A stretch of 64,000 bases of DNA, taken from Liolophura sinensis. Lineage: Eukaryota; Mollusca; Polyplacophora; Chitonida; Chitonidae. The DNA is taken from contig NC_088300.1 of the NCBI RefSeq assembly GCF_032854445.1, positions 78,345,084 to 78,409,083 of the forward strand, in the 5' to 3' direction. The position numbers and the translations under genes were made by a program. The notes below the pieces were generated by a model, which saw only the letters and a program-made list of their open reading frames with translations, did not search any database and was not told the origin of the DNA. This document shows, piece by piece, positions 1-64,000 of this stretch. Within the stretch, counting starts at the first letter, position 1. Each line of letters opens with the position of its first letter.

Positions 1-1
1 T

Positions 2-578
2 GTGTGGTCTTACGCCGCAAGAGTTAAAAACGTCACCCAGAACACATCAGATGTGAGACACCCTCGTGTAGATGAAGTTGGAGACGTTCACGTTGACGTT
101 AGCGGTGACGTTGATGACGTAAACATTGATTCGGCGTCTGGTGGCACTGAATCTGAAGACAACGACGACAGCCAATCTATGAGTGATGATGGCAGTATGG
201 ACGATGATAACGAAGATACTGATGACGTGAAGCTGGACGATGACGTCCAACATGAAAGACAACACGTGCAACGAAGTTCCTACTGAGGTTGTGTCCAGTG
301 TATGTCCCAAAGGCGAAGCCGGTTTTGTTGAATGTAAGAAGACTGAAGTGCAGGCCGAAGTTCATGACGTAGTTTCTTCAGCACATTGTCAACAGAAGAA
401 AGCGAAACTGGCTAAGGCCAACGTTCCTAAAGAAGATGCTACCTTAGCTGATGTGGACGACAGTGTTTGCACTGTTACGTCCGATGACGTCGTTCATGAT
501 AATCCGGAGGATTCATTAGTACACCATCTCAGGATAGTGACAATATGTTACTGGAATTTCGATAACGAAAATCCTTAA
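2..578 (+). pseudogene. LINE ORF1 C-terminal remnant (acidic tail), frameshifted
   Basis: Two overlapping frames (2-286, then 240-578) read as one acidic, Asp/Val-rich polypeptide. It starts with SYAARVKNV, which looks like sequence just after a gag zinc knuckle, continues through Asp-rich repeats, and ends at 578 shortly before the ORF2 endonuclease. A frameshift near 250-280 joins the two parts. The zinc knuckles themselves would lie left of the window. The position directly upstream of an endonuclease/RT frame supports ORF1 of the same element. It could also be read as an unrelated acidic protein, but the context makes that unlikely. Confidence 0.6.
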
Positions 579-657
579 CTTCCTGTGCAAGAAGGCGGTT
601 AGGAAAAGGTTGTATGGACTGATTGGACAAGAAATTGCGCATACTTAATTAGGAACC

Positions 658-1130
658 ATGGGTATGTACGCCTTACTTCAACTATTTATGATGTGTGTCC
701 AAAGCTCAGTTTGTTTTGGTTCATTAAATGTAAATGGTTTGCCTGATGCTAACAAGCAAGTGCAGGTGAAGAATTCTGTATTCGAGAACGATATTGATGT
801 CCTATTTTGGCAAGAAACCCATTTTGCCAATTATAACGATACAAAAGGTGTAAATATCCCCGGTGATGCACAGTGGGCGTTTGGGACAAACAGGAGCTGT
901 GGCGTGGGGATCATTATAAGACATACCGTAGACTGTAGCATACGGAAGGTAATTAGGTAACCATATGGGAGATATGTAACAATGAAGGTGGAGATTAATA
1001 ACACTGCCCTTAACCTTGTGTACATATATGCCCCTAACGGTTGTAAAGAAAGGAAAGACTTTATTGCCGGTATGCGGTAGTGAAGTTCCTGGGTTAGGTG
1101 GGGAATTTAATTTTGTCGAGAACAATATAT
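658..1130 (+). pseudogene. LINE ORF2 apurinic endonuclease domain, N-terminal part, broken
   Basis: The frame at 658-960 contains FGSLNVNGLPD, FWQETHF and GVGIII. These match the Asn and Glu catalytic-motif neighbourhoods of the APE-type endonuclease that nicks target DNA in L1/Tx1 LINEs. The frame stops at 960. A second frame then continues as TALNLVYIYAPNG, the expected next conserved strand. The rest of the endonuclease is too eroded to follow. Confidence 0.75.
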
Positions 1131-1313
1131 TGGATAAATGTGAGGTAACGCAAAAGCAAGAAATGATGTTCTAGATGAAATCAGTGTGCCAAAACAAGAC
1201 TTTGGTGTTTTGTTTACTGGAAATGTAATGTATCTGCGCTGTTAGAGCCGGAGTTAACTCAGTTAAAATTCAGAATGTATACAATAATCATGTCACTAAT
1301 ATAGATAATGTGA

Positions 1314-1580
1314 ATGAATTTAAATGTGATTAAATGGATGTTATTCGCGCACATTGTGGTATTATTTCTGCAAAGAAGAAAGGGCAAATTAGCGGCTTTG
1401 AAGAAAGAACTGAATTGCTTCAAAGATGACCCTAATGACGTGAATAAAACAATAAATGCCCTTCACAAAACAGCCCGTGATGGAGAGGTAATTAGATCCA
1501 AAGCGGTGTATTTCGATCGAGGTGAAAAGCCCACAAGGTATTTGTTAAGCGAGAGGTCGGCCAAGGGAAAAAGAAAATGA
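1314..1580 (+). pseudogene. LINE ORF2 endonuclease-RT linker remnant
   Basis: An 88-codon frame rich in Lys/Glu contains ARDGEVIRSKAVYFDRGEKP followed by TRYLLSERSAKGK. This resembles the conserved linker before reverse transcriptase in Tx1/L1 elements (W...GEKPTKYFF-type motif). It lies between the endonuclease and RT remnants in the right order. It is interrupted downstream by a short 24-bp tandem repeat. Confidence 0.55.
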
Positions 1581-1604
1581 TTAAAAATATTAAATTACAT
1601 AAAG

Positions 1605-1700
1605 AAGGCTCAAACATTAAATGCCATAAGGAAGGCTCAAACATTAAATGCCATAAGGAAGGCTCAAACATTAAATGCCATAAGGAAGGCTCAAACAGGG
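1605..1700. repeat. Short 24-bp tandem repeat, about 4 copies
   Basis: The core AAGGCTCAAACATTAAATGC recurs about four times head to tail inside the dead LINE. It looks like a local slippage duplication of ORF2 linker sequence. Confidence 0.9.
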
Positions 1701-1800
1701 CAAAGTAACATTGCTCGTTGTATCCGTTCTTATTACAAATATTTATATCCTAAAGAGACAACTGATTTGCAAGATACCTTTTTGTCAGAATTACCGGAGA

Positions 1801-2669
1801 TACTTGTGAGGGTGTATTAACTGAGGATGAATTGTACTTTGCTATAAACCATATGTCTAAATACCGTTCCCGTGGTAAGGACAGTTTTCCAGAGAAATCT
1901 GATTTGATAACGCTCCTTTGTAAAGGTACTAGTAATCTAGACAATATTAAAAATTGGAGACTAATCAGTCTGTTAAAAATGGATTACAAAATTGCGTCAA
2001 AAGCTCTGTGTAACCACCTGAAGTCCGTTATTGACACAATTGTCCTACAAAATCAAACTTGTGGAGTATTTTGGATCATTTGCATCTGTTAAGAAATATT
2101 TATGATTATGTCGAACAAAAGAACCTTAAGGCCTGTTTTATAAATTTGGATCAGGGAAAGGCGTTTGATAGAGTGGACTAGTCGTTTTTGTTTAAATGTT
2201 TGCAAGAGTATAATTTTTGGACCAGACTGTTGTAACTTGGTAAAACTGTTACACGAATATAACTGGCGGTGTCATTGTTAACCGCCACGTTACAGAATCA
2301 TTTAGTTTATCCCTTGGTGTCCGTCAGGGCTGTGCCTTTTCGCCGCTTCTGTACGTGTTGTCATTGGAGCCATTCATTGAAGCAGTTATAAACAATAAAT
2401 TAATTAGAGGTGTATGAATGCCCGGAACGGACAAACAGGCAAAGGTTTCTCCTTTAGCAGATGATACAACTGTGGTTGTTTCTGAGGAGAGTTCAGTTCC
2501 GCAGCTGACAAAAGAGGCTGATATGTATGGCAACGCATTGGGGGCAAAACTAAACTTAGCCAAAAGTGCCGCTCTCCCCAATGGTAAGTGGGCTGAAGCA
2601 GATGTTCCTGATGTTGGCCTTAAAACAGTTAAGAATGCGAAAATTTGTGGAGTGTACTTTGGAGCTTAA
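1801..2669 (+). pseudogene. LINE ORF2 reverse transcriptase domain, broken
   Basis: RT blocks in order: the fingers block with NWRLISLL (normally NYRPI-like) at about 1950; the KALCNHLKSVIDTIV and QNQTCGV block; KAFDRVD followed by a stop at about 2160-2180; GVRQGCAFSPLLYVLSLEP at about 2320-2380; and PLADDTTVVVS at about 2450-2480. Asp pairs are still visible, but the palm Tyr/Phe is Leu, and at least three frameshifts or stops split the domain. It would have copied LINE RNA by target-primed reverse transcription. It cannot do so now. Confidence 0.85.
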
Positions 2670-2678
2670 CTCATAAAG

Positions 2679-3760
2679 GTGAAAAAGAATGTTTTCTCAT
2701 GGGCAGGAAGACTTTTAACCCTTCAAGGCAAGCCTGTCCTCATTAATAGTTTGACATCAGCAGTGTTATGGTTTACTGCTCAATGTGTAGGTTCACTCAG
2801 TCAATGTGTTAACCAGTGTTCCCAAAAAGTGTTCAGGTTTTTATGGAGCAACAAACCTGAATCTTTGAAAAGGGCTATTGTGTGCAATACCTTCGTTGCT
2901 GGTGGCCTAAATGTACAACGCATAGATTGTAAAAGAAAAGTTTTAACTGTCAGGCATATTTTGAAGTTGATTAATGGGTCCACAGTGGATTGGACTCATT
3001 TCGCCATTTATTGGATAGGACAGTCTGTGCGGAATGTTAAACCTGAGTTTAGTATTCCTAACATACCTCACTCTGAATATGTAGCACCATTTTATAAGAT
3101 CGCGATGAACGCATGAAAAGAGTTTTACCAGGAACAAACATTACCTGTGCTACCATATACCACCAAGTTCATTTACACTCAGCTCATTAAAATGTTGTAG
3201 AGGTTCCACGAGTTGAAATAAGGTACCCCTAGTTAGACTGGTCTCCTATTTGGAAGACAGTTTTTCACCCATTTCTGGATCATAACTTGACAAATTTCTG
3301 TTTTCAGATGGTTCATGATATATTGCCTGTTGAGGAACGGTTATTACGCCGTAATATCGCCACTTATGCCTTATGTGTTTTCTATCAGAACCCAGAAACG
3401 CAGGTACATCTGTTTGTTGAATGTCGCATGTTGCAGCAAGTCTTTAATGAACTTCTTCGTGTTTGAGCTTTGTATGCAAATTTTATACCGCGTTTAAATG
3501 AAGAGAACCTATTCAGTAAGATTTTGGACAATGTAGATACAAAGTACCGACCTATATGTCTGTATGTTATGAGTCCTACAGAGTCTTCCCTGTGGCGCGC
3601 TCGTAATGACATGGTAATTCAGAACAAATCAAGAGATGTTAATTATATTGTTGGATGTGCCAAGGGCACTATAAGGACAGCAGTTCATGTGGACTTTGTC
3701 CGGCTAAAAAGGCAAACGTTTCAAAAGATTTGGTATAAAAACACATGTTTTCCAGACTAA
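2679..3760 (+). pseudogene. LINE ORF2 post-RT C-terminal region, broken
   Basis: The frame 2679-3116 reads WAGRLLTLQGKPVLINSLTS and later VFRFLWSNKPESLKRAIVC, the conserved thumb/connection segment of Tx1-like ORF2. After a frame change, about 3305-3470 reads VHDILPVEERLLRR and then QVHLFVECRM, the typical end-of-ORF2 Cys/His-like motif. A third frame continues to 3760. Confidence 0.75.
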
Positions 3761-3799
3761 TGAATGACAAATTGGTGTATTTGTTTAGATAAGATGCAT

Positions 3800-3845
3800 G
3801 TTTGTAAATGTGATATTAGGGATTCAATCCCGTGTATAGTATAAC
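3800..3845 (+). other. Possible highly degenerate tRNA-Cys 3' half at LINE 3' boundary
   Basis: GCAT at about 3800 is followed 27 nt later by TTCAATCCCG. In the good tRNA-Cys copies at 5430 and 6819 the same two blocks are 30 nt apart. The sequence between them is not recognisable, so this could be chance. It matters because the second LINE fragment also ends at this point of a tRNA-Cys copy. Confidence 0.25.
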
Positions 3846-4433
3846 ACTGTTTATCTGTCAAACTTTTGTAATATATATGGGCAAGCTAATTACCATGCCA
3901 ACACTGTGATACATATATATTTTATCCGTTGAAATATTGCCCATTGTACTGAATAAGATTCAACGGAATTACATTGTCACCCGTGAAAAAATTATAAGCC
4001 GAGTTTAAGCCGATACTGGTTCCTGGTATCCACTACAAACTGTAGTAAACAACAATTTGGCAAAAAAGTTTAATGCTAGATAAAAACACCATTGCCTCCA
4101 AATGTTTTATGCTTGCTGAACATGTTTTCATGACTAAGACATTTTGAATTTTTTGTTGCATATAACATATAAAATGACACGCCTGATTTGTAAAACCTTT
4201 CACTTTCGTCACTAAGCAACAGATTTCACGACAAACACCCTCATTTAAATCAGAGCCTTTCTATTAGAATTTATAGCCTTTAAGTTTGAACGTCGTACTT
4301 TTCAGCTGGAAATTATATTGTAAATTGACTTTAAGTATCTGGATCAATTAATGCAGCTACCCGAGAAAAGTAGGCAACTAGAGACAATTTTCTATCGGGG
4401 TTTTGTTCCCTTTCACAAATTTATGACGTACCA

Positions 4434-4498
4434 GGGGGTATAGCTCAGTGGTAGAGCATTCGACTGCAGATTGAGAGGTTCAATCCCAAAATCCCCCT
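4434..4498 (+). pseudogene. tRNA-Cys(GCA) pseudogene, T-stem deletion
   Basis: It starts GGGGGTATAGCTCAGTGGTA like the intact neighbours and keeps the anticodon loop CTGCAGA (GCA). About six bases of the variable loop and T stem are missing, and the T stem 3' side reads AAAA where CGGA is expected. The acceptor Gs still meet CCCCC. It cannot fold a proper T arm. Confidence 0.85.
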
Positions 4499-5429
4499 AC
4501 TGACAACTTTACTATTTTACACCTTATGATAAAAACAAATATATTTTTTCATCGTTTTTAACGCGTAAAACCGACCTTTACATCTAGGTAAAGCTTTAAA
4601 CCTGTACAGGAGTGACTAAAAAGGGATATTTTAATGGTAAAAGTTTTCTAAAATACATATACAGTTTAAAATTACCCACAGCAGTTTTCTGACCTAAACA
4701 GCATACGCCAAACAGTGGTTTCTAAAACTATACATGCAAAGCGCACTTTAACTTAGGAAGAAATTATTTCAAAACTGTACTCATTTGACGGAATATTGTT
4801 AATTAGTTCTGACAATGGCCAATATGTTATACGAACAAGAGTTGATTTTGACTTTGAGGAATCGTTTAAAACGTATGCAATGCAATAAAATTGATGCCAT
4901 ATATGTGCTGGGTAAAGGTTTAGGTTTGCCTCGTCTAAAGCCGTGGTATATACATCGCAGAGGAGTAACCAATTTTTTTAAATGATTAAGTTTAAGCCGA
5001 TACTTTGTAATTGGTTCCTGGTATCCAATACAAACTGTAGTAAACAACAATTTGGCAACAAATTTTAATGCTGGATAAAAACACCATTGTCATCAAATGT
5101 TTTATGCTTGCTGAACATGTTCTCAGCGGTCAGACATTTTGAATTTTTTGTTGCATATAACATATGAAATGACACGCCTAATTTGTAAAACGTTTCACTT
5201 ACGTCGGTAGGTAACACATTTCATGACAAACACCCTCATTTAAATCAGAGCCTTTCTATTAGAATTTATAGCCTTTAAGTTTGAACATTGTACTTTTCAG
5301 CTGGAAATTATATTGTAAATTGACTTTAAGTATCTAGATCAATTAATGCAGCTACCCGAGAAAAGTATGCAACTAAGAGACAATTTTCTTTCGAGGTTTT
5401 GTTCCCTTTCACAAATTTATGACGTATGA

Positions 5430-5501
5430 GGGGGTATAGCTCAGTGGTAGAGCATTCGACTGCAGATCGAGAGGTCTCCGGTTCAATCCCGGATGCCCCC
5501 T
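5430..5501 (+). tRNA. tRNA-Cys (anticodon GCA)
   Basis: A 72-nt cloverleaf can be drawn. The acceptor GGGGGTA pairs with TGCCCCC (one T-G wobble) before discriminator T. The D arm is GCTC AGTGGTAGA GC. The anticodon stem TTCGA/TCGAG closes loop CTGCAGA with GCA at positions 34-36. The T arm is TCCGG TTCAATC CCGGA with a perfect stem. Internal A and B boxes are intact and a TTTTT Pol III stop follows at about 5511. This is the best-preserved copy in the array and looks functional. CCA is not encoded, as expected in a eukaryote. Confidence 0.95.
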
Positions 5502-5936
5502 GTTGCTAACGTTTTTACTACCTTACACTTTGTCATTAGAGGGAATTTTTTTATCATTTTAACGCGTGGAATCGGCTTTTCCCTCTAGGCACAGCTTTAA
5601 ACCTCTACAGGAATGACTAAAAAGGGATATTGTAATAATAAATGCTATCTAAAATACATATTCAGTTTAGAACTACCCACAGCATTTTTCTGAAGTAAAC
5701 AACATAAGCTATACAGTGTTTTCTAAAAATATACCTGCAAAGTACACTTTACCTAAGGAGGAAATTAGTTCAAAACTGTACTCATTTGACGGAATACTGT
5801 TAATTAGTTCAGGGAATTGCCAATATGTTATACGGACAAGAGTTGATTTTGACTTTGAGGAATTGCTTGAAACATATGCAATGCAATAAAATTAATGGCA
5901 TATATGTGCTGGATAAAGGTCTAGTTTTGCCTCATT

Positions 5937-5995
5937 GGTAGAGAATTCTACTGCAGATCCAGCGGTCTCTCTTTTAATCACGAATGCCTCCTACT
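5937..5995 (+). pseudogene. tRNA-Cys relic
   Basis: TGGTAGAGAATTCTACTGCAG matches the D arm and anticodon region of the tRNA-Cys copies. It is followed by a degraded T arm (CTTTTAATCACGAATGCC) and CCTACTGCAG. The 5' acceptor strand is absent. It is the second, decayed tRNA-like locus within cassette 2. Confidence 0.7.
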
Positions 5996-6818
5996 GCAGA
6001 TTCACTATTTTACACCTTGTCAATAGAGGGATTATTTTTGTAGCGTTTTTATCGCTTGATACATTTCGTACATTTCTCTGATCTAAACAGAATACGCTAT
6101 ACACCGATTTCTAAGATTATATGTGCAAAGCAAACTTTAACTTGGGGGGGAAATTATTTCAAAACTGTACTGTTTTTATGTAGTAATGTTTAAGCATTTC
6201 TGGCAACGGTCAAGAGGTTATACCGGCAAGAGTTGATTTTGACTTTGAGAAAACGTTTAAAACAAACAGAAAGCAATGCAATTGAAGCCATATATATGCT
6301 GGATAAAGGTTTAGGTTTGCCTCGTCTAAAGCCGTGGTATATACATCGCAGATGAGTAACCAATTTTTTTAAATGATAAAGTTTAAGCCGATACTTTGTA
6401 ATTGGTTCCTGGTATCCAATACAAACTGTAGTAAACAACAATTTGGCAACAAATTTTAGTGCTGGATAAAAACACCATTGTCTCCAAATGTTTTATGCTT
6501 GCTGAACATGTTTTCAGCGGTCAGACATTTTAAATTTTGTTTTGCATATAACATATGAAATGACACGCATGATTTGTAAAACCTTTCACTTACGTCGCTA
6601 GGTAACACATTTCATGAGAAACAGCCTCATTTAAATCAGGGCCTTTCTATTAGAATTTACAACCTTTGAGTTTGAACGTTGTACTTTTCAGCTGGAAATT
6701 ATATTGTAAATTGACCTGACGTATCTAGAGCAATTAATGCAGCAACCCGAGAAAAGTAGGCAACTAGCGACAATTTTCTATCGGGGTTTTGTTCCGTTTC
6801 ACAAATTCGTGACTTATG

Positions 6819-6890
6819 AGGGGTATAGCTCAGTGGTAGAGCATTTGACTGCAAATCAAGAGGTCTCCGGTTCAATCCCGGATGCCCCCT
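6819..6890 (+). tRNA. tRNA-Cys (anticodon GCA), slightly weakened acceptor
   Basis: It has the same layout as the copy at 5430. The anticodon stem TTTGA/TCAAG surrounds loop CTGCAAA (GCA) and the T arm TCCGG TTCAATC CCGGA is perfect. The 5' end has only four Gs, so the first acceptor position is A opposite C and the stem has six pairs. No clear TTTT run follows immediately; the first is at about 6931. Probably functional or only recently impaired. Confidence 0.85.
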
Positions 6891-7313
6891 GCTGACATGT
6901 TTACTACCTTACACTTTGTCATTAGAGGGATATTTTTGATCGTTTTTAACGCGTGAAATCAACTTTTCCTTCTAGGCATAGCTTTAAAACTGTACAGGAA
7001 TGACTAAAAGAGGAATTCTCTACTGGTAAATGTTATCTAAAATACATATACAGTTTAGAATTACCCACAACGTTTCTCTGACGTAAACAGCATACACTAT
7101 AAAGTGTTTTTTAAAACTATACCTGCAAAGCACACTTTAACTAAGGAGGGAATTTAAACTGTACTCTTTTGACGGAATACTGTTAATTAGTTCAGGCAAT
7201 TGCCAATATGTTATACGGACAAGAGTGGATTTTGACTTTGAGGAATCGTTTAAAACGTATGCAATGCAATAAAATTAATGGCAAATATATGCTAGATAAA
7301 GGTCTAGTTTTGC

Positions 7314-7346
7314 CTCAGTGGTAGAGAATTCTACTGGAGATTCACT
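7314..7346 (+). pseudogene. tRNA-Cys 5' relic
   Basis: CTCAGTGGTAGAGAATTCTAC matches the D arm and start of the anticodon stem of neighbouring tRNA-Cys copies. It then breaks off into TGGAGATTCACTAC. It corresponds to the relic at 5937 in cassette 2. Confidence 0.55.
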
Positions 7347-7367
7347 ACTTTACACCTTGTCATTAGA

Positions 7368-7580
7368 TTTTTTTTTTTTTTTTTTTTGATTGGAGTTTTA
7401 CGCCGTACTCAAGAATATTTCACTTATACGACGGCGGCCAGCATTATGGTGGGTGGAAACCGGGCAGAGCCCGGGGGAAACCCACGACCATCCGTAGGTT
7501 GCTGACAGACCTTCTCACATACGGCCGGAGATAAAGCCAGCATGAGCTGGACTTGAACTCACAACGACCGCATTGGTGAG
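7368..7580 (-). mobile_element. tRNA-derived SINE insertion (5'-truncated) with 14-bp target duplication
   Basis: A T-rich run (the 3' poly-A tail on the minus strand) is followed by TTACGCCGTACTCAAGAATA and the conserved body shared with at least eight other copies here. The flanks are identical 14-bp direct repeats, ACCTTGTCATTAGA, at 7354-7367 and 7581-7594, so this is a true retroposition into tRNA cassette 3. The B-box region is present but the 5' A-box end is missing. Confidence 0.9.
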
Positions 7581-7808
7581 ACCTTGTCATTAGAGGGAAT
7601 ATTTTTTTAGCGTTTTTATCGTTTGATACATTTCGTACATTTCTCTGATCTAAACAGAATACGCTATACACTGATTTCTAAGATTATATGTGCAAAGCAA
7701 ACTTTAACTTGGGAGGAATGTATTTCAAACCTGTACTTTTTTTTACCTCATAATGTTTAATTGATGCCATATATATGCTGGATAAACGTTTAGATTTGCC
7801 TCGTTCAA

Positions 7809-9220
7809 AGCTTATTTTTGTCCAGATTCTGGTACAACAGGGCCGTTTTACTAATCTCTTATGTTATTTTGCATGATGTAAAGGAAATCTGGATAGATTT
7901 TCTTGGAGGAGGTAAGGTTCATATGGTGCCTTGCGGAACAACTATAAATGACAGGACTAAAGGTGGTTTAGGTCTGCCAGATACGCGCAGCAAAGTGAAG
8001 GCTTTGCGGTTGAAATTTATGGGCCGGTTTTTCGATAATACACGGTCTGCTGTTTGGAAGACCTTCTTCAAGTTTTTGTTATCGGAATGTGAAAATTTGA
8101 ACTTATACCTGCCTTTGCTTTATATGTCATTGAATAAATCCTTGTTACGCGGTATTCCTCCTTTTTAGTCCGAAATGATTTTAGCCTGGTCAGACTTACG
8201 GGAACATTTAATAGTTTTCTACAATCCAAACATTGCTATAGCGCATCTAGCACAAACTTTCTGTGTTAAAGCAAAGTTGTTTGATGTTGAGGATTTTCTG
8301 TATATTGCTGTTCCCGGTTTTCTACCAGAAAGTGCTATTGTTGAGATTGTTTTAGATGAATGTCCGGATGCACATATTTCTAAAGTTGTTAGTGTTTATC
8401 GCGTTATAAAATCTGCGATACCAATGAAATGGCTAAATGACTAAATTGGATAGAATAATTGCTTTGAAACAGAGAGTGAACTCTATGTCATTTTGAAGGA
8501 GACAATTGTGTTTTGTAACTGTATACACTCACAACAAGTATTTTGTACAAAAATGTCAGACAGCCCTTGATAAAGGAACCAGCCTCTTTGAAATACTGGA
8601 GCAGGGTGTTTCCTAATTTTGATGTTGACCATGTGTGGCCACTCGTTGCTATCCCTGGAAAGAGTCCAGAATCGGTACAGCTGGACTGGAAAATCCTTCA
8701 TAATGTCATTTACTCGAAAGAAAACCGCATCGGCTTAACTGATTGTGACAAATGTAATCTATGTGGTGGTGATGTAGAAGACTTGTTTCATTTATTTATT
8801 AACTGTCCTAAAAACTCATTAAACATACCTGCGATATTCTAGAAACATTTTTTTGTTCCGTTCACCCAAGGGTTTTAAACCTAATGTCCCACCAGGAACT
8901 GCTACTCTTTCGAGTAAACAGGAAGGTGAAAATGTAAACTTTGTTTTTGTAAATATTATCTGTAGTTTAGCCAGGCTGGCGATGTAAAAAATAAAAAATG
9001 TGATGATATATGACGGAAAACAAGTTTTTATTAAAAACAAATGTACTTTCCTCTAGTTTGTATTGGGGAAAACGTAGGGGGACAACTGTGTGTAAGATAT
9101 TAAGGGAAGCCGTACTACTGTGATTAACCCGTTTTTAATCCCGGGGCAAACTTGTAAGAAAATGTCTGTATCATTCCTTGTATACTGAAGGTGATAAAAT
9201 ATTTCTCAAAAGAAAAAATA
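7809..9220 (+). mobile_element. Second Tx1-like LINE, 5'-truncated 3' fragment
   Basis: Frames 7818-8168, 8175-8444 and 8543-8842 read in order as the post-RT part of a Tx1/L1-type ORF2. They contain KGGLGLPDTRSKVKALRLKF, SAVWKTFFKFLLS, then LDWKILHNVIY and CDKCNLCGGDVEDLFHLFIN (the CxxC...H...C motif). Two frame changes and stops make it dead. It ends in an A-rich tail at about 9205-9222, directly against the middle of a tRNA-Cys copy. Its left side abuts cassette sequence at about 7808. Confidence 0.8.
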
Positions 9221-9275
9221 AAGCATTCGACTGACGGTCTATAGGTCTCCGGTTCAATCCCGAATACCCTCTACT
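9221..9275 (+). pseudogene. tRNA-Cys 3' half, disrupted at LINE junction
   Basis: GCATTCGACTG, then GGTCTCCGGTTCAATCCCGA, match the anticodon arm and T arm of the intact tRNA-Cys genes. The 5' acceptor and D arm are missing, replaced by the A-rich end of the LINE. Following sequence (CTACTGCATCTTCACTATTT) matches cassette sequence downstream of the relic at 5937. Confidence 0.75.
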
Positions 9276-9679
9276 GCATCTTCACTATTTTACGGCTTCT
9301 CATTAGAGAGAAGCCATACCGCGTGAAACCGGCTTTCCCCTCCTGGCTCAGCTTAAAACCTGTACAGGAATGACTAAAATAAAGGGATATTCTAATGGTA
9401 AATGTTATGTAAAACACATATACAGTTAAGAATTACTAATAGCATTTCTCTTATCTAACCGAATTGTTAAGTACGACGTTAACCCCCAAGCACTCACTCA
9501 GTCACTCTTACCTAAACAGCATACGCTATCCACCGTTTTCTAAGATTATACGTGCAAAGCACACTTTAACTTTGGATAAAATTAGTTCAGATCTGTACTT
9601 ATTTCACGTAATACGGTTTAATGAGCTAAAAAGCTTGGTAATTAATGTTAATGTTGGATAAAAACGCCATTGGCTCTAG

Positions 9680-11660
9680 ATGACGGCTGTAGCAGAGTGG
9701 CAACCTGTCTGCCTAGATGTCAAGATTGGTATTTTATGCATGTTTTTCCTTTTCACTCTTTCTGTGTTATGGTTGTTATTATGATTCACTCATTATATCT
9801 GGATTAGAGAATAACTACTGACTTTTCTCTGCAAACCGCTTGTCATGTATTATCTCCCCACAATGATGATGTACCAAGAATGTAGTAAGTACATGATTTT
9901 ATCAGAACTATAGATGTAGAAAATACGACTCTAAGTGGCGATGTGAAAGAGGTTTGTTAGGTACCTATTGAGGGTTACCCTCTGGGCTCTGGCCGCTTTC
10001 CTCCTCTTACAAACCTGATTGTCATCGTATATTTGTTTATTTGTTTATTTATTTTACACTGTGCCCAAACACAAGCCAGAGTCTGGGGAAAACAAGCCCC
10101 TGGCTTGTCCTGTCGCATAAGCGCAGTATTCGTCAGAGTGGAGTTAAACCCTAACCATACAATACAGAGTTAGTTTTGTTTCGAGTAACTAACTTCAACT
10201 AAACGAACATCCTAGCAACAGAAAATTATACAATATTCAGGAAGGATACCATACAACCTATATACCACACTATAAAAAGGCATTCCAAGGTTAAAGTAGG
10301 TTAGGTTGAAGTTCTTACCTAAAGGTAGAAGGTATTTCAAAGCACATGAATCGTTTGTACCCTTTATGTCCCGTTTCACCATATCCTACTTCCATTATCT
10401 GTCTGCACCCACGTTGGCAATATATAGTAGAACAGGGCCACAGTTGAAGTTCGGCGGGTTTTTAATGCCTCCCATGTTAAACGTCATTTAGCACTCTTCG
10501 AATAGATATGGCCGTCCTGCACTAAATGTCTCTGTCCATGTATTACACCAAATCTGACATGCATGTGCGCTACAAATTTATTTTGTTGAGAAGCACAGAA
10601 GTATATTAAACAACCTGTGTCAGCTAGAAATAAGCCATTCCTTGTGTATGTGTGAGGTGGGGAAACTGTCTCCAATACACGGTAGACACATTTGGTGTCT
10701 GGTATACACGACGGACACAAATGCTGTCCCAAAGAACAGTGAAAAGAGTTATTGCTCACCTATATACATGTTCTAACCGAAGGATAAAATCTGTCCTCCA
10801 TTTCACAGGCGGTTTCAATCTGCCAGTTTATGTTTTCTTTTGTCCCGTCATTTGTAAAATTACATCAAGTGAAAGTCGTGCTCGTAAAGCAATCAAAAAA
10901 ACCTGGTTGCTTTCCAACAGTGGGGCAGGAATGTGCTTTTAAAGGACTTGGGAAGCTTGTGACCTTGATGTGTAGGTGAGTTCCACATTTCAAAATGAAT
11001 ACCACAAGATCTTCAGTTTTAGTGAGTCATAACGCCAGCGTGACTCACATGTATATACTGTATGGAACAAAGCACGACCTCAAAGAAAGGTTTACTCATT
11101 ACTTTTCTTTAGGGTAATAAATAGCAACTGGTTATAGCATAACTAAGCATTCAAAATACAAAGCCTTAAGTTAGAACAGTTCATACCAATTCTAAATCGC
11201 TGAAAAAACATTGAGCTGATTTCATCTTGAATCTTCCAGTCCAGAATGTACATATGAACATACAAGTACGCAAATGACATGGAAGGTCATAACAAGGTCA
11301 TGTTGAGATAACGACAGCCGGGATCAAACACCATCTTCTGAGCTAGTCGACACCTTAGAGCATCAATCATTGCTCTAACAAAACTGGTGACGTAGCCCGG
11401 TGACGTTTGAGAAACTTGCTCAAACTTTCAGCAATCCGAAATATAACCAAGAATTACAATGAAACGGCATCAACTTCATCTTTACCCGAAAGGCTGCATC
11501 AAGACTTCGTTTTCCTTCCTGTGTATCTCCAAAATAAAACTAGCGTTAAATAGAATGACTTTGCGTTTGCTGCATGGTGTTTATCAATGCTTTCAGTATG
11601 ATATCACAATGGTGTCTTCTTGTCGCATGCCGTTATATGTGCAGTCACTTAGTGCCATGC
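9680..11660. other. No gene recognised
   Basis: AT-rich sequence with a TTTG/TTTA-rich stretch near 10030-10060 and a few short chance ORFs (for example 10484-10759 minus and 10652-10942 plus). None shows a domain, splice signals or a repeat relationship I could recognise. Confidence 0.5.
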
Positions 11661-11661
11661 T

Positions 11662-12850
11662 TGTGATACCTCGTGGGATGATTCTGGTGATACCTTGTGG
11701 GGATGATTCTGGTGATACCTCGTGGGATGATTCTGGTGATACCTTGTGGGGATGATTCTGGTGATACCTTGTGGGGATGATTCTGATGATATCTTGTGGG
11801 GATGATTCTGATGATATCTTGTGGACACGGTTCTGGTGATACCTTGTAGACATGGTTCTGGTGATACCTTGTGGGGATGATTCTGATGATATCTTGTGGA
11901 CGCGGTTCTGGTGATACCTTGTGGACACGGTTCTGGTGATACCTTGTGGACACGGTTCTGGTGATACCTTGTGGACACGGTTCTGGTGATACCTTGTGGG
12001 GATGATTCTGATGATATCTTGTGGACACAGTTCTGGTAATACCTTGTAGACATGGTTCTGGTGATACCTTGTGGGGATGATTCTGATGATATCTTGTGGA
12101 CACGGTTCTGGTGATACCTTGTGGACACGGTTCTGGTGATACCTTGTGGACACGGTTCTGGTGATACCTTGTGGACACGGTTCTGGTAATACCTTGTAGA
12201 CATGGTTCTGGTGATACCTTGTGGACACGGTTCTGGTAATACCTTGTAGACATGGTTCTCGTGATACCTTGTGGGGATGACTCTGGTGATATCTTGTGGA
12301 CACAGTTCTGGTGATACCTTGTGGACACGGTTCTGGTGATACCTTGTGGACACAGTTCTGGTGATACCTTGTGGACACAGTTCTGGTGATACCTTGTGGA
12401 CACAGTTCTGGTGATACCTTGTGGACACGGTTCTGGTGATACCTTGTGGACACGGTTCTGGTGATACCTTGTGGGGATGACTGGTGATATCTTGTGGACA
12501 CAGTTCTGGTGATACCTTGTGGGGATGACTGGTGATATCTTGTGGACACAGTTCTGGTGATACCTTGTGGACACAGTTCTGGTGATACCTTGTGGACACG
12601 GTTCTGGTGATACCTTGTGGACACGGTTCTGGTGATATCTTGTGGACACAGTTCTGGTGATACCTTGTAGACATGGTTCTGGTAATACCTTGTGGACACG
12701 GTTCTGGTGATATCGTTGGACATGGTTCCGGTAATATTGTTTGGACAAGTTCAGCTGATGTTTTGTACAAGATTCTGGTAATAGCCTGCGGACAAGGTTC
12801 TGGTGATATCGCTTGGACAAGGTTCTGGTGATATCGTTTGGACAAGGAAG
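11662..12850. repeat. 25-bp minisatellite, about 47 copies
   Basis: The core GTGATACCTTGTGGACACGG plus TTCTG repeats head to tail. Variants carry GGGGATGA or GATATC and a few copies are 22-24 bp. The 25-bp period shifts frame each unit, so all three minus-strand frames stay open for 376-411 codons and encode the same 25-residue repeat. That is a property of the repeat, not evidence of a protein. Confidence 0.97.
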
Positions 12851-13824
12851 GACAGGATGACAGAAGCAGGGCAGCACATAACAAGCCCTTTAATTGTATG
12901 TACGTCGTAATTATATTTTAAGGATATCAAGCAATTGTGCTTTAGTGTCAGAGTTAGTCTATTAATCACAAAGCGCAACAACGTAAGACCTTTTTCGAAT
13001 ATTTATTTGCATTAATGTGACAATCATTATTATGCAAGTCTAACCATCTTAAAGGCATGGAATGTGAAAAACTTCAGACTTCACAAGACTATCTCATCAA
13101 CATATCTCATCTAGCACAATATCTGTAAAGTTACTGTGACATTAAATCTCTTAAGCTGAAAATACACAACATTTGCAAATACGGTATACCAATGCATAAC
13201 AGTCAGTACCATTAATATAGCATATGTAGAAAGTCATATCACATTCTTATAAAGCACCCACGAGTTGTGCATCAGTCTCAGCGGAGTTTTAAACTTCCTT
13301 GGTCAAATACCTCTGCAATCAGCCGAACATGTGAGTTTTGCCCTTTTTTTCTTTTTTAAAGCACTTGCAAAACATTTCAACCAATTTAAAATATACATAG
13401 GGTAACCCATATTTCGTCTAAATAGTATATGATAAATTCATAAAACACTCATTAGGTTTGACGATCGATATAATCCAAACGTTTGAGAAACTTTGTCTTG
13501 AACTGTACTTCGTTATGCTTTGTTTGGCTTTCCAAATACATCGTCTTTTATACTGTGTATCTGTGTTGGCCGGAATAAACTCCTATTCGTGTTCCTGTTG
13601 GAATACCGGAACCAATCGAGATTCGCTGCCTCTGCACACACTCATCAAGACAACAAATATTCCTATGTAAAACACACTTCGTATCAAAATACAAATTATT
13701 CAAGGATAGTTAAATTACACGAAGTAGGGATTGTTAGGTGTAAATATCAGAGATTATTATTATTAAGGACAGGACACACTTAACAGTCTATCTTTTTTGT
13801 AGAGTTAACGGTGTGAAGATGTGG
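12851..13824. other. Sequence downstream of the minus-strand membrane-protein gene; possible 3' UTR
   Basis: AT-rich and free of recognisable repeats or coding similarity. Its right end lies just past the stop codon of the gene at 13825, so part of it is probably 3' UTR. I could not place a poly(A) site with confidence. Confidence 0.4.
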
Positions 13825-14075
13825 TTACACTCTCAGTCCGTCCTGGGACTTCTCCTTAGGAGTCTGGGTGATGGCGAAGCGTAGATTCTGCTGAAGGACG
13901 TCATTCTTCACCAAGTCTGACTTCTCCAACTGCTGCCGGCGTGCTGCGCCGCGCCTGCGCACAATAGCCACAATAACAGCTACAATGATAGCCACAACAA
14001 CAACACCGACGATTGGCAGAGCAACCAGTAGGGCCATGTGACGGCGGTGATGTCTATGATGGTGTCGGTCAACAT
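13825..14075 (-). CDS. Exon 10: juxtamembrane His/Arg stretch, transmembrane helix and cytosolic tail
   Basis: Acceptor ATTATTTTTTCAG, phase 1, then 82 codons and TAA. HHHRHHRRH (432-440) is followed by a 26-residue Val/Ile/Ala helix and RRRGAARRQQ, a classic stop-transfer arrangement. The tail is charged and has no recognised motif. Confidence 0.93.
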
Positions 14076-17000
14076 CTGAAAAAATAATAAAAAACAATGT
14101 TCCAGTCATTTGATAACTTGAAATTACTGGGTCAATTAAAACGCTATCTTGTCAATTTTTTCCCGTTTGAAATTATTAACTCTCATGTAAGCGGCAACCC
14201 GACTTAAATCCCGAGTTAACATTTTTCTGCGTGCCAGAAAGAATAATAAATAAATAAATGAAGTGGGGATTTATCTTAAAAACAGGCTTAACGGTTTTAA
14301 TTCGAGGTCGGACAAAACAGACCAACAGTAAAACGGCTTGCTTCTTGCTGGCTATCTTTCTTTGAATGTCACTTAACTGAAAGAGGAATCTAACGCGACG
14401 GCTGACGGGTCCGAGTCAATTCTACTGTTCGAAAACTCGCGTGTGCGAGTCTACCAGCAAACAAGTCCCTCCACTACTGGCCAAAGATAAGAACCGCGCA
14501 ACAGACAGGGTTTATTCTCACTAGCCAACACAGATTTATCTATCGCTGGCTTAACTATGTGATGGGGCGAGATAAATCCCGAATTTACAATGTTTTTAAA
14601 ACGCCTTTTACAAATTCGCGACAATCTACATCACCAATAGGCCTACAGTAAAATTTTACGTGGTATGTGTATTGGGTTGCACTCTACTTCACACTTATGG
14701 CACCGGACTGACCCAATAGGGAAGGTTCGATTGACATTTATTTATTTATTTATTTGATTGGTGTTATACGCCGTATTTAAAAATATTTCACTTATACGAC
14801 CGTGGCCAGCATTAGGGTAGGAGGAAACCGGGCGGTGCCCGGGGAAAACCTACGACCATCCGCAGGTTGTTGGTGACCTTCCCACGTGTGGCCAGAGATG
14901 AAGCCAGCATGAGCTGGACTTGAACTCACAGCGACCGCATTAGTGAGAGGCTCCCAGGTTATTACGCTGCGCTAGCCAACTGAGCCACCGATTGACATTT
15001 CTGTGAGTACGAACTTTTTTGTCGTTGAAGATAAAAATAGTCCCCCCCCCCCCCCCCCCCGTATCTTTCCTTTCGAAACTTCTAAAGTTCAAAAACGTTC
15101 GGCTCCTCAATTGTCTCCATCGTTTGTCAACTTAAATAACTTTTTGTGAAACTTTTTTCAGACACCCATATTATAGTAAATGAGATCCCGCAATAGACAT
15201 GATACATGTCACACATGATACAGTAGGACTTTTCTTACCTTTAGGGATAGAAGAGTTCGAAAACGAAACTCCCCTAGTCTAAGAGATTGGCAAATGTTAC
15301 TACAGCGGCATCACGTCAGTCATATATGGAAATGTTAGTCGCTGCTATGGTGGCTAGTACTCACCGGCGATGTCTATCTGGTCAGTAGGGCAGGACAGAC
15401 CCATTTGATTCTCCATAAGATGGTACATCTCTGGCATGACGGAGTCTAGCAAGTCCCTAGCCTTGTACCCACAGCGCTTCTCTACAACGTCGCTGACACA
15501 GTTTGTGTAGGACTCCATGCCTCTACAATAGAAGTAACTCCACATCAAACAGTCGCAGCAGAAGTAGACAAAAGAAAGAACACATTTGTTAACAGAATGT
15601 ATTTACAGCATTTATTTCTTTCATTAGTGCTATACGCCGGCTCGAGAGTATTTCACTCATACCTCGTCCAGCATTATGGTTGGAAGAAACCGTATGTATT
15701 TAAAGTAAGAAAATCTCAAACACTCATGGAACACGAACATGTTTAATCCAGCGGGATGCAAGCAGTATCCAGTATACATTCAAACCGCACCTATACCACA
15801 AAGACAATTCTATGACAACATAGACAACATCTCCCAATTCTAGCCCTCAATGGAGACACCCTACAAAAAAGTAGTAAATACCGGCAAGCTATTTCCTGCA
15901 TTTCAAAAGACTTGTGGGTCTTCTCCATGTCAAAATCCCCTCGTGCCACTAGACCGCTGAGTGGTCCCAAGCACCCTTGAATATCCAGGGAGCGTGTATC
16001 CTTCATGAGGCAGGTACCCACCTCTTTGAACTCTACAATGTTGAACAAATTCATTTATTATACAACTATTATAATCCATTCCTTGAAAGTAAATTAACCA
16101 CGGTTGTTTGACTCACTCGTCATATATATTCCATGTGATTCTAAGAGTTTAAAGGGAAATGCACTGATAGTGGGTAAAAACAATGGTCCAGTCTGAAAAG
16201 ATATTAAGACAGGTGTTTGTCTTGCATGGCAAAATCTACCTGCCTATGTAATTAACTTATCTGAACATACCCACGTTACAGTTTTACCTCATTTATTTTA
16301 TTTCTTATTACAAACATTCATTCAGAGCTATATTCCAAACTGTATCAATTGTATGATGCAAATGGGAAAAGAGTAAAAGGTTTGGATGATCCAAATGGAC
16401 AAAGAGTAAAAGGTTTGCATGATGCAAATGGATAAAGAGTAAAAGGTTTGGATGGTGCAAATGGACAGACAGTGGTAAGGTTTACTTGCAAATTTTGCAA
16501 TTGGATAGAGAGTGGCAAGGTTTTGATGAGGCAAAAGGGACAGGGTGTTTTAAGATTTACGTGCAGATGGTGCAATTGGACACAGAGTGGTAAGGTTTAC
16601 ATGAGGCAAATGGACAGAGTGGTAAGGTTTACATGAGGCAAATTGACAGAGAGTGCTAAGGTTTAGATCATGCAAATGGACAGAGGGTGGTAAGGTTTAG
16701 ATCATGCAAATGGACAGAGGGTGGTAAGGTTTAGATCATGCAAATGGACAGAGGGTGGTAAGGTTTAGATCATGCAAATGGACAGAGGGTGGTAAGGTTT
16801 AGATCATGCAAATGGACAGAGAATGGTTTAGATGGGGCAAATGGGCAGAGATCAGATAGGCATAGAAGAAGCAAATGAAAACAGACTGTTAAAGTTTATA
16901 TGAGGCACATGGATAGAGGGGAGAAAGGTTTCGAAGAGGCAAATGGACAGAGAGTGGTAAGGTTTATATGAGACACATGAACAGAGAGCAGAAAGGTTTA

Positions 17001-20000
17001 GACGAGGGAAATGGGCAGAGTGTGGTAATGTTCAGATGAGACAAATGGACAGAGAATGGTAATGTTCAGATGAGATAAATGGACAGAGAATGGTTAAGCT
17101 TAGATTAGACAACTGGACAGAGAATGGTTAAGTTTAGATAAGTCAGACAGAGAGACCAAAGTACGGTTTATTGATACACTTGTACATCAAGGTTTAGATG
17201 ACCAGATGAATAGACAGCAGTCCAGATGTAGATTATTTTAATGTCCAAGATTTCGCTGATTAAAGTATGGAATGTGTTGCATGACAGTGATGGGCGGTTC
17301 TGCTCATACCATACCTTGTTTCTTCTCAAAACAGAGGTGGTCAAAGATTCGCTTCATTGACTCCATATACTTCCTGGCATCTGGTCCACACATGCTTTCT
17401 GCACTGACCATGCACTTTTCTGCACGCTCAAAGACCCTGTCAAATCAAACAAACCCAGTATGATATAGTCTGCCTGCCAGAAAACCACTCAACATGGCCT
17501 ATATAGATGGCCTCACTGCCAAAAGCCCCCTCCAACTCACTGCACTAGGGTAGAAAATAATAAGACTGCTACTGGCTTGACTCAATTATTGTTTGCCATA
17601 TTTTAAATGTTGGCCACCATCACCAATAAGTGAAAAAGATGACTGAGTGAAAAGATGACTGAGTGAAAAGATGATCTCGACCTTGCTCACCTTGTACACC
17701 CACATACCTCATTGTCTATCACTCAATAGTTAAGCTAAACAAGTATCAGTGCACAGCTTGGAAATCCTCTCACTGTGTTGATTTATGCATTTATCTGAGT
17801 GGTGTTTCACGCCGTACTCAAGAATATTTCACTTAGCATTACAGCCAGCATTACAGTGGGCGGTGCCCGGGGGAAACCCACCACCTTCCGCAGGTTCCTC
17901 ACTGTGTTGAGGAGATCATTTCCTGTACCACACTGGAAGGTACATGCGTCCAACGTTCATTAAATGATGTGTTTGATGGAAAAGGATCACCATGTGTTCC
18001 CATACAGAATAATTGATTTATTTGTTTATTTCACTCGTGTTTAACACCTTATCTGAGGTCAAGAATTTTTCACTTTTGTGAGAGGAGGGAACAGGAATAA
18101 ATGTCTTTGCTTCATCAGGTACCTGTCAAAACTTCACCAGATACATGACAAATCTTCACCAGATACCTGACAAAACTTCACCACACACCTGACAAAACTT
18201 CACCAGGTACCTGTCAAAACTTCACCAGGTATCTGACAAAACTTCACCAGGTATCTGACAAAACTTCATCAGATACCTGACAAAACTTCACTGGTACCTG
18301 ACAAAACTTCACCAGGTATCTGACAAAACTCCACCAGGTATCTGACAAAACTTCACCAGGTACCTGACAAAACTTCACCAGGTACCTGACAAAACTTCAC
18401 CACATACCTGACAAACCTTCATCAGGTACCTGACAAATCTTCACCAGGAAACTGAAAAAACATCATCCGGTAACTGACAAAACTTCACCAGGTACCTGAC
18501 AAAACCACGAGTTCACGCTGTGTTATTTTGTAAAATCCATAGCAAGAGTGATCAAAATATATGTTGTAGATATGTATAGCTGTACAGGACTGGCACTATA
18601 TGTTGATTTTTCTAAATTTTTACAGTACATTTTATGTTAATAAATGTCATATTCTTCTGCTGTGGCCGACTTGAAATAAACGAACAAAAATCTTAAGCTT
18701 GCTACTATGCAACAAAGTAAGTCAAATAAATATAAACAGCATACTTCATTTTCCATGTAGTGAGTCAGCTAATGACGCATGTTTTTTTTTGTATATCCCA
18801 GAGTTGAGCCCCTTTGTTTCACGGAGTTAGCGTTTGTATAGAGGTAGCCGTCAAGTAATTTACACAGTATGCCATGTATATACATAATATATAGGGTGGG
18901 AAGTCTTTACCTATTTTTCAATTACACATTATAACATAGGTACAGGCAAGTTACGACCTAGTCTATTCCATTTCATATATCAATAGTATAAAAACTTCAA
19001 CGAAAATGGCAACTTTTACAGTGGAGGGAAATTTAAACGAAAGCTGTCCAAAAGCTGACAAATCATCTCTGTACTATGAATGATACAGGCAGCAAATTAA
19101 CCCATGCACTGGGATCTTAAAATGGTGAACTAAAATATGACATAAGCTCGCTGTCATTATGCAGAGACTGCAAGAGTATAAAACCTTCAGGAAAACATAC
19201 TGGCACACTTGATCCACATCAAATCTTCCTGAGCTTGCTAGGAAGGCCATACTGGGGGATATACAGCCCGACATGGCTCTCTGTATACACTGCAAGTTTC
19301 TCTCGATATGACCGAAGTTTGGTCGGTTACCCTCCACATTACCCTCTGAGATGGGCATCTCCGGCATCTCCTGTCTGCCCTCTGTGGGGAGGATATGATG
19401 ATGTGGGCGTTTCGTAGTCACGCTGTCCACACCTGTAAACACAGGTAAATACCAAACGGTGTTTAACAAAAGCAGAGGCGACAGCCAAAGTCAACGATAG
19501 ACAATTAGGTTCTATTTAAATTTTAACAGCACCATCGTTTATCAATATCAGAAATGAAACAACACCTTCGTTCTTTAGAGTTTTAAAGAAATTATAAATC
19601 AGTCCTCAAAGTGTCACAAACAGGTGAAGACCACATGGTGTGTTTACTGCTGGCTGCATGCGCATTCCTTAAGGTTCCCTGGGGTAAGATATAATATTAC
19701 AATTAGCCAAAACTAACCACTAACTATGCCACTGGTTTATATAAAGTGTACACTTTTATAGACCACTGATGTCAACATAATTATAGTGGAGCAACTCGTG
19801 CAGATTTAAAAACCAGGGAGGTTCATACAAACCCAGCTGAGGGCACTGTAAGAAGGACAGCCCCTTGTTGAGGATGGAGAAGAAATGTGTCATGAGGGCC
19901 TCCTCGTTGCATATACTGCCCGCTTTCCTCTCGGCACAGACTTCATAGCGCTGGATCAGTCTATCAATAACAAGAAAAGCCTTCCTTCATTTGTCTAATA

Positions 20001-23000
20001 TGTTCCACAATGTACTTATGATTATATTGTTCCCGTGATCATGCTCTTGGATATGGGTGAAGTAGATGAGAACAGCCTAGGCTTGCTTCCTATGCTATAG
20101 TCAAGAACTGCCCACTCATACAAAGGCAGTGAGGTTTTCAGAAGTTGAGAAAATTGAATGGCAGGCCTGTTGTCTTAAAAACCGCCGCCAACCTAGTGAG
20201 GGGTTAACATTTTAGTTGAAGCCTTAGTTAAAGAGAACATTTTCTTTAAATATATATAACTTGAGTTGTAACTCTGTATCGTGACCTTATTCACGAAGGA
20301 AAATCTCCCTAAATATATTGCCGCTGTTACAGCAGAGGAAAAGCTCCGTAAATATAAGAAACAACAAACCTACAGTCTAAACTCTAAAAAATAGTTCTCC
20401 ACAAACGCTATTTAGATGACCTGCAAAGTTCTTCCTGCTAATTGAAAATGTATTAAACCCTGTGTACTTTGACCATTTTTTACTGTAGCATAATTACAGA
20501 AGGTCGCTTTAAACGGCTCCCACGACTTTTAAATATCACGCTACATTGAATCAATCTCGATTCACCGTACATAACGTTACTCTCTGCCCACTCATACGAA
20601 GGCAGTGAGGTTTTCAGAAGTTGAGAAAATTGAATGGCAGGCCTGTTGTCTTAAAAACCGCCGCCAACCTAGTGAGGGGTTAACATTTTAGTTGAAGCCT
20701 TAGTTAAAGAGAACATTTTCTTTAAATATATATAACTTGAGTTGTAACTCTGTATCGTGACCTTATTCACGAAGGAAAATCTCCCTAAATATATTGCCGG
20801 TGTTACAGCAGAGGAAAAGCTCCGTAAATATATTGCTTGTGTGATAGCAGAGTAAAATCTCCGTAGATATATTGCCTGTGTTATAGCTGAGGGAAATATC
20901 CATAGACATATTGCCTGTGTTATAGCTGAGGGAAATCTCCATAAACATATTGCCTGTGTTATAGTAGAGGAAAATCTCCGTAAACCGATTGCCTGTGTTA
21001 TAGAAGCGGAAAATCTACATAAACATATTGCCTGAGTTATAGCAGTCGAAGATATACCAGAATAGTATTCGCATGATTTCAACACCAAAATAAATTAGAG
21101 TACGAGATTGTTTAAATGACTTATTCGGTATCACTGAACCTTACGGTTACCGAGTGGACAGACGTACCCGCAAAGTCGCACTTGCACAGCCCGTGGGTCG
21201 CGCACTTGTGCCAGTATTGCCATCTCATTCGTCATCATGTCCCTCATACACACAGTGAACTTGACGGCGTTGTTGTCACGCAGCAGACAATTCATATACC
21301 TCTGTGTTTCTGGAGAGAAAACAACTCTGATTAGAACCTCGCAAACAGACGCCTGTTTGGTTAAGAAACAACAAACCTACAGTCTAAACTCTAAAAAATA
21401 GTTCTCCACAACACTATTTAGATGACCTGCAAAGTTCTTCCTGCTAATTGAAAATGTATTAAACCCTGTGTACTTTGACCATTTTTTACTGTAGCATAAT
21501 TACAGAAGGTCGCTTTAAACGGCTCCCACGACTTTTAAATATCACGCTACATTGAATCAATCTCGATTCACCGTACATAACGTTACTCTCCAATCAGCAA
21601 ATATTTTACACAGCGTTAAATGCATGTTCATCGCCACAAAACCACAGCGTTTCTTGGAATCAATAATCTCAGAAAAAGAAAAGATATTTACCATTTCTGG
21701 CCTCTACACACAAATAGTCCACAGCTTCAAAGGCAGCCGACACAGCCGATGTAGCTTCAGGTCCACACGTACTCATTTTAGGCATAATACACTTCCTCAC
21801 CTCCTCTAGCTGTCTGAAAACAATGGCTCAAAGTCGTAAGTAAACAAGGATATCAAACCAAAATTTACTGCTTTTTCTAGTTTCCAAATGTGTCATTCAG
21901 AAATTAGTTTGTATACGGAAAAGATCACTGAAGGTAACACTGTTATTCAATACACTGGCATGGTGTTTCATACTTTTAGACAATAATTTTAATTGTACTT
22001 AACCTGTATCTATCGGTAGTAATTACAACATGCCAGTGTTTATCTGGCATTTAGAAATTAAAGTATAATCTGACACCTGTCACAAAGAAGTTGCTTTTGA
22101 AGTAAGTATCAGTAATGCACATCTTGTCGCTGGGAAATCGCATACAGAACACTTTTTTCACTCTTTCTGAAATGTGTTTGTAGAGTAGACCACTTAATCC
22201 CAACGGCTTACAAATAATGGCTTTATTGTTACATTAATGTGGTAAAGAATTGCCTCCTCGATTGTTAGATTTGTTTCACTAAATGCTGCACTGGACGATC
22301 ACTTTAGCAAAGTTTGGAGTTGAACTTACTTGCAGGAAGTGTCCAGAGTAGGAAATTGCATCGAGGAGGTTAGACTCATGTCTGGTCCACGACGCATCAT
22401 GGCAGCGGTCATGTAAGGTGAAATACAGCTCTGTAGGCCCTGTATGTCACATCCTTCCAGACCCCAGGGCATGGGCGACATTGATTGCGGGTCTGGCTGT
22501 GGTCGCTGTGAAACCACACACCCTGTTAATGTAAAAGCATTGTTTCACCAACTTTACACCATACGTTTTCTTATTAGCATATGTAGTCTATAGACATCAT
22601 GCATGTATAACACACCCACAGGCTTTGGTATCTGTCTCGTGCTAATTATAGAGCAGCACGTTCACTACACTTAAAAATTTTTTACCAATGTCAGATTCCG
22701 CTGCGGACTACGCATGTGCATTGTGTTGAAACCTTGACAATTATACCCACAGTTAAATGATTTTGAAGTTCGACTGAGAGTTCCCTGCGGAGATACGACC
22801 TTGCCTAATCATGGGAGGAACGGCGGGACCGTATAAAAGAAAAATACCATGAAAATCAACAATATGAATAATGATCATGTATGCAATCACACCATGCGTG
22901 GTGGCCCCATGTATACAACAACGACGGTCTTGAAATCCTTTCCAATACAATTATTGCAGGGCGTACTGTCATGGTGGGTAGTTACCACAGGAAACAAGAA

Positions 23001-26000
23001 TTTATTCGTAGAACACAGCAACTAACCCAGCAACTAGCCTAACAAATCAGCACTGACTGGTTCAGTAGTATTCCACCCACATGTCAATTTATGTCCATTG
23101 CCTAACTTCGTCTGTTGTTATTTTTCTGAATGATTATAGTGCTTTAGGCCGTGTGGATGTTAAGTAGATCGTGGATGAAGAATTGTAAAAATCAAAGTGA
23201 ATAGGTGAGCACGGAAAAGGAATTCTATCGTGACTAGGTTCCCGATTCAGAAGTTACCGCTTGTAAGCAATGCCTTATTAATCGATCCCTTGTATGTCGC
23301 CTTATATGTAATATGTCGCTTGTATCCCAGGCTGAAACCGCAATTTAATGGTCACTGGGTCAGTAGCAACGGATATTGTACAGACTGATGAAACGATATT
23401 CTCACATGCAATTCGTTGTGTTCATTTTTCTCTTGTATTCAGCTTATTGTGGTAGATATAGTTTACTTACATTAGCCTTCCCACCACTCCCATGATAACA
23501 CCAAGCTGACATTAGTCTTCCCACCACTCCCATGATAACACCAAGCTGACATTAGCCTTCCCAACACTCCCATGATAACACCAAGCTGACATTAGCCTTC
23601 CCAACACTCCCATGATAACACCAAGCTGACATTAGCCTTCCCACCATTCCCATGATAACACCAAGCTGACATTAGCCTTCCCAACACTCCCATGATAACA
23701 CCAAGCTGACATCAGCCTTCCCAACACTCCCATGATAACACCAAGCTGACATTTGCCTTCCCACCACTCCCATCATAACGCCAAGCTGACATTTGCCTTC
23801 CCACCACTCCCATGATAACACCAAGCTGACATTAGCCTTCCCACCACTCCCATGATAACACCAAGCTGACATTAGCCTTCCCAACACTCCCATGATAACA
23901 CCAAGGTGACATTTGCCTTCCCACCACTCCCATGATAACACCAAGCTGACATTAGCCTTCCCACCACTCCCATGATAACACCAAGCTGACATTAGCCTTC
24001 CCAACACTCCCATGATAACACCAAGCTGACATTTGCCTTCCCAACACTCCCATGATAACACCAAGCTGACATTAGCCTTCCCAACACTCCCATGATAACA
24101 CCAAGCTGACATTAGCCTTCCCAACACTCCCATGATAACACCAAGCTGACATTAGCCTTCCCAACACTCCCATGATAACACCAAGCTGACATTAGCCTTC
24201 CCACCACTCCCATGATAACACCAAGCTGACATTAGCCTTCCCAACACTCCCATGATAACACCAAGCTGACATACATTAATGTGCCCACCAGAGATACCCT
24301 CCTAAATATCTCAACAGATAACATTTAAAAACAAATGGGACTTTGACATATTTACAAGCTACTCTTTGATAAGCTTTAATCCTGAGCAAGACACGTCAGC
24401 TCCACCGACGTTTTACCAGACTTTTGCCGTGTTATTTATCGCGATAAAACACGACCAGGTCACACGCTTCTAAACAGGAAAAGCGAACAAACTCTAACTT
24501 TCGACTAACAACCCTTCTGGCGGCGAATTAAAGGACTTCGAAAGCTGGCTTCAGAGAATCATACATTCCTAAAATGTAACGTTAACTGATGTCACACTTC
24601 ATCCGTCAAATAAGCAACCAGTCAATACAGGGCCTATGAACCAATCCAGTGAACTGAATTTCTCTTTGATAGGTCTGAACAATGACGGAAAAATAACAGT
24701 CCAACTACATGTATGCTTCTAATGAAATGATTCAGGAAAGTTCTCTCATTTAACGAAGCAAAACATACGCCAGACAAATCCGAGCTGTATACATTGTAGT
24801 TGTCATGCATGTATATTAAAACAGTCAGTGGCGCGAGGTTTGCACTCTGAGTATGGAAATCTCTTTCGCACCTGTTGTATACATTAGTACTGCCTGCACA
24901 TGTTAATGTCGGTTCTATTGTGGACCAGAGCTTTGACATACGCAAATGTCTGTATCCTTTATTCATACATGTACGTTACTGTTATGTACCTTCATTGGCC
25001 CTATGTTTTATTCAGGTGACAGTACTCGACACTTAACTGCCTCTTTAAATATGTAATGACATTGATGACGATGGTCAACAAAAGCTAGAATGCAACTTGA
25101 TCTGCTAACCTTTGACGTTGGTGCATAAGTCTGCGGAAGCTACACAGCAACTTGATCTGCTAACCTTTGACGTTGGTGCGTAAGTCTGCGGAAGCTACAC
25201 AGCAACTTGATCTGCTAACCCTTGACGTTGGTGCGTTAGTCTGCGGAAGCTACACAGCAACTTGATCTGCCAACCCATGTAAATCATGTATCTTTCATCT
25301 TTAACAATGTCTGTTATTTGATTGGGGTTATCAGCGCTTTCAGTAGTATTTCGGTTTCTCCAGTGTCGTCAGGCATCATGACCATCCAAATGTTTGGTAT
25401 CACTTCCATATCGCGGTGAGTGGTATGCCCCCACGGGCGCACCATGACAGAGTGCAGACATCCAGCATGTACATTACACCAGCTTGATCAGTTTTCACAC
25501 TTCCATCTGCTAATTGCCTAGCGAATAAGCCAAAAGTGCTACACTTGAATAAACAGTACTTTCACTTGACCCGGTTAATTGCTATCAATGCTTTTGTGCT
25601 TTGTTGTTTCAGATTCATTCGGTGACAGTTTCGTTTTGGGTTATAACATTAAATAAGTTCACTTCAGCTCTTCGAGATTTTCCCGCCTTGATGGTTTTGT
25701 TTGTTTGATTAGGGTGACCTCTTGCAGAAGGCTGGATCCAAAGCTGACATATTTTTAGTGCTACCTCACTGGAACGACATTCCGAAGACACCCAGTCACA
25801 TTATAGTGAAACTCAGTCGACCTGCACTTCCTCTAATTCCCCTAATACGCGAGGTAGTGCCAAAATTGCCCGTCTTTAAGTCTTAGGTATGACTGTCCGT
25901 TACGTGTAACCATTTGCCAGCTATCACACTGTCGCCGTTGCTCTAGTTTTTCTCTCTATGCTGTATATGAATCTATCGTTAACGCGACAGACGCTCAAAC

Positions 26001-28444
26001 TTCTACGCCACCGCAGCCAGTCCGCTTTGATGGGTAGGCCTATATTTTGAGACTGGTGGCCGCGTGGCTATGGGTACGTTTTAAAACATACGTTTTAAAC
26101 ATTAAAACCAGCAACAGATAAGCCTACACTACTGTGACTCTTGCAACATAGTGTCAGTATATATATCTTGCCGGAAACAGATAGGTTACGATGGGCGCTC
26201 CAGTTTCCCTCGTAGGCCTACAGCTAAACAGTCTTAACATTCAGTTCTTCAATTCACCCTCAGATGCATTTATAGAGATTCGCTCAAGTGCAAAGAGGAA
26301 TGGCCACGCATACATTGTATAAAGCACATACCGAAAACAGGTATAGATGTGGATGAAAATCAGTGTACCACCTAGTCATGTTTACCGATGGAAAAAACGG
26401 ACTGCCCTGAAAAAACTACTGTCCTTAGCCAGGTAGCTGGCATACCTCCTAACTTACACCAGCAGCCGAACCAGCGAGAGTCGGAATTGTGCACGCGCGC
26501 TAAGATAGAGTATAATCGGTTGCAGTGAGACTTATATACAGAAAAGAATAAACCAACGAGAACTCTAAACCTTGCTATTTAAACATTAATGTAGTAGAAC
26601 TGACACAAGTGCTATATACATGTTTGTAATATGTCAGTCCATTACGGAGGCTTTCAAGCAGTTTAATAGGTGCCATGAGCATTAGCCTACGTGCATATAT
26701 TATAGCTTCCTTTGTGTATATGTAGGCTACAGATCAAGGACTTCAAACCGATAATGAACTAGATAAAATTAGAAAAACAGGGGAAATCAGCAAAACAAAA
26801 TTAGCCATAGCAGTCTGCATCAATGTCTGCGTGGTCTTAACTCACAGGCTGATTCGGGCGCCCCATGCAGTAAGCTGTAAATAACACACGGCACAACACG
26901 TTTAAGTTCCCTGTACACTGAGTCTGTAAACTATCACAAGTAAACAATCACAACATAATCTTGTCCGTCGAAAGTAAATGAACTCCTAACATGTCACGTA
27001 TCTGCTACAATGCCTGTAAAGAGCTTCAAAACAAGGTTCACTGCAACATACAGACTGGTATAGTGAGAGTCTACATTAAATCCATGTTATGTGATCATTA
27101 GATTCGTGTTTCATGGCTGTTGTAATATAGCCACTAAGGCACATATTCTCACAAAATTCCCTTAAGGCACAAGGAACTATCTGTGTATAGCTTACAGTTG
27201 TCTCCCGATGTCTCCACTGCTAACGATAACTGAACTGAGGATCGTACATAGATCACTGAGTCAACAGGAACCAGAGGTCCAAAACCCGGTCTCTTTGGCC
27301 AAAAGGCCGCTGCCTTCATCGACAGCGACGCCTTAGACAACCGAGCCAGTTGGGGTTTCAGTGGTCCGACACTCAGTTTCACTGGCTTCCATCGAAAGCA
27401 ATGCCTTACGTAACAGAACCAGCGGGTATCAGTGGTCCGACACACGGTCTCAATTGGCCAAAAGGATGTCGGCTCCATCGACAGCAACGCTTTAGACAAC
27501 TGAGCCAGCAAGGACCCTTCAGGTGTATATAAAATCATTCTTTATGACTGAACAACCATCAGCCATCATTAATTGGAGACTTGAAATGCGCGTTGCGCTG
27601 TGGTTTTAAGTCAGAAGATTTGTTAGGTATCCCAGCAGTAGTTTGCGCGAAGTAATATACATAGACATATAAGGATTGGTATACTACGTACAATGTAACC
27701 TAAACCCAGGACCAATATCTTTACTTAACGTTCATACAGAGCTGATGTTATGTTGTGTCATGGTGTAGTCAAATCAGTAATACTGCTCTGCCTTACATCT
27801 GGTTTTATGTCCAGGTTCCGGGAATAGAGTGAGTGAGTGCTTGGGGTTTAACGTCGAATCCGGGAATAGAAAATTATGTAGAAAATTTGTTTGCTTAACG
27901 GTTGTTTCCTGCTGAAAAAAGTGTCATAAAATCTTTTCCAACTTTTCTTTTTCACGAGAAAATAAAACTAATCTCAGAAAAGAACTAATCGAACCGTTTA
28001 CACGTGCGTCAACACTGTACCCCGCCTTTACACCCTCACTTATTGGCCTCACATCTTAAAATAGCTCAATGACGACACGTTAAGATGGCCACTGTATTTC
28101 ACCACACAGAAATAGATAAAACATTGCTTTATCAACGACAGTTCACGAGTCCAAGCCCCTGAAATGGTCAGCCATTTACTTCTACATAGATATTATGTTT
28201 AAAACCAGTACAAATCTTATCAACACATATCAAACAGCGACGCAGACAACCCGAGAAATAAGCCGTTAACACGCATGTAAACAAAAGCACTTCGGAACAT
28301 GTGAACAGCGATTACATCGGCTCCAAATATCGCTGTCAGGAAGAAAACCACCCTACTGATGATACGATTAAAATAGACAACAAATACAACGAAAATGAAG
28401 CTAAACTTACCGACGGCCACAGCCAAGATGGCTAAGGTAAACAT
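13825..28444 (-). CDS. Ten-exon gene for a predicted 510-aa type I membrane protein with four tandem six-Cys modules
   Basis: Joining ten minus-strand exons at consensus GT/AG sites keeps one open frame of 510 codons, with reading phase matching at all nine introns. Predicted layout: signal peptide about 1-16 (hydrophobic LAILAVAVG core, likely cut after VVS); module A 33-116, B 117-206, C 207-324, D 325-427; His/Arg-rich stretch 432-440; membrane helix about 441-466; RRR stop-transfer 467-469; 44-residue cytosolic tail. Each module has exactly six cysteines, three per exon, 24 in all. Modules A and C share spacings (C-x7-C, then C-x7-C-x18-C with CGP). B and D share C-x12-C and C-x8-C. Intron phases alternate 1,2,1,2 throughout. 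Not recognised as a named family; nematode secreted Cys-rich DUF19-type domains are a loose comparison only. Function unknown; probably a cell-surface or secretory-pathway protein. There is no RNA support here, so the start and any 5' UTR exon are inferred. Confidence 0.88.
14740..14988 (-). mobile_element. Full-length tRNA-derived SINE in intron 9, 12-bp target duplication
   Basis: Read on the minus strand, the 5' end carries an A box TGGCTCAGTTGG (14976-14987) and a B box GAGTTCAAGTCC (14916-14927). A conserved body and an AAAT-repeat 3' tail follow. Direct repeats CGATTGACATTT flank it at 14728-14739 and 14989-15000. It is the most complete copy of the family here and can serve as its reference. 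Confidence 0.92.
15042..15060. repeat. Poly-C tract, 19 bases
   Basis: An uninterrupted run of C in intron 9 beside the SINE. Length calls in such runs are error-prone. Confidence 0.9.
15365..15522 (-). CDS. Exon 9: module D second half
   Basis: Acceptor TTCTATTGTAG, donor G|GTGAGT, 158 bp, phase 2 to 1. Residues 376-427 with Cys 383, 392 and 419; C-x8-C as in exon 5. Confidence 0.92.
15612..15705 (-). mobile_element. SINE 3' fragment, diverged
   Basis: Matches the 3' part of the SINE at 14740: TATACGCCGGCTCGAGAGTA, then CCAGCATTATGGTTGGAAGA. Old copy in intron 8; no target duplication seen. Confidence 0.7.
15882..16032 (-). CDS. Exon 8: module D first half
   Basis: Acceptor TTCAACATTGTAG, donor CG|GTATTT, 151 bp, phase 1 to 2. 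Residues 326-374 with Cys 332, 345 and 374; C-x12-C as in exon 4. Confidence 0.9.
16340..17160. repeat. About 34-bp minisatellite in intron 7
   Basis: GGTAAGGTTTAGATCATGCA plus AATGGACAGAGGGT is the cleanest unit (16660-16820). It becomes more diverged toward both ends, with AAATGGACAGAG as the most stable core. Confidence 0.92.
17315..17436 (-). CDS. Exon 7: module C second half
   Basis: Acceptor TTTGATTTGACAG, donor G|GTATGG, 122 bp, phase 2 to 1. Residues 285-324 with Cys 292, 300 and 319. KC-x7-CGP and D-x-LC match exon 3. Confidence 0.93.
17782..17897 (-). mobile_element. SINE 3' fragment in intron 6, 13-bp target duplication
   Basis: Contains CACGCCGTACTCAAGAATAT and GGTGCCCGGGGGAAACCCAC of the SINE body. 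CTCACTGTGTTGA repeats directly at 17769-17781 and 17898-17910. Confidence 0.85.
18015..18092 (-). mobile_element. Degenerate SINE 3' fragment
   Basis: TTTATTTGTTTATTT tail, then TAACACCTTATCTGAGGTCA and AGAATTTTTCACTT, resembling the SINE 3' end at lower similarity. Confidence 0.5.
18115..18508. repeat. 22-bp minisatellite in intron 6, about 18 copies
   Basis: Unit ACCTGACAAAACTTCACCAG plus GT, with some copies carrying ATCTG or CATCAG. Confidence 0.93.
19201..19432 (-). CDS. Exon 6: inter-module linker and module C first half
   Basis: Acceptor CTGTGTTTACAG, donor CCA|GTATGT, 232 bp, phase 1 to 2. Residues 208-283. The first 45 or so are a polar linker with RPHHH and acidic/Met-Pro stretches. 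Cys 255, 263 and 283 then align with exon 2, including CISP. Confidence 0.92.
19833..19960 (-). CDS. Exon 5: module B second half
   Basis: Acceptor TTGTTATTGATAG, donor G|GTTTGT (weaker), 128 bp, phase 2 to 1. Residues 165-206 with Cys 172, 181 and 203. Confidence 0.9.
20110..20586. repeat. Local duplication, copy 1 (lacks exon 4)
   Basis: Starts CCCACTCATACAAAGGCAGT and ends TACATAACGTTACTCTCT. It matches 20587-21590 on both sides but jumps directly from GCTCCGTAAATATA to AGAAACAACAAACC. It therefore lacks the 39-bp repeats and the whole of exon 4 present in copy 2. Confidence 0.88.
20775..21062. repeat. 39-bp minisatellite in intron 4, about 7 copies
   Basis: Core AATCTCCGTAAATATATTGC followed by CTGTGTTATAGCAGAGG. 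The 13-residue repeat read on the minus strand is a by-product of the period. Confidence 0.9.
21168..21309 (-). CDS. Exon 4: module B first half
   Basis: Strong acceptor TTTTCTCTCCAG, donor GG|GTACGT, 142 bp, phase 1 to 2. Residues 118-163 with Cys 124, 137 and 163. It lies inside a locally duplicated stretch; the other copy of that stretch lacks the exon. Confidence 0.92.
21692..21813 (-). CDS. Exon 3: module A second half
   Basis: Acceptor TTGTTTTCAG, donor G|GTAAAT, 122 bp, phase 2 to 1. Residues 77-116 with Cys 84, 92 and 111 and a CGP motif. It has the same length and Cys spacing as exon 7. Confidence 0.92.
22330..22522 (-). CDS. Exon 2: end of signal peptide and module A first half
   Basis: The acceptor TTTTACATTAACAG gives phase 1, matching exon 1. 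The donor is CAA|GTAAGT (phase 2). Codes residues 13-75, with Cys 36, 44 and 75; Cys 75 is the last full codon. An alternative acceptor 17 bases downstream (…TTTCACAG) would be phase 0 and would not fit exon 1. Confidence 0.88.
23473..24272. repeat. 40-bp minisatellite in intron 1, 20 copies
   Basis: Unit ACATTAGCCTTCCCAACACT plus CCCATGATAACACCAAGCTG, very homogeneous, with A/C variation at CCAA/CCAC. 800 bp gives exactly 20 units. Confidence 0.97.
25091..25275. repeat. 55-bp tandem repeat, about 3.4 copies
   Basis: GCAACTTGATCTGCTAACCT followed by TTGACGTTGGTGCGTAAGTC and TGCGGAAGCTACACA, repeated with few differences. Confidence 0.93.
27270..27515 (-). repeat. Cluster of three tRNA-like units (possible tRNA-derived SINE heads)
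   Basis: On the minus strand, CTGGCTCAGTTGTCTAAAGC (from 27508) and CTGGCTCGGTTGTCTAAGGC (from 27350) resemble tRNA 5' ends with an A box. A diverged third unit sits between them. GTGTCGGACCAC downstream of two of them is a weak B-box candidate. Units are about 70-90 bp apart. Confidence 0.45.
27831..27860 (+). repeat. Dispersed GTGAGTGCTTGGGGTTTAAC motif
   Basis: The same short sequence, in either orientation, also occurs near 9470 and 51830 and is the monomer core of the array at 34.9-35.3 kb. I recall it as very common in mollusc genomes. Confidence 0.6.
28411..28444 (-). CDS. Exon 1: start codon and signal-peptide core
   Basis: ATG at 28444-28442 with A at -3, coding MFTLAILAVAV plus the first base of Gly. 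The donor G|GTAAGT follows (phase 1). The frame upstream has no other nearby ATG. The 5.9-kb intron 1 separates it from exon 2, so this is the least certain link. The phase match and the continuous signal peptide (…VGCVVS) across the junction support it. Confidence 0.78.
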
Positions 28445-29160
28445 TATGCAGGTTATCGTCACTGTTAGAACGCGTCCGACTAAAACGCTGGCTGAGGAGA
28501 GACTGTTGGAGAGAGAGCTGAGGCGGATTCAGTCTGTGTCTGCTTCAGTGAACACCGAGGCCCCGGGTATAAACAACGCAAGCGCACAGGTCAATCTTAA
28601 CCCACCAGTGACCCAACTGGCTGACGCCACGATCAACTTTTTGGTGGGTTCAAGCCAGAAAAAGAAATAGGATACTGAGCTATAGCTTCACGGATGTTGA
28701 GCAAAAATAAAAGATGAACCGATACCAGGTAAACAAATCTCTGGGGTTAGGATTAGGGTCAAAAACACACTGACGTACAAATACTAACACGGCCAGTGTA
28801 TAAATCAGCACTCACAAGTTCTCTTAATACTTCGTTTAAAAAACCAAAGTTATGGTCGTTTTTAATATTCTTTATCACTGGCGAACTGTCATAGTTGGTG
28901 TGATCGAACAGTAGTTACCAGTACGGGAGAATACATCATAGTACAGTGTAAATATAACAATATAACTTTACGACAGGGTATATGGCAGGTTGTATTTGAA
29001 GTGGCATGTAATTTCATTTACCTAGCTAATACCGTCATATTTGTTTTTAACAATGACAAGAGACAGCATATAGTTCTGCGCGCCCATAACACTCTAAGCA
29101 TACCCGTCATACAGTACCGTTAGCAGTTTATAAATCTGTAATAATACCACGTATAACAGT
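28445..29160. other. Region upstream of the membrane-protein gene (presumed promoter/5' UTR side)
   Basis: Contains no recognisable coding sequence on either strand. A 91-codon plus-strand frame (28395-28670) overlaps exon 1 antisense and begins inside its intron; I treat it as a shadow. The promoter is expected here, but no TATA or other element was convincing. Confidence 0.35.
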
Positions 29161-29162
29161 TA

Positions 29163-29835
29163 TACATCTACGGCATACTACACATGTACACCTACGGCAT
29201 ACTACACATGTACACCTACGGCATACTGCACCTGTACACCTACAGCATACTGCACATGTACACCTACGTCATACTGCGCATGTACCCCTACGGCATACTG
29301 CACATGTACACCTACAGCATACTGCACATGTACACCTACGGCATACTGCATCTGTACACCTACAGCATACTGCACATGTACACCTACGGCATACTGCACA
29401 TATACACCTGCGGCATACTGTACTTGTACGCCTACGGCATACTGCACATGTACACCTACGGCATACTGTACTTGAACATATACGGCATACTGCATATGTA
29501 CACCTACCGTATCCTGACATGTACACCTACGGCATGCTGCACATGTACCCCTACGGCATACTGCACATGTACACCTACGTCATTCTGCACATGTACACCT
29601 ACGGCATGCTGCACATGTACACCTACGGCATACTGCACATGTATACCTACGGCATACTGTACTTGTACACATACGGCATACTGCACATGTACACCTACGG
29701 CATACTTCACATGTACACCTACGAAATGCCCACTCATGTACACCTATGGTATACATACTGCACATGTTAACCTATCTCCTACGGCAAACATGTACATCTA
29801 AGGCATCTTGCACATGTACACCTACGGCATACTGC
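29163..29835. repeat. 24-bp minisatellite, about 28 copies
   Basis: Unit ACATGTACACCTACGGCATA plus CTGC. A period divisible by three keeps several frames open, giving repetitive ORFs up to 205 codons that are not genes. Confidence 0.97.
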
Positions 29836-29854
29836 ATATATATATATATTGTAT

Positions 29855-31122
29855 CTGGCCCGTGTGCCCCCCCCCCCCCCCCCTCCGCCTCACTGCTCAT
29901 CTTTATATATAGTATCTGGTCCGTGTAACCCTCCCCCCTCCCACTGCTCATCTTTATACATAGTATCTGGCCCGTGTGACCCCCCCCCCCCCCTCCCACT
30001 GCTCATCTTTATATGTAGTATCTGGCCCGTGTGCCCCACCCCCTCCCCCTCCCACTGCTCATCTTTATACATAGTATCTGGCCCATGTGACACCCCACTG
30101 CTCATCTTTATGTATAGTATCTGGTCCGTGTAACCATCCCCCCTCCCACTGCTCATCTTTATACATAGTATCTGGCCCGTGTGACCCCCCCCCCCGCCCT
30201 CCCACTGCTCATCTTTATATGTAGTATCTGGCCCGTGTGCCCCACCCCCTCCCCCTCCCACTGCTCATCTTTATACATAGTATCTGGCCCATGTGACACC
30301 CCACTGCTCATCTTTATGTATAGTATCTGGTCCGTGTAACCATCTTTATGTATAGTATCTGGTCCGTGTGACCCTCCCCCCTCCCACTGCTCATCTTTAT
30401 ACATAGTATCTGGTCCGTGTAACCCTCCCCCCTCCCACTGCTCATCTTTATGTATAGTATCTGGTCCGTGTGACACCCCACTGCTCATCTTTATGTATAG
30501 TATCTGGTCCGTGTGACACCCCACTGCTCATCTTTATGTATAGTATCTGGTCCGTGTGACCCTCCCCCCTCCCACTGCTCATCTTTATACATAGTATCTG
30601 GTCCGTGTAACCCTCCCCCCTCCCACTGCTCATCTTTATGTATAGTATCTGGTCCGTGTGACACCCCACTGCTCATCTTTATGTATAGTATCTGGTCCGT
30701 GTAACCCTCCCCCCTCCCACTGCTCATCTTTATACATAGTATCTGGTCCGTGTAACCCTCCCCCCTCCCACTGCTCATCTTTATGTATAGTATCTGGTCC
30801 GTGTGACACCCCACTGCTCATCTTTATGTATAGTATCTGGCCCGTGTGACCCCCCCCCCCTCCCCCTCCCACTGCTCATCTTTATACATAGTATCTGGCC
30901 CGTGTGACCCTCCCCCCTCCCACTGCTCATCTTTATACATAGTATCTGGTGCGTGTAACCCTCCCCCCTCCCACTGCTCATCTTTATACATAGTATCTGG
31001 CCCGTGTAACCCTCCCCCCTCCCACTGCTCATCTTTATACATAGTATCTGGCCCGTGTGCCCCCCACCCCCTCCCACTGCTCATCTTTATACATAGTATC
31101 TGGTCCGTGTAACCCTCCCCCC
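29855..31122. repeat. C-rich ~51-bp minisatellite, block 1
   Basis: Unit ACTGCTCATCTTTATACATA, then GTATCTGGTCCGTGTAACCC and TCCCCCCTCCC. The C tract varies up to about 15 Cs, and a short 42-bp form has GTGACACCCC. The minus strand is strongly G-rich. The tail of the neighbouring 24-bp array runs directly into it. Confidence 0.97.
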
Positions 31123-31870
31123 TCAGTCCAAGATTTGATGCTTTTCTGTCCATTGCTAGATTGCTTGGTTGGGTAACTACAGCTTTTAGATAGATTCGCT
31201 CCTTGGATTGAGAGACTGACTTGTCCACCATGACAAGCTCGCTGTTCGCATTTGTTTGACTGGATTTATTTCGTTTGGCTGTTAATTTCTCTAGATGGGT
31301 TAAAAGATTTGTGTAAAATTAACTGGCTGTTCGCTTTCGTTCAATCAGTTTCGTTTGGTTATTAAATTCTCTAGCATGAGGTTTATTAGTCCAATATGGT
31401 AAGATGTTTGTTCGGTTTCGTTTGATCGCTTTAGTTGACTGGTTGAATATGTTCATATATATGAGGTTGTCACGTTGTATGGAAAGTTATATATGTTAAC
31501 TGGAAACTGAGTGCCTGGTCACAGAATTTACACGTGTTCTATTTTATAGTCCACACACATTTAACTGTTATATACTACTTCATCAAAAATTCGCCTTGCA
31601 AATAACTTGATAACATATATATGAAACCACCCTGGAACTTTAAAAGCAGACCCAAGTAATGGTGCAAATATCATATAAATCCTCAGCGTACATAAGTTTA
31701 CATTGAGCTGCATATATAACTGGACGATGGAGCTCAGGTTATAGCTATATGGTGAGCAAGTACACCGCTATAGGCTCTGGTTTCTAGTTCGATGATCTAT
31801 AAATCTATATGTATATAAAGCCGGGAAAGAAATCGATACGGTAGTCATATAAGCAATCAACGGTATCTGA
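31123..31870. repeat. 748-bp block, copy 1
   Basis: From TCAGTCCAAGATTTGATGC to CAACGGTATCTGA. Repeated at 33129-33876 at a constant 2006-bp offset with no difference noticed by eye. It is non-coding as far as can be seen. Its right edge shares GTATCTG with the minisatellite monomer. Confidence 0.93.
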
Positions 31871-32970
31871 CACCCCACTGCTCATCTTTATGTATAGTAT
31901 CTGGTCCGTGTGACCCTCCCCCCTCCCACTGCTCATCTTTATACATAGTATCTGGTCCGTGTAACCCTCCCCCCTCCCACTGCTCATCTTTATGTATAGT
32001 ATCTGGTCCGTGTGACACCCCACTGCTCATCTTTATGTATAGTATCTGGTCCGTGTAACCCTCCCCCCTCCCACTGCTCATCTTTATACATAGTATCTGG
32101 TCCGTGTAACCCTCCCCCCTCCCACTGCTCATCTTTATGTATAGTATCTGGTCCGTGTGACACCCCACTGCTCATCTTTATGTATAGTATCTGGCCCGTG
32201 TGACCCCCCCCCCCTCCCCCTCCCACTGCTCATCTTTATACATAGTATCTGGCCCGTGTGACCCTCCCCCCTCCCACTGCTCATCTTTATACATAGTATC
32301 TGGTGCGTGTAACCCTCCCCCCTCCCACTGCTCATCTTTATACATAGTATCTGGCCCGTGTGCCCCCCACCCCCTCCCACTGCTCATCTTTATACATAGT
32401 ATCTGGTCCGTGTACCCCCCCCCCCCCCCACTGCTCATCTTTATACATAGTATCTGGCCCGTGTGACCCCCCCCCCCCTCCCCCTCCCACTGCTCATCTT
32501 TATACATAGTATCTGGCCCGTGTGACCCTCCCCCCTCCCACTGCTCATCTTTATACATAGTATCTGGTGCGTGTAACCCTCCCCCCTCCCACTGCTCATC
32601 TTTATACATAGTATCTGGCCCGTGTGCCCCCCACCCCCTCCCACTGCTCATCTTTATACATAGTATCTGGTCCGTGTAACCCTCCCCCCTCCCACTGCTC
32701 ATCTTTATACATAGTATCTGGTCCGTGTACCCCCCCCCCCCCCCTCCCACTGCTCATCTTTATACATAGTATCTGGCTCGTGTACCCCCCCCCCCCCCCT
32801 CCCACTGCTCATCTTTATACATAGTATCTGGCTCGTGTGCCCCCCCCCCCTCCCCCTCCCACTGCTCATCTTTATATGTAGTATCTGGCCCGTGTGACAC
32901 CCCACTGCTCATCTTAATGTATAGTATCTGGCCCCCTCCCCCACTCACCACCACCACCGCCACTGCTCAT
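31871..32970. repeat. C-rich ~51-bp minisatellite, block 2
   Basis: Same monomer as block 1. The order of monomer variants at 31870-32400 follows that of 30516-31050 at an offset of about 1354 bp, so this block arose by duplication of part of block 1. Confidence 0.95.
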
Positions 32971-33128
32971 CTTCCCCTCCTTCTGCTTCGGCGGGTCTGA
33001 CAGGAGTAGTATAATCCTTCGCCTGTTCTTACAGGAGTGGTATAGTGGTATACATCGATCAGCTTACCACCCTTTGGTCAAGTGCGTCTTTTTAACACTG
33101 TGAACACGGACTATAAAGATCGTAGCTT

Positions 33129-33876
33129 TCAGTCCAAGATTTGATGCTTTTCTGTCCATTGCTAGATTGCTTGGTTGGGTAACTACAGCTTTTAGATAGA
33201 TTCGCTCCTTGGATTGAGAGACTGACTTGTCCACCATGACAAGCTCGCTGTTCGCATTTGTTTGACTGGATTTATTTCGTTTGGCTGTTAATTTCTCTAG
33301 ATGGGTTAAAAGATTTGTGTAAAATTAACTGGCTGTTCGCTTTCGTTCAATCAGTTTCGTTTGGTTATTAAATTCTCTAGCATGAGGTTTATTAGTCCAA
33401 TATGGTAAGATGTTTGTTCGGTTTCGTTTGATCGCTTTAGTTGACTGGTTGAATATGTTCATATATATGAGGTTGTCACGTTGTATGGAAAGTTATATAT
33501 GTTAACTGGAAACTGAGTGCCTGGTCACAGAATTTACACGTGTTCTATTTTATAGTCCACACACATTTAACTGTTATATACTACTTCATCAAAAATTCGC
33601 CTTGCAAATAACTTGATAACATATATATGAAACCACCCTGGAACTTTAAAAGCAGACCCAAGTAATGGTGCAAATATCATATAAATCCTCAGCGTACATA
33701 AGTTTACATTGAGCTGCATATATAACTGGACGATGGAGCTCAGGTTATAGCTATATGGTGAGCAAGTACACCGCTATAGGCTCTGGTTTCTAGTTCGATG
33801 ATCTATAAATCTATATGTATATAAAGCCGGGAAAGAAATCGATACGGTAGTCATATAAGCAATCAACGGTATCTGA
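33129..33876. repeat. 748-bp block, copy 2
   Basis: Second copy of 31123-31870. Here it is followed by unique sequence (AATATTCGCGCTTCGC) instead of the minisatellite. Confidence 0.93.
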
Positions 33877-34890
33877 AATATTCGCGCTTCGCTATATACC
33901 CACCAAATGAATGTATCCAATTCCAGATGCTGGTAAGTTTTTATAGGAGCAACTGTCGGTTAAGTTGCTTGTTTCTAAATGAGTGGAACCCCAATGTTTT
34001 TGTATAAACACATGGCATGAACTACCGTGTGGAATATTGGATATCATTGCAGTGTATGATTACCCTTAAAGTCAGACTTGTCAGAAAACCAGTCATCGTT
34101 AATTATTTATTTTGGTGAGTTGATTTGTTCATGTTGAGCAAGGAACAAGCCATCAGCAAGCCACAGACAAGTTGTATGGAGCCGAGTCATTCTTGGATCA
34201 GATATACTTCCAACAACACACTCAGCAAGCATTTATCGGCCTTCCAAATCCCTGCTAAATTAATCATTTAAGGATGGTAAAATGACGTTTATGCATCCGT
34301 GACAAACAGGCCATTTTCAATCACATCCTGAAGAATGTCCGGAACTAAAGTGCACAGTCATCAAAATTTCAGTATATGCTTGTTCTGTCAAACGTCTAAA
34401 TGTCAACTGTGGACATCAACGCGGGATTTCCGTGGTAAAAAAAAAGAATAGCACCTCAGCCCTGTAGGCCAGCTCCGCTTAAATAGCCAGTAATTAACCC
34501 GGGATACATGCGGACAGCCCCGCAGGATCTCCGGGGTGAAAAGAAATGGGCTTCACCCCTCTAGGCAACCTTAATGTGAAAGACGACCAATCCAGACCTC
34601 TCCCGTGGGAGTGGTCAGATTATTATATCAGTCCATGTAGATTAATCAGAATTTTGTACACCAATTGTCTGGCAGCACTGCTTGCGATGTTGTGGTTAGG
34701 TAACTAAAGGATATCGCTCAAGAACTATAGTTTATTGTGATTTTTGAAATTTACATAACTTCATTTTTGCTTGTTTTAGCTGGTTTAAGAGGTGTCCCAT
34801 GTGGAATGACAACAGTTTCTTGGTCCTCACATGTTCTCGTTACGGTGAGTCCGAAACACTTCCTGTGTGCTGTTAAATTCAAATTGTCCA
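33877..34890. other. No gene recognised
   Basis: Unique-looking sequence with scattered short ORFs. A 74-codon frame at 34737 runs into the following repeat and shows no domain. Confidence 0.45.
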
Positions 34891-34892
34891 CT

Positions 34893-35335
34893 CGTTCAAA
34901 GCACGACGTTAAACCTCAATCACTCACTCACTCACTCCACTCGTTCAGAACACGACGCTAAACCCCAATCACTCACTCACTCACTCCATTCGTTCAAAGC
35001 ACGACGTTAAACCCCAATCACTCACTCACCCACTTCACTCGCCCAGAACACGACGTTAAACCCCAATCACTCACTCACTCACTCCACTCGTTCAGAACAC
35101 GACGTTAAACCCCAATCACTCACTCACTCCATTCGTTCAGAGCACGACGTTAAACCCCAATCACTCACTCACTCACTCCACTCGTTCAGAACACGACGCT
35201 AAACCCCAATCACTCACTCACTCACTCCACTCGTTCAGAACACGACGTTAAACCCCAATCACTCACTCACTCCATTCGTTCAGAGCACGACGTTAAACCC
35301 CAATCACTCACTCACTCACTCCATTCGTTCAAATA
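34893..35335. repeat. ~49-bp array of the GACGTTAAACCCCAATCACT-type repeat
   Basis: Monomer CACGACGTTAAACCCCAATC followed by ACTCACTCACTC and CATTCGTTCAGAG. About nine copies, with 4-bp length changes in the ACTC run. It is the tandem form of a short motif dispersed elsewhere in the window. Confidence 0.93.
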
Positions 35336-36640
35336 CAGACAGTTAAACGCCGCAATTTGCTTGTTTCAAACCGCCATATTTCACGCCTCATCCGCAAGAA
35401 GTAGAGTACTGCCCTTTTATATCACGCCAAAGAAGTAAGCTTATGACTGGAGGAAGCTAGATAGGCTTGGAAATGCAAGCGCCGGACAAATCACGTGAAA
35501 AGAGCCGGCATTTATGGGTAGCGCAGCGCCTGACAAGAAACTGGCAGTGCGGCAACCTGTATGGTAGAAGGCCAGGTACACAAATATAACAAACCAAGAT
35601 AATTCAAAATGTTGGCATTTTGAGGTGTGTTTTCTTGTTGTCTGAACTGAGTCATATATAAGCTTGGCACTATAGACATCCTGTGACATGACACAAAGAA
35701 CAAAAAATCACCACCGCACTATCAGTCTTCACCTTTTAGTGAAAATGTAGTTGAAACATTGGTTCAGTCAGTGCCAGTACTCCAAAACCTGCGTGTTACA
35801 CCCGAAGTTTATAACTATGCATAACTATTCGTGCCCAGCTAATACCTATATTCGTGTATCACTCCATGCAAGGTGGCCTCTAGAAAGAACAGGTTGCCCT
35901 TTAAATTAAGTGAAGGTTTCAATCAATTTCATTTCGGTGCGTCAGTCTGTGTGAGGCCGTAAAAGAAGACCTCGAAATGTGTTCGTATGATTTTCTTCTA
36001 CCTAATGTAGTGTTGTGTACACCTGAAGCATAAAACTATATGCAGAACAGATGTACATGTGTCATTGCTACATACCGATGCCAATTTGGAAAATGCATTT
36101 CATACACATTCAACATCCAAGTTCAAGGCTCGGGAATGACAGACAATAGTTTCTGAGTCATTATTGGGAAAAAAGAAGATTTTTTGGAGAGAATCTACCT
36201 ACTTTAAAATCTTTAGTGTTCATACATCAAATGTAAACATTTATATGTTATATAATATGTCATATATTTATATCTTGTCTACTTATTACATATATTTGCT
36301 ATATTATGTTTGTAGAGGTATCCACTAACAGCTGACAAAAAGTACTACCAGAGTACTGCCATACAGGTGTGTACAAGGGACTCGACCAGTTGTACAATCC
36401 TTCGAGGCCACTGAAATATACACAGATGTCTGATGTGTGGCATGGTAACTTCATTCTCTGCACATTCCACCGTCAGAGGAGATTTCATTTGTATGATAAT
36501 TTTTCTTTCTTGGCCTTTTGTCCTTGCCCTCTCGCTATGTGAAATTCTGCTCCACATATAACTTTATCGCGTCAAGGTGCATGGGGTTTTGTCACGAAAC
36601 TGAGGTTCGGTGTCAAAACTTACGACATACGACCTATGCA
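35336..36640. other. No gene recognised
   Basis: AT-rich. Minus ORFs of 82 and 70 codons (35441-35689, 36345-36557) lack any recognisable domain, signal peptide or splice context. Confidence 0.45.
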
Positions 36641-37665
36641 TTGTTATGTACCCAAGACTACTATAACAAATCACAAGGTACATAATAGAGGAAGGAGGCG
36701 CTGGACTACTATAACATATCACAAGGTAATAATAAGGGAAGGAGGCGCCAGACTACTATAACATATCACAAGGTACAAAATAAGGGAAGGAGGCGTCAGA
36801 CTACTATAACATATCACAAGGTACAAAATAAGGGAAGGAGGCGCCGGACTACTATAACATATCACAAGGTACATGTACATAACAAGGGAAGGAGGCGTCA
36901 GACTACTATAACATATCACAAGGTACATGTACATAACAAGGGAAGGAGGCGTCAGGCTACTATAACATATCACAAGGTACATAACAAGGGAAGGAGGCGT
37001 CAGACAACTATAACATATCACAAGGTACATGTACATAACAAGGGAAGGAGGCGTCAGACTACTATAACATATCACAAGGTACAAAATAAGGGAAGGAGGC
37101 GCCGGACTACTATAACATATCACAAGGTACAAAATAAGTGAAGGAGGCGTCAGACTACTATAACATATCACAAGGTACAAAATAAGGGAAAGAGGCGTCA
37201 GACTACTATAACATATCACAAGGTACAAAATAAGGGAAGGAGGCGTCAGACTACTATAACATATCACAAGGTACAAAATAAGGGAAGGAGGCGTCAGACT
37301 ACTCTAACATATCTCAAGGTACATAATAAAGGAAGAGGCGCCGGACTACTATAACATATCACAAGGTACATAATAAGGGAAGGAGGCGCCGGACTACTAT
37401 AACATATCACAAGGTACATAATAAAGGAAGAGGCGCCGGACTACTATAACATATCACAAGGTACATAATAAGGGAAGGAGGCGCCGGACTACTATAGCAT
37501 ATCACAAGGTACACAATAAAGGAAGAGGCGTCAGACTACTATAACATATCACAAGGTAATAATAAAGGAAGGAGGCGCTGGACTACTATTGCATATCACA
37601 AAGTACATAATAAAGGAAGGAGGCGCCAGACTACTATAACATATCACAAGGTACATAACAAGCGC
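36640..37665. repeat. 48-bp minisatellite (with 54-bp variants), about 21 copies
   Basis: Unit ATAACATATCACAAGGTACA followed by AAATAAGGGAAGGAGGCGTC and AGACTACT. Some units carry an extra ATGTAC. The minus-strand 185-codon frame is the translated repeat. Confidence 0.96.
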
Positions 37666-38677
37666 CTCCTTCCCATCTCGCTATGTTGTCCTCGTCTCTT
37701 CAGAATGTCATCGTCTCTTACGGGGCTGAAAACATGCTTGAAAGAATGTAAAATATCCGCTTAATTAAGGTAAATTTAAAAGTGAACGGGAATATAAGAT
37801 TCCTCAGGTGAAGGTGAGATTCAGTGGACAGGTAAAGATTCGAGGGGGCAATTCTTGCACGTCGGCATTAATATTGTGTCACAATCTGGACTGAATTGGT
37901 CGATCAACTCCCACGAAGGGATTCAAACGCCACTGTGCCTGCCTTCAGGTTATCTTAATTGCTGGTGCGAACGTGACCATATCCGTCTTCCATATACAGA
38001 TTCCGTAATGCCTGTGGAATTTAGGGCAAGCCTGTACAGACCGCTTTGTGCTTTTGTAAGCGATCAGCCATTACCTAAGCCCATATTTTGAATTATTGCC
38101 ACATAAACCCTGGGAGACGCTAAAGGCCATTGAGGTCCATGCTATTGACCCAGCACATAACACACAGATCATAGGAGACTGTATAGTACGTTAGGAATAA
38201 TAAAACTTTTTTTTAGTAGAAAAGGGACAATCTCGTATTTAAGTATATAACGCTCTATACAGAGGCCATATGTGTATATGCTAGTCTATGTGGTGTAGTC
38301 TATACAGGTGTACTATCCATACATACACTTCTTGACCACATATTCATATATTCATAAACAAGTAGAGCATAATGGAGTAATGGATAATGGATAATGTGCC
38401 CACTGGTTGCAAGTAAGATGGTGATGGCATAAATGTTCAAACATGAGTTAATGCATACGTATAACACCTGCAAATGTTGTCTGGTGTCGTTGTCATGGAG
38501 TTCCAGTGATGACGCGTCAACTGTAGGGTGTGAAATGACCTAAATGCCTGGGTTGAGGGCGGGGTGAGGCTGCAGGTGAGGGATATAAGTTTACCTGTAC
38601 ATTTAACACTGTTATAACACCTTACATCTGAGTTTAACATCAGCAGGACAGCTTCGTACTGAATCAGTGTAAAACCT
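37666..38677. other. No gene recognised
   Basis: Unique-looking sequence; the 78-codon plus ORF at 37855 has no recognisable feature. Confidence 0.4.
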
Positions 38678-38688
38678 GTCATACAAAA

Positions 38689-38818
38689 AATTGATTGATT
38701 GATTGATTGGTGTTTTTTTTACGCCGTACTCAAGAATATTTCACTTATACGACGGTGATCAGCATTATGGTGAGTGTAAACCGGGCAGAGCCCGGGGGAA
38801 ACCCACGGCCATCCGCAG
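38689..38818 (-). mobile_element. SINE 3' fragment with 11-bp target duplication
   Basis: ATTG-repeat tail, then TTTTACGCCGTACTCAAGAA and CCGGGCAGAGCCCGGGGGAA. Flanked by GTCATACAAAA at 38678-38688 and 38819-38829. Its target repeats are exact, so the insertion is fairly recent. Confidence 0.9.
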
Positions 38819-38829
38819 GTCATACAAAA

Positions 38830-39780
38830 GAGAATGGAGACAATATTTGAACGAATAGCTGGAATGGCAAATCGAATTAGTGTTTTGAACTAAAGAAATG
38901 ATTATACATTTATTGAAGAAACTTATACAGAAATGATGAAATCGATGAGGTAAATACCACTTCTGACATCCTATGATGCAAGCCATGTGATCATCATTAG
39001 GCCTACCCATTCAATGCAAACACCTGTCTGTAAGAAATGTAGGTCACACATCGACCGGCTGTTTCTGTACATTTTGCTAGGCAAATCATGAGTTAACTCG
39101 ATCTTTACATTATGTTAATACTAAATAATCTCCCTTAACAAACGCTCTGAAATGAAGGCCTAAATCTATGGACTGTAAACCTAATTCATCGCCCGTATAC
39201 CGCATTGTATACATCAATGCTTGCATCTAAATCTCTATAATAACTACACGTTTACATAATCGCTAAAGTTAGTACAATATTTCTTCGTTTCAAGGATTGA
39301 ATTGGATATTTTCACACAGTGAAATTCATCGTGTATTGTCGTGCCGTGTATTTAATGGGAGAAAATCCAGTTTGGACTAGAAAAATTACAAATAATATAC
39401 CAGTGGTTGAATTTCCGTGAAGTAATGAAAGGAATGAGTGACAATGGCGCTATTATTTCATTATTCGTCTGAAAGAACACATGCGATGCGAAAGGTGTGT
39501 CACCAAGTTTTTGTGACAGGTCTTATGGTTTCTTTATTTCATTGCGTTTTACTTCATGTTTAGCATGTATCATGATTGCCAAGTTTTTTATATAGCTGAA
39601 CTAGGGTTGCCACAGCCCGCTGTATCTTCAGCTGACAGCAGGTTTATAACATGATATTGCCCGATAAACCATGCATTCGGCCGAATGGGCACTTGAAGAG
39701 CAGGTCCTCCTGATAATGTGCCAGACACTGTCATTACCAGCAAATCTATTTGCCCTTGGTCAGATTGGAGTCTGGACAAT
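38830..39780. other. No gene recognised
   Basis: AT-rich unique sequence leading into the satellite blocks. A decayed satellite-like monomer may be present near 39668-39700 (CATGCATTCGGCCGAATGGG). Confidence 0.4.
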
Positions 39781-39784
39781 AGGT

Positions 39785-40232
39785 GCTAACATGGCACAGC
39801 CTGTTATTCCAACAATAACATGTATGCATGCATGTACTCGCCCAGATAGGATCCCAGAGAATGGGCCTTACAGACATGGCACAGCCTGTTATTCCAACAA
39901 TAACATGCATGCATGCATGTACTCGCCCAGATAGGATCCCAGAGAATGGGCGTTACAGACATGGCACAGCCTGTTATTCCAACAATAACATGCATGCATG
40001 TACTCGCCCAGATAGGATCCCAGAGAATGGGCGTTACAGACATGGCACAGCCTGTTATTCCAACAATAACATGCATGCATGCATGTACTCGCCCACATAG
40101 GACCCCAGAGAATGGGCCTTACAGACATGGCACATCCTGTTATTCCAACAATAACATGCATGCATGCATGTACTCGCCCAGATAGGACCCCAGAGAATGG
40201 GCCTTACAGACATGGCACAGCCTGTTATTCAC
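39785..40232. repeat. Satellite block 1, ~81-bp monomer, about 5.5 copies
   Basis: Monomer TTACAGACATGGCACAGCCT followed by GTTATTCCAACAATAACATG, CATGCATGTACTCGCCCAGA and TAGGATCCCAGAGAATGGGC. Related to blocks 2 and 3 through the ACAGA…TGGCA…CCTGTTATTCC core. Confidence 0.95.
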
Positions 40233-40267
40233 GTAGCATCAATTCACTTGGAATCTTTCCCAGTTGT

Positions 40268-40410
40268 ACGTGAGAAGGTCTGTCAGTAACCTACGGATGA
40301 TCGCGTATCCCTCACCTGTATATGTGGGCCTGTTTTCGGTTTTAGTTTCTGGAATGTGGGCCGGTTTCCTCCTACCATAAGTGAAATTTTCTTGAGTACG
40401 ACGGAAACAC
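40268..40410 (+). mobile_element. Degenerate SINE fragment, plus orientation
   Basis: AGAAGGTCTGTCAGTAACCT, then GGGCCGGTTTCCTCCTACCA and TTTTCTTGAGTACGACGG read as the reverse complement of the SINE body found elsewhere. It sits between satellite blocks 1 and 2. Confidence 0.65.
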
Positions 40411-40469
40411 TATCACTGCCAGAGAATCATTGCACGCGACCAAAGGGGTGCCTGTGGCGGCCATGCAGC

Positions 40470-42585
40470 GGATATGGCAAACTTTCATTCCTGGAGAATC
40501 TATACTCTTCACCATAGGTTAAGTTGAAAAATAGACCTTACAGAGGATATGGCAAACTTTCATTCCGGGAGAATCTATACTCTTCACCACAGGTTAAGTT
40601 GAAAAATAGACCTTACAGAGGATATGGCAAACCTTGTCATTCCGGGAGAATCTATACTCTTCAACCATAGGTTAAGTTGAAAAATAGACCTTACAGAGGA
40701 TATGGCAAACCTTGTCATTCCGGGAGAATCTATACTCTTCACCATAGGTTAAGTTGAAAAATAGACCTTACAGAGGATATGGCAAACTTTCATTCCGGGA
40801 GAATCCATACTCTTCAACCATAGGTTAAGTTGAAAAATAGACCTTACAGAGGATATGGCAAACTTTCATTCCGGGAGAATCCATACTCTTCACCATAGGT
40901 TAAGTTGAAAAATAGACCTTACAGAGGATATGGCAAACTTTCATTCCGGGAGAATCTATACTCTTCACCATAGGTTAAGTTGAAAAATAGACCTTACAGA
41001 GGATATGGCAAATCTTGTCATTCCGGGAGAATCTATACTCTTCACCATAGGTTAAGTTGAAAAATAGACCCTAGAGGATATGGCAAACTTTCATTCCTGG
41101 AGAATCTATACTCTTCACCATAGGTTAAGTTGAAAAATAGACCTTACAGAGGATATGGCAAACTTTCATTCCGGGAGAATCTATACTCTTCACCATAGGT
41201 TAAGTTGAAAAATAGACCCTACAGAGGATATGGCAAACCTTGTCATTCCGGGAGAATCTATACTCTTCACCATAGGTTAAGTTGAAAAATAGACCTTACA
41301 GAGGATATGGCAAACCTTGACATTTCGAGAGAATCTATACTCTTCACCATAGGTTAAGTTGAAAAATAGACCCTACAGAGGATATGGCAAACTTTCATTC
41401 CGGGAGAATCCATACTCTTTAACCATAGGTTAAGTTGAAAAATAGACCTTACAGAGGATATGGCAAACTTTCATTCCTGGAGAATCCATACTCTTCACCA
41501 TAGGTTAAGTTGAAAAATAGACCTTACAGAGGATATGGCAAACCTTGTCATTCCGGGAGAATCTATGCTCTTCACCATAGGTTAAGTTGAAAAATAGACC
41601 CTACAGAGGATATGGCAAACTTTCATTCTGGGAGAATCCATACTCTTCACCATAGGTTACGTTGAAAAATAGACCTTACAGAGGATATGGCAAACCTTGT
41701 CATTCCGGGAGAATCTATACTCTTCAACCATAGGTTAAGTTGAAAAATAGACCCTACAGAAGATATGGCAAACTTTCATTCCTGGAGAATCCATACTCTT
41801 CACCATAGGTTATGTTGAAAAATAGACCCTACAGAGGACATGGCAAACCTTGTCATTCTGGGAGAATCTATACTCTTCACCATAGGTTAAGTTGAAAAAT
41901 AGACCTTACAGAGGATATGGCAAACTTTCATTCCAGGAGAATCTATACTCTTCACCATAGGTTAAGTTGAAAAATAGACCCTACAGAGGATATGGCAAAT
42001 CTTGTCATTCCGGGAGAATCCATACTCTTCACCATAGGTTAAGTTGAAAAATAGACCTTACAGAGGATATGGCAAACCTTGTCATTCCGGGAGAATCTAT
42101 ACTCTTCACCATAGGTTAAGTTGAAAAATAGACCTTACAGAGGATATGGCAAACCTTGTCATTCCGGGAGAATCTATACTCTTCACCATAGGTTAAGTTG
42201 AAAAATAGACCTTACAGAGGATATGGCAAACCTTGTCATTCCGGGAGAATCTATGCTCTTCACCATAGGTTAAGTTGAAAAATAGACCCTACAGAGGATA
42301 TGGCAAACTTTCATTCCGGGAGAATCTATACTCTTCACCATAGGTTAAGTTGAAAAATAGACCCTACAGAGGATATGGCAAACCTTGTCATTCCGGGAGA
42401 ATCTATACTCTTCACCATAGGTTAAGTTGAAAAATAGACCCTACAGAGGATATGGCAAACCTTGTCATTCCGGGAGAATCTATACTCTTCACCATAGGTT
42501 AAGTTGAAAAATAGACCCTACAGAGGATATGGAAAACTTTGTCACTCCTGGAGAATCTATACTCTTCACCATAGGTTAACTATGG
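40470..42585. repeat. Satellite block 2, 75-77-bp monomer, about 28 copies
   Basis: Monomer ACAGAGGATATGGCAAACTT followed by TCATTCCGGGAGAATCTATA, CTCTTCACCATAGGTTAAGT and TGAAAAATAGACCTT. Longer units have CCTTGTCATT in place of CTTTCATT. Confidence 0.97.
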
Positions 42586-42732
42586 TGAAGGTTCAAATTT
42601 TGTTCAGCAATATATGAGCAAAATCCTGCCATTACCTGCGTGCTTGTCCCAGGCATTCCAGACCTGTGTCAATCGCTCCGTTCCTTAAAAGGGATGTAGC
42701 GATGTAACAATAGTTTGATGTCATAGGTGGTT

Positions 42733-45700
42733 TTAATTCTTCAGAATATGCACTCAGACTGAGGTGTGACAAGAGAATGAGCCCTATAGACAATGTAGCA
42801 AACCCATTATTCCTTCAGAGTATGCACTCAGACTGAGGTGTGACAAGAGAGTGAGCCCTACAGACGATGTGGCAAACCCTGTTATTCCTTCAGAATATGC
42901 AGTCAGACTGAGGTGTGACAAGAGAGTGAGCCCTACAGACGATTTGGCAAACCCTGTTATTCCTTCAGAATATGCACTCAGACTGAGGTGTGACAAGAGA
43001 GTGAGCCCTACAGACGATTTGGCAAACCCTGTTATTCCTTCAGAATATGCACTCAGACTGAGGTGTGACAAGAGAATGAGCCCTATAGACAATGTAGCAA
43101 ACCCATTATTCCTTCAGAATATGCACTCAGACTGAGGTGTGACAAGAGAATGAGCCCTACAGACGATTTGGCAAACCCTGTTATTCCTTCAGAATATGCA
43201 CTCAGACTGAGGTGTGACAAGAGAGTGAGCCCTACAGACAATGTAGCAAACCCTGTTATTCCTTCAGAATATGCACTCAGACTGAGGTGTGACAAGAGAG
43301 TGAGCCCTACAGACGATGTGGCAAACCCTGTTATTCCTTCAGAATATGCACTCAGACTGAGGTGTGACAAGAGAATGAGCCCTACAGACGATGTGGCAAA
43401 CCCTGTTATTCCTTCAGAATATGCACTCAGACTGAGGTGTGACAAGAGAGTGAGCCCTACAGACGATGTGGCAAACCCTGTTATTCCTTCAGAATATGCA
43501 GTCAGACTGAGGTGTGACTAGATATTGGGCCCTATAGACGATGTGGCAAACCCTGTTATTCCTTCAGAATATGCACTCAGACTGAGGTGTGACAAGAGAG
43601 TGAGCCCTACAGACGATTTGGCAAACCCTGTTATTCCTTCAGAATATGCACTCAGACTGAGGTGTGACAAGAGAATGAGCCCTACAGACGATGTGGCAAA
43701 CCCTGTTATTCCTTCAGAATATGCACTCAGACTGAGGTGTGACAAGAGAGTGAGCCCTACAGACGATGTGGCAAACCCTGTTATTCCTTCAGAATATGCA
43801 GTCAGACTGAGGTGTGACTAGATATTGGGCCCTATAGACGATGTGGCAAACCCTGTTATTCCTTCGGAATATGCACTCAGACTGAGGTGTGACAAGAGAG
43901 TGAGCCCTACAGACGATTTGGCAAACCCTGTTATTCCTTCAGAATATGCACTCAGACTGAGGTGTGACAAGAGAGTGAGCCCTACAGACGATTTGGCAAA
44001 CCCTGTTATTCCTTCAGAATATGCAGTCAGACTGAGGTGTGACAAGAGAGTGAGCCCTACAGACGATGTATTAAACCCTGTTATTCCTTCAGAATATGCA
44101 CTCAGACTGAGGTGTGACAAGAGAATGAGCCCTATAGACAATGTAGCAAACCCGTTATTCCTTCAGAATATGCACTCAGACTGAGGTGTGACAAGAGAGT
44201 GAGCCCTACAGACGATTTGGCAAACCCTGTTATTCCTTCAGAATATGCACTCAGACTGAGGTGTGACAAGAGAATGAGCCCTATAGACAATGTAGCAAAC
44301 CCTGTTATTCCTTCAGAATATGCACTCAGACTGAGGTGTGACAAGAGAGTGAGCCCTACAGACGATTTGGCAAACCCTGTTATTCCTTCAGAATATGCAC
44401 TCAGACTGAGGTGTGACAAGAGAGTGAGCCCTACAGACGATTTGGCAAACCCTGTTATTCCTTCAGAATATGCACTCAGACTGAGGTGTGACAAGAGAAT
44501 GAGCCCTATAGACAATGTAGCGAACCCATTATTCCTTCAGAATATGCACTCAGACTGAGGTGTGACAAGAGAATGAGCCCTACAGACGATTTGGCAAACC
44601 CTGTTATTCCTTCAGAATATGCACTCAGACTGAGGTGTGACAAGAGAGTGAGCCCTACAGACAATGTAGCAAACCCTGTTATTCCTTCAGAATATGCACT
44701 CAGACTGAGGTGTGACAAGAGAGTGAGCCCTACAGACGATGTGGCAAACCCTGTTATTCCTTCAGAATATGCACTCAGACTGAGGTGTGACAAGAGAATG
44801 AGCCCTACAGACGATGTGGCAAACCCTGTTATTCCTTCAGAATATGCACTCAGACTGAGGTGTGACAAGAGAGTGAGCCCTACAGACGATGTGGCAAACC
44901 CTGTTATTCCTTCAGAATATGCAGTCAGACTGAGGTGTGACTAGATATTGGGCCCTATAGACGATGTGGCAAACCCTGTTATTCCTTCAGAATATGCACT
45001 CAGACTGAGGTGTGACAAGAGAGTGAGCCCTACAGACGATTTGGCAAACCCTGTTATTCCTTCAGAATATGCACTCAGACTGAGGTGTGACAAGAGAATG
45101 AGCCCTACAGACGATGTGGCAAACCCTGTTATTCCTTCAGAATATGCACTCAGACTGAGGTGTGACAAGAGAGTGAGCCCTACAGACGATGTGGCAAACC
45201 CTGTTATTCCTTCAGAATATGCAGTCAGACTGAGGTGTGACTAGATATTGGGCCCTATAGACGATGTGGCAAACCCTGTTATTCCTTCGGAATATGCACT
45301 CAGACTGAGGTGTGACAAGAGAGTGAGCCCTACAGACGATTTGGCAAACCCTGTTATTCCTTCAGAATATGCACTCAGACTGAGGTGTGACAAGAGAGTG
45401 AGCCCTACAGACGATTTGGCAAACCCTGTTATTCCTTCAGAATATGCAGTCAGACTGAGGTGTGACAAGAGAGTGAGCCCTACAGACGATGTATTAAACC
45501 CTGTTATTCCTTCAGAATATGCACTCAGACTGAGGTGTGACAAGAGAATGAGCCCTATAGACAATGTAGCAAACCCGTTATTCCTTCAGAATATGCACTC
45601 AGACTGAGGTGTGACAAGAGAGTGAGCCCTACAGACGATTTGGCAAACCCTGTTATTCCTTCAGAATATGCACTCAGACTGAGGTGTGACAAGAGAGTGA

Positions 45701-48060
45701 GCCCTACAGACAATGTAGCAAACCCTGTTATTCCTTCAGAATATGCACTCAGACTGAGGTGTGACAAGAGAGTGAGCCCTACAGACGATGTGGCAAACCC
45801 TGTTATTCCTTCAGAATATGCACTCAGACTGAGGTGTGACAAGAGAATGAGCCCTACAGACGATGTGGCAAACCCTGTTATTCCTTCAGAATATGCACTC
45901 AGACTGAGGTGTGACAAGAGAGTGAGCCCTACAGACGATGTGGCAAACCCTGTTATTCCTTCAGAATATGCAGTCAGACTGAGGTGTGACTAGATATTGG
46001 GCCCTATAGACGATGTGGCAAACCCTGTTATTCCTTCAGAATATGCACTCAGACTGAGGTGTGACAAGAGAGTGAGCCCTACAGACGATTTGGCAAACCC
46101 TGTTATTCCTTCAGAATATGCACTCAGACTGAGGTGTGACAAGAGAGTGAGCCCTACAGACGATTTGGCAAACCCTGTTATTCCTTCAGAATATGCACTC
46201 AGACTGAGGTGTGACAAGAGAGTGAGCCCTACAGACGATGTATCAAACCCTGTTATTCCTTCAGAATATGCACTCAGACTGAGGTGTGACAAGAGAATGA
46301 GCCCTATAGACAATGTAGCAAACCCGTTATTCCTTCAGAACATGCACTCAGACTGAGGTGTGACAAGAGAATGAGCCCTACAGACGATTTGGCAAACCCT
46401 GTTATTCCTTCAGAATATGCACTCAGACTGAGGTGTGACAAGAGAGTGAGCCCTACAGACGATGTAGCAAACCCTGTTATTCCTTCAGAACATGCACTCA
46501 GACTGAGGTGTGACAAGAGAATGAGCCCTACAGACGATGTGGCAAACCCTGTTATTCCTTCAGAATATGCACTCAGACTGAGGTGTGACAAGAGAGTGAG
46601 CCCTACAGACGATGTGGCAAACCCTGTTATTCCTTCAGAATATGCACTCAGACTGAGGTGTGACAAGAGAGTGAGCCCTACAGACGATGTGGCAAACCCT
46701 GTTATTCCTTCAGAATATGCAGTCAGACTGAGGCGTGACTAGATATTGGGCCCTATAGACGATGTGGCAAACCCTGTTATTCCTTCAGAATATGCACTCA
46801 GACTGAGGTGTGACAAGAGAATGAGCCCTACAGACGATGTGGCAAACCCTGTTATTCCTTCAGAATATGCACTCAGACTGAGGTGTGACAAGAGAGTGAG
46901 CCCTACAGACGATGTGGCAAACCCTGTTATTCCTTCAGAATATTCAGTCAGACTGAGGTGTGACTAGATATTGGGCCCTATAGACGATGTGGCAAACCCT
47001 GTTATTCCTTCAGAATATGCACTCAGACTGAGGTGTGACAAGAGAGTGAGCCCTACAGACGATTTGGCAAACCCTGTTATTCCTTCAGAATATGCACTCA
47101 GACTGAGGTGTGACAAGAGAGTGAGCCCTACAGACGATTTGGCAAACCCTGTTATTCCTTCAGAATATGCACTCAGACTGAGGTGTGACAAGAGAATGAG
47201 CCCTATAGACAATGTAGCAAACCCGTTATTCCTTCAGAATATGCACTCAGACTGAGGTGTGACAAGAGAGTGAGTCCTACAGACAATGTAGCAAACCCTG
47301 TTATTCCTTCAGAATATGCACTCAGACTGAGGTGTGACAAGAGAGTGAGCCCTACAGACGATGTGGCAAACCCTGTTATTCCTTCAGAATATGCACTCAG
47401 ACTGAGGTGTGACAAGAGAATGAGCCCTACAGACGATGTGGCAAACCCTGTTATTCCTTCAGAATATGCACTCAGACTGAGGTGTGACAAGAGAGTGAGC
47501 CCTACAGACGATTTGGCAAACCCTGTTATTCCTTCAGAATATGCAGTCAGACTGAGGTGTGACTAGATATTGGGCCCTATAGACGATGTGGCAAACCCTG
47601 TTATTCCTTCAGAATATGCACTCAGACTGAGGTGTGACAAGAGAGTGAGCCCTACAGACGATTTGGCAAACCCTGTTATTCCTTCAGAATATGCACTCAG
47701 ACTGAGGTGTGACAAGAGAGTGAGCCCTACAGACGATTTGGCAAACCCTGTTATTCCTTCAGAATATGCAGTCAGACTGAGGTGTGACTAGATATTGGGC
47801 CCTGCAGACGATGTGGCAAACCCTGAAATTCCCCCAAAATCCATGCACTCTGTCAGAGGGCTCATAAAGAGTGGGAGATACAGAGAATATGACGAACTCC
47901 CATTATTTAACGGGAATATATGCATTCGACCAGATAGGAAAAACTTATCATTTCTCAAGAATGTACACTCGAACATACGGGAACTCGAAGAATAAAACCT
48001 TTTACAGAGGATAGGGTGAGCTTTGTGATCAATCCACGCATTCGATTGTAACAGAAAGTT
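42733..48060. repeat. Satellite block 3, 75-bp monomer, about 68 copies with higher-order structure
   Basis: Monomer ACAGACGATGTGGCAAACCC followed by TGTTATTCCTTCAGAATATG, CACTCAGACTGAGGTGTGAC and AAGAGAGTGAGCCCT. Variant monomers (CTAGATATTGGGCCCTAT; a 74-bp form with one base missing in AAACCCGTTATT) recur at fixed spacing. After about 47815 the units decay. The 25-residue open frames on both strands come from a stop-free 75-bp period. Confidence 0.97.
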
Positions 48061-48189
48061 AGGTCGATCGAAACAATTCTTTTCACTAATGTGATTGAAT
48101 GTTTGTAAACTGGCTTATCACCATTGTTAAAGTTGATCTGCTGAGTTAATTGTGGAATCTGAGATAGTCTGGTACACTATTGGTTCCCA

Positions 48190-48420
48190 AGGCGACAAGC
48201 TGGTAGATTGGTGGTGTTGACGCTAACAGGCTAACAAATTGGTGGTGTTAAAGTTCATATGCTTGCAGCATTGGTTGTGTAGCAGGTGATAGGCTAACAG
48301 ATTGGTGGTGTCGAAGTTCATAGACTTTTAGCATTGGTGGTGTTGAAGTCCAGCATTGATTGTGTTGAAGTTGATAAGCCCACAGATTGGTGGTGTTGAC
48401 GTTGACGAATTGAAGGCTTG
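48190..48420. repeat. Degenerate repeat with GATTGGTGGTGTTGA
   Basis: AGATTGGTGGTGTTGAAGTT-like units recur irregularly five or six times. Too diverged to fix a period. Confidence 0.6.
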
Positions 48421-48954
48421 TGAGTGCTTTGACATGCTAAGAGCACATGTAAAGTGAGGGCTGAGGTATTGGGTCAAGCATTATATTATATACTTCCAGA
48501 ATGAAGAATCCCAGTTCAAGACTTGCTCTGTGGAATCAGATTTGAGACTAACCAAGGCTTGGTTAGACGCACAAGGGAGGCATTTGCCATTACAGTTTTT
48601 GTGTTGAATGTAGGTTAAGTGGGATTCATAAGAAAAGAGACATGAAGTTCAGCCGACTTAATTGCCTTATTCAATTGAACTAAAACTATATCATCATTGG
48701 AGGCAAGCCCATGAGTCAACATGTTTTGAAGAGGGATACTGAACTCAGCTGTCATTGGTGTCTACAAAACAAGCATACTTATACCCCTATCAGGTTTCTT
48801 GAAATTTGATATTGCACGTAGCTTCCAAGCAATATCGACTTCTGAATAATTTAAGAACTATACAAAGATACATAATTTCCCAATTACAGGCTATAACAAC
48901 CTGTTTCTGCAGATGCCTGAAGCCAGGGCCATCCTAAATGGACAACCTGGGTAG

Positions 48955-49500
48955 CATGTCAACCTGAAGACAACTTGTGCAGAGAGAACCTCGGTGGAGA
49001 CAATTTGTGCAGAGAGAACCTTGGTGGAGACAACTTGTGCAGAGAGAACCTTAGTGGAGACAACTTGTACAGAGAGAACCTCAGTGGACAACCTGAACTG
49101 ACACAACATTGGTGGAAACAACCTGAGCAGACAACCTGGGTAGTGACAACCTAAGCAGAAAAGAACCTCGATGTAGACAACCTGAGCAGAGAGAAACTGG
49201 GTGGAGACATCTTTAGGTGATAACAGCCTGGGCAAAGAGAGCCTGGGCTGAGACAATCTGGGTGGTGACAGCCTGAGTGGAGGCGGCCTGAGTAGAGACA
49301 AGCTTGGTGGCGACAACCTGGGTGATAACAGCATGGGCAAAGAAAACATCGGCAGAGCCTGAGTGACTGCCTGAGTGGAAGCAACCTGAGTAGACAATCT
49401 GGGCGCTGACAGCCTCTGTATGTATAGGCTGAGTGGTGACAGCCTGGAGACACCAGCCAGGATGTATTAAATCAGGGTGGAGACAGCATGAGTGCAGACA
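48955..49500. repeat. Degenerate ~30-bp minisatellite
   Basis: GAGACAACTTGTGCAGAGAG plus AACCTTGGTG is clean at 48960-49090, then decays into ACAACCTGAG/ACAGCCTGAG units. The minus-strand Cys/Ser/Leu-rich ORFs are translated repeat. Confidence 0.85.
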
Positions 49501-50137
49501 CAAGAATATGGAGGGACGGCCAGGCAGCCAGAAAGAGATCGCTATTATATTACCCCTAGGCCAATACTGGCCATGAGGTAAAAACTGCTTTAAAAACCTT
49601 AACCAAAATCAAAATGCAAGAAACGAAGACAATCACATAAAACATATACATTTACATTTTATTAAATCCATATAACTTCAACAAAACTATTTAACCTCCT
49701 CCTTCCCCACCCCCCAAAAAATTTGCTGGTTCACATGAAGACATTACTCCAGTAAAGCATGGCCTTGCGCATCATTACACAGATTTCACTGTATATCTGT
49801 TATCACAAACTACAATTAATACCCCACATTTACCTCTCATTACTCTGATATACAAAAGATACGGCCCTGAATTATTAAATGCTACTGAATTCTTGATCAC
49901 GCTAGTACATTCATTCTTGCAGGGGTTTAGCATTGCTAAATAGGCTGCATAAAACAATAATTTACTAAAGAACAGATTTTTAGAAACCATTCCCAGATGT
50001 CTGCAAAAGTTTACGTGGGGGTAATCCCCTACAAATACCTAAAGCACTAATGTTGCCTACAATATCTGTCCCATAGGTTCCACATAGAAATATATAACTT
50101 CTTACTGTTACAAGCAAGCAGTGAAAACTGTATAATA
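49501..50137. other. No gene recognised
   Basis: AT-rich sequence between the degenerate repeat and the Tc1 element. TA at 50136-50137 is the left target site of that element. Confidence 0.45.
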
Positions 50138-51788
50138 CACTGTTGACCATAAAGTTGGAATAAAATATTTTGGCCACAATCCCAGAAGTTTAATATTATT
50201 TTTCGCCTCAAAAATAATATAAGCCGACATGAGTTGATGCATAATCTCTCTCTACTACGTGTACAAAAATGTTTTATTCTATGCTAATATGAGAATTACA
50301 TAAGAGGCTCTGATGGTAGTGATAAAAAGCTCTGTGCCTGGTGCTTCTCCAGTGATCTTCATTCAGAGAGAGGTCAAATTACCTCGCGCATAACGGAGTT
50401 CTCGGTTTCGCATGGAACAAAAAGTAGTGTAGCGGGGATTCCGGCTATGCCTCGTGCTACTCCAATGCCAATACGCCGGAGAGTGATTGCCCTCCATCAA
50501 GAAGGCTACAAACAGTCCGATGTTGCCGATTTTGTAGGCATATCGCAAAGTACAGTCAGCAAAATCATCAGACGTCATCGAGACGTGGGTCATTTGCGGC
50601 CACGTCAAACTCCAGGACGACCACGACTGACTACGAGACGGGATGACCGCCGACTGCTCAATCTCTCTCGCACAAACCGGAAAATGTCTGCAAACCACCT
50701 TCGCCGTTTGTGGCGGAGGCATTACGGAATCAATGTTTCCCGAACAACGGTGAATCGCAGATTACTTCAGCATGGTTATCGAGCAAAACGTATGACCAAA
50801 TGTCCCCGCCTAACCGCCCAACATAGAGTCCAAACGCTTCGCTGGGCTAGGGAGCACAGACAATTGCAGTTAGGGCATTGGCGACATGTGCTCTTCACGG
50901 ATGAGAGTCACTTCTTCCTGAAACCTGTGGACGGAAGGCAAAGGGTTTGTCGTTTGCGAGGAGAAAGCCTTCGAGATAACTGTGTGCAGGAAAACAATCA
51001 AGGGGTCGGCGGTTCAGTAATGGTTTGGGCCGGTATTCACTATGGTGGAAAAACGCCGTTGGTGGTGCCCGACGAAAACATCAACGCCGTCGTGAACATT
51101 AATATCCTTGAAAACCATTGCCTTCCATACCCACGAAGGGTTTATGGAGACAATTTTCGTTTGCAAGACGACAACGCTACACCACACAGGGCCGCTGCAA
51201 CACGAGAATTTCTTCGGGCACAAGGGGTGGAGCAGTTACCTTGGCCATCGTGTTCCCCTGATATGAACCCAATAGAACATGCCTGGGACAAGTTAGGGCG
51301 AGCCATCAACGCACGTGACAATATTGCTGAAAATCTGCAAGAACTGGCACAGGCTCTGATCAATGAGTGGAACGTTCTGCCCATTGAATTCATTAACAAT
51401 CTGGTCGACAGCATGCAACGACGTCTTGATGCATTGATTCGTGTCAGGGGTGGTCATACGAGATATTAATGACTGTTTCTCTTACAAACTGTATTGTCTG
51501 TAACTTATAATACGAAGGGAACAAATACGTTTATGTTTGTGATATGGAGACATTGCAGTAAAGCCTTCAATCCTTTCGTCTTGAAATGCCAGTTTTTGTT
51601 TTTACGCCGTTCTACAGCCTATAATCGATCCATTAAAGATTACAATAGGCTGATATGTGTAGAAAAGACCAACATTTGGTGTTATGCTGATATCTACGCC
51701 ATAATCAAGCATTCAATACCGCGTACAATTAGAATAACTCCGAATTCAGTCGTCGAATTAATTTATTCCAACTTTATGGTCAACAGTG
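50138..51788 (+). mobile_element. Full-length Tc1/mariner DNA transposon, 1651 bp
   Basis: Inverted repeats of 27 bp starting CACTGTTGACCATAAAGTTG are identical at both ends (50138-50164 and 51762-51788). They are flanked by TA at 50136-50137 and 51789-51790, the canonical TA target duplication. One uninterrupted transposase ORF lies inside. Ends, target site and ORF are all intact by eye, so the element is young and may be mobile. Confidence 0.96.
50447..51469 (+). CDS. Tc1/mariner-family transposase, 340 aa, uninterrupted
   Basis: Cut-and-paste transposase that binds the element's inverted repeats and moves it into TA sites. N-terminal paired-like helix-turn-helix DNA-binding region about 1-110: RRRVIALHQEG, then GISQSTVSKIIRRH, with the GRPR hook at 57-60. 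The catalytic triad is visible: D152 in LFTDESHF, D242 in QDDNATPH and E277 in NPIEHAWD. D242 and E277 have 34 residues between them, the DD34E spacing of Tc1. The length of 340 aa is usual for the family. The ATG at 50447 is followed by a basic start, and the ORF ends with RGGHTRY at TAA 51467-51469. No frameshift or stop was found. The left UTR between inverted repeat and ORF is about 280 bp, as in other Tc1 elements. Confidence 0.97.
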   Translation: MPRATPMPIRRRVIALHQEGYKQSDVADFVGISQSTVSKIIRRHRDVGHLRPRQTPGRPRLTTRRDDRRLLNLSRTNRKMSANHLRRLWRRHYGINVSRTTVNRRLLQHGYRAKRMTKCPRLTAQHRVQTLRWAREHRQLQLGHWRHVLFTDESHFFLKPVDGRQRVCRLRGESLRDNCVQENNQGVGGSVMVWAGIHYGGKTPLVVPDENINAVVNINILENHCLPYPRRVYGDNFRLQDDNATPHRAAATREFLRAQGVEQLPWPSCSPDMNPIEHAWDKLGRAINARDNIAENLQELAQALINEWNVLPIEFINNLVDSMQRRLDALIRVRGGHTRY

Positions 51789-51790
51789 TA

Positions 51791-54645
51791 CATACAATAG
51801 GGAAAACAAACTGTTATACACATGTAGCTGTGAGTGAGTGCTTGGGGTTTCACACGTACATGTGCACTCACGTAAATAATAAACAATCCATGTAAGAGGT
51901 AATTTCTGTACAACGCTGACTGATGCATTGCTCAGCTTTACTGGTGTTCTTCACAAGCTCAGATTATCCACATTATGCAGATCTGATTACAAAATCATGT
52001 GAATTCACTGCTAAATTTCATATAACACATATCGCAATTCCAAAAAACTAAAACTTCCCTTTGACTCAAAATTTCATCATTTTATTTTGCCATAATTTTA
52101 GTTTTTCTCCTAATATCATAACCAAGTTATCATACAATTCAAATTCAATAAAGATTACTTACAAAGATTTTGCAAACATATTCTGACATTTTTGCAACTT
52201 CAGCCAAGAAATAAGTTATCATCAAAGGAAAACCAAAGTCTTTAGCATAAGCCATTTATCAACTACAAATACATGTTTATCCGGTGGGTGGGTGTGTCTA
52301 TACACTATACCTGTAGCTCCTTACATTGGCAAACTTGAATACATGACAGTAAAACACTTCAGAACTCTACAGCCGTATGGCCATCAATCATATCTGCCAT
52401 CACAGAAGTTATAAGCCAGCTTTAGATCGACCCTAAATCCTCAATCTTTTCACATATGAAAGATTAACTTTATCAGTTTACACAGAATAATGCCCCCAGA
52501 ATTTGCTTGAATAAACATATTTCAAATTTGCGAAAAGGTTGAAGAATTACAGAAGCACTCCTTACAACTAAAGTGAAAAAAGGTATGAATGTTTACCAGT
52601 ACATCTGTGGACTAGGTATACATACAACAGTTCTCAGGAATTATAGCACACTTTCCATACAACATTACATGTACTTGTTTTAAACATATTTACTCTTGTT
52701 GCCATGGATTTATATCATGTGATATTCACAGTTATATACATAATGTACACATCAATCTTTACCATTACAATCTTTACCATTTACCACAGCTGTGTGGAAG
52801 AACCAACGCATACACTACCAGGTTACCTATAGTAATGCCTAACTTAAAGGCTTTATATCCTAAAGCCAATTTCATTGTTTCTATGGCAATTACAAATTTG
52901 GTAATTTAGCAAAGTATTTTGCTAAAAACCAAACAAGTTTCTGCATCATTGCTGAGTACCATGTGACTACCTCAAGCTTTATCAGAATAGGCATTGGTGT
53001 TCAGTATTGCAGAGATAAGAGTCTGTGGTGGAATGAGCTACGATGATTCTCACTAGCGCCAGTGAGATCTGAATACGGTACAGCCATACCATTACCACAA
53101 CCATTTAAATAATGATGTGGTACAAAGTTATTAAACTGGAGCATAAATTTTAATTTACACAGCAAACCTTATCATTCAAGACCAGTAGGCAGAAGTAAGA
53201 ACCTGACGACAATGCATTTCTGGACAAAAGTAGTACATTCCTAGTCAAATATCTCAATTTACTTCTGACACCCCTAAAGAGTGCCAAACTTTGTATCATG
53301 GCATGCAAGTGCTTTGGTCATGACTGGTTGTCAGTTTACTGTATGAATCTGTGTAGGCCTACTGAACACCCGGCTGCCTCTGACATGTGTTAGAGGAAGG
53401 TATGATTTCAGTCACAGGTTAACCACACCGGGTGAATAGTTTACCTGGCTGTGGAATGTCCCCCAGAATGTAGGTCTCCTCAGGGTCACACAAAACCCAC
53501 ATGTATGAAAGACCAATCTTTGTCACATAGCCAATATGTGCAGCCCTATCAGGGACTGCACAGTAAGGCCTAAAGAGTCACGCATGAACACCTGACAAGT
53601 CACAGGAAGGCCAGGTGTTTTAAATTTGCCCACCTGCTTCCATCTCATCAACACTGAGGATGACTTAACATTAAAAGTTTGCCTTAATCTGAGAATTCCT
53701 TTTGTTGTTTGTAAGGTAGGATGATGTCCTACTGGAAAGTGTAAGTTTCAGTACCAAAACTAACATTTTATGACCTTCATTTGTTAAGTGGGCAAATGTT
53801 CTGGGTAAATACTGTAACTACATGTATGTTATAATAAAAGTTGGAATTTTAAGTCCTACTTTTTGCTTCACCCTTATCAACACCATATATCTCTTAACTC
53901 TTACTACTGAAGGGGAAAATGAAATCTGAAGTACCGTCTCCCCAACTCCAATTAACAGATCTGTTTATAAATAAATGTACATTCACAATACCAGTGTGAA
54001 AGTTAACAGACACTATGAACGAAGGATGACGTAAGACTAAGGGCATAGGCTGAATATCTGTACACAGCATGCAGCCATCACAACCCTCTAACTGTACTGC
54101 TCTGGTCAACTAAAACCCCTGGCAAGTTTGAGCTTCATGACCATAACCCTGCAAACACTTGAAATCATACTGCATTAATACATATACTAAATACAAGTAT
54201 TAAAACAAACCCCAAAGAAACAACCTAGTCTTCTTTTTTCCCTGCTAGGTTAATCCTGCTGATCTACAATAATTTCATCACACATGCACACTTATAAAGT
54301 ACAAAGTCTTACAAGCCTTTTTTTTCTGTGCATTTTCTCATTTATGAACATTTTCTCACTTATTAACATTCCCCCAAAAAGCACTCTCAAAAATAACTCA
54401 CTTGCTCAACTGAAATTCAGACCACCTGATGTTCTGTCAACCTGACTTTATCACAAAATCATAACAATGCAACTACCTTTCAAAAGGTTTATTAAGAATA
54501 CAAAAAATTTGTGGTCTGGCAAATCATGGTCGACATTAGCAATTTCACAATTTAAGACCACAGGAAGATAACACATATCTGGGATTTGGTTTTATAGCTG
54601 AAAGGCAGCCAAAGTTGTCTCCCCTCCATGCCGAGTTGTCTTTCA
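51791..54645. other. No coding features; probable MARCHF5 3' UTR/downstream region
   Basis: AT-rich, unique, repeat-poor sequence directly after (minus strand) the MARCHF5 stop codon. Part is likely 3' UTR. A possible minus-strand AATAAA lies near 52080, but nothing in the sequence confirms it. Confidence 0.4.
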
Positions 54646-54792
54646 TTACTGGTGTGAACTTGGCTGAGCCTGCTGACCACCAGCCTCCTCCTCTGGGAAA
54701 TCCAAAACAACACGGTTTATCTGTCGTAAGTACTGTTGTTGTTTATAATACACCTTCAGCACACCCTTTATGGTTATAAAAGCAATTCCACC
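54646..54792 (-). CDS. MARCHF5: MARCHF5 (mitochondrial RING-CH E3 ubiquitin ligase), last coding exon
   Basis: The minus strand reads GGIAFITIKGVLKVYYKQQQ, then YLRQINRVVLDFPEEE and a Gln/Ser tail to TAA. It closely follows the end of vertebrate MARCHF5 (GGIAFVAIKGAFKVYFKQQQ, YLRQ…). The acceptor TTTCTCACCAG gives phase 0, matching the previous exon's donor. It encodes the last membrane segment and the C-terminal tail. MARCHF5 is a four-pass outer-mitochondrial-membrane E3 ligase acting in mitochondrial dynamics and quality control (established for vertebrates). The tail is a little longer than human. The remaining intron holds a SINE and a 42-bp minisatellite. Confidence 0.95.
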   Translation of the reverse strand, partial: GGIAFITIKGVLKVYYKQQQYLRQINRVVLDFPEEEAGGQQAQPSSHQ

Positions 54793-55034
54793 CTGGTGAG
54801 AAATAAATTCAAACGATAATTACATGTCTTAAAGGGAAGCAAAGCACTCAACGTCTAAGTTCACAGACACAAATTTGATTATTTATTTATTTGTTTAATG
54901 CCATACTCAAGAATTAAAAAAAAAAAACAGTCTAAACAATGCATTTGATATAGTTGGCAGTTAGTTGCCATGAAGTATATTTCATATTAAATGCTGATTT
55001 ATGCCACAGTAATATGGGCACAGAGGTTATAATC

Positions 55035-55191
55035 TATTTTATTTATTTATTTGATTGGTGTTTTACGCCATACTCAAGAATATTTCACCTATACGACAGT
55101 GGCCAGCATTATGGTGGGAGGAAACCGGGCAGAGCCCAGGGGAACCCCACAACCATCCGCAGGTTACTGACACACCTTCCCACATACAGCC
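55035..55191 (-). mobile_element. SINE 3' fragment in the last MARCHF5 intron
   Basis: TTTATTTATTTATTT tail, then TTACGCCATACTCAAGAATA, GGGAGGAAACCGGGCAGAGC and the conserved AACCATCCGCAGGTTACTGA. Flanking TATAAT(C/T)TATTTTA is either its target duplication or part of the surrounding minisatellite. A second tail-only scrap is at about 54876-54916. Confidence 0.88.
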
Positions 55192-55545
55192 TATAATTTA
55201 TTTTACTTGCTGGAGTGATATGAGCAGAGGGAATAATTTATTTTTTTCTTGCCAGAGTAATAAGGGCACAGAGGGTATAATTTATTTTACTTGCCCGAGT
55301 ACTATGGGCACAGAGAGTATAATTTATTTTACTTGTCAGAGTACTATGGGCACAGAGGGTATAATTTATTTTACTTTTCAGAGTAATAAGGGCACAGAGG
55401 GTATAATTTATTTTACTTGTCAGAGTAATAAGGGCACAGAGGGTATAATTTATTTTACTTTTCAGAGTAATAAGGGCACAGAGGGTATAATTTATTTTAC
55501 TTGCCGGAGTACTATGGGCACAGAGGGTATAATTTATTTTACTTA
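55192..55545. repeat. 42-bp minisatellite in the last MARCHF5 intron, about 8 copies
   Basis: Unit GGGCACAGAGGGTATAATTT plus ATTTTACTTGTCAGAGTAAT and AA. One monomer lies on the far side of the SINE at 55014-55040, so the SINE landed inside the array. Confidence 0.93.
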
Positions 55546-55703
55546 GTTATATTATTAGTACAAAATACACTATACTCCAAAAATTTTCACTTCATTGATG
55601 GTGGCGAGGTTTATGGGCAGGAGGAACTGGAGAGTCTGCAGTAAAGCATCGCCTTTCCTCAGGTAGTGTGTAGTATTAAGGTTCAAACCCAACCAACACT
55701 TAC

Positions 55704-55867
55704 CAGTAGTGTTCTCTGGAAATTGGACTGGACATTGCCATACATGAGTTTTCCTACAATGGTAGCTATAGTGGGCAGAATTAGCGCCCCACAGAGCACC
55801 CTGGTGGCTGACATAGGATCAGAGACATTAGAGACTTCTGCTGGTGTCCTGACATTACGGGATAAGT
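55704..55867 (-). CDS. MARCHF5: MARCHF5, penultimate coding exon
   Basis: The minus-strand exon of 164 bp has acceptor TTTTTTTGTTTTCAG (phase 1) and donor CTG|GTAAGT (phase 0). It reads …PMSATRVLCGALILPTIATI then VGKLMYGNVQSNFQRTLL. This matches the SATRILCGALVFPTIATIVG and KLM…NLQRTIL region of vertebrate MARCHF5 nearly residue for residue, and includes the third membrane helix. The RING-CH domain and first two helices would be in earlier exons. I did not find them between 55868 and 64000, so they probably lie beyond the window. Confidence 0.96.
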
Positions 55868-56689
55868 CTGAAAACAAAAAAACCCTGTTATATGCAAACA
55901 CTCAGCCAACAAAAACAATGCAGTATGCTCTTCAATCAGCAGGGCATGTTCAGGAATACAGCTACTGTAAAATCTTCAACCTTTTTAACTACTAAATTAC
56001 TTTTTCAGTGGAATTTATGCCTATTATGAAAATGATGCCGAAAATGACTTGTTTGTGTCATTACAGATGTAAGTTTCATAGAACTGGGCAAATTGTACTT
56101 CTACATCCAATAGCTCCCTCAGAATATTTCAAAATATTGGCTGCAGAGGTGGTTGAAATGGTTGAAGAATTAGGGAAGTTAAAAATGTACCTTCCAAAGT
56201 AGTCTCCCCTTGTTCATTCAGCAAACACAACCAGTCCTATTCTATGGAAATCTTAGTATCATCAGGCATAGCAATAACTATGAGCTACAGAAAGATAATT
56301 ACTATTCTGTATGAAAACAGAATAAGGCTCTTTCTGATAAATCAAATCTTCTTGAGTACGTCGTAAAAGACCAATCAAATAAATAAATAAATAGATGTAG
56401 ATTTACATGTACATGCACAATGTAGTTCAATCCATTCTGGAGCAGGCAGTAACAGGCTCACACTATGATGGAAATTTCAAGCCATTCAACCTGACATTAC
56501 TCATTAATAAAATATGCAAGTTACAAAAAATGGCATAGGTGGTCATATTCTGACCCAAAAAAACCTCCCCCGAAAAACAGTCCAGGTACCACATGTGCTG
56601 TTATTCTACTGAAATTTCAGAGAACGATTGCTCTAGAAAAGAAGTGGCAACACTTGTACTATAATTCCAGCAAAGAGGCATGATTGACA
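55868..56689. other. Intronic sequence of MARCHF5, no exon seen
   Basis: Contains a plus-orientation SINE tail fragment at 56346-56396 (TTGAGTACGTCGTAAAAGAC, then AAATAAATAAATA). The remainder is unique and shows no MARCHF5-like coding sequence on the minus strand. Confidence 0.5.
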
Positions 56690-57998
56690 TTTAATGTGCA
56701 TACAGTTAAAACAGACTAGTTACAGCCACCCACATCATACAGTCATACAGTACTCAGCACACGGGGAATATTACATGTGCATACAGTTACAGCTGACTAG
56801 TTACAGCCACCCACATCCCACAGTCATACAGTACTCAGCACACAAGGGATATTACATGTGCATACATTTACAGCAGACTAGTTACAGCCACCCACATCAC
56901 ACAGTCATACAGTACTCAGCACACAGGGGATATTACATATGCATACAGTTACACCACACTAGTTACAGCCACCCACATCACACAGTCATACAGTACTCAC
57001 CACACAGGGGATATTACATGTGCATACAGCTACAGCAGACTAGTTACAGCCACTCACATCCCACAGCCATACAGTACTCAGCACACAAGGGATATTACAT
57101 GTGCATACAGTTACAGCAGACTAGTTACAGCCACTCACAACACACAGTCATACAGTACTCAGCACACAGGGGATATTACATGTGCATACAGTTACAGCAC
57201 ACTAGTTACAGCCACTCACATCACACAGTCATACAGTACTCAGCACACAGGGGATATTACATGTGTATACAGTTACACCACACTAGTTACAGCCACCCAC
57301 ATCACACAGTCATACAGTACTCAGCACACAGGGGATATTACATATGCATACAGTTACAGCAGACTAGTTACAGCCACCCACATCACACAGTCATACAGTA
57401 CTCAGCACACAGGGGATATTACATGTGCATACAGTTACACCACACTAGTTACAGCCACCCACATCACACAGTCATACAGTACTCAGCACACAAGAGATAT
57501 TACATATGCATACAGTTACAGCTGACTAGTTACAGCCACCCACATCACACAGTCATACAGTACTCAGCACACAGGGGATATTACATATGCATACAGCTAC
57601 AGCTGACTAGTTACAGCCACCCACATCACACAGTCATACAGTACTCAGCACACAAGGGATATTACATATGCATACAGTTACAGCTGACTAGTTACAGCCA
57701 CCCACATCACACAGTCATACAGTACTCAGCACACAAGGGATATTACATATGCATACAGCTACAGCTGACTAGTTACAGCCACCCACATCCCACAGTCATA
57801 CAGTACTCAGCACACAAGGGATATTACATGTGCATACAGTTACAGCTGACTAGTTACAGCCACCCACATCCCACAGTCATACAGTACTCAGCACACAAGG
57901 GATATTACATGTGCATACAGTTACAGCTGACTTGTTACAGCCACCCACATCACACAGTCATACAGTACTCAGCACACAGGAGATATTACATGTGTATG
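56690..57998. repeat. 81-bp minisatellite, about 16 copies
   Basis: Unit ACATGTGCATACAGTTACAG, CTGACTAGTTACAGCCACCC, ACATCACACAGTCATACAGT and ACTCAGCACACAAGGGATAT. As 81 is divisible by three, one plus frame runs 458 codons as a 27-residue repeat. I see no start context, signal or family for it. Confidence 0.97.
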
Positions 57999-59490
57999 CA
58001 GTTATTATACATATATGTGATTTCACCTATATTCATTGGGTCAAAAAGCAAGTACAAATTTTCCTGCTAAATGGCCACAGGCAAAACAGAGAATAGTGAA
58101 ATGGCAGCAGGCACACGTATGCATACATACGTAATTATGTAGTAGCTTGGGACTACCACTGCTGAAGTAAGGTGCTAAATAATTAATTTAGCATATTAAC
58201 TCTGTTTTCTTTGTTAATGAACTTGCAGTACATTTACCAAGGTTGATCTTCAAGGAAGTTGTGAATTTTTTTTATTCCTTTTGGATACTGCGAAGCATGG
58301 AAAGTTGTACAACTTTTGTTCAGTCTCTCTTCTGAAAGATTACATAAACTAAGTCCAAGGTTATTTTGAAAGCTAAATGTAATATAACAGTATCTTAAAT
58401 TACGTGCAATTGAGCTGTGGATCAATACATCCTAGTGCTGTTGCCATGCCTCATGTTGATAAACTAATGTGGGATATATGATACTGGAGTCAGATGTAAC
58501 AGTGAGATGGACTGACTGAGTTTCACAGACAGAAAACATACATATCAAATGTCCCCCGGCAAGGACACAATTGGGTACAGTCAAAACAAAGAATGTGCAC
58601 CTAACTGAAGACATAAACTTTTAGGGTTAAATAAATGTAGAAAATGTGACCCTTATTATTAAATAAAGCTCCAAAAAGCTGCTTGCAATGAAGTGGATTA
58701 GTTTCCAGTTCATATAAAGGAGGGTACTCCAAAGGTCTCAGCTCCTTTACTCCAAAAGTCTCAGCACTATTAAAGCACTGCTGACAATATTTTTTATGAC
58801 ATTATTCAAGAGGTTATTGTGGTCATAGAGAGTTTCATCTTAGTTTCCGCATTCATTTGACAGAGAGAGGTTACAGCTGAACATTATTACCTGTGCAAAA
58901 CCATTCAATGCGTTTTTCCAAAGAAGGTTTCCACCAGTCATTTGGAGATTGTTCCTTTCAGTGAGAATGAAGAAGACTTAAGCAATCGGATCATTACATG
59001 CCTACATCCAGATACGCTCTGCTGAAACTGATGGGAAAAGCCTGACAAAACATTTGGCTGCTCCGTGTATACACATGGGCATTTTGTTAGGAGTATAAAA
59101 AATGAGCTACAAGCAAACATCGAAGAAAAAAATCCAGAAGTGAAATACCCAATGACATGGCCTATGCCCATATATGATGAATTTTTATATAGATATAATG
59201 TTTCAATTTCAATACATTTCTGTACTGTATCCACAGAATTTGTACCAGTGTAACTGTATATGTCTGGTCCAAGTATGGAATGAACTGTTCCACTTTAGCC
59301 AATGAATACTCTAGTATCTGCCCAGATAAGTGTTGAACAAACTCTTCCACCTTAACACTGTGCCCAAAGTGTTGTCTGACTTCAGAAATTTAATCATGTA
59401 CTCCTGCATCTACCCCCAAAAATTGTTCTACCTTAGGCAAATGTATATTTCTGTGGTACAAATTCTTTAATTGTAGCAAATGCATACATG
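57999..59490. other. No gene recognised
   Basis: AT-rich and presumably intronic to MARCHF5. The stretch 59270-59460 has three loosely similar ~65-bp units around CTGTTCCACTTTAGCCAATG, an eroded tandem repeat. Confidence 0.45.
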
Positions 59491-59499
59491 TGCATGTAC

Positions 59500-60048
59500 A
59501 TGTATCTGTCTGAAGTGTGGTACAACATGATCTACGTGTATGTATGATTACAGGATGTATCTGTCTGAAGTGTGGTACAACATGATCTACGTGTATGTAT
59601 GATTACAGGATGTATCTGTCTGAAGTGTGGTACAACGTGATATACGCGTATGTATGATTACAGGATGTACATGTTTGAAGTGTGGTACAACATGATCTAC
59701 GTGTATGTATGATTACAGGATGTATCTGTCTGAAGTGTGGTACAACATGATCTACGCGTATGTATGATTACAGGATGTACATGTTTGAAGTGTGGTACAA
59801 CGTGATATACGCGTATGTATGATTACAGGACGTACATGTTTGAAGTGTGGTACAACATGATCTACGTGTATGTATGATTACAGGATGTATCTGTCTGAAG
59901 TGTGGTACAACATGATCTACGCGTATGTATGATTACAGGATGTACATGTTTGAAGTGTGGTACAACGTGATCTACGTGTATGTACCATCACAGGATGTAT
60001 CTGCCTGAAGTGTGGTACAACATGATCTACGTGTATGTATGATTACAG
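59500..60048. repeat. 55-bp minisatellite, about 10 copies
   Basis: Unit GTATCTGTCTGAAGTGTGGT, ACAACATGATCTACGTGTAT and GTATGATTACAGGAT. Two alternating variants (ATCTGTCTG and ACATGTTTG) suggest a partial two-unit higher-order repeat. Confidence 0.95.
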
Positions 60049-61081
60049 ACATTGTCTTAAGGCGCAAGAGTTCATTCGCTTCACTTCTGACTTCCATGAT
60101 CAATTTCATGACGAAACACGAGCCCAGTGACATCTCTGGGTTACAGTCCTCAATATGAGTGAGCATTTAGAAGATTGCTATTGGAGATGGACTAATTATT
60201 GTGACAACAAAAACAAGTCTCTCCTCTATGAAAAGTGACACTGTAAACAAAAAGACAACATCATCAGCCTAAGTACCCTAGCACACACCATTAGCTAAGT
60301 CCTTCAAACACCCCAAAATGAATGAGATATTAACAGCTGGCATTATTGATACTGAAACCAAACACTTTTTTGTCCAGAAATGCTTCATGACAACAAATGG
60401 AGATGAAGACCTCAGCTGAAAACCACAGTCCAGATGACTGCTCCAGCCATCCATGGTCATTCTCACTGGTCAATCAGCCAAAGTCTGGCCAGTACATTAT
60501 TCATATTTAAAATATGGTCTAGCTAACTAGTTTAGTATTCTATCCTAATGACCTGAACAGATGGCCTGGGGGGCTCAAATCCACACTGACCAGTACACAA
60601 AGGTCAGTGGACAGTGTCCAGTCTGAGTGACCCTAATTCAAGGACAGCTGCACTGATCAGTGTGACAGGGAATACATGCAGGCTTCTGCCAGAACAAAGG
60701 GTGGGGTTTTGGCTAGTAAACAGCAGTGCAGTGGTCCATAAAGTCAATTAACACATATGAGAGGGCAATACCCCAAATGACTGCCCTGGCTCTTAAAATT
60801 TAACAAGGTCACTACAGGCTTATTTAGAGGAAACAATGTAAAGAATGAAATGGATAACCATGGATACCCACAGCGATTAAGACAGAAATATAACTCAGAA
60901 ACAGACTCTACAAAAAATCATGTCAATTTCTGTCTGAAATCAATGGGAATGCTTTCAAAACACAAAAGAACCAGGTAAATTCTCAGAGTAAGAAAGCAAA
61001 ACAACTCCATGAAGAAAAAGTAACTGAGAAAAAAGAATCTGGAAATGTTGGGAGTAAGTTCTGGTGGAAACTCACCTAATC

Positions 61082-62012
61082 TCACCTAAAAAATAGCCAC
61101 ACGAATGTTAGTCCAATCCCTCCTCTGGTCACAGAAAATAACACCTGTGAATATGATCATGTGAATAAGGCAAACTTACTGAATGACTTCTTTTCTAGTG
61201 TATGCTCTCTGTATGACTCAGATGTGGAACCCCCCAAAATTGCATCTGAGATCAGTAACGAATTAGTAGGTATTACCGTTGAACTCCGTTATGTACTTGA
61301 GGTGCTGAAGTCAACTGATACAAACAAGGCTACTGGACCAGACGGGATCAGCCCCAAAATGTTTTCTGAAGCCAGGCTGGAAATTTCTCCAATCTTGACG
61401 ACCCTTTTTAACCTGTCGTTAACTACAGGAAAATATCCTCCCTCCTGGAAAATTGCTAGCGTTACATCTATATTCAAAACGGGAGATCCATCGAAAGTCG
61501 TAAACTATAGACCAATTTCTTTGCTTAGCTGCATTAGCAAGGTATTTGAACGCATTGTGTTTCGAGCAGTTTTTAGCCATCTTCGTCCTGAGATATCTCC
61601 AAATCAGTGTGGCTTCTTACAATCAAAGTCAACAACAGCACAACTCGCTGACCTTTATTTTGACATTGTTATAGCTCTAGACGATGGGAAAGAAGTATTT
61701 TTCACATTTTTTGACATTTCCAAGGCTTTTGATCAAGTCTGGCACAAAGGCATCTTAGCTAAGCTGAAGTCACTTGGAACAAAAGGTGGAATGTTCAACT
61801 GGTTTGTGGACTATTTACAACATCGACAACAAAGTGTTGTACTGAACGGTTTACGGTCAGATCTCAGAGCATTGGGAGCTGGAGTCCCACAGGGCTCTGT
61901 ACTAGGCCTTTACTGTTTCCTGTTTTTATTAATGACCTTCCGCATGAAATTATTAATAGTATTAAGTTATTTGCTGACGACACTTGTCTTTACGTTATAT
62001 CCGACGAACTGA
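61082..62012 (+). pseudogene. LINE reverse transcriptase, long intact stretch then frameshift
   Basis: About 280 codons of RT: KANLLNDFFSSV, then TNKATGPDGISPKMFSEA, VNYRPISLLSCISKVFERIV, FFDISKAFDQVWHKGILAKL and GAGVPQGSVLGL. At about 61905 a one-base loss (after GSVLG) throws the frame off, and the next in-frame codons to 62012 are nonsense. The FADD palm motif continues in another frame. An upstream stop near 61075 breaks the lead-in. Confidence 0.92.
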
Positions 62013-62335
62013 CATCAGAATACATCAATAGCTCTATAAATGATGACCTAGAAAAAATTGTTGTTTGGGCCAAAACTTGGCATGTTGAGCTCAATGTGAA
62101 AAGGACCGTATCGCTTACTGTTTCAAGATGCAGACAACCGTCACAGTTAATATTTAATTTTTCAGGTGAAAGTATAACCCATTCTACATCACATAAACAT
62201 TTAGGACTAGTTTTTAGTAATAATGGAAACTGGACCTATCACATAGGCAAACTCATAGAAGCTGCAAATAAAAAACTATCCATGTTAGGAGCGCTTAAAT
62301 ATCGTCTGAATCGAAAGTGTCAAGAAATTATGTAG
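61905..62335 (+). pseudogene. LINE RT palm/thumb continuation in shifted frame
   Basis: In the shifted frame the sequence reads INDLPHEIINSIKLFADDTC followed by the thumb: WAKTWHVELNVKRT…, then HKHLGLVFSNNGNW and ANKKLSMLGALKYRLNRK. It ends at a stop at 62333-62335. The catalytic Asp pair is present in FADD. Confidence 0.85.
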
Positions 62336-63128
62336 AAAAGTTTTATAAGACCATCATTTGAATATGCAGATATAGTTTGGGACAATATTACTGAAGGTTA
62401 AATAAGTACCATAGAAAACATGCAAAAGGACACACTACGCATCTATTGGTTTAACCAAAAGTGTTGTCTCTAGCCTGCTCTACGAAGATTTGGGATTTAT
62501 ACAGCTGCATAAGAGATGCTACATGCATCGCCCGGTGTTCTCCAGGAAGCATCTAGCAATGTATTTGAAAACAAGCTTCCGCTACCAACACACCAGCGTA
62601 ATCTGTACCAAATTAGATCAATGGGCCAATTAACAACTTTTCGATGTAGAAAAGCCACCTTTAGTAAATCTTTTTTTTCCACAAACTGTGCATGACTGGA
62701 ACAGCTTGCCATATTCGATTAGAAGAATTAAGAATTATCAAGAATTCAAAATAGCTCTAGAAAAGATATTAGATCGGTCAATTCCAACACCATGCTATTA
62801 TACTGGAAGCCGATGTTTAAATATTATCTTGTGTAGATTAAGAAATGGATGTAGCTCGCTAAATGCCGATTTGTATAAAAATTTTATTACTCACTCTCCT
62901 AAATGTATCTGTGGCAAGCCGCTAGAAATGGCAGCTCATTTCTTTTTAGAGTGTAGCAGATATGTTGTCCAGAGGGAGAACATGCTTAGAAATATCAGAC
63001 AATCTGGTTATTTGGACAACATTTCTGCTACCACTCTCCTTTATGGCTGTAGTCTTCTATCAACTGAACTGAATATAATGATTTGTTTAGAAGTCTGCTT
63101 CTACATTAGCAATACCAAAAGGCTCTAA
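62336..63128 (+). pseudogene. LINE ORF2 C-terminal domain
   Basis: A frame from about 62340 reads SFIRPSFEYADIVWDNI before a stop. The frame 62688-63128 then reads HDWNSLPYSIRRIKNYQEFK, later LRNGCSSLNADLYKNF, CICGKPLEMAAHFFLECSRY and ENMLRNIRQS. This is the standard end of CR1/Jockey ORFs with a CxCG…H…C zinc-like motif. Confidence 0.88.
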
Positions 63129-63166
63129 TGTTTAAATTTTTCACCCTGTTTCTTCTATTTGTACAT

Positions 63167-63200
63167 AATATATATATATATATATATGTGTGTATATATT
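63167..63200. repeat. TA microsatellite at LINE 3' side
   Basis: ATATATATATATATATAT with a GTGTGT interruption, about 40 bp after the LINE stop. Confidence 0.9.
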
Positions 63201-64000
63201 ACATAATACATATTATATTATACCTATACTTATGGGATAGCTACTTTGTTATATACAGTTACATTGTAAAAGCTCTTGATTAGACCTTGTAGCACGTCAA
63301 GACGGCCACCAAGCTACGGCTGTGTATATACGTTCGTGCATACACGTGGCTGCGCACGTGCACATATATACATGCTTTTATATGTATATGTGCTTATTTG
63401 TGAGTATATACACGGAGGCACGTCCAAACGTGCATGTGCGTGTATGTACGGGTTTATTTATAAATGTTCATATATGCGTATGAGTTTATGATTTGTGCAC
63501 ATGTATACACAGATCGGTATTCTGTATGTATATATAAATACAATGTTTGTGCATGATCTTGTAAACAATTCCTGTCAATTTTCATAAAAATAACAAAATG
63601 CAATTTTGCCTCTTTACAAAACTTACAATGTACATAATATTACGATTATTACAGAATATAAGCCTATGGCTTCCTGTGTAAACAACTGAAATAAATACCT
63701 TAAAACCAAGGTATGAAAGGTAATACACAAAGAATCACCAGACTGTACCATAACCATATAACACCAACTTGAAAACAAAAATGTAAATTCTTCACTGAAC
63801 ATTTGTACATGTTTTTGCTAGTTTTGTTCATAGAAACAGTTATTTTATAAATGCGCTGCATCCGTTCCGTAGTATCAGATATAAAATATATATGTCACAT
63901 AAATATACATGTACATGCACGATTTGAGTACATATTTTTTGCAGAACAAAAACTTAATACTATATTTTAGCTGAAGCTTAGCCTTTATCCAAATTAAACA
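63201..64000. other. No gene recognised
   Basis: AT-rich with alternating purine-pyrimidine stretches (TATA, GTGCATAC, ACACGT) at 63300-63530. No exon with MARCHF5-like coding potential on the minus strand was seen. Confidence 0.45.

What the first reader, a model, noticed from the sequence alone, without database searches (positions are those of the whole stretch)
13825..28444. Unnamed modular membrane protein: four six-cysteine modules, each encoded by an exon pair
Seen in sequence: ten minus-strand exons join in phase to 510 codons. Eight internal exons each carry exactly three cysteines, and intron phases alternate 1,2,1,2 without exception. Cysteine spacings show A~C (x7; x7, x18, CGP) and B~D (x12; x8). 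Inference: an ancestral two-exon, six-Cys unit duplicated to AB, then AB duplicated to ABCD. The protein has a signal peptide, one membrane helix and a small basic tail, so it may be a cell-surface receptor or adhesion-type protein. I do not recognise the family.
Basis: partly seen in the sequence, partly recalled or inferred. Interest (0 to 1): 0.85.

Follow-up and report, generated by a model that had tools for sequence, protein, structure and literature searches.

The report
Tandem CPG4/DUF19-module membrane protein
An animal gene encodes a cell-surface protein whose outside part is built from repeated cysteine-rich blocks, each block split between two exons; the blocks belong to a known but poorly understood domain family, and a sister gene in the same genome has twice as many of them and a matching inner tail.

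Summary
The gene model holds: ten minus-strand exons, GT-AG introns, phases 1,2,1,2..., 510 aa. One slip: exon 2 has four cysteines, the extra one in the putative signal peptide. The family is not unknown: Pfam CPG4 matches above cut-off (41.1 against 32.7 bits). DUF19 matches only below cut-off, but where it matches (3 of 6 units) one model spans a whole four-exon, 12-cysteine AB pair. A paralogue (P2) 6.35 Mb away has four AB pairs, 16 module exons in the same phases, and a similar tail with LVKND[VI]LQQN. One P2 module lacks both Cys2 and Cys5, suggesting that they form a disulfide. Boldest reading: the module is a distant cousin of the three-helix, BMP-binding N-domain of repulsive guidance molecules. 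Spacing matches, and RGM chains were the top five PDB hits of the 12-module profile (best E 0.027), but four sub-profiles found nothing. Most likely a single-pass surface receptor or adhesion protein; ligand unknown.

The parts
28411..28444 (-). exon 1: start codon and first part of putative signal peptide
   Evidence: GT donor, phase 1; no signal-peptide program run
22330..22522 (-). exon 2: end of signal peptide (C13) and module A, Cys1-Cys3
   Evidence: phases 1 to 2; 4 Cys in all
21692..21813 (-). exon 3: module A, Cys4-Cys6 (CGPEA)
   Evidence: phases 2 to 1
21168..21309 (-). exon 4: module B, Cys1-Cys3
   Evidence: phases 1 to 2
19833..19960 (-). exon 5: module B, Cys4-Cys6
   Evidence: phases 2 to 1; a first trial had placed its start 9 bases too far in
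19201..19432 (-). exon 6: most of the 51-residue stretch between Cys203 and Cys255, then module C, Cys1-Cys3
   Evidence: phases 1 to 2
17315..17436 (-). exon 7: module C, Cys4-Cys6 (CGPDA)
   Evidence: phases 2 to 1; same length (122) as exon 3
15882..16032 (-). exon 8: module D, Cys1-Cys3
   Evidence: phases 1 to 2; AlphaFold of the single-exon peptide poor (mean pLDDT 52.6)
15365..15522 (-). exon 9: module D, Cys4-Cys6 (CGYKA)
   Evidence: phases 2 to 1; AlphaFold of the single-exon peptide: helices 2-17 and 19-39, mean pLDDT 76.3
13825..14075 (-). exon 10: His-rich juxtamembrane stretch, transmembrane helix, 44-residue basic tail with LVKNDVLQQN, stop
   Evidence: found by the P2 membrane-plus-tail peptide (E 9.7e-5)

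Best explanation
A type I single-pass plasma-membrane protein. Its ectodomain is two 12-Cys, DUF19-length units in tandem, each unit a pair of homologous six-Cys, probably helical modules (A-type then B-type). Each module is encoded by two exons cut by a phase-2 intron right behind Cys3, and modules are joined by phase-1 introns, so that whole modules or units (phase 1 in, phase 1 out) can be copied without breaking the frame. That is how the gene family grew: two units here, four in the paralogue. Working model: the disulfide-bonded ectodomain binds an extracellular or cell-surface partner, and the conserved cytoplasmic motif LVKND[VI]LQQN recruits an intracellular partner, so it acts as a surface receptor or adhesion protein. 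Shown: anatomy, family, paralogue, tail similarity. Inferred: topology, surface location, ligand binding, signalling. The ligand is not known.
For: Pfam CPG4 2.6e-10, 41.1 bits over the 32.7 cut-off, two stretches; paralogue P2 CPG4 1.5e-11, 45.1 bits, four stretches. DUF19 spans a unit in 3 of 6 units: CD 13-160 of 176 residues, profile 19-153/157; P2 U1 and U4, profile 31-156 and 32-153. P2: 16 module exons, phases 1,2 throughout, three Cys in 14 of 16. One membrane helix in each protein. Tails: 32 aligned columns, 14 identical, 0 of 2000 shuffles as good; the P2 membrane-plus-tail peptide finds itself and P1 only in the 609-Mb genome at E<=10. A~B homology: and hhalign of six A against six B modules, P-value 0.00096 but probability only 22%.
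Against: No expression, localisation or ligand data. DUF19 is below its cut-off in every scan whose score is shown and was not listed for unit AB nor for P2 units U2 and U3. CPG4 on AB alone (30.1 bits) or CD alone (28.7) is below the whole-protein cut-off. Ectodomain units are only 15.0-19.3% identical between the two genes, so a shared ligand cannot be assumed. I could name no known partner of the tail motif. For 5 of 12 modules the A/B similarity is not beyond Cys-preserving shuffles at the 5% level.
Confidence: 0.6

Rival explanations
1. RGM-like BMP co-receptor: each six-Cys module is a divergent relative of the RGM N-domain (three helices, three disulfides), and the tandem array binds TGF-beta/BMP-type ligands at the cell surface.
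For: The RGM N-domain of this same genome is C x4 C x27 C x8 C x7 C x21 C; P2 module U1A is C x4 C x27 C x8 C x7 C x18 C. The 12-module profile against all PDB chains gave six hits at E<=10, the first five all RGM chains (E 0.027-0.58); in the two alignments printed Cys3-Cys5 are in register. RGM_N sub-threshold in P2 units U2 and U3 (0.027, 0.011). Cys-preserving shuffles as good as the real RGM domain: 5 and 20 of 1000 with the B profile, 12 and 27 with the all-module profile (genome RGM and RGMB). RGMB N-domain is a bundle of three helices with three disulfides that binds GDF5 (PMC7354924, passages).
Against: Profiles of B only, A only, P2 only and P1 only gave no PDB hit at E<=10. hhalign of B or A modules against RGM N-domains: probability 1.9% and 7.5%. 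With the A profile 152 and 170 of 1000 Cys-preserving shuffles did as well. RGM N-domains list neither CPG4 nor DUF19 in return; RGM_N is not listed for P1. The genome's RGM N-domain lies in one open frame, without the phase-2 intron. The exon 9 hairpin model did not find RGM in Foldseek.
Confidence: 0.15
2. A membrane-bound chondroitin proteoglycan, like the nematode protein (recalled) after which the CPG4 model is named: the ectodomain is a core carrying glycosaminoglycan chains.
For: Family name and Pfam match. The acidic linker of a partial third copy contains DDSG.
Against: The window protein has only three Ser-Gly pairs (261, 274, 350), all inside Cys-rich modules and none with an acidic residue among the six before it; P2 has two, also in modules, one with a Glu three before it.
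Confidence: 0.1
3. A passive structural, storage or shield surface protein of the disulfide-rich kind, with no signalling.
For: DUF19 is listed among large families of putative secreted C. elegans proteins: 51 genes, 14 of them up-regulated on infection, 140-220 aa (PMC3534327, one table passage).
Against: The tail (14 of 32 aligned columns identical) is better conserved between the paralogues than the ectodomain units (15.0-19.3%), which points to an intracellular partner.
Confidence: 0.15

Closest known systems
Pfam PF15481 CPG4 (chondroitin proteoglycan 4)
   Same: P1 (window) and P2 both pass the curated cut-off. Reckoned from match ends, not from a printed alignment, Cys3 of an A-type (P1A) and of a B-type module (P2U1B) fall at about profile positions 27-31 of the same model
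   Different: Tandem units with a transmembrane helix and a conserved tail; no acidic Ser-Gly sites in P1
Pfam PF01579 DUF19
   Same: One model length (157) spans one 12-Cys unit in 3 of 6 units
   Different: Below the cut-off; C. elegans examples listed at 140-220 aa among putative secreted proteins (PMC3534327, table passage)
Pfam PF07165 DUF1397
   Same: Weak matches in 3 of 12 modules, best 4.3e-5; where the place is shown they lie on A-type modules (P1A, P2U3A)
   Different: Below cut-off where the score is shown; only about the last third of the model matches
RGM N-terminal domain (PF06535)
   Same: Six-Cys spacing with C3 x8 C4 x7 C5; helical hairpin after Cys3 predicted for exon 9
   Different: Below cut-off; in this genome's RGM the domain is in one open frame
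Neuritin NRN1 (PF15056)
   Same: Spacing as recalled; weak hit to module C (0.19 and 0.12)
   Different: Below cut-off; single domain (recalled)

Membership tests
Pfam CPG4 domain (PF15481) | score over the curated cut-off of 32.7 bits for the whole protein | tested here: met
   41.1 bits; paralogue 45.1 bits; single units score 30.1 and 28.7
Chondroitin proteoglycan (functional class) | acidic Ser-Gly chain attachment sites (feature recalled) | tested here: not met
   three SG pairs, none with an acidic residue among the six before it
Chondroitin proteoglycan (functional class) | carries chondroitin chains | not testable with these tools
   needs biochemistry
DUF19 (PF01579) | score over 23.2 bits | tested here: not met
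   19.9, 20.0 and 16.7, 21.7 and 20.7 in the paralogue's units
DUF19 (PF01579) | one domain of about 157 positions spanning the 12-Cys unit | tested here: inconclusive
   spanned in CD 19-153/157, U1 31-156 and U4 32-153; not listed for AB, U2 and U3
RGM | RGM_N over 24.2 bits | tested here: not met
   not listed for P1; 13.1 to 16.4 bits in P2
RGM | C-terminal RGM domain | tested here: not met
   no such match in the Pfam scan of the 510-aa protein
RGM N-domain fold | three-helix bundle with three disulfides in a whole module | not tested
   whole modules were not folded; single-exon models only
Neuritin NRN1 (PF15056) | score over 27 bits | tested here: not met
   12.4 bits, 13 bits

The most novel reading that the evidence does not exclude
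CPG4, DUF19, DUF1397, the RGM N-domain and neuritin are one superfamily of six-Cys, three-helix binding modules; this animal lineage has built from it a family of multi-module transmembrane receptors (the ligand need not be a BMP) by exon-pair copying, with a conserved cytoplasmic motif. The paired loss of Cys2 and Cys5 in one paralogue module predicts a disulfide that a structure can check.
Probability: 0.3. Interest if true: 0.7.

Novelty: new variant of a known kind. Interest (0 to 1): 0.45.

Why it matters
It gives a little-studied domain family (CPG4/DUF19) a clean modular grammar: a two-exon six-Cys module, paired into a 12-Cys unit, copied two to four times, on a membrane anchor with a conserved tail. 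That makes membrane-receptor function testable for a family whose named member is (as recalled) a nematode proteoglycan. If the RGM link holds, several orphan families would join a fold known to bind BMPs.

Tried and rejected
Family searches of the genome with CPG4, DUF19, RGM_N, NRN1 and DUF1397. The CPG4 and DUF19 searches did not list even the window's own gene, because exons split the domain, so they cannot count paralogues. Two weak places from them (C5:19.07 Mb, C9:3.15 Mb) held no module exons in the 10 kb fetched around each (L014, L015).

Whole-protein BLAST of the genome is also too weak to exclude more copies: (P1, E<=1) missed all 16 module exons of P2 and found it by the tail alone; (P2, E<=10) found one P3 exon at E 0.096 and of P1 only the membrane/tail exon (0.0039) and exon 9 (3.24).

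Protein against PDB by phmmer: only chance hits, the best on the membrane helix (leukotriene C4 synthase, E 0.23). Foldseek with the exon 9 hairpin: five hits, best E 3.0, none RGM. Exon 8 peptide model too poor to use.

TMEM154, MRF_C2 and other sub-threshold Pfam hits: treated as chance or as membrane-helix composition; not tested further.

Paper searches for CPG4 and DUF1397 returned mostly papers on DNA methylation and other meanings of CpG4. No title or abstract listed or 60 described this architecture; that says no more than these seven searches.

A first trial placed exon 5 with a non-AG acceptor; corrected. One search stopped on an option clash before its shuffles; rerun.

Full report
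Observation. Reading the minus strand and joining exons in a script gives ten exons with GT-AG introns and exit phases 1,2,1,2,1,2,1,2,1, 510 residues and a stop. There are 25 cysteines, one (C13) in the putative signal peptide and 24 in four modules. Module spacings are 7-30-8-7-18 (A), 12-25-8-8-21 (B), 7-19-8-7-18 (C), 12-28-8-8-26 (D). In random sequences of the same neighbouring-base make-up the exon motifs are rare (14 and 114 ends in 1.6 Mb, both strands), with the reservation that the motifs were written after seeing the exons.

Family. Pfam CPG4 matches above cut-off. Scanned as parts, AB alone scores 30.1 and CD 28.7 bits, below that cut-off. Of 12 single modules, 6 match CPG4, 3 DUF1397, 3 DUF19 and 1 RGM_N at E<=1. 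DUF19, below its cut-off wherever the score is shown, spans a whole unit in CD and in P2 units U1 and U4, but is not listed for AB, U2 and U3. I read this as: the six-Cys module is half of a DUF19-length domain, and the protein has two such domains.

Paralogue. A weak hit of the tail (E 0.0017) led to G000:C6:71993108-72004382, plus strand. I traced 16 module exons and a membrane exon; the signal exon was not traced. Phases are 1,2 without exception; 14 of 16 module exons hold exactly three cysteines. The other two belong to one module (U4A), in which, placed by spacing, Cys2 is Q and Cys5 is A; their joint loss suggests that they form a disulfide (inference from one case). The spacing after Cys3 is 8 in 12 of 12 modules, and between Cys4 and Cys5 it is 7 in six of six A-type and 8 in six of six B-type modules (U4A by position). 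Pfam gives CPG4 45.1 bits. A partial third copy (P3) begins about 13 kb behind P2: two first-type exons, a last module split over two frames and a probable membrane exon, the last two picked out by eye. More divergent copies cannot be excluded, since BLAST with P1 missed all module exons of P2.

History. Each module scored with the profile of the opposite type, number of 1000 Cys-preserving shuffles that do as well: 0 for P2U1B, P1A and P1C; 3, 6 and 7 for P2U2B, P2U1A and P2U4B; 24, 54 and 106 for P1D, P1B and P2U3B; 259, 323 and 503 for P2U2A, P2U4A and P2U3A. hhalign of six A against six B modules: P-value 0.00096, probability 22%. The 12-module tree separates A from B (79/82; no starred branch, long branches warned). 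The unit tree joins P2 units 2 and 3 (99/96) and, weakly, P1 unit 1 with P2 unit 1 (70/82). Reading: AB arose first; two units possibly predate the split of the genes; P2 later doubled a middle unit.

Membrane and tail. One hydrophobic segment, a 44-residue tail of net charge +6, a His/Arg run before the membrane, one N-glycosylation motif (N116), three SG pairs without an acidic residue in the six before. The tails align over 32 columns with 14 identical, core RRQQLEKSDLVKNDVLQQN against RSHSLDKKELVKNDILQQN, 0 of 2000 shuffles as good, while ectodomain units are 15.0-19.3% identical between the genes. I take this as evidence for an intracellular partner.

RGM lead. For: the same spacing class as the genome's own RGM N-domain; the top five of six PDB hits of the 12-module profile are RGM chains (E 0.027-0.58); 5 to 27 of 1000 Cys-preserving shuffles as good for the all-module and B profiles. 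Against: 152 and 170 of 1000 for the A profile; four sub-profiles find nothing; low hhalign probabilities; no reciprocal Pfam match; no shared intron; no fold match from a one-exon hairpin. The paper passages say that RGMB's N-domain is a three-helix bundle with three disulfides, helix 3 at the core of the GDF5 contact (PMC7354924, passages), and that TWSG1, RGMs and type 1 receptors insert a helix into the same groove of BMP ligands (PMC11167000, passages). I keep it as a lead, not a membership.

Structure. Exon 9's peptide, aligned with the three other second-type window exons, gives two helices (2-17, 19-39), mean pLDDT 76.3; exon 8's is poor, 52.6. Helical modules are therefore likely, not shown.

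Molluscan DUF19 proteins are in print at least by name (oyster K1PB63, PMC10058639, one table passage). Whether the window is molluscan was not tested.

Noticed in passing
G000:C6:71993108-72004382 (L006, L005): Paralogue with four 12-Cys units (16 module exons) and a homologous membrane/tail exon.
   Followed up: yes
G000:C6 about 72017765-72021577 (L016): Third, partial copy behind the paralogue, with an acidic Asp/Ser-rich linker (DDSG) and a last module split over two frames; probably a relic.
   Followed up: partly
G000:C8:49075191-49075412 (L009): The genome's own RGM gene, N-domain in one open frame.
   Followed up: partly
window 50288-51469 +: Open frame of 393 codons with Tc1-type transposase domains (DDE_3, HTH_Tnp_Tc3_2).
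   Followed up: partly
window 61080-62009 + and 649-957 +: Reverse transcriptase (RVT_1) match, and a weak Exo_endo_phos match below cut-off: probably retroelement remains.
   Followed up: partly
window 23469-24272, 40466-42579, 42739-47832, 56694-58004: Large tandem arrays (periods 40, 77, 75, 81); the first lies inside intron 1 of the gene.
   Followed up: no
window about 21590-21370 and 20590-20360: A stretch of intron 3 is repeated in intron 4, on either side of exon 4 (seen by eye).
   Followed up: no
window exon 10, residues 431-440: Histidine/arginine run RHHHRHHRRH before the membrane helix; no such run in the paralogue's membrane exon.
   Followed up: no
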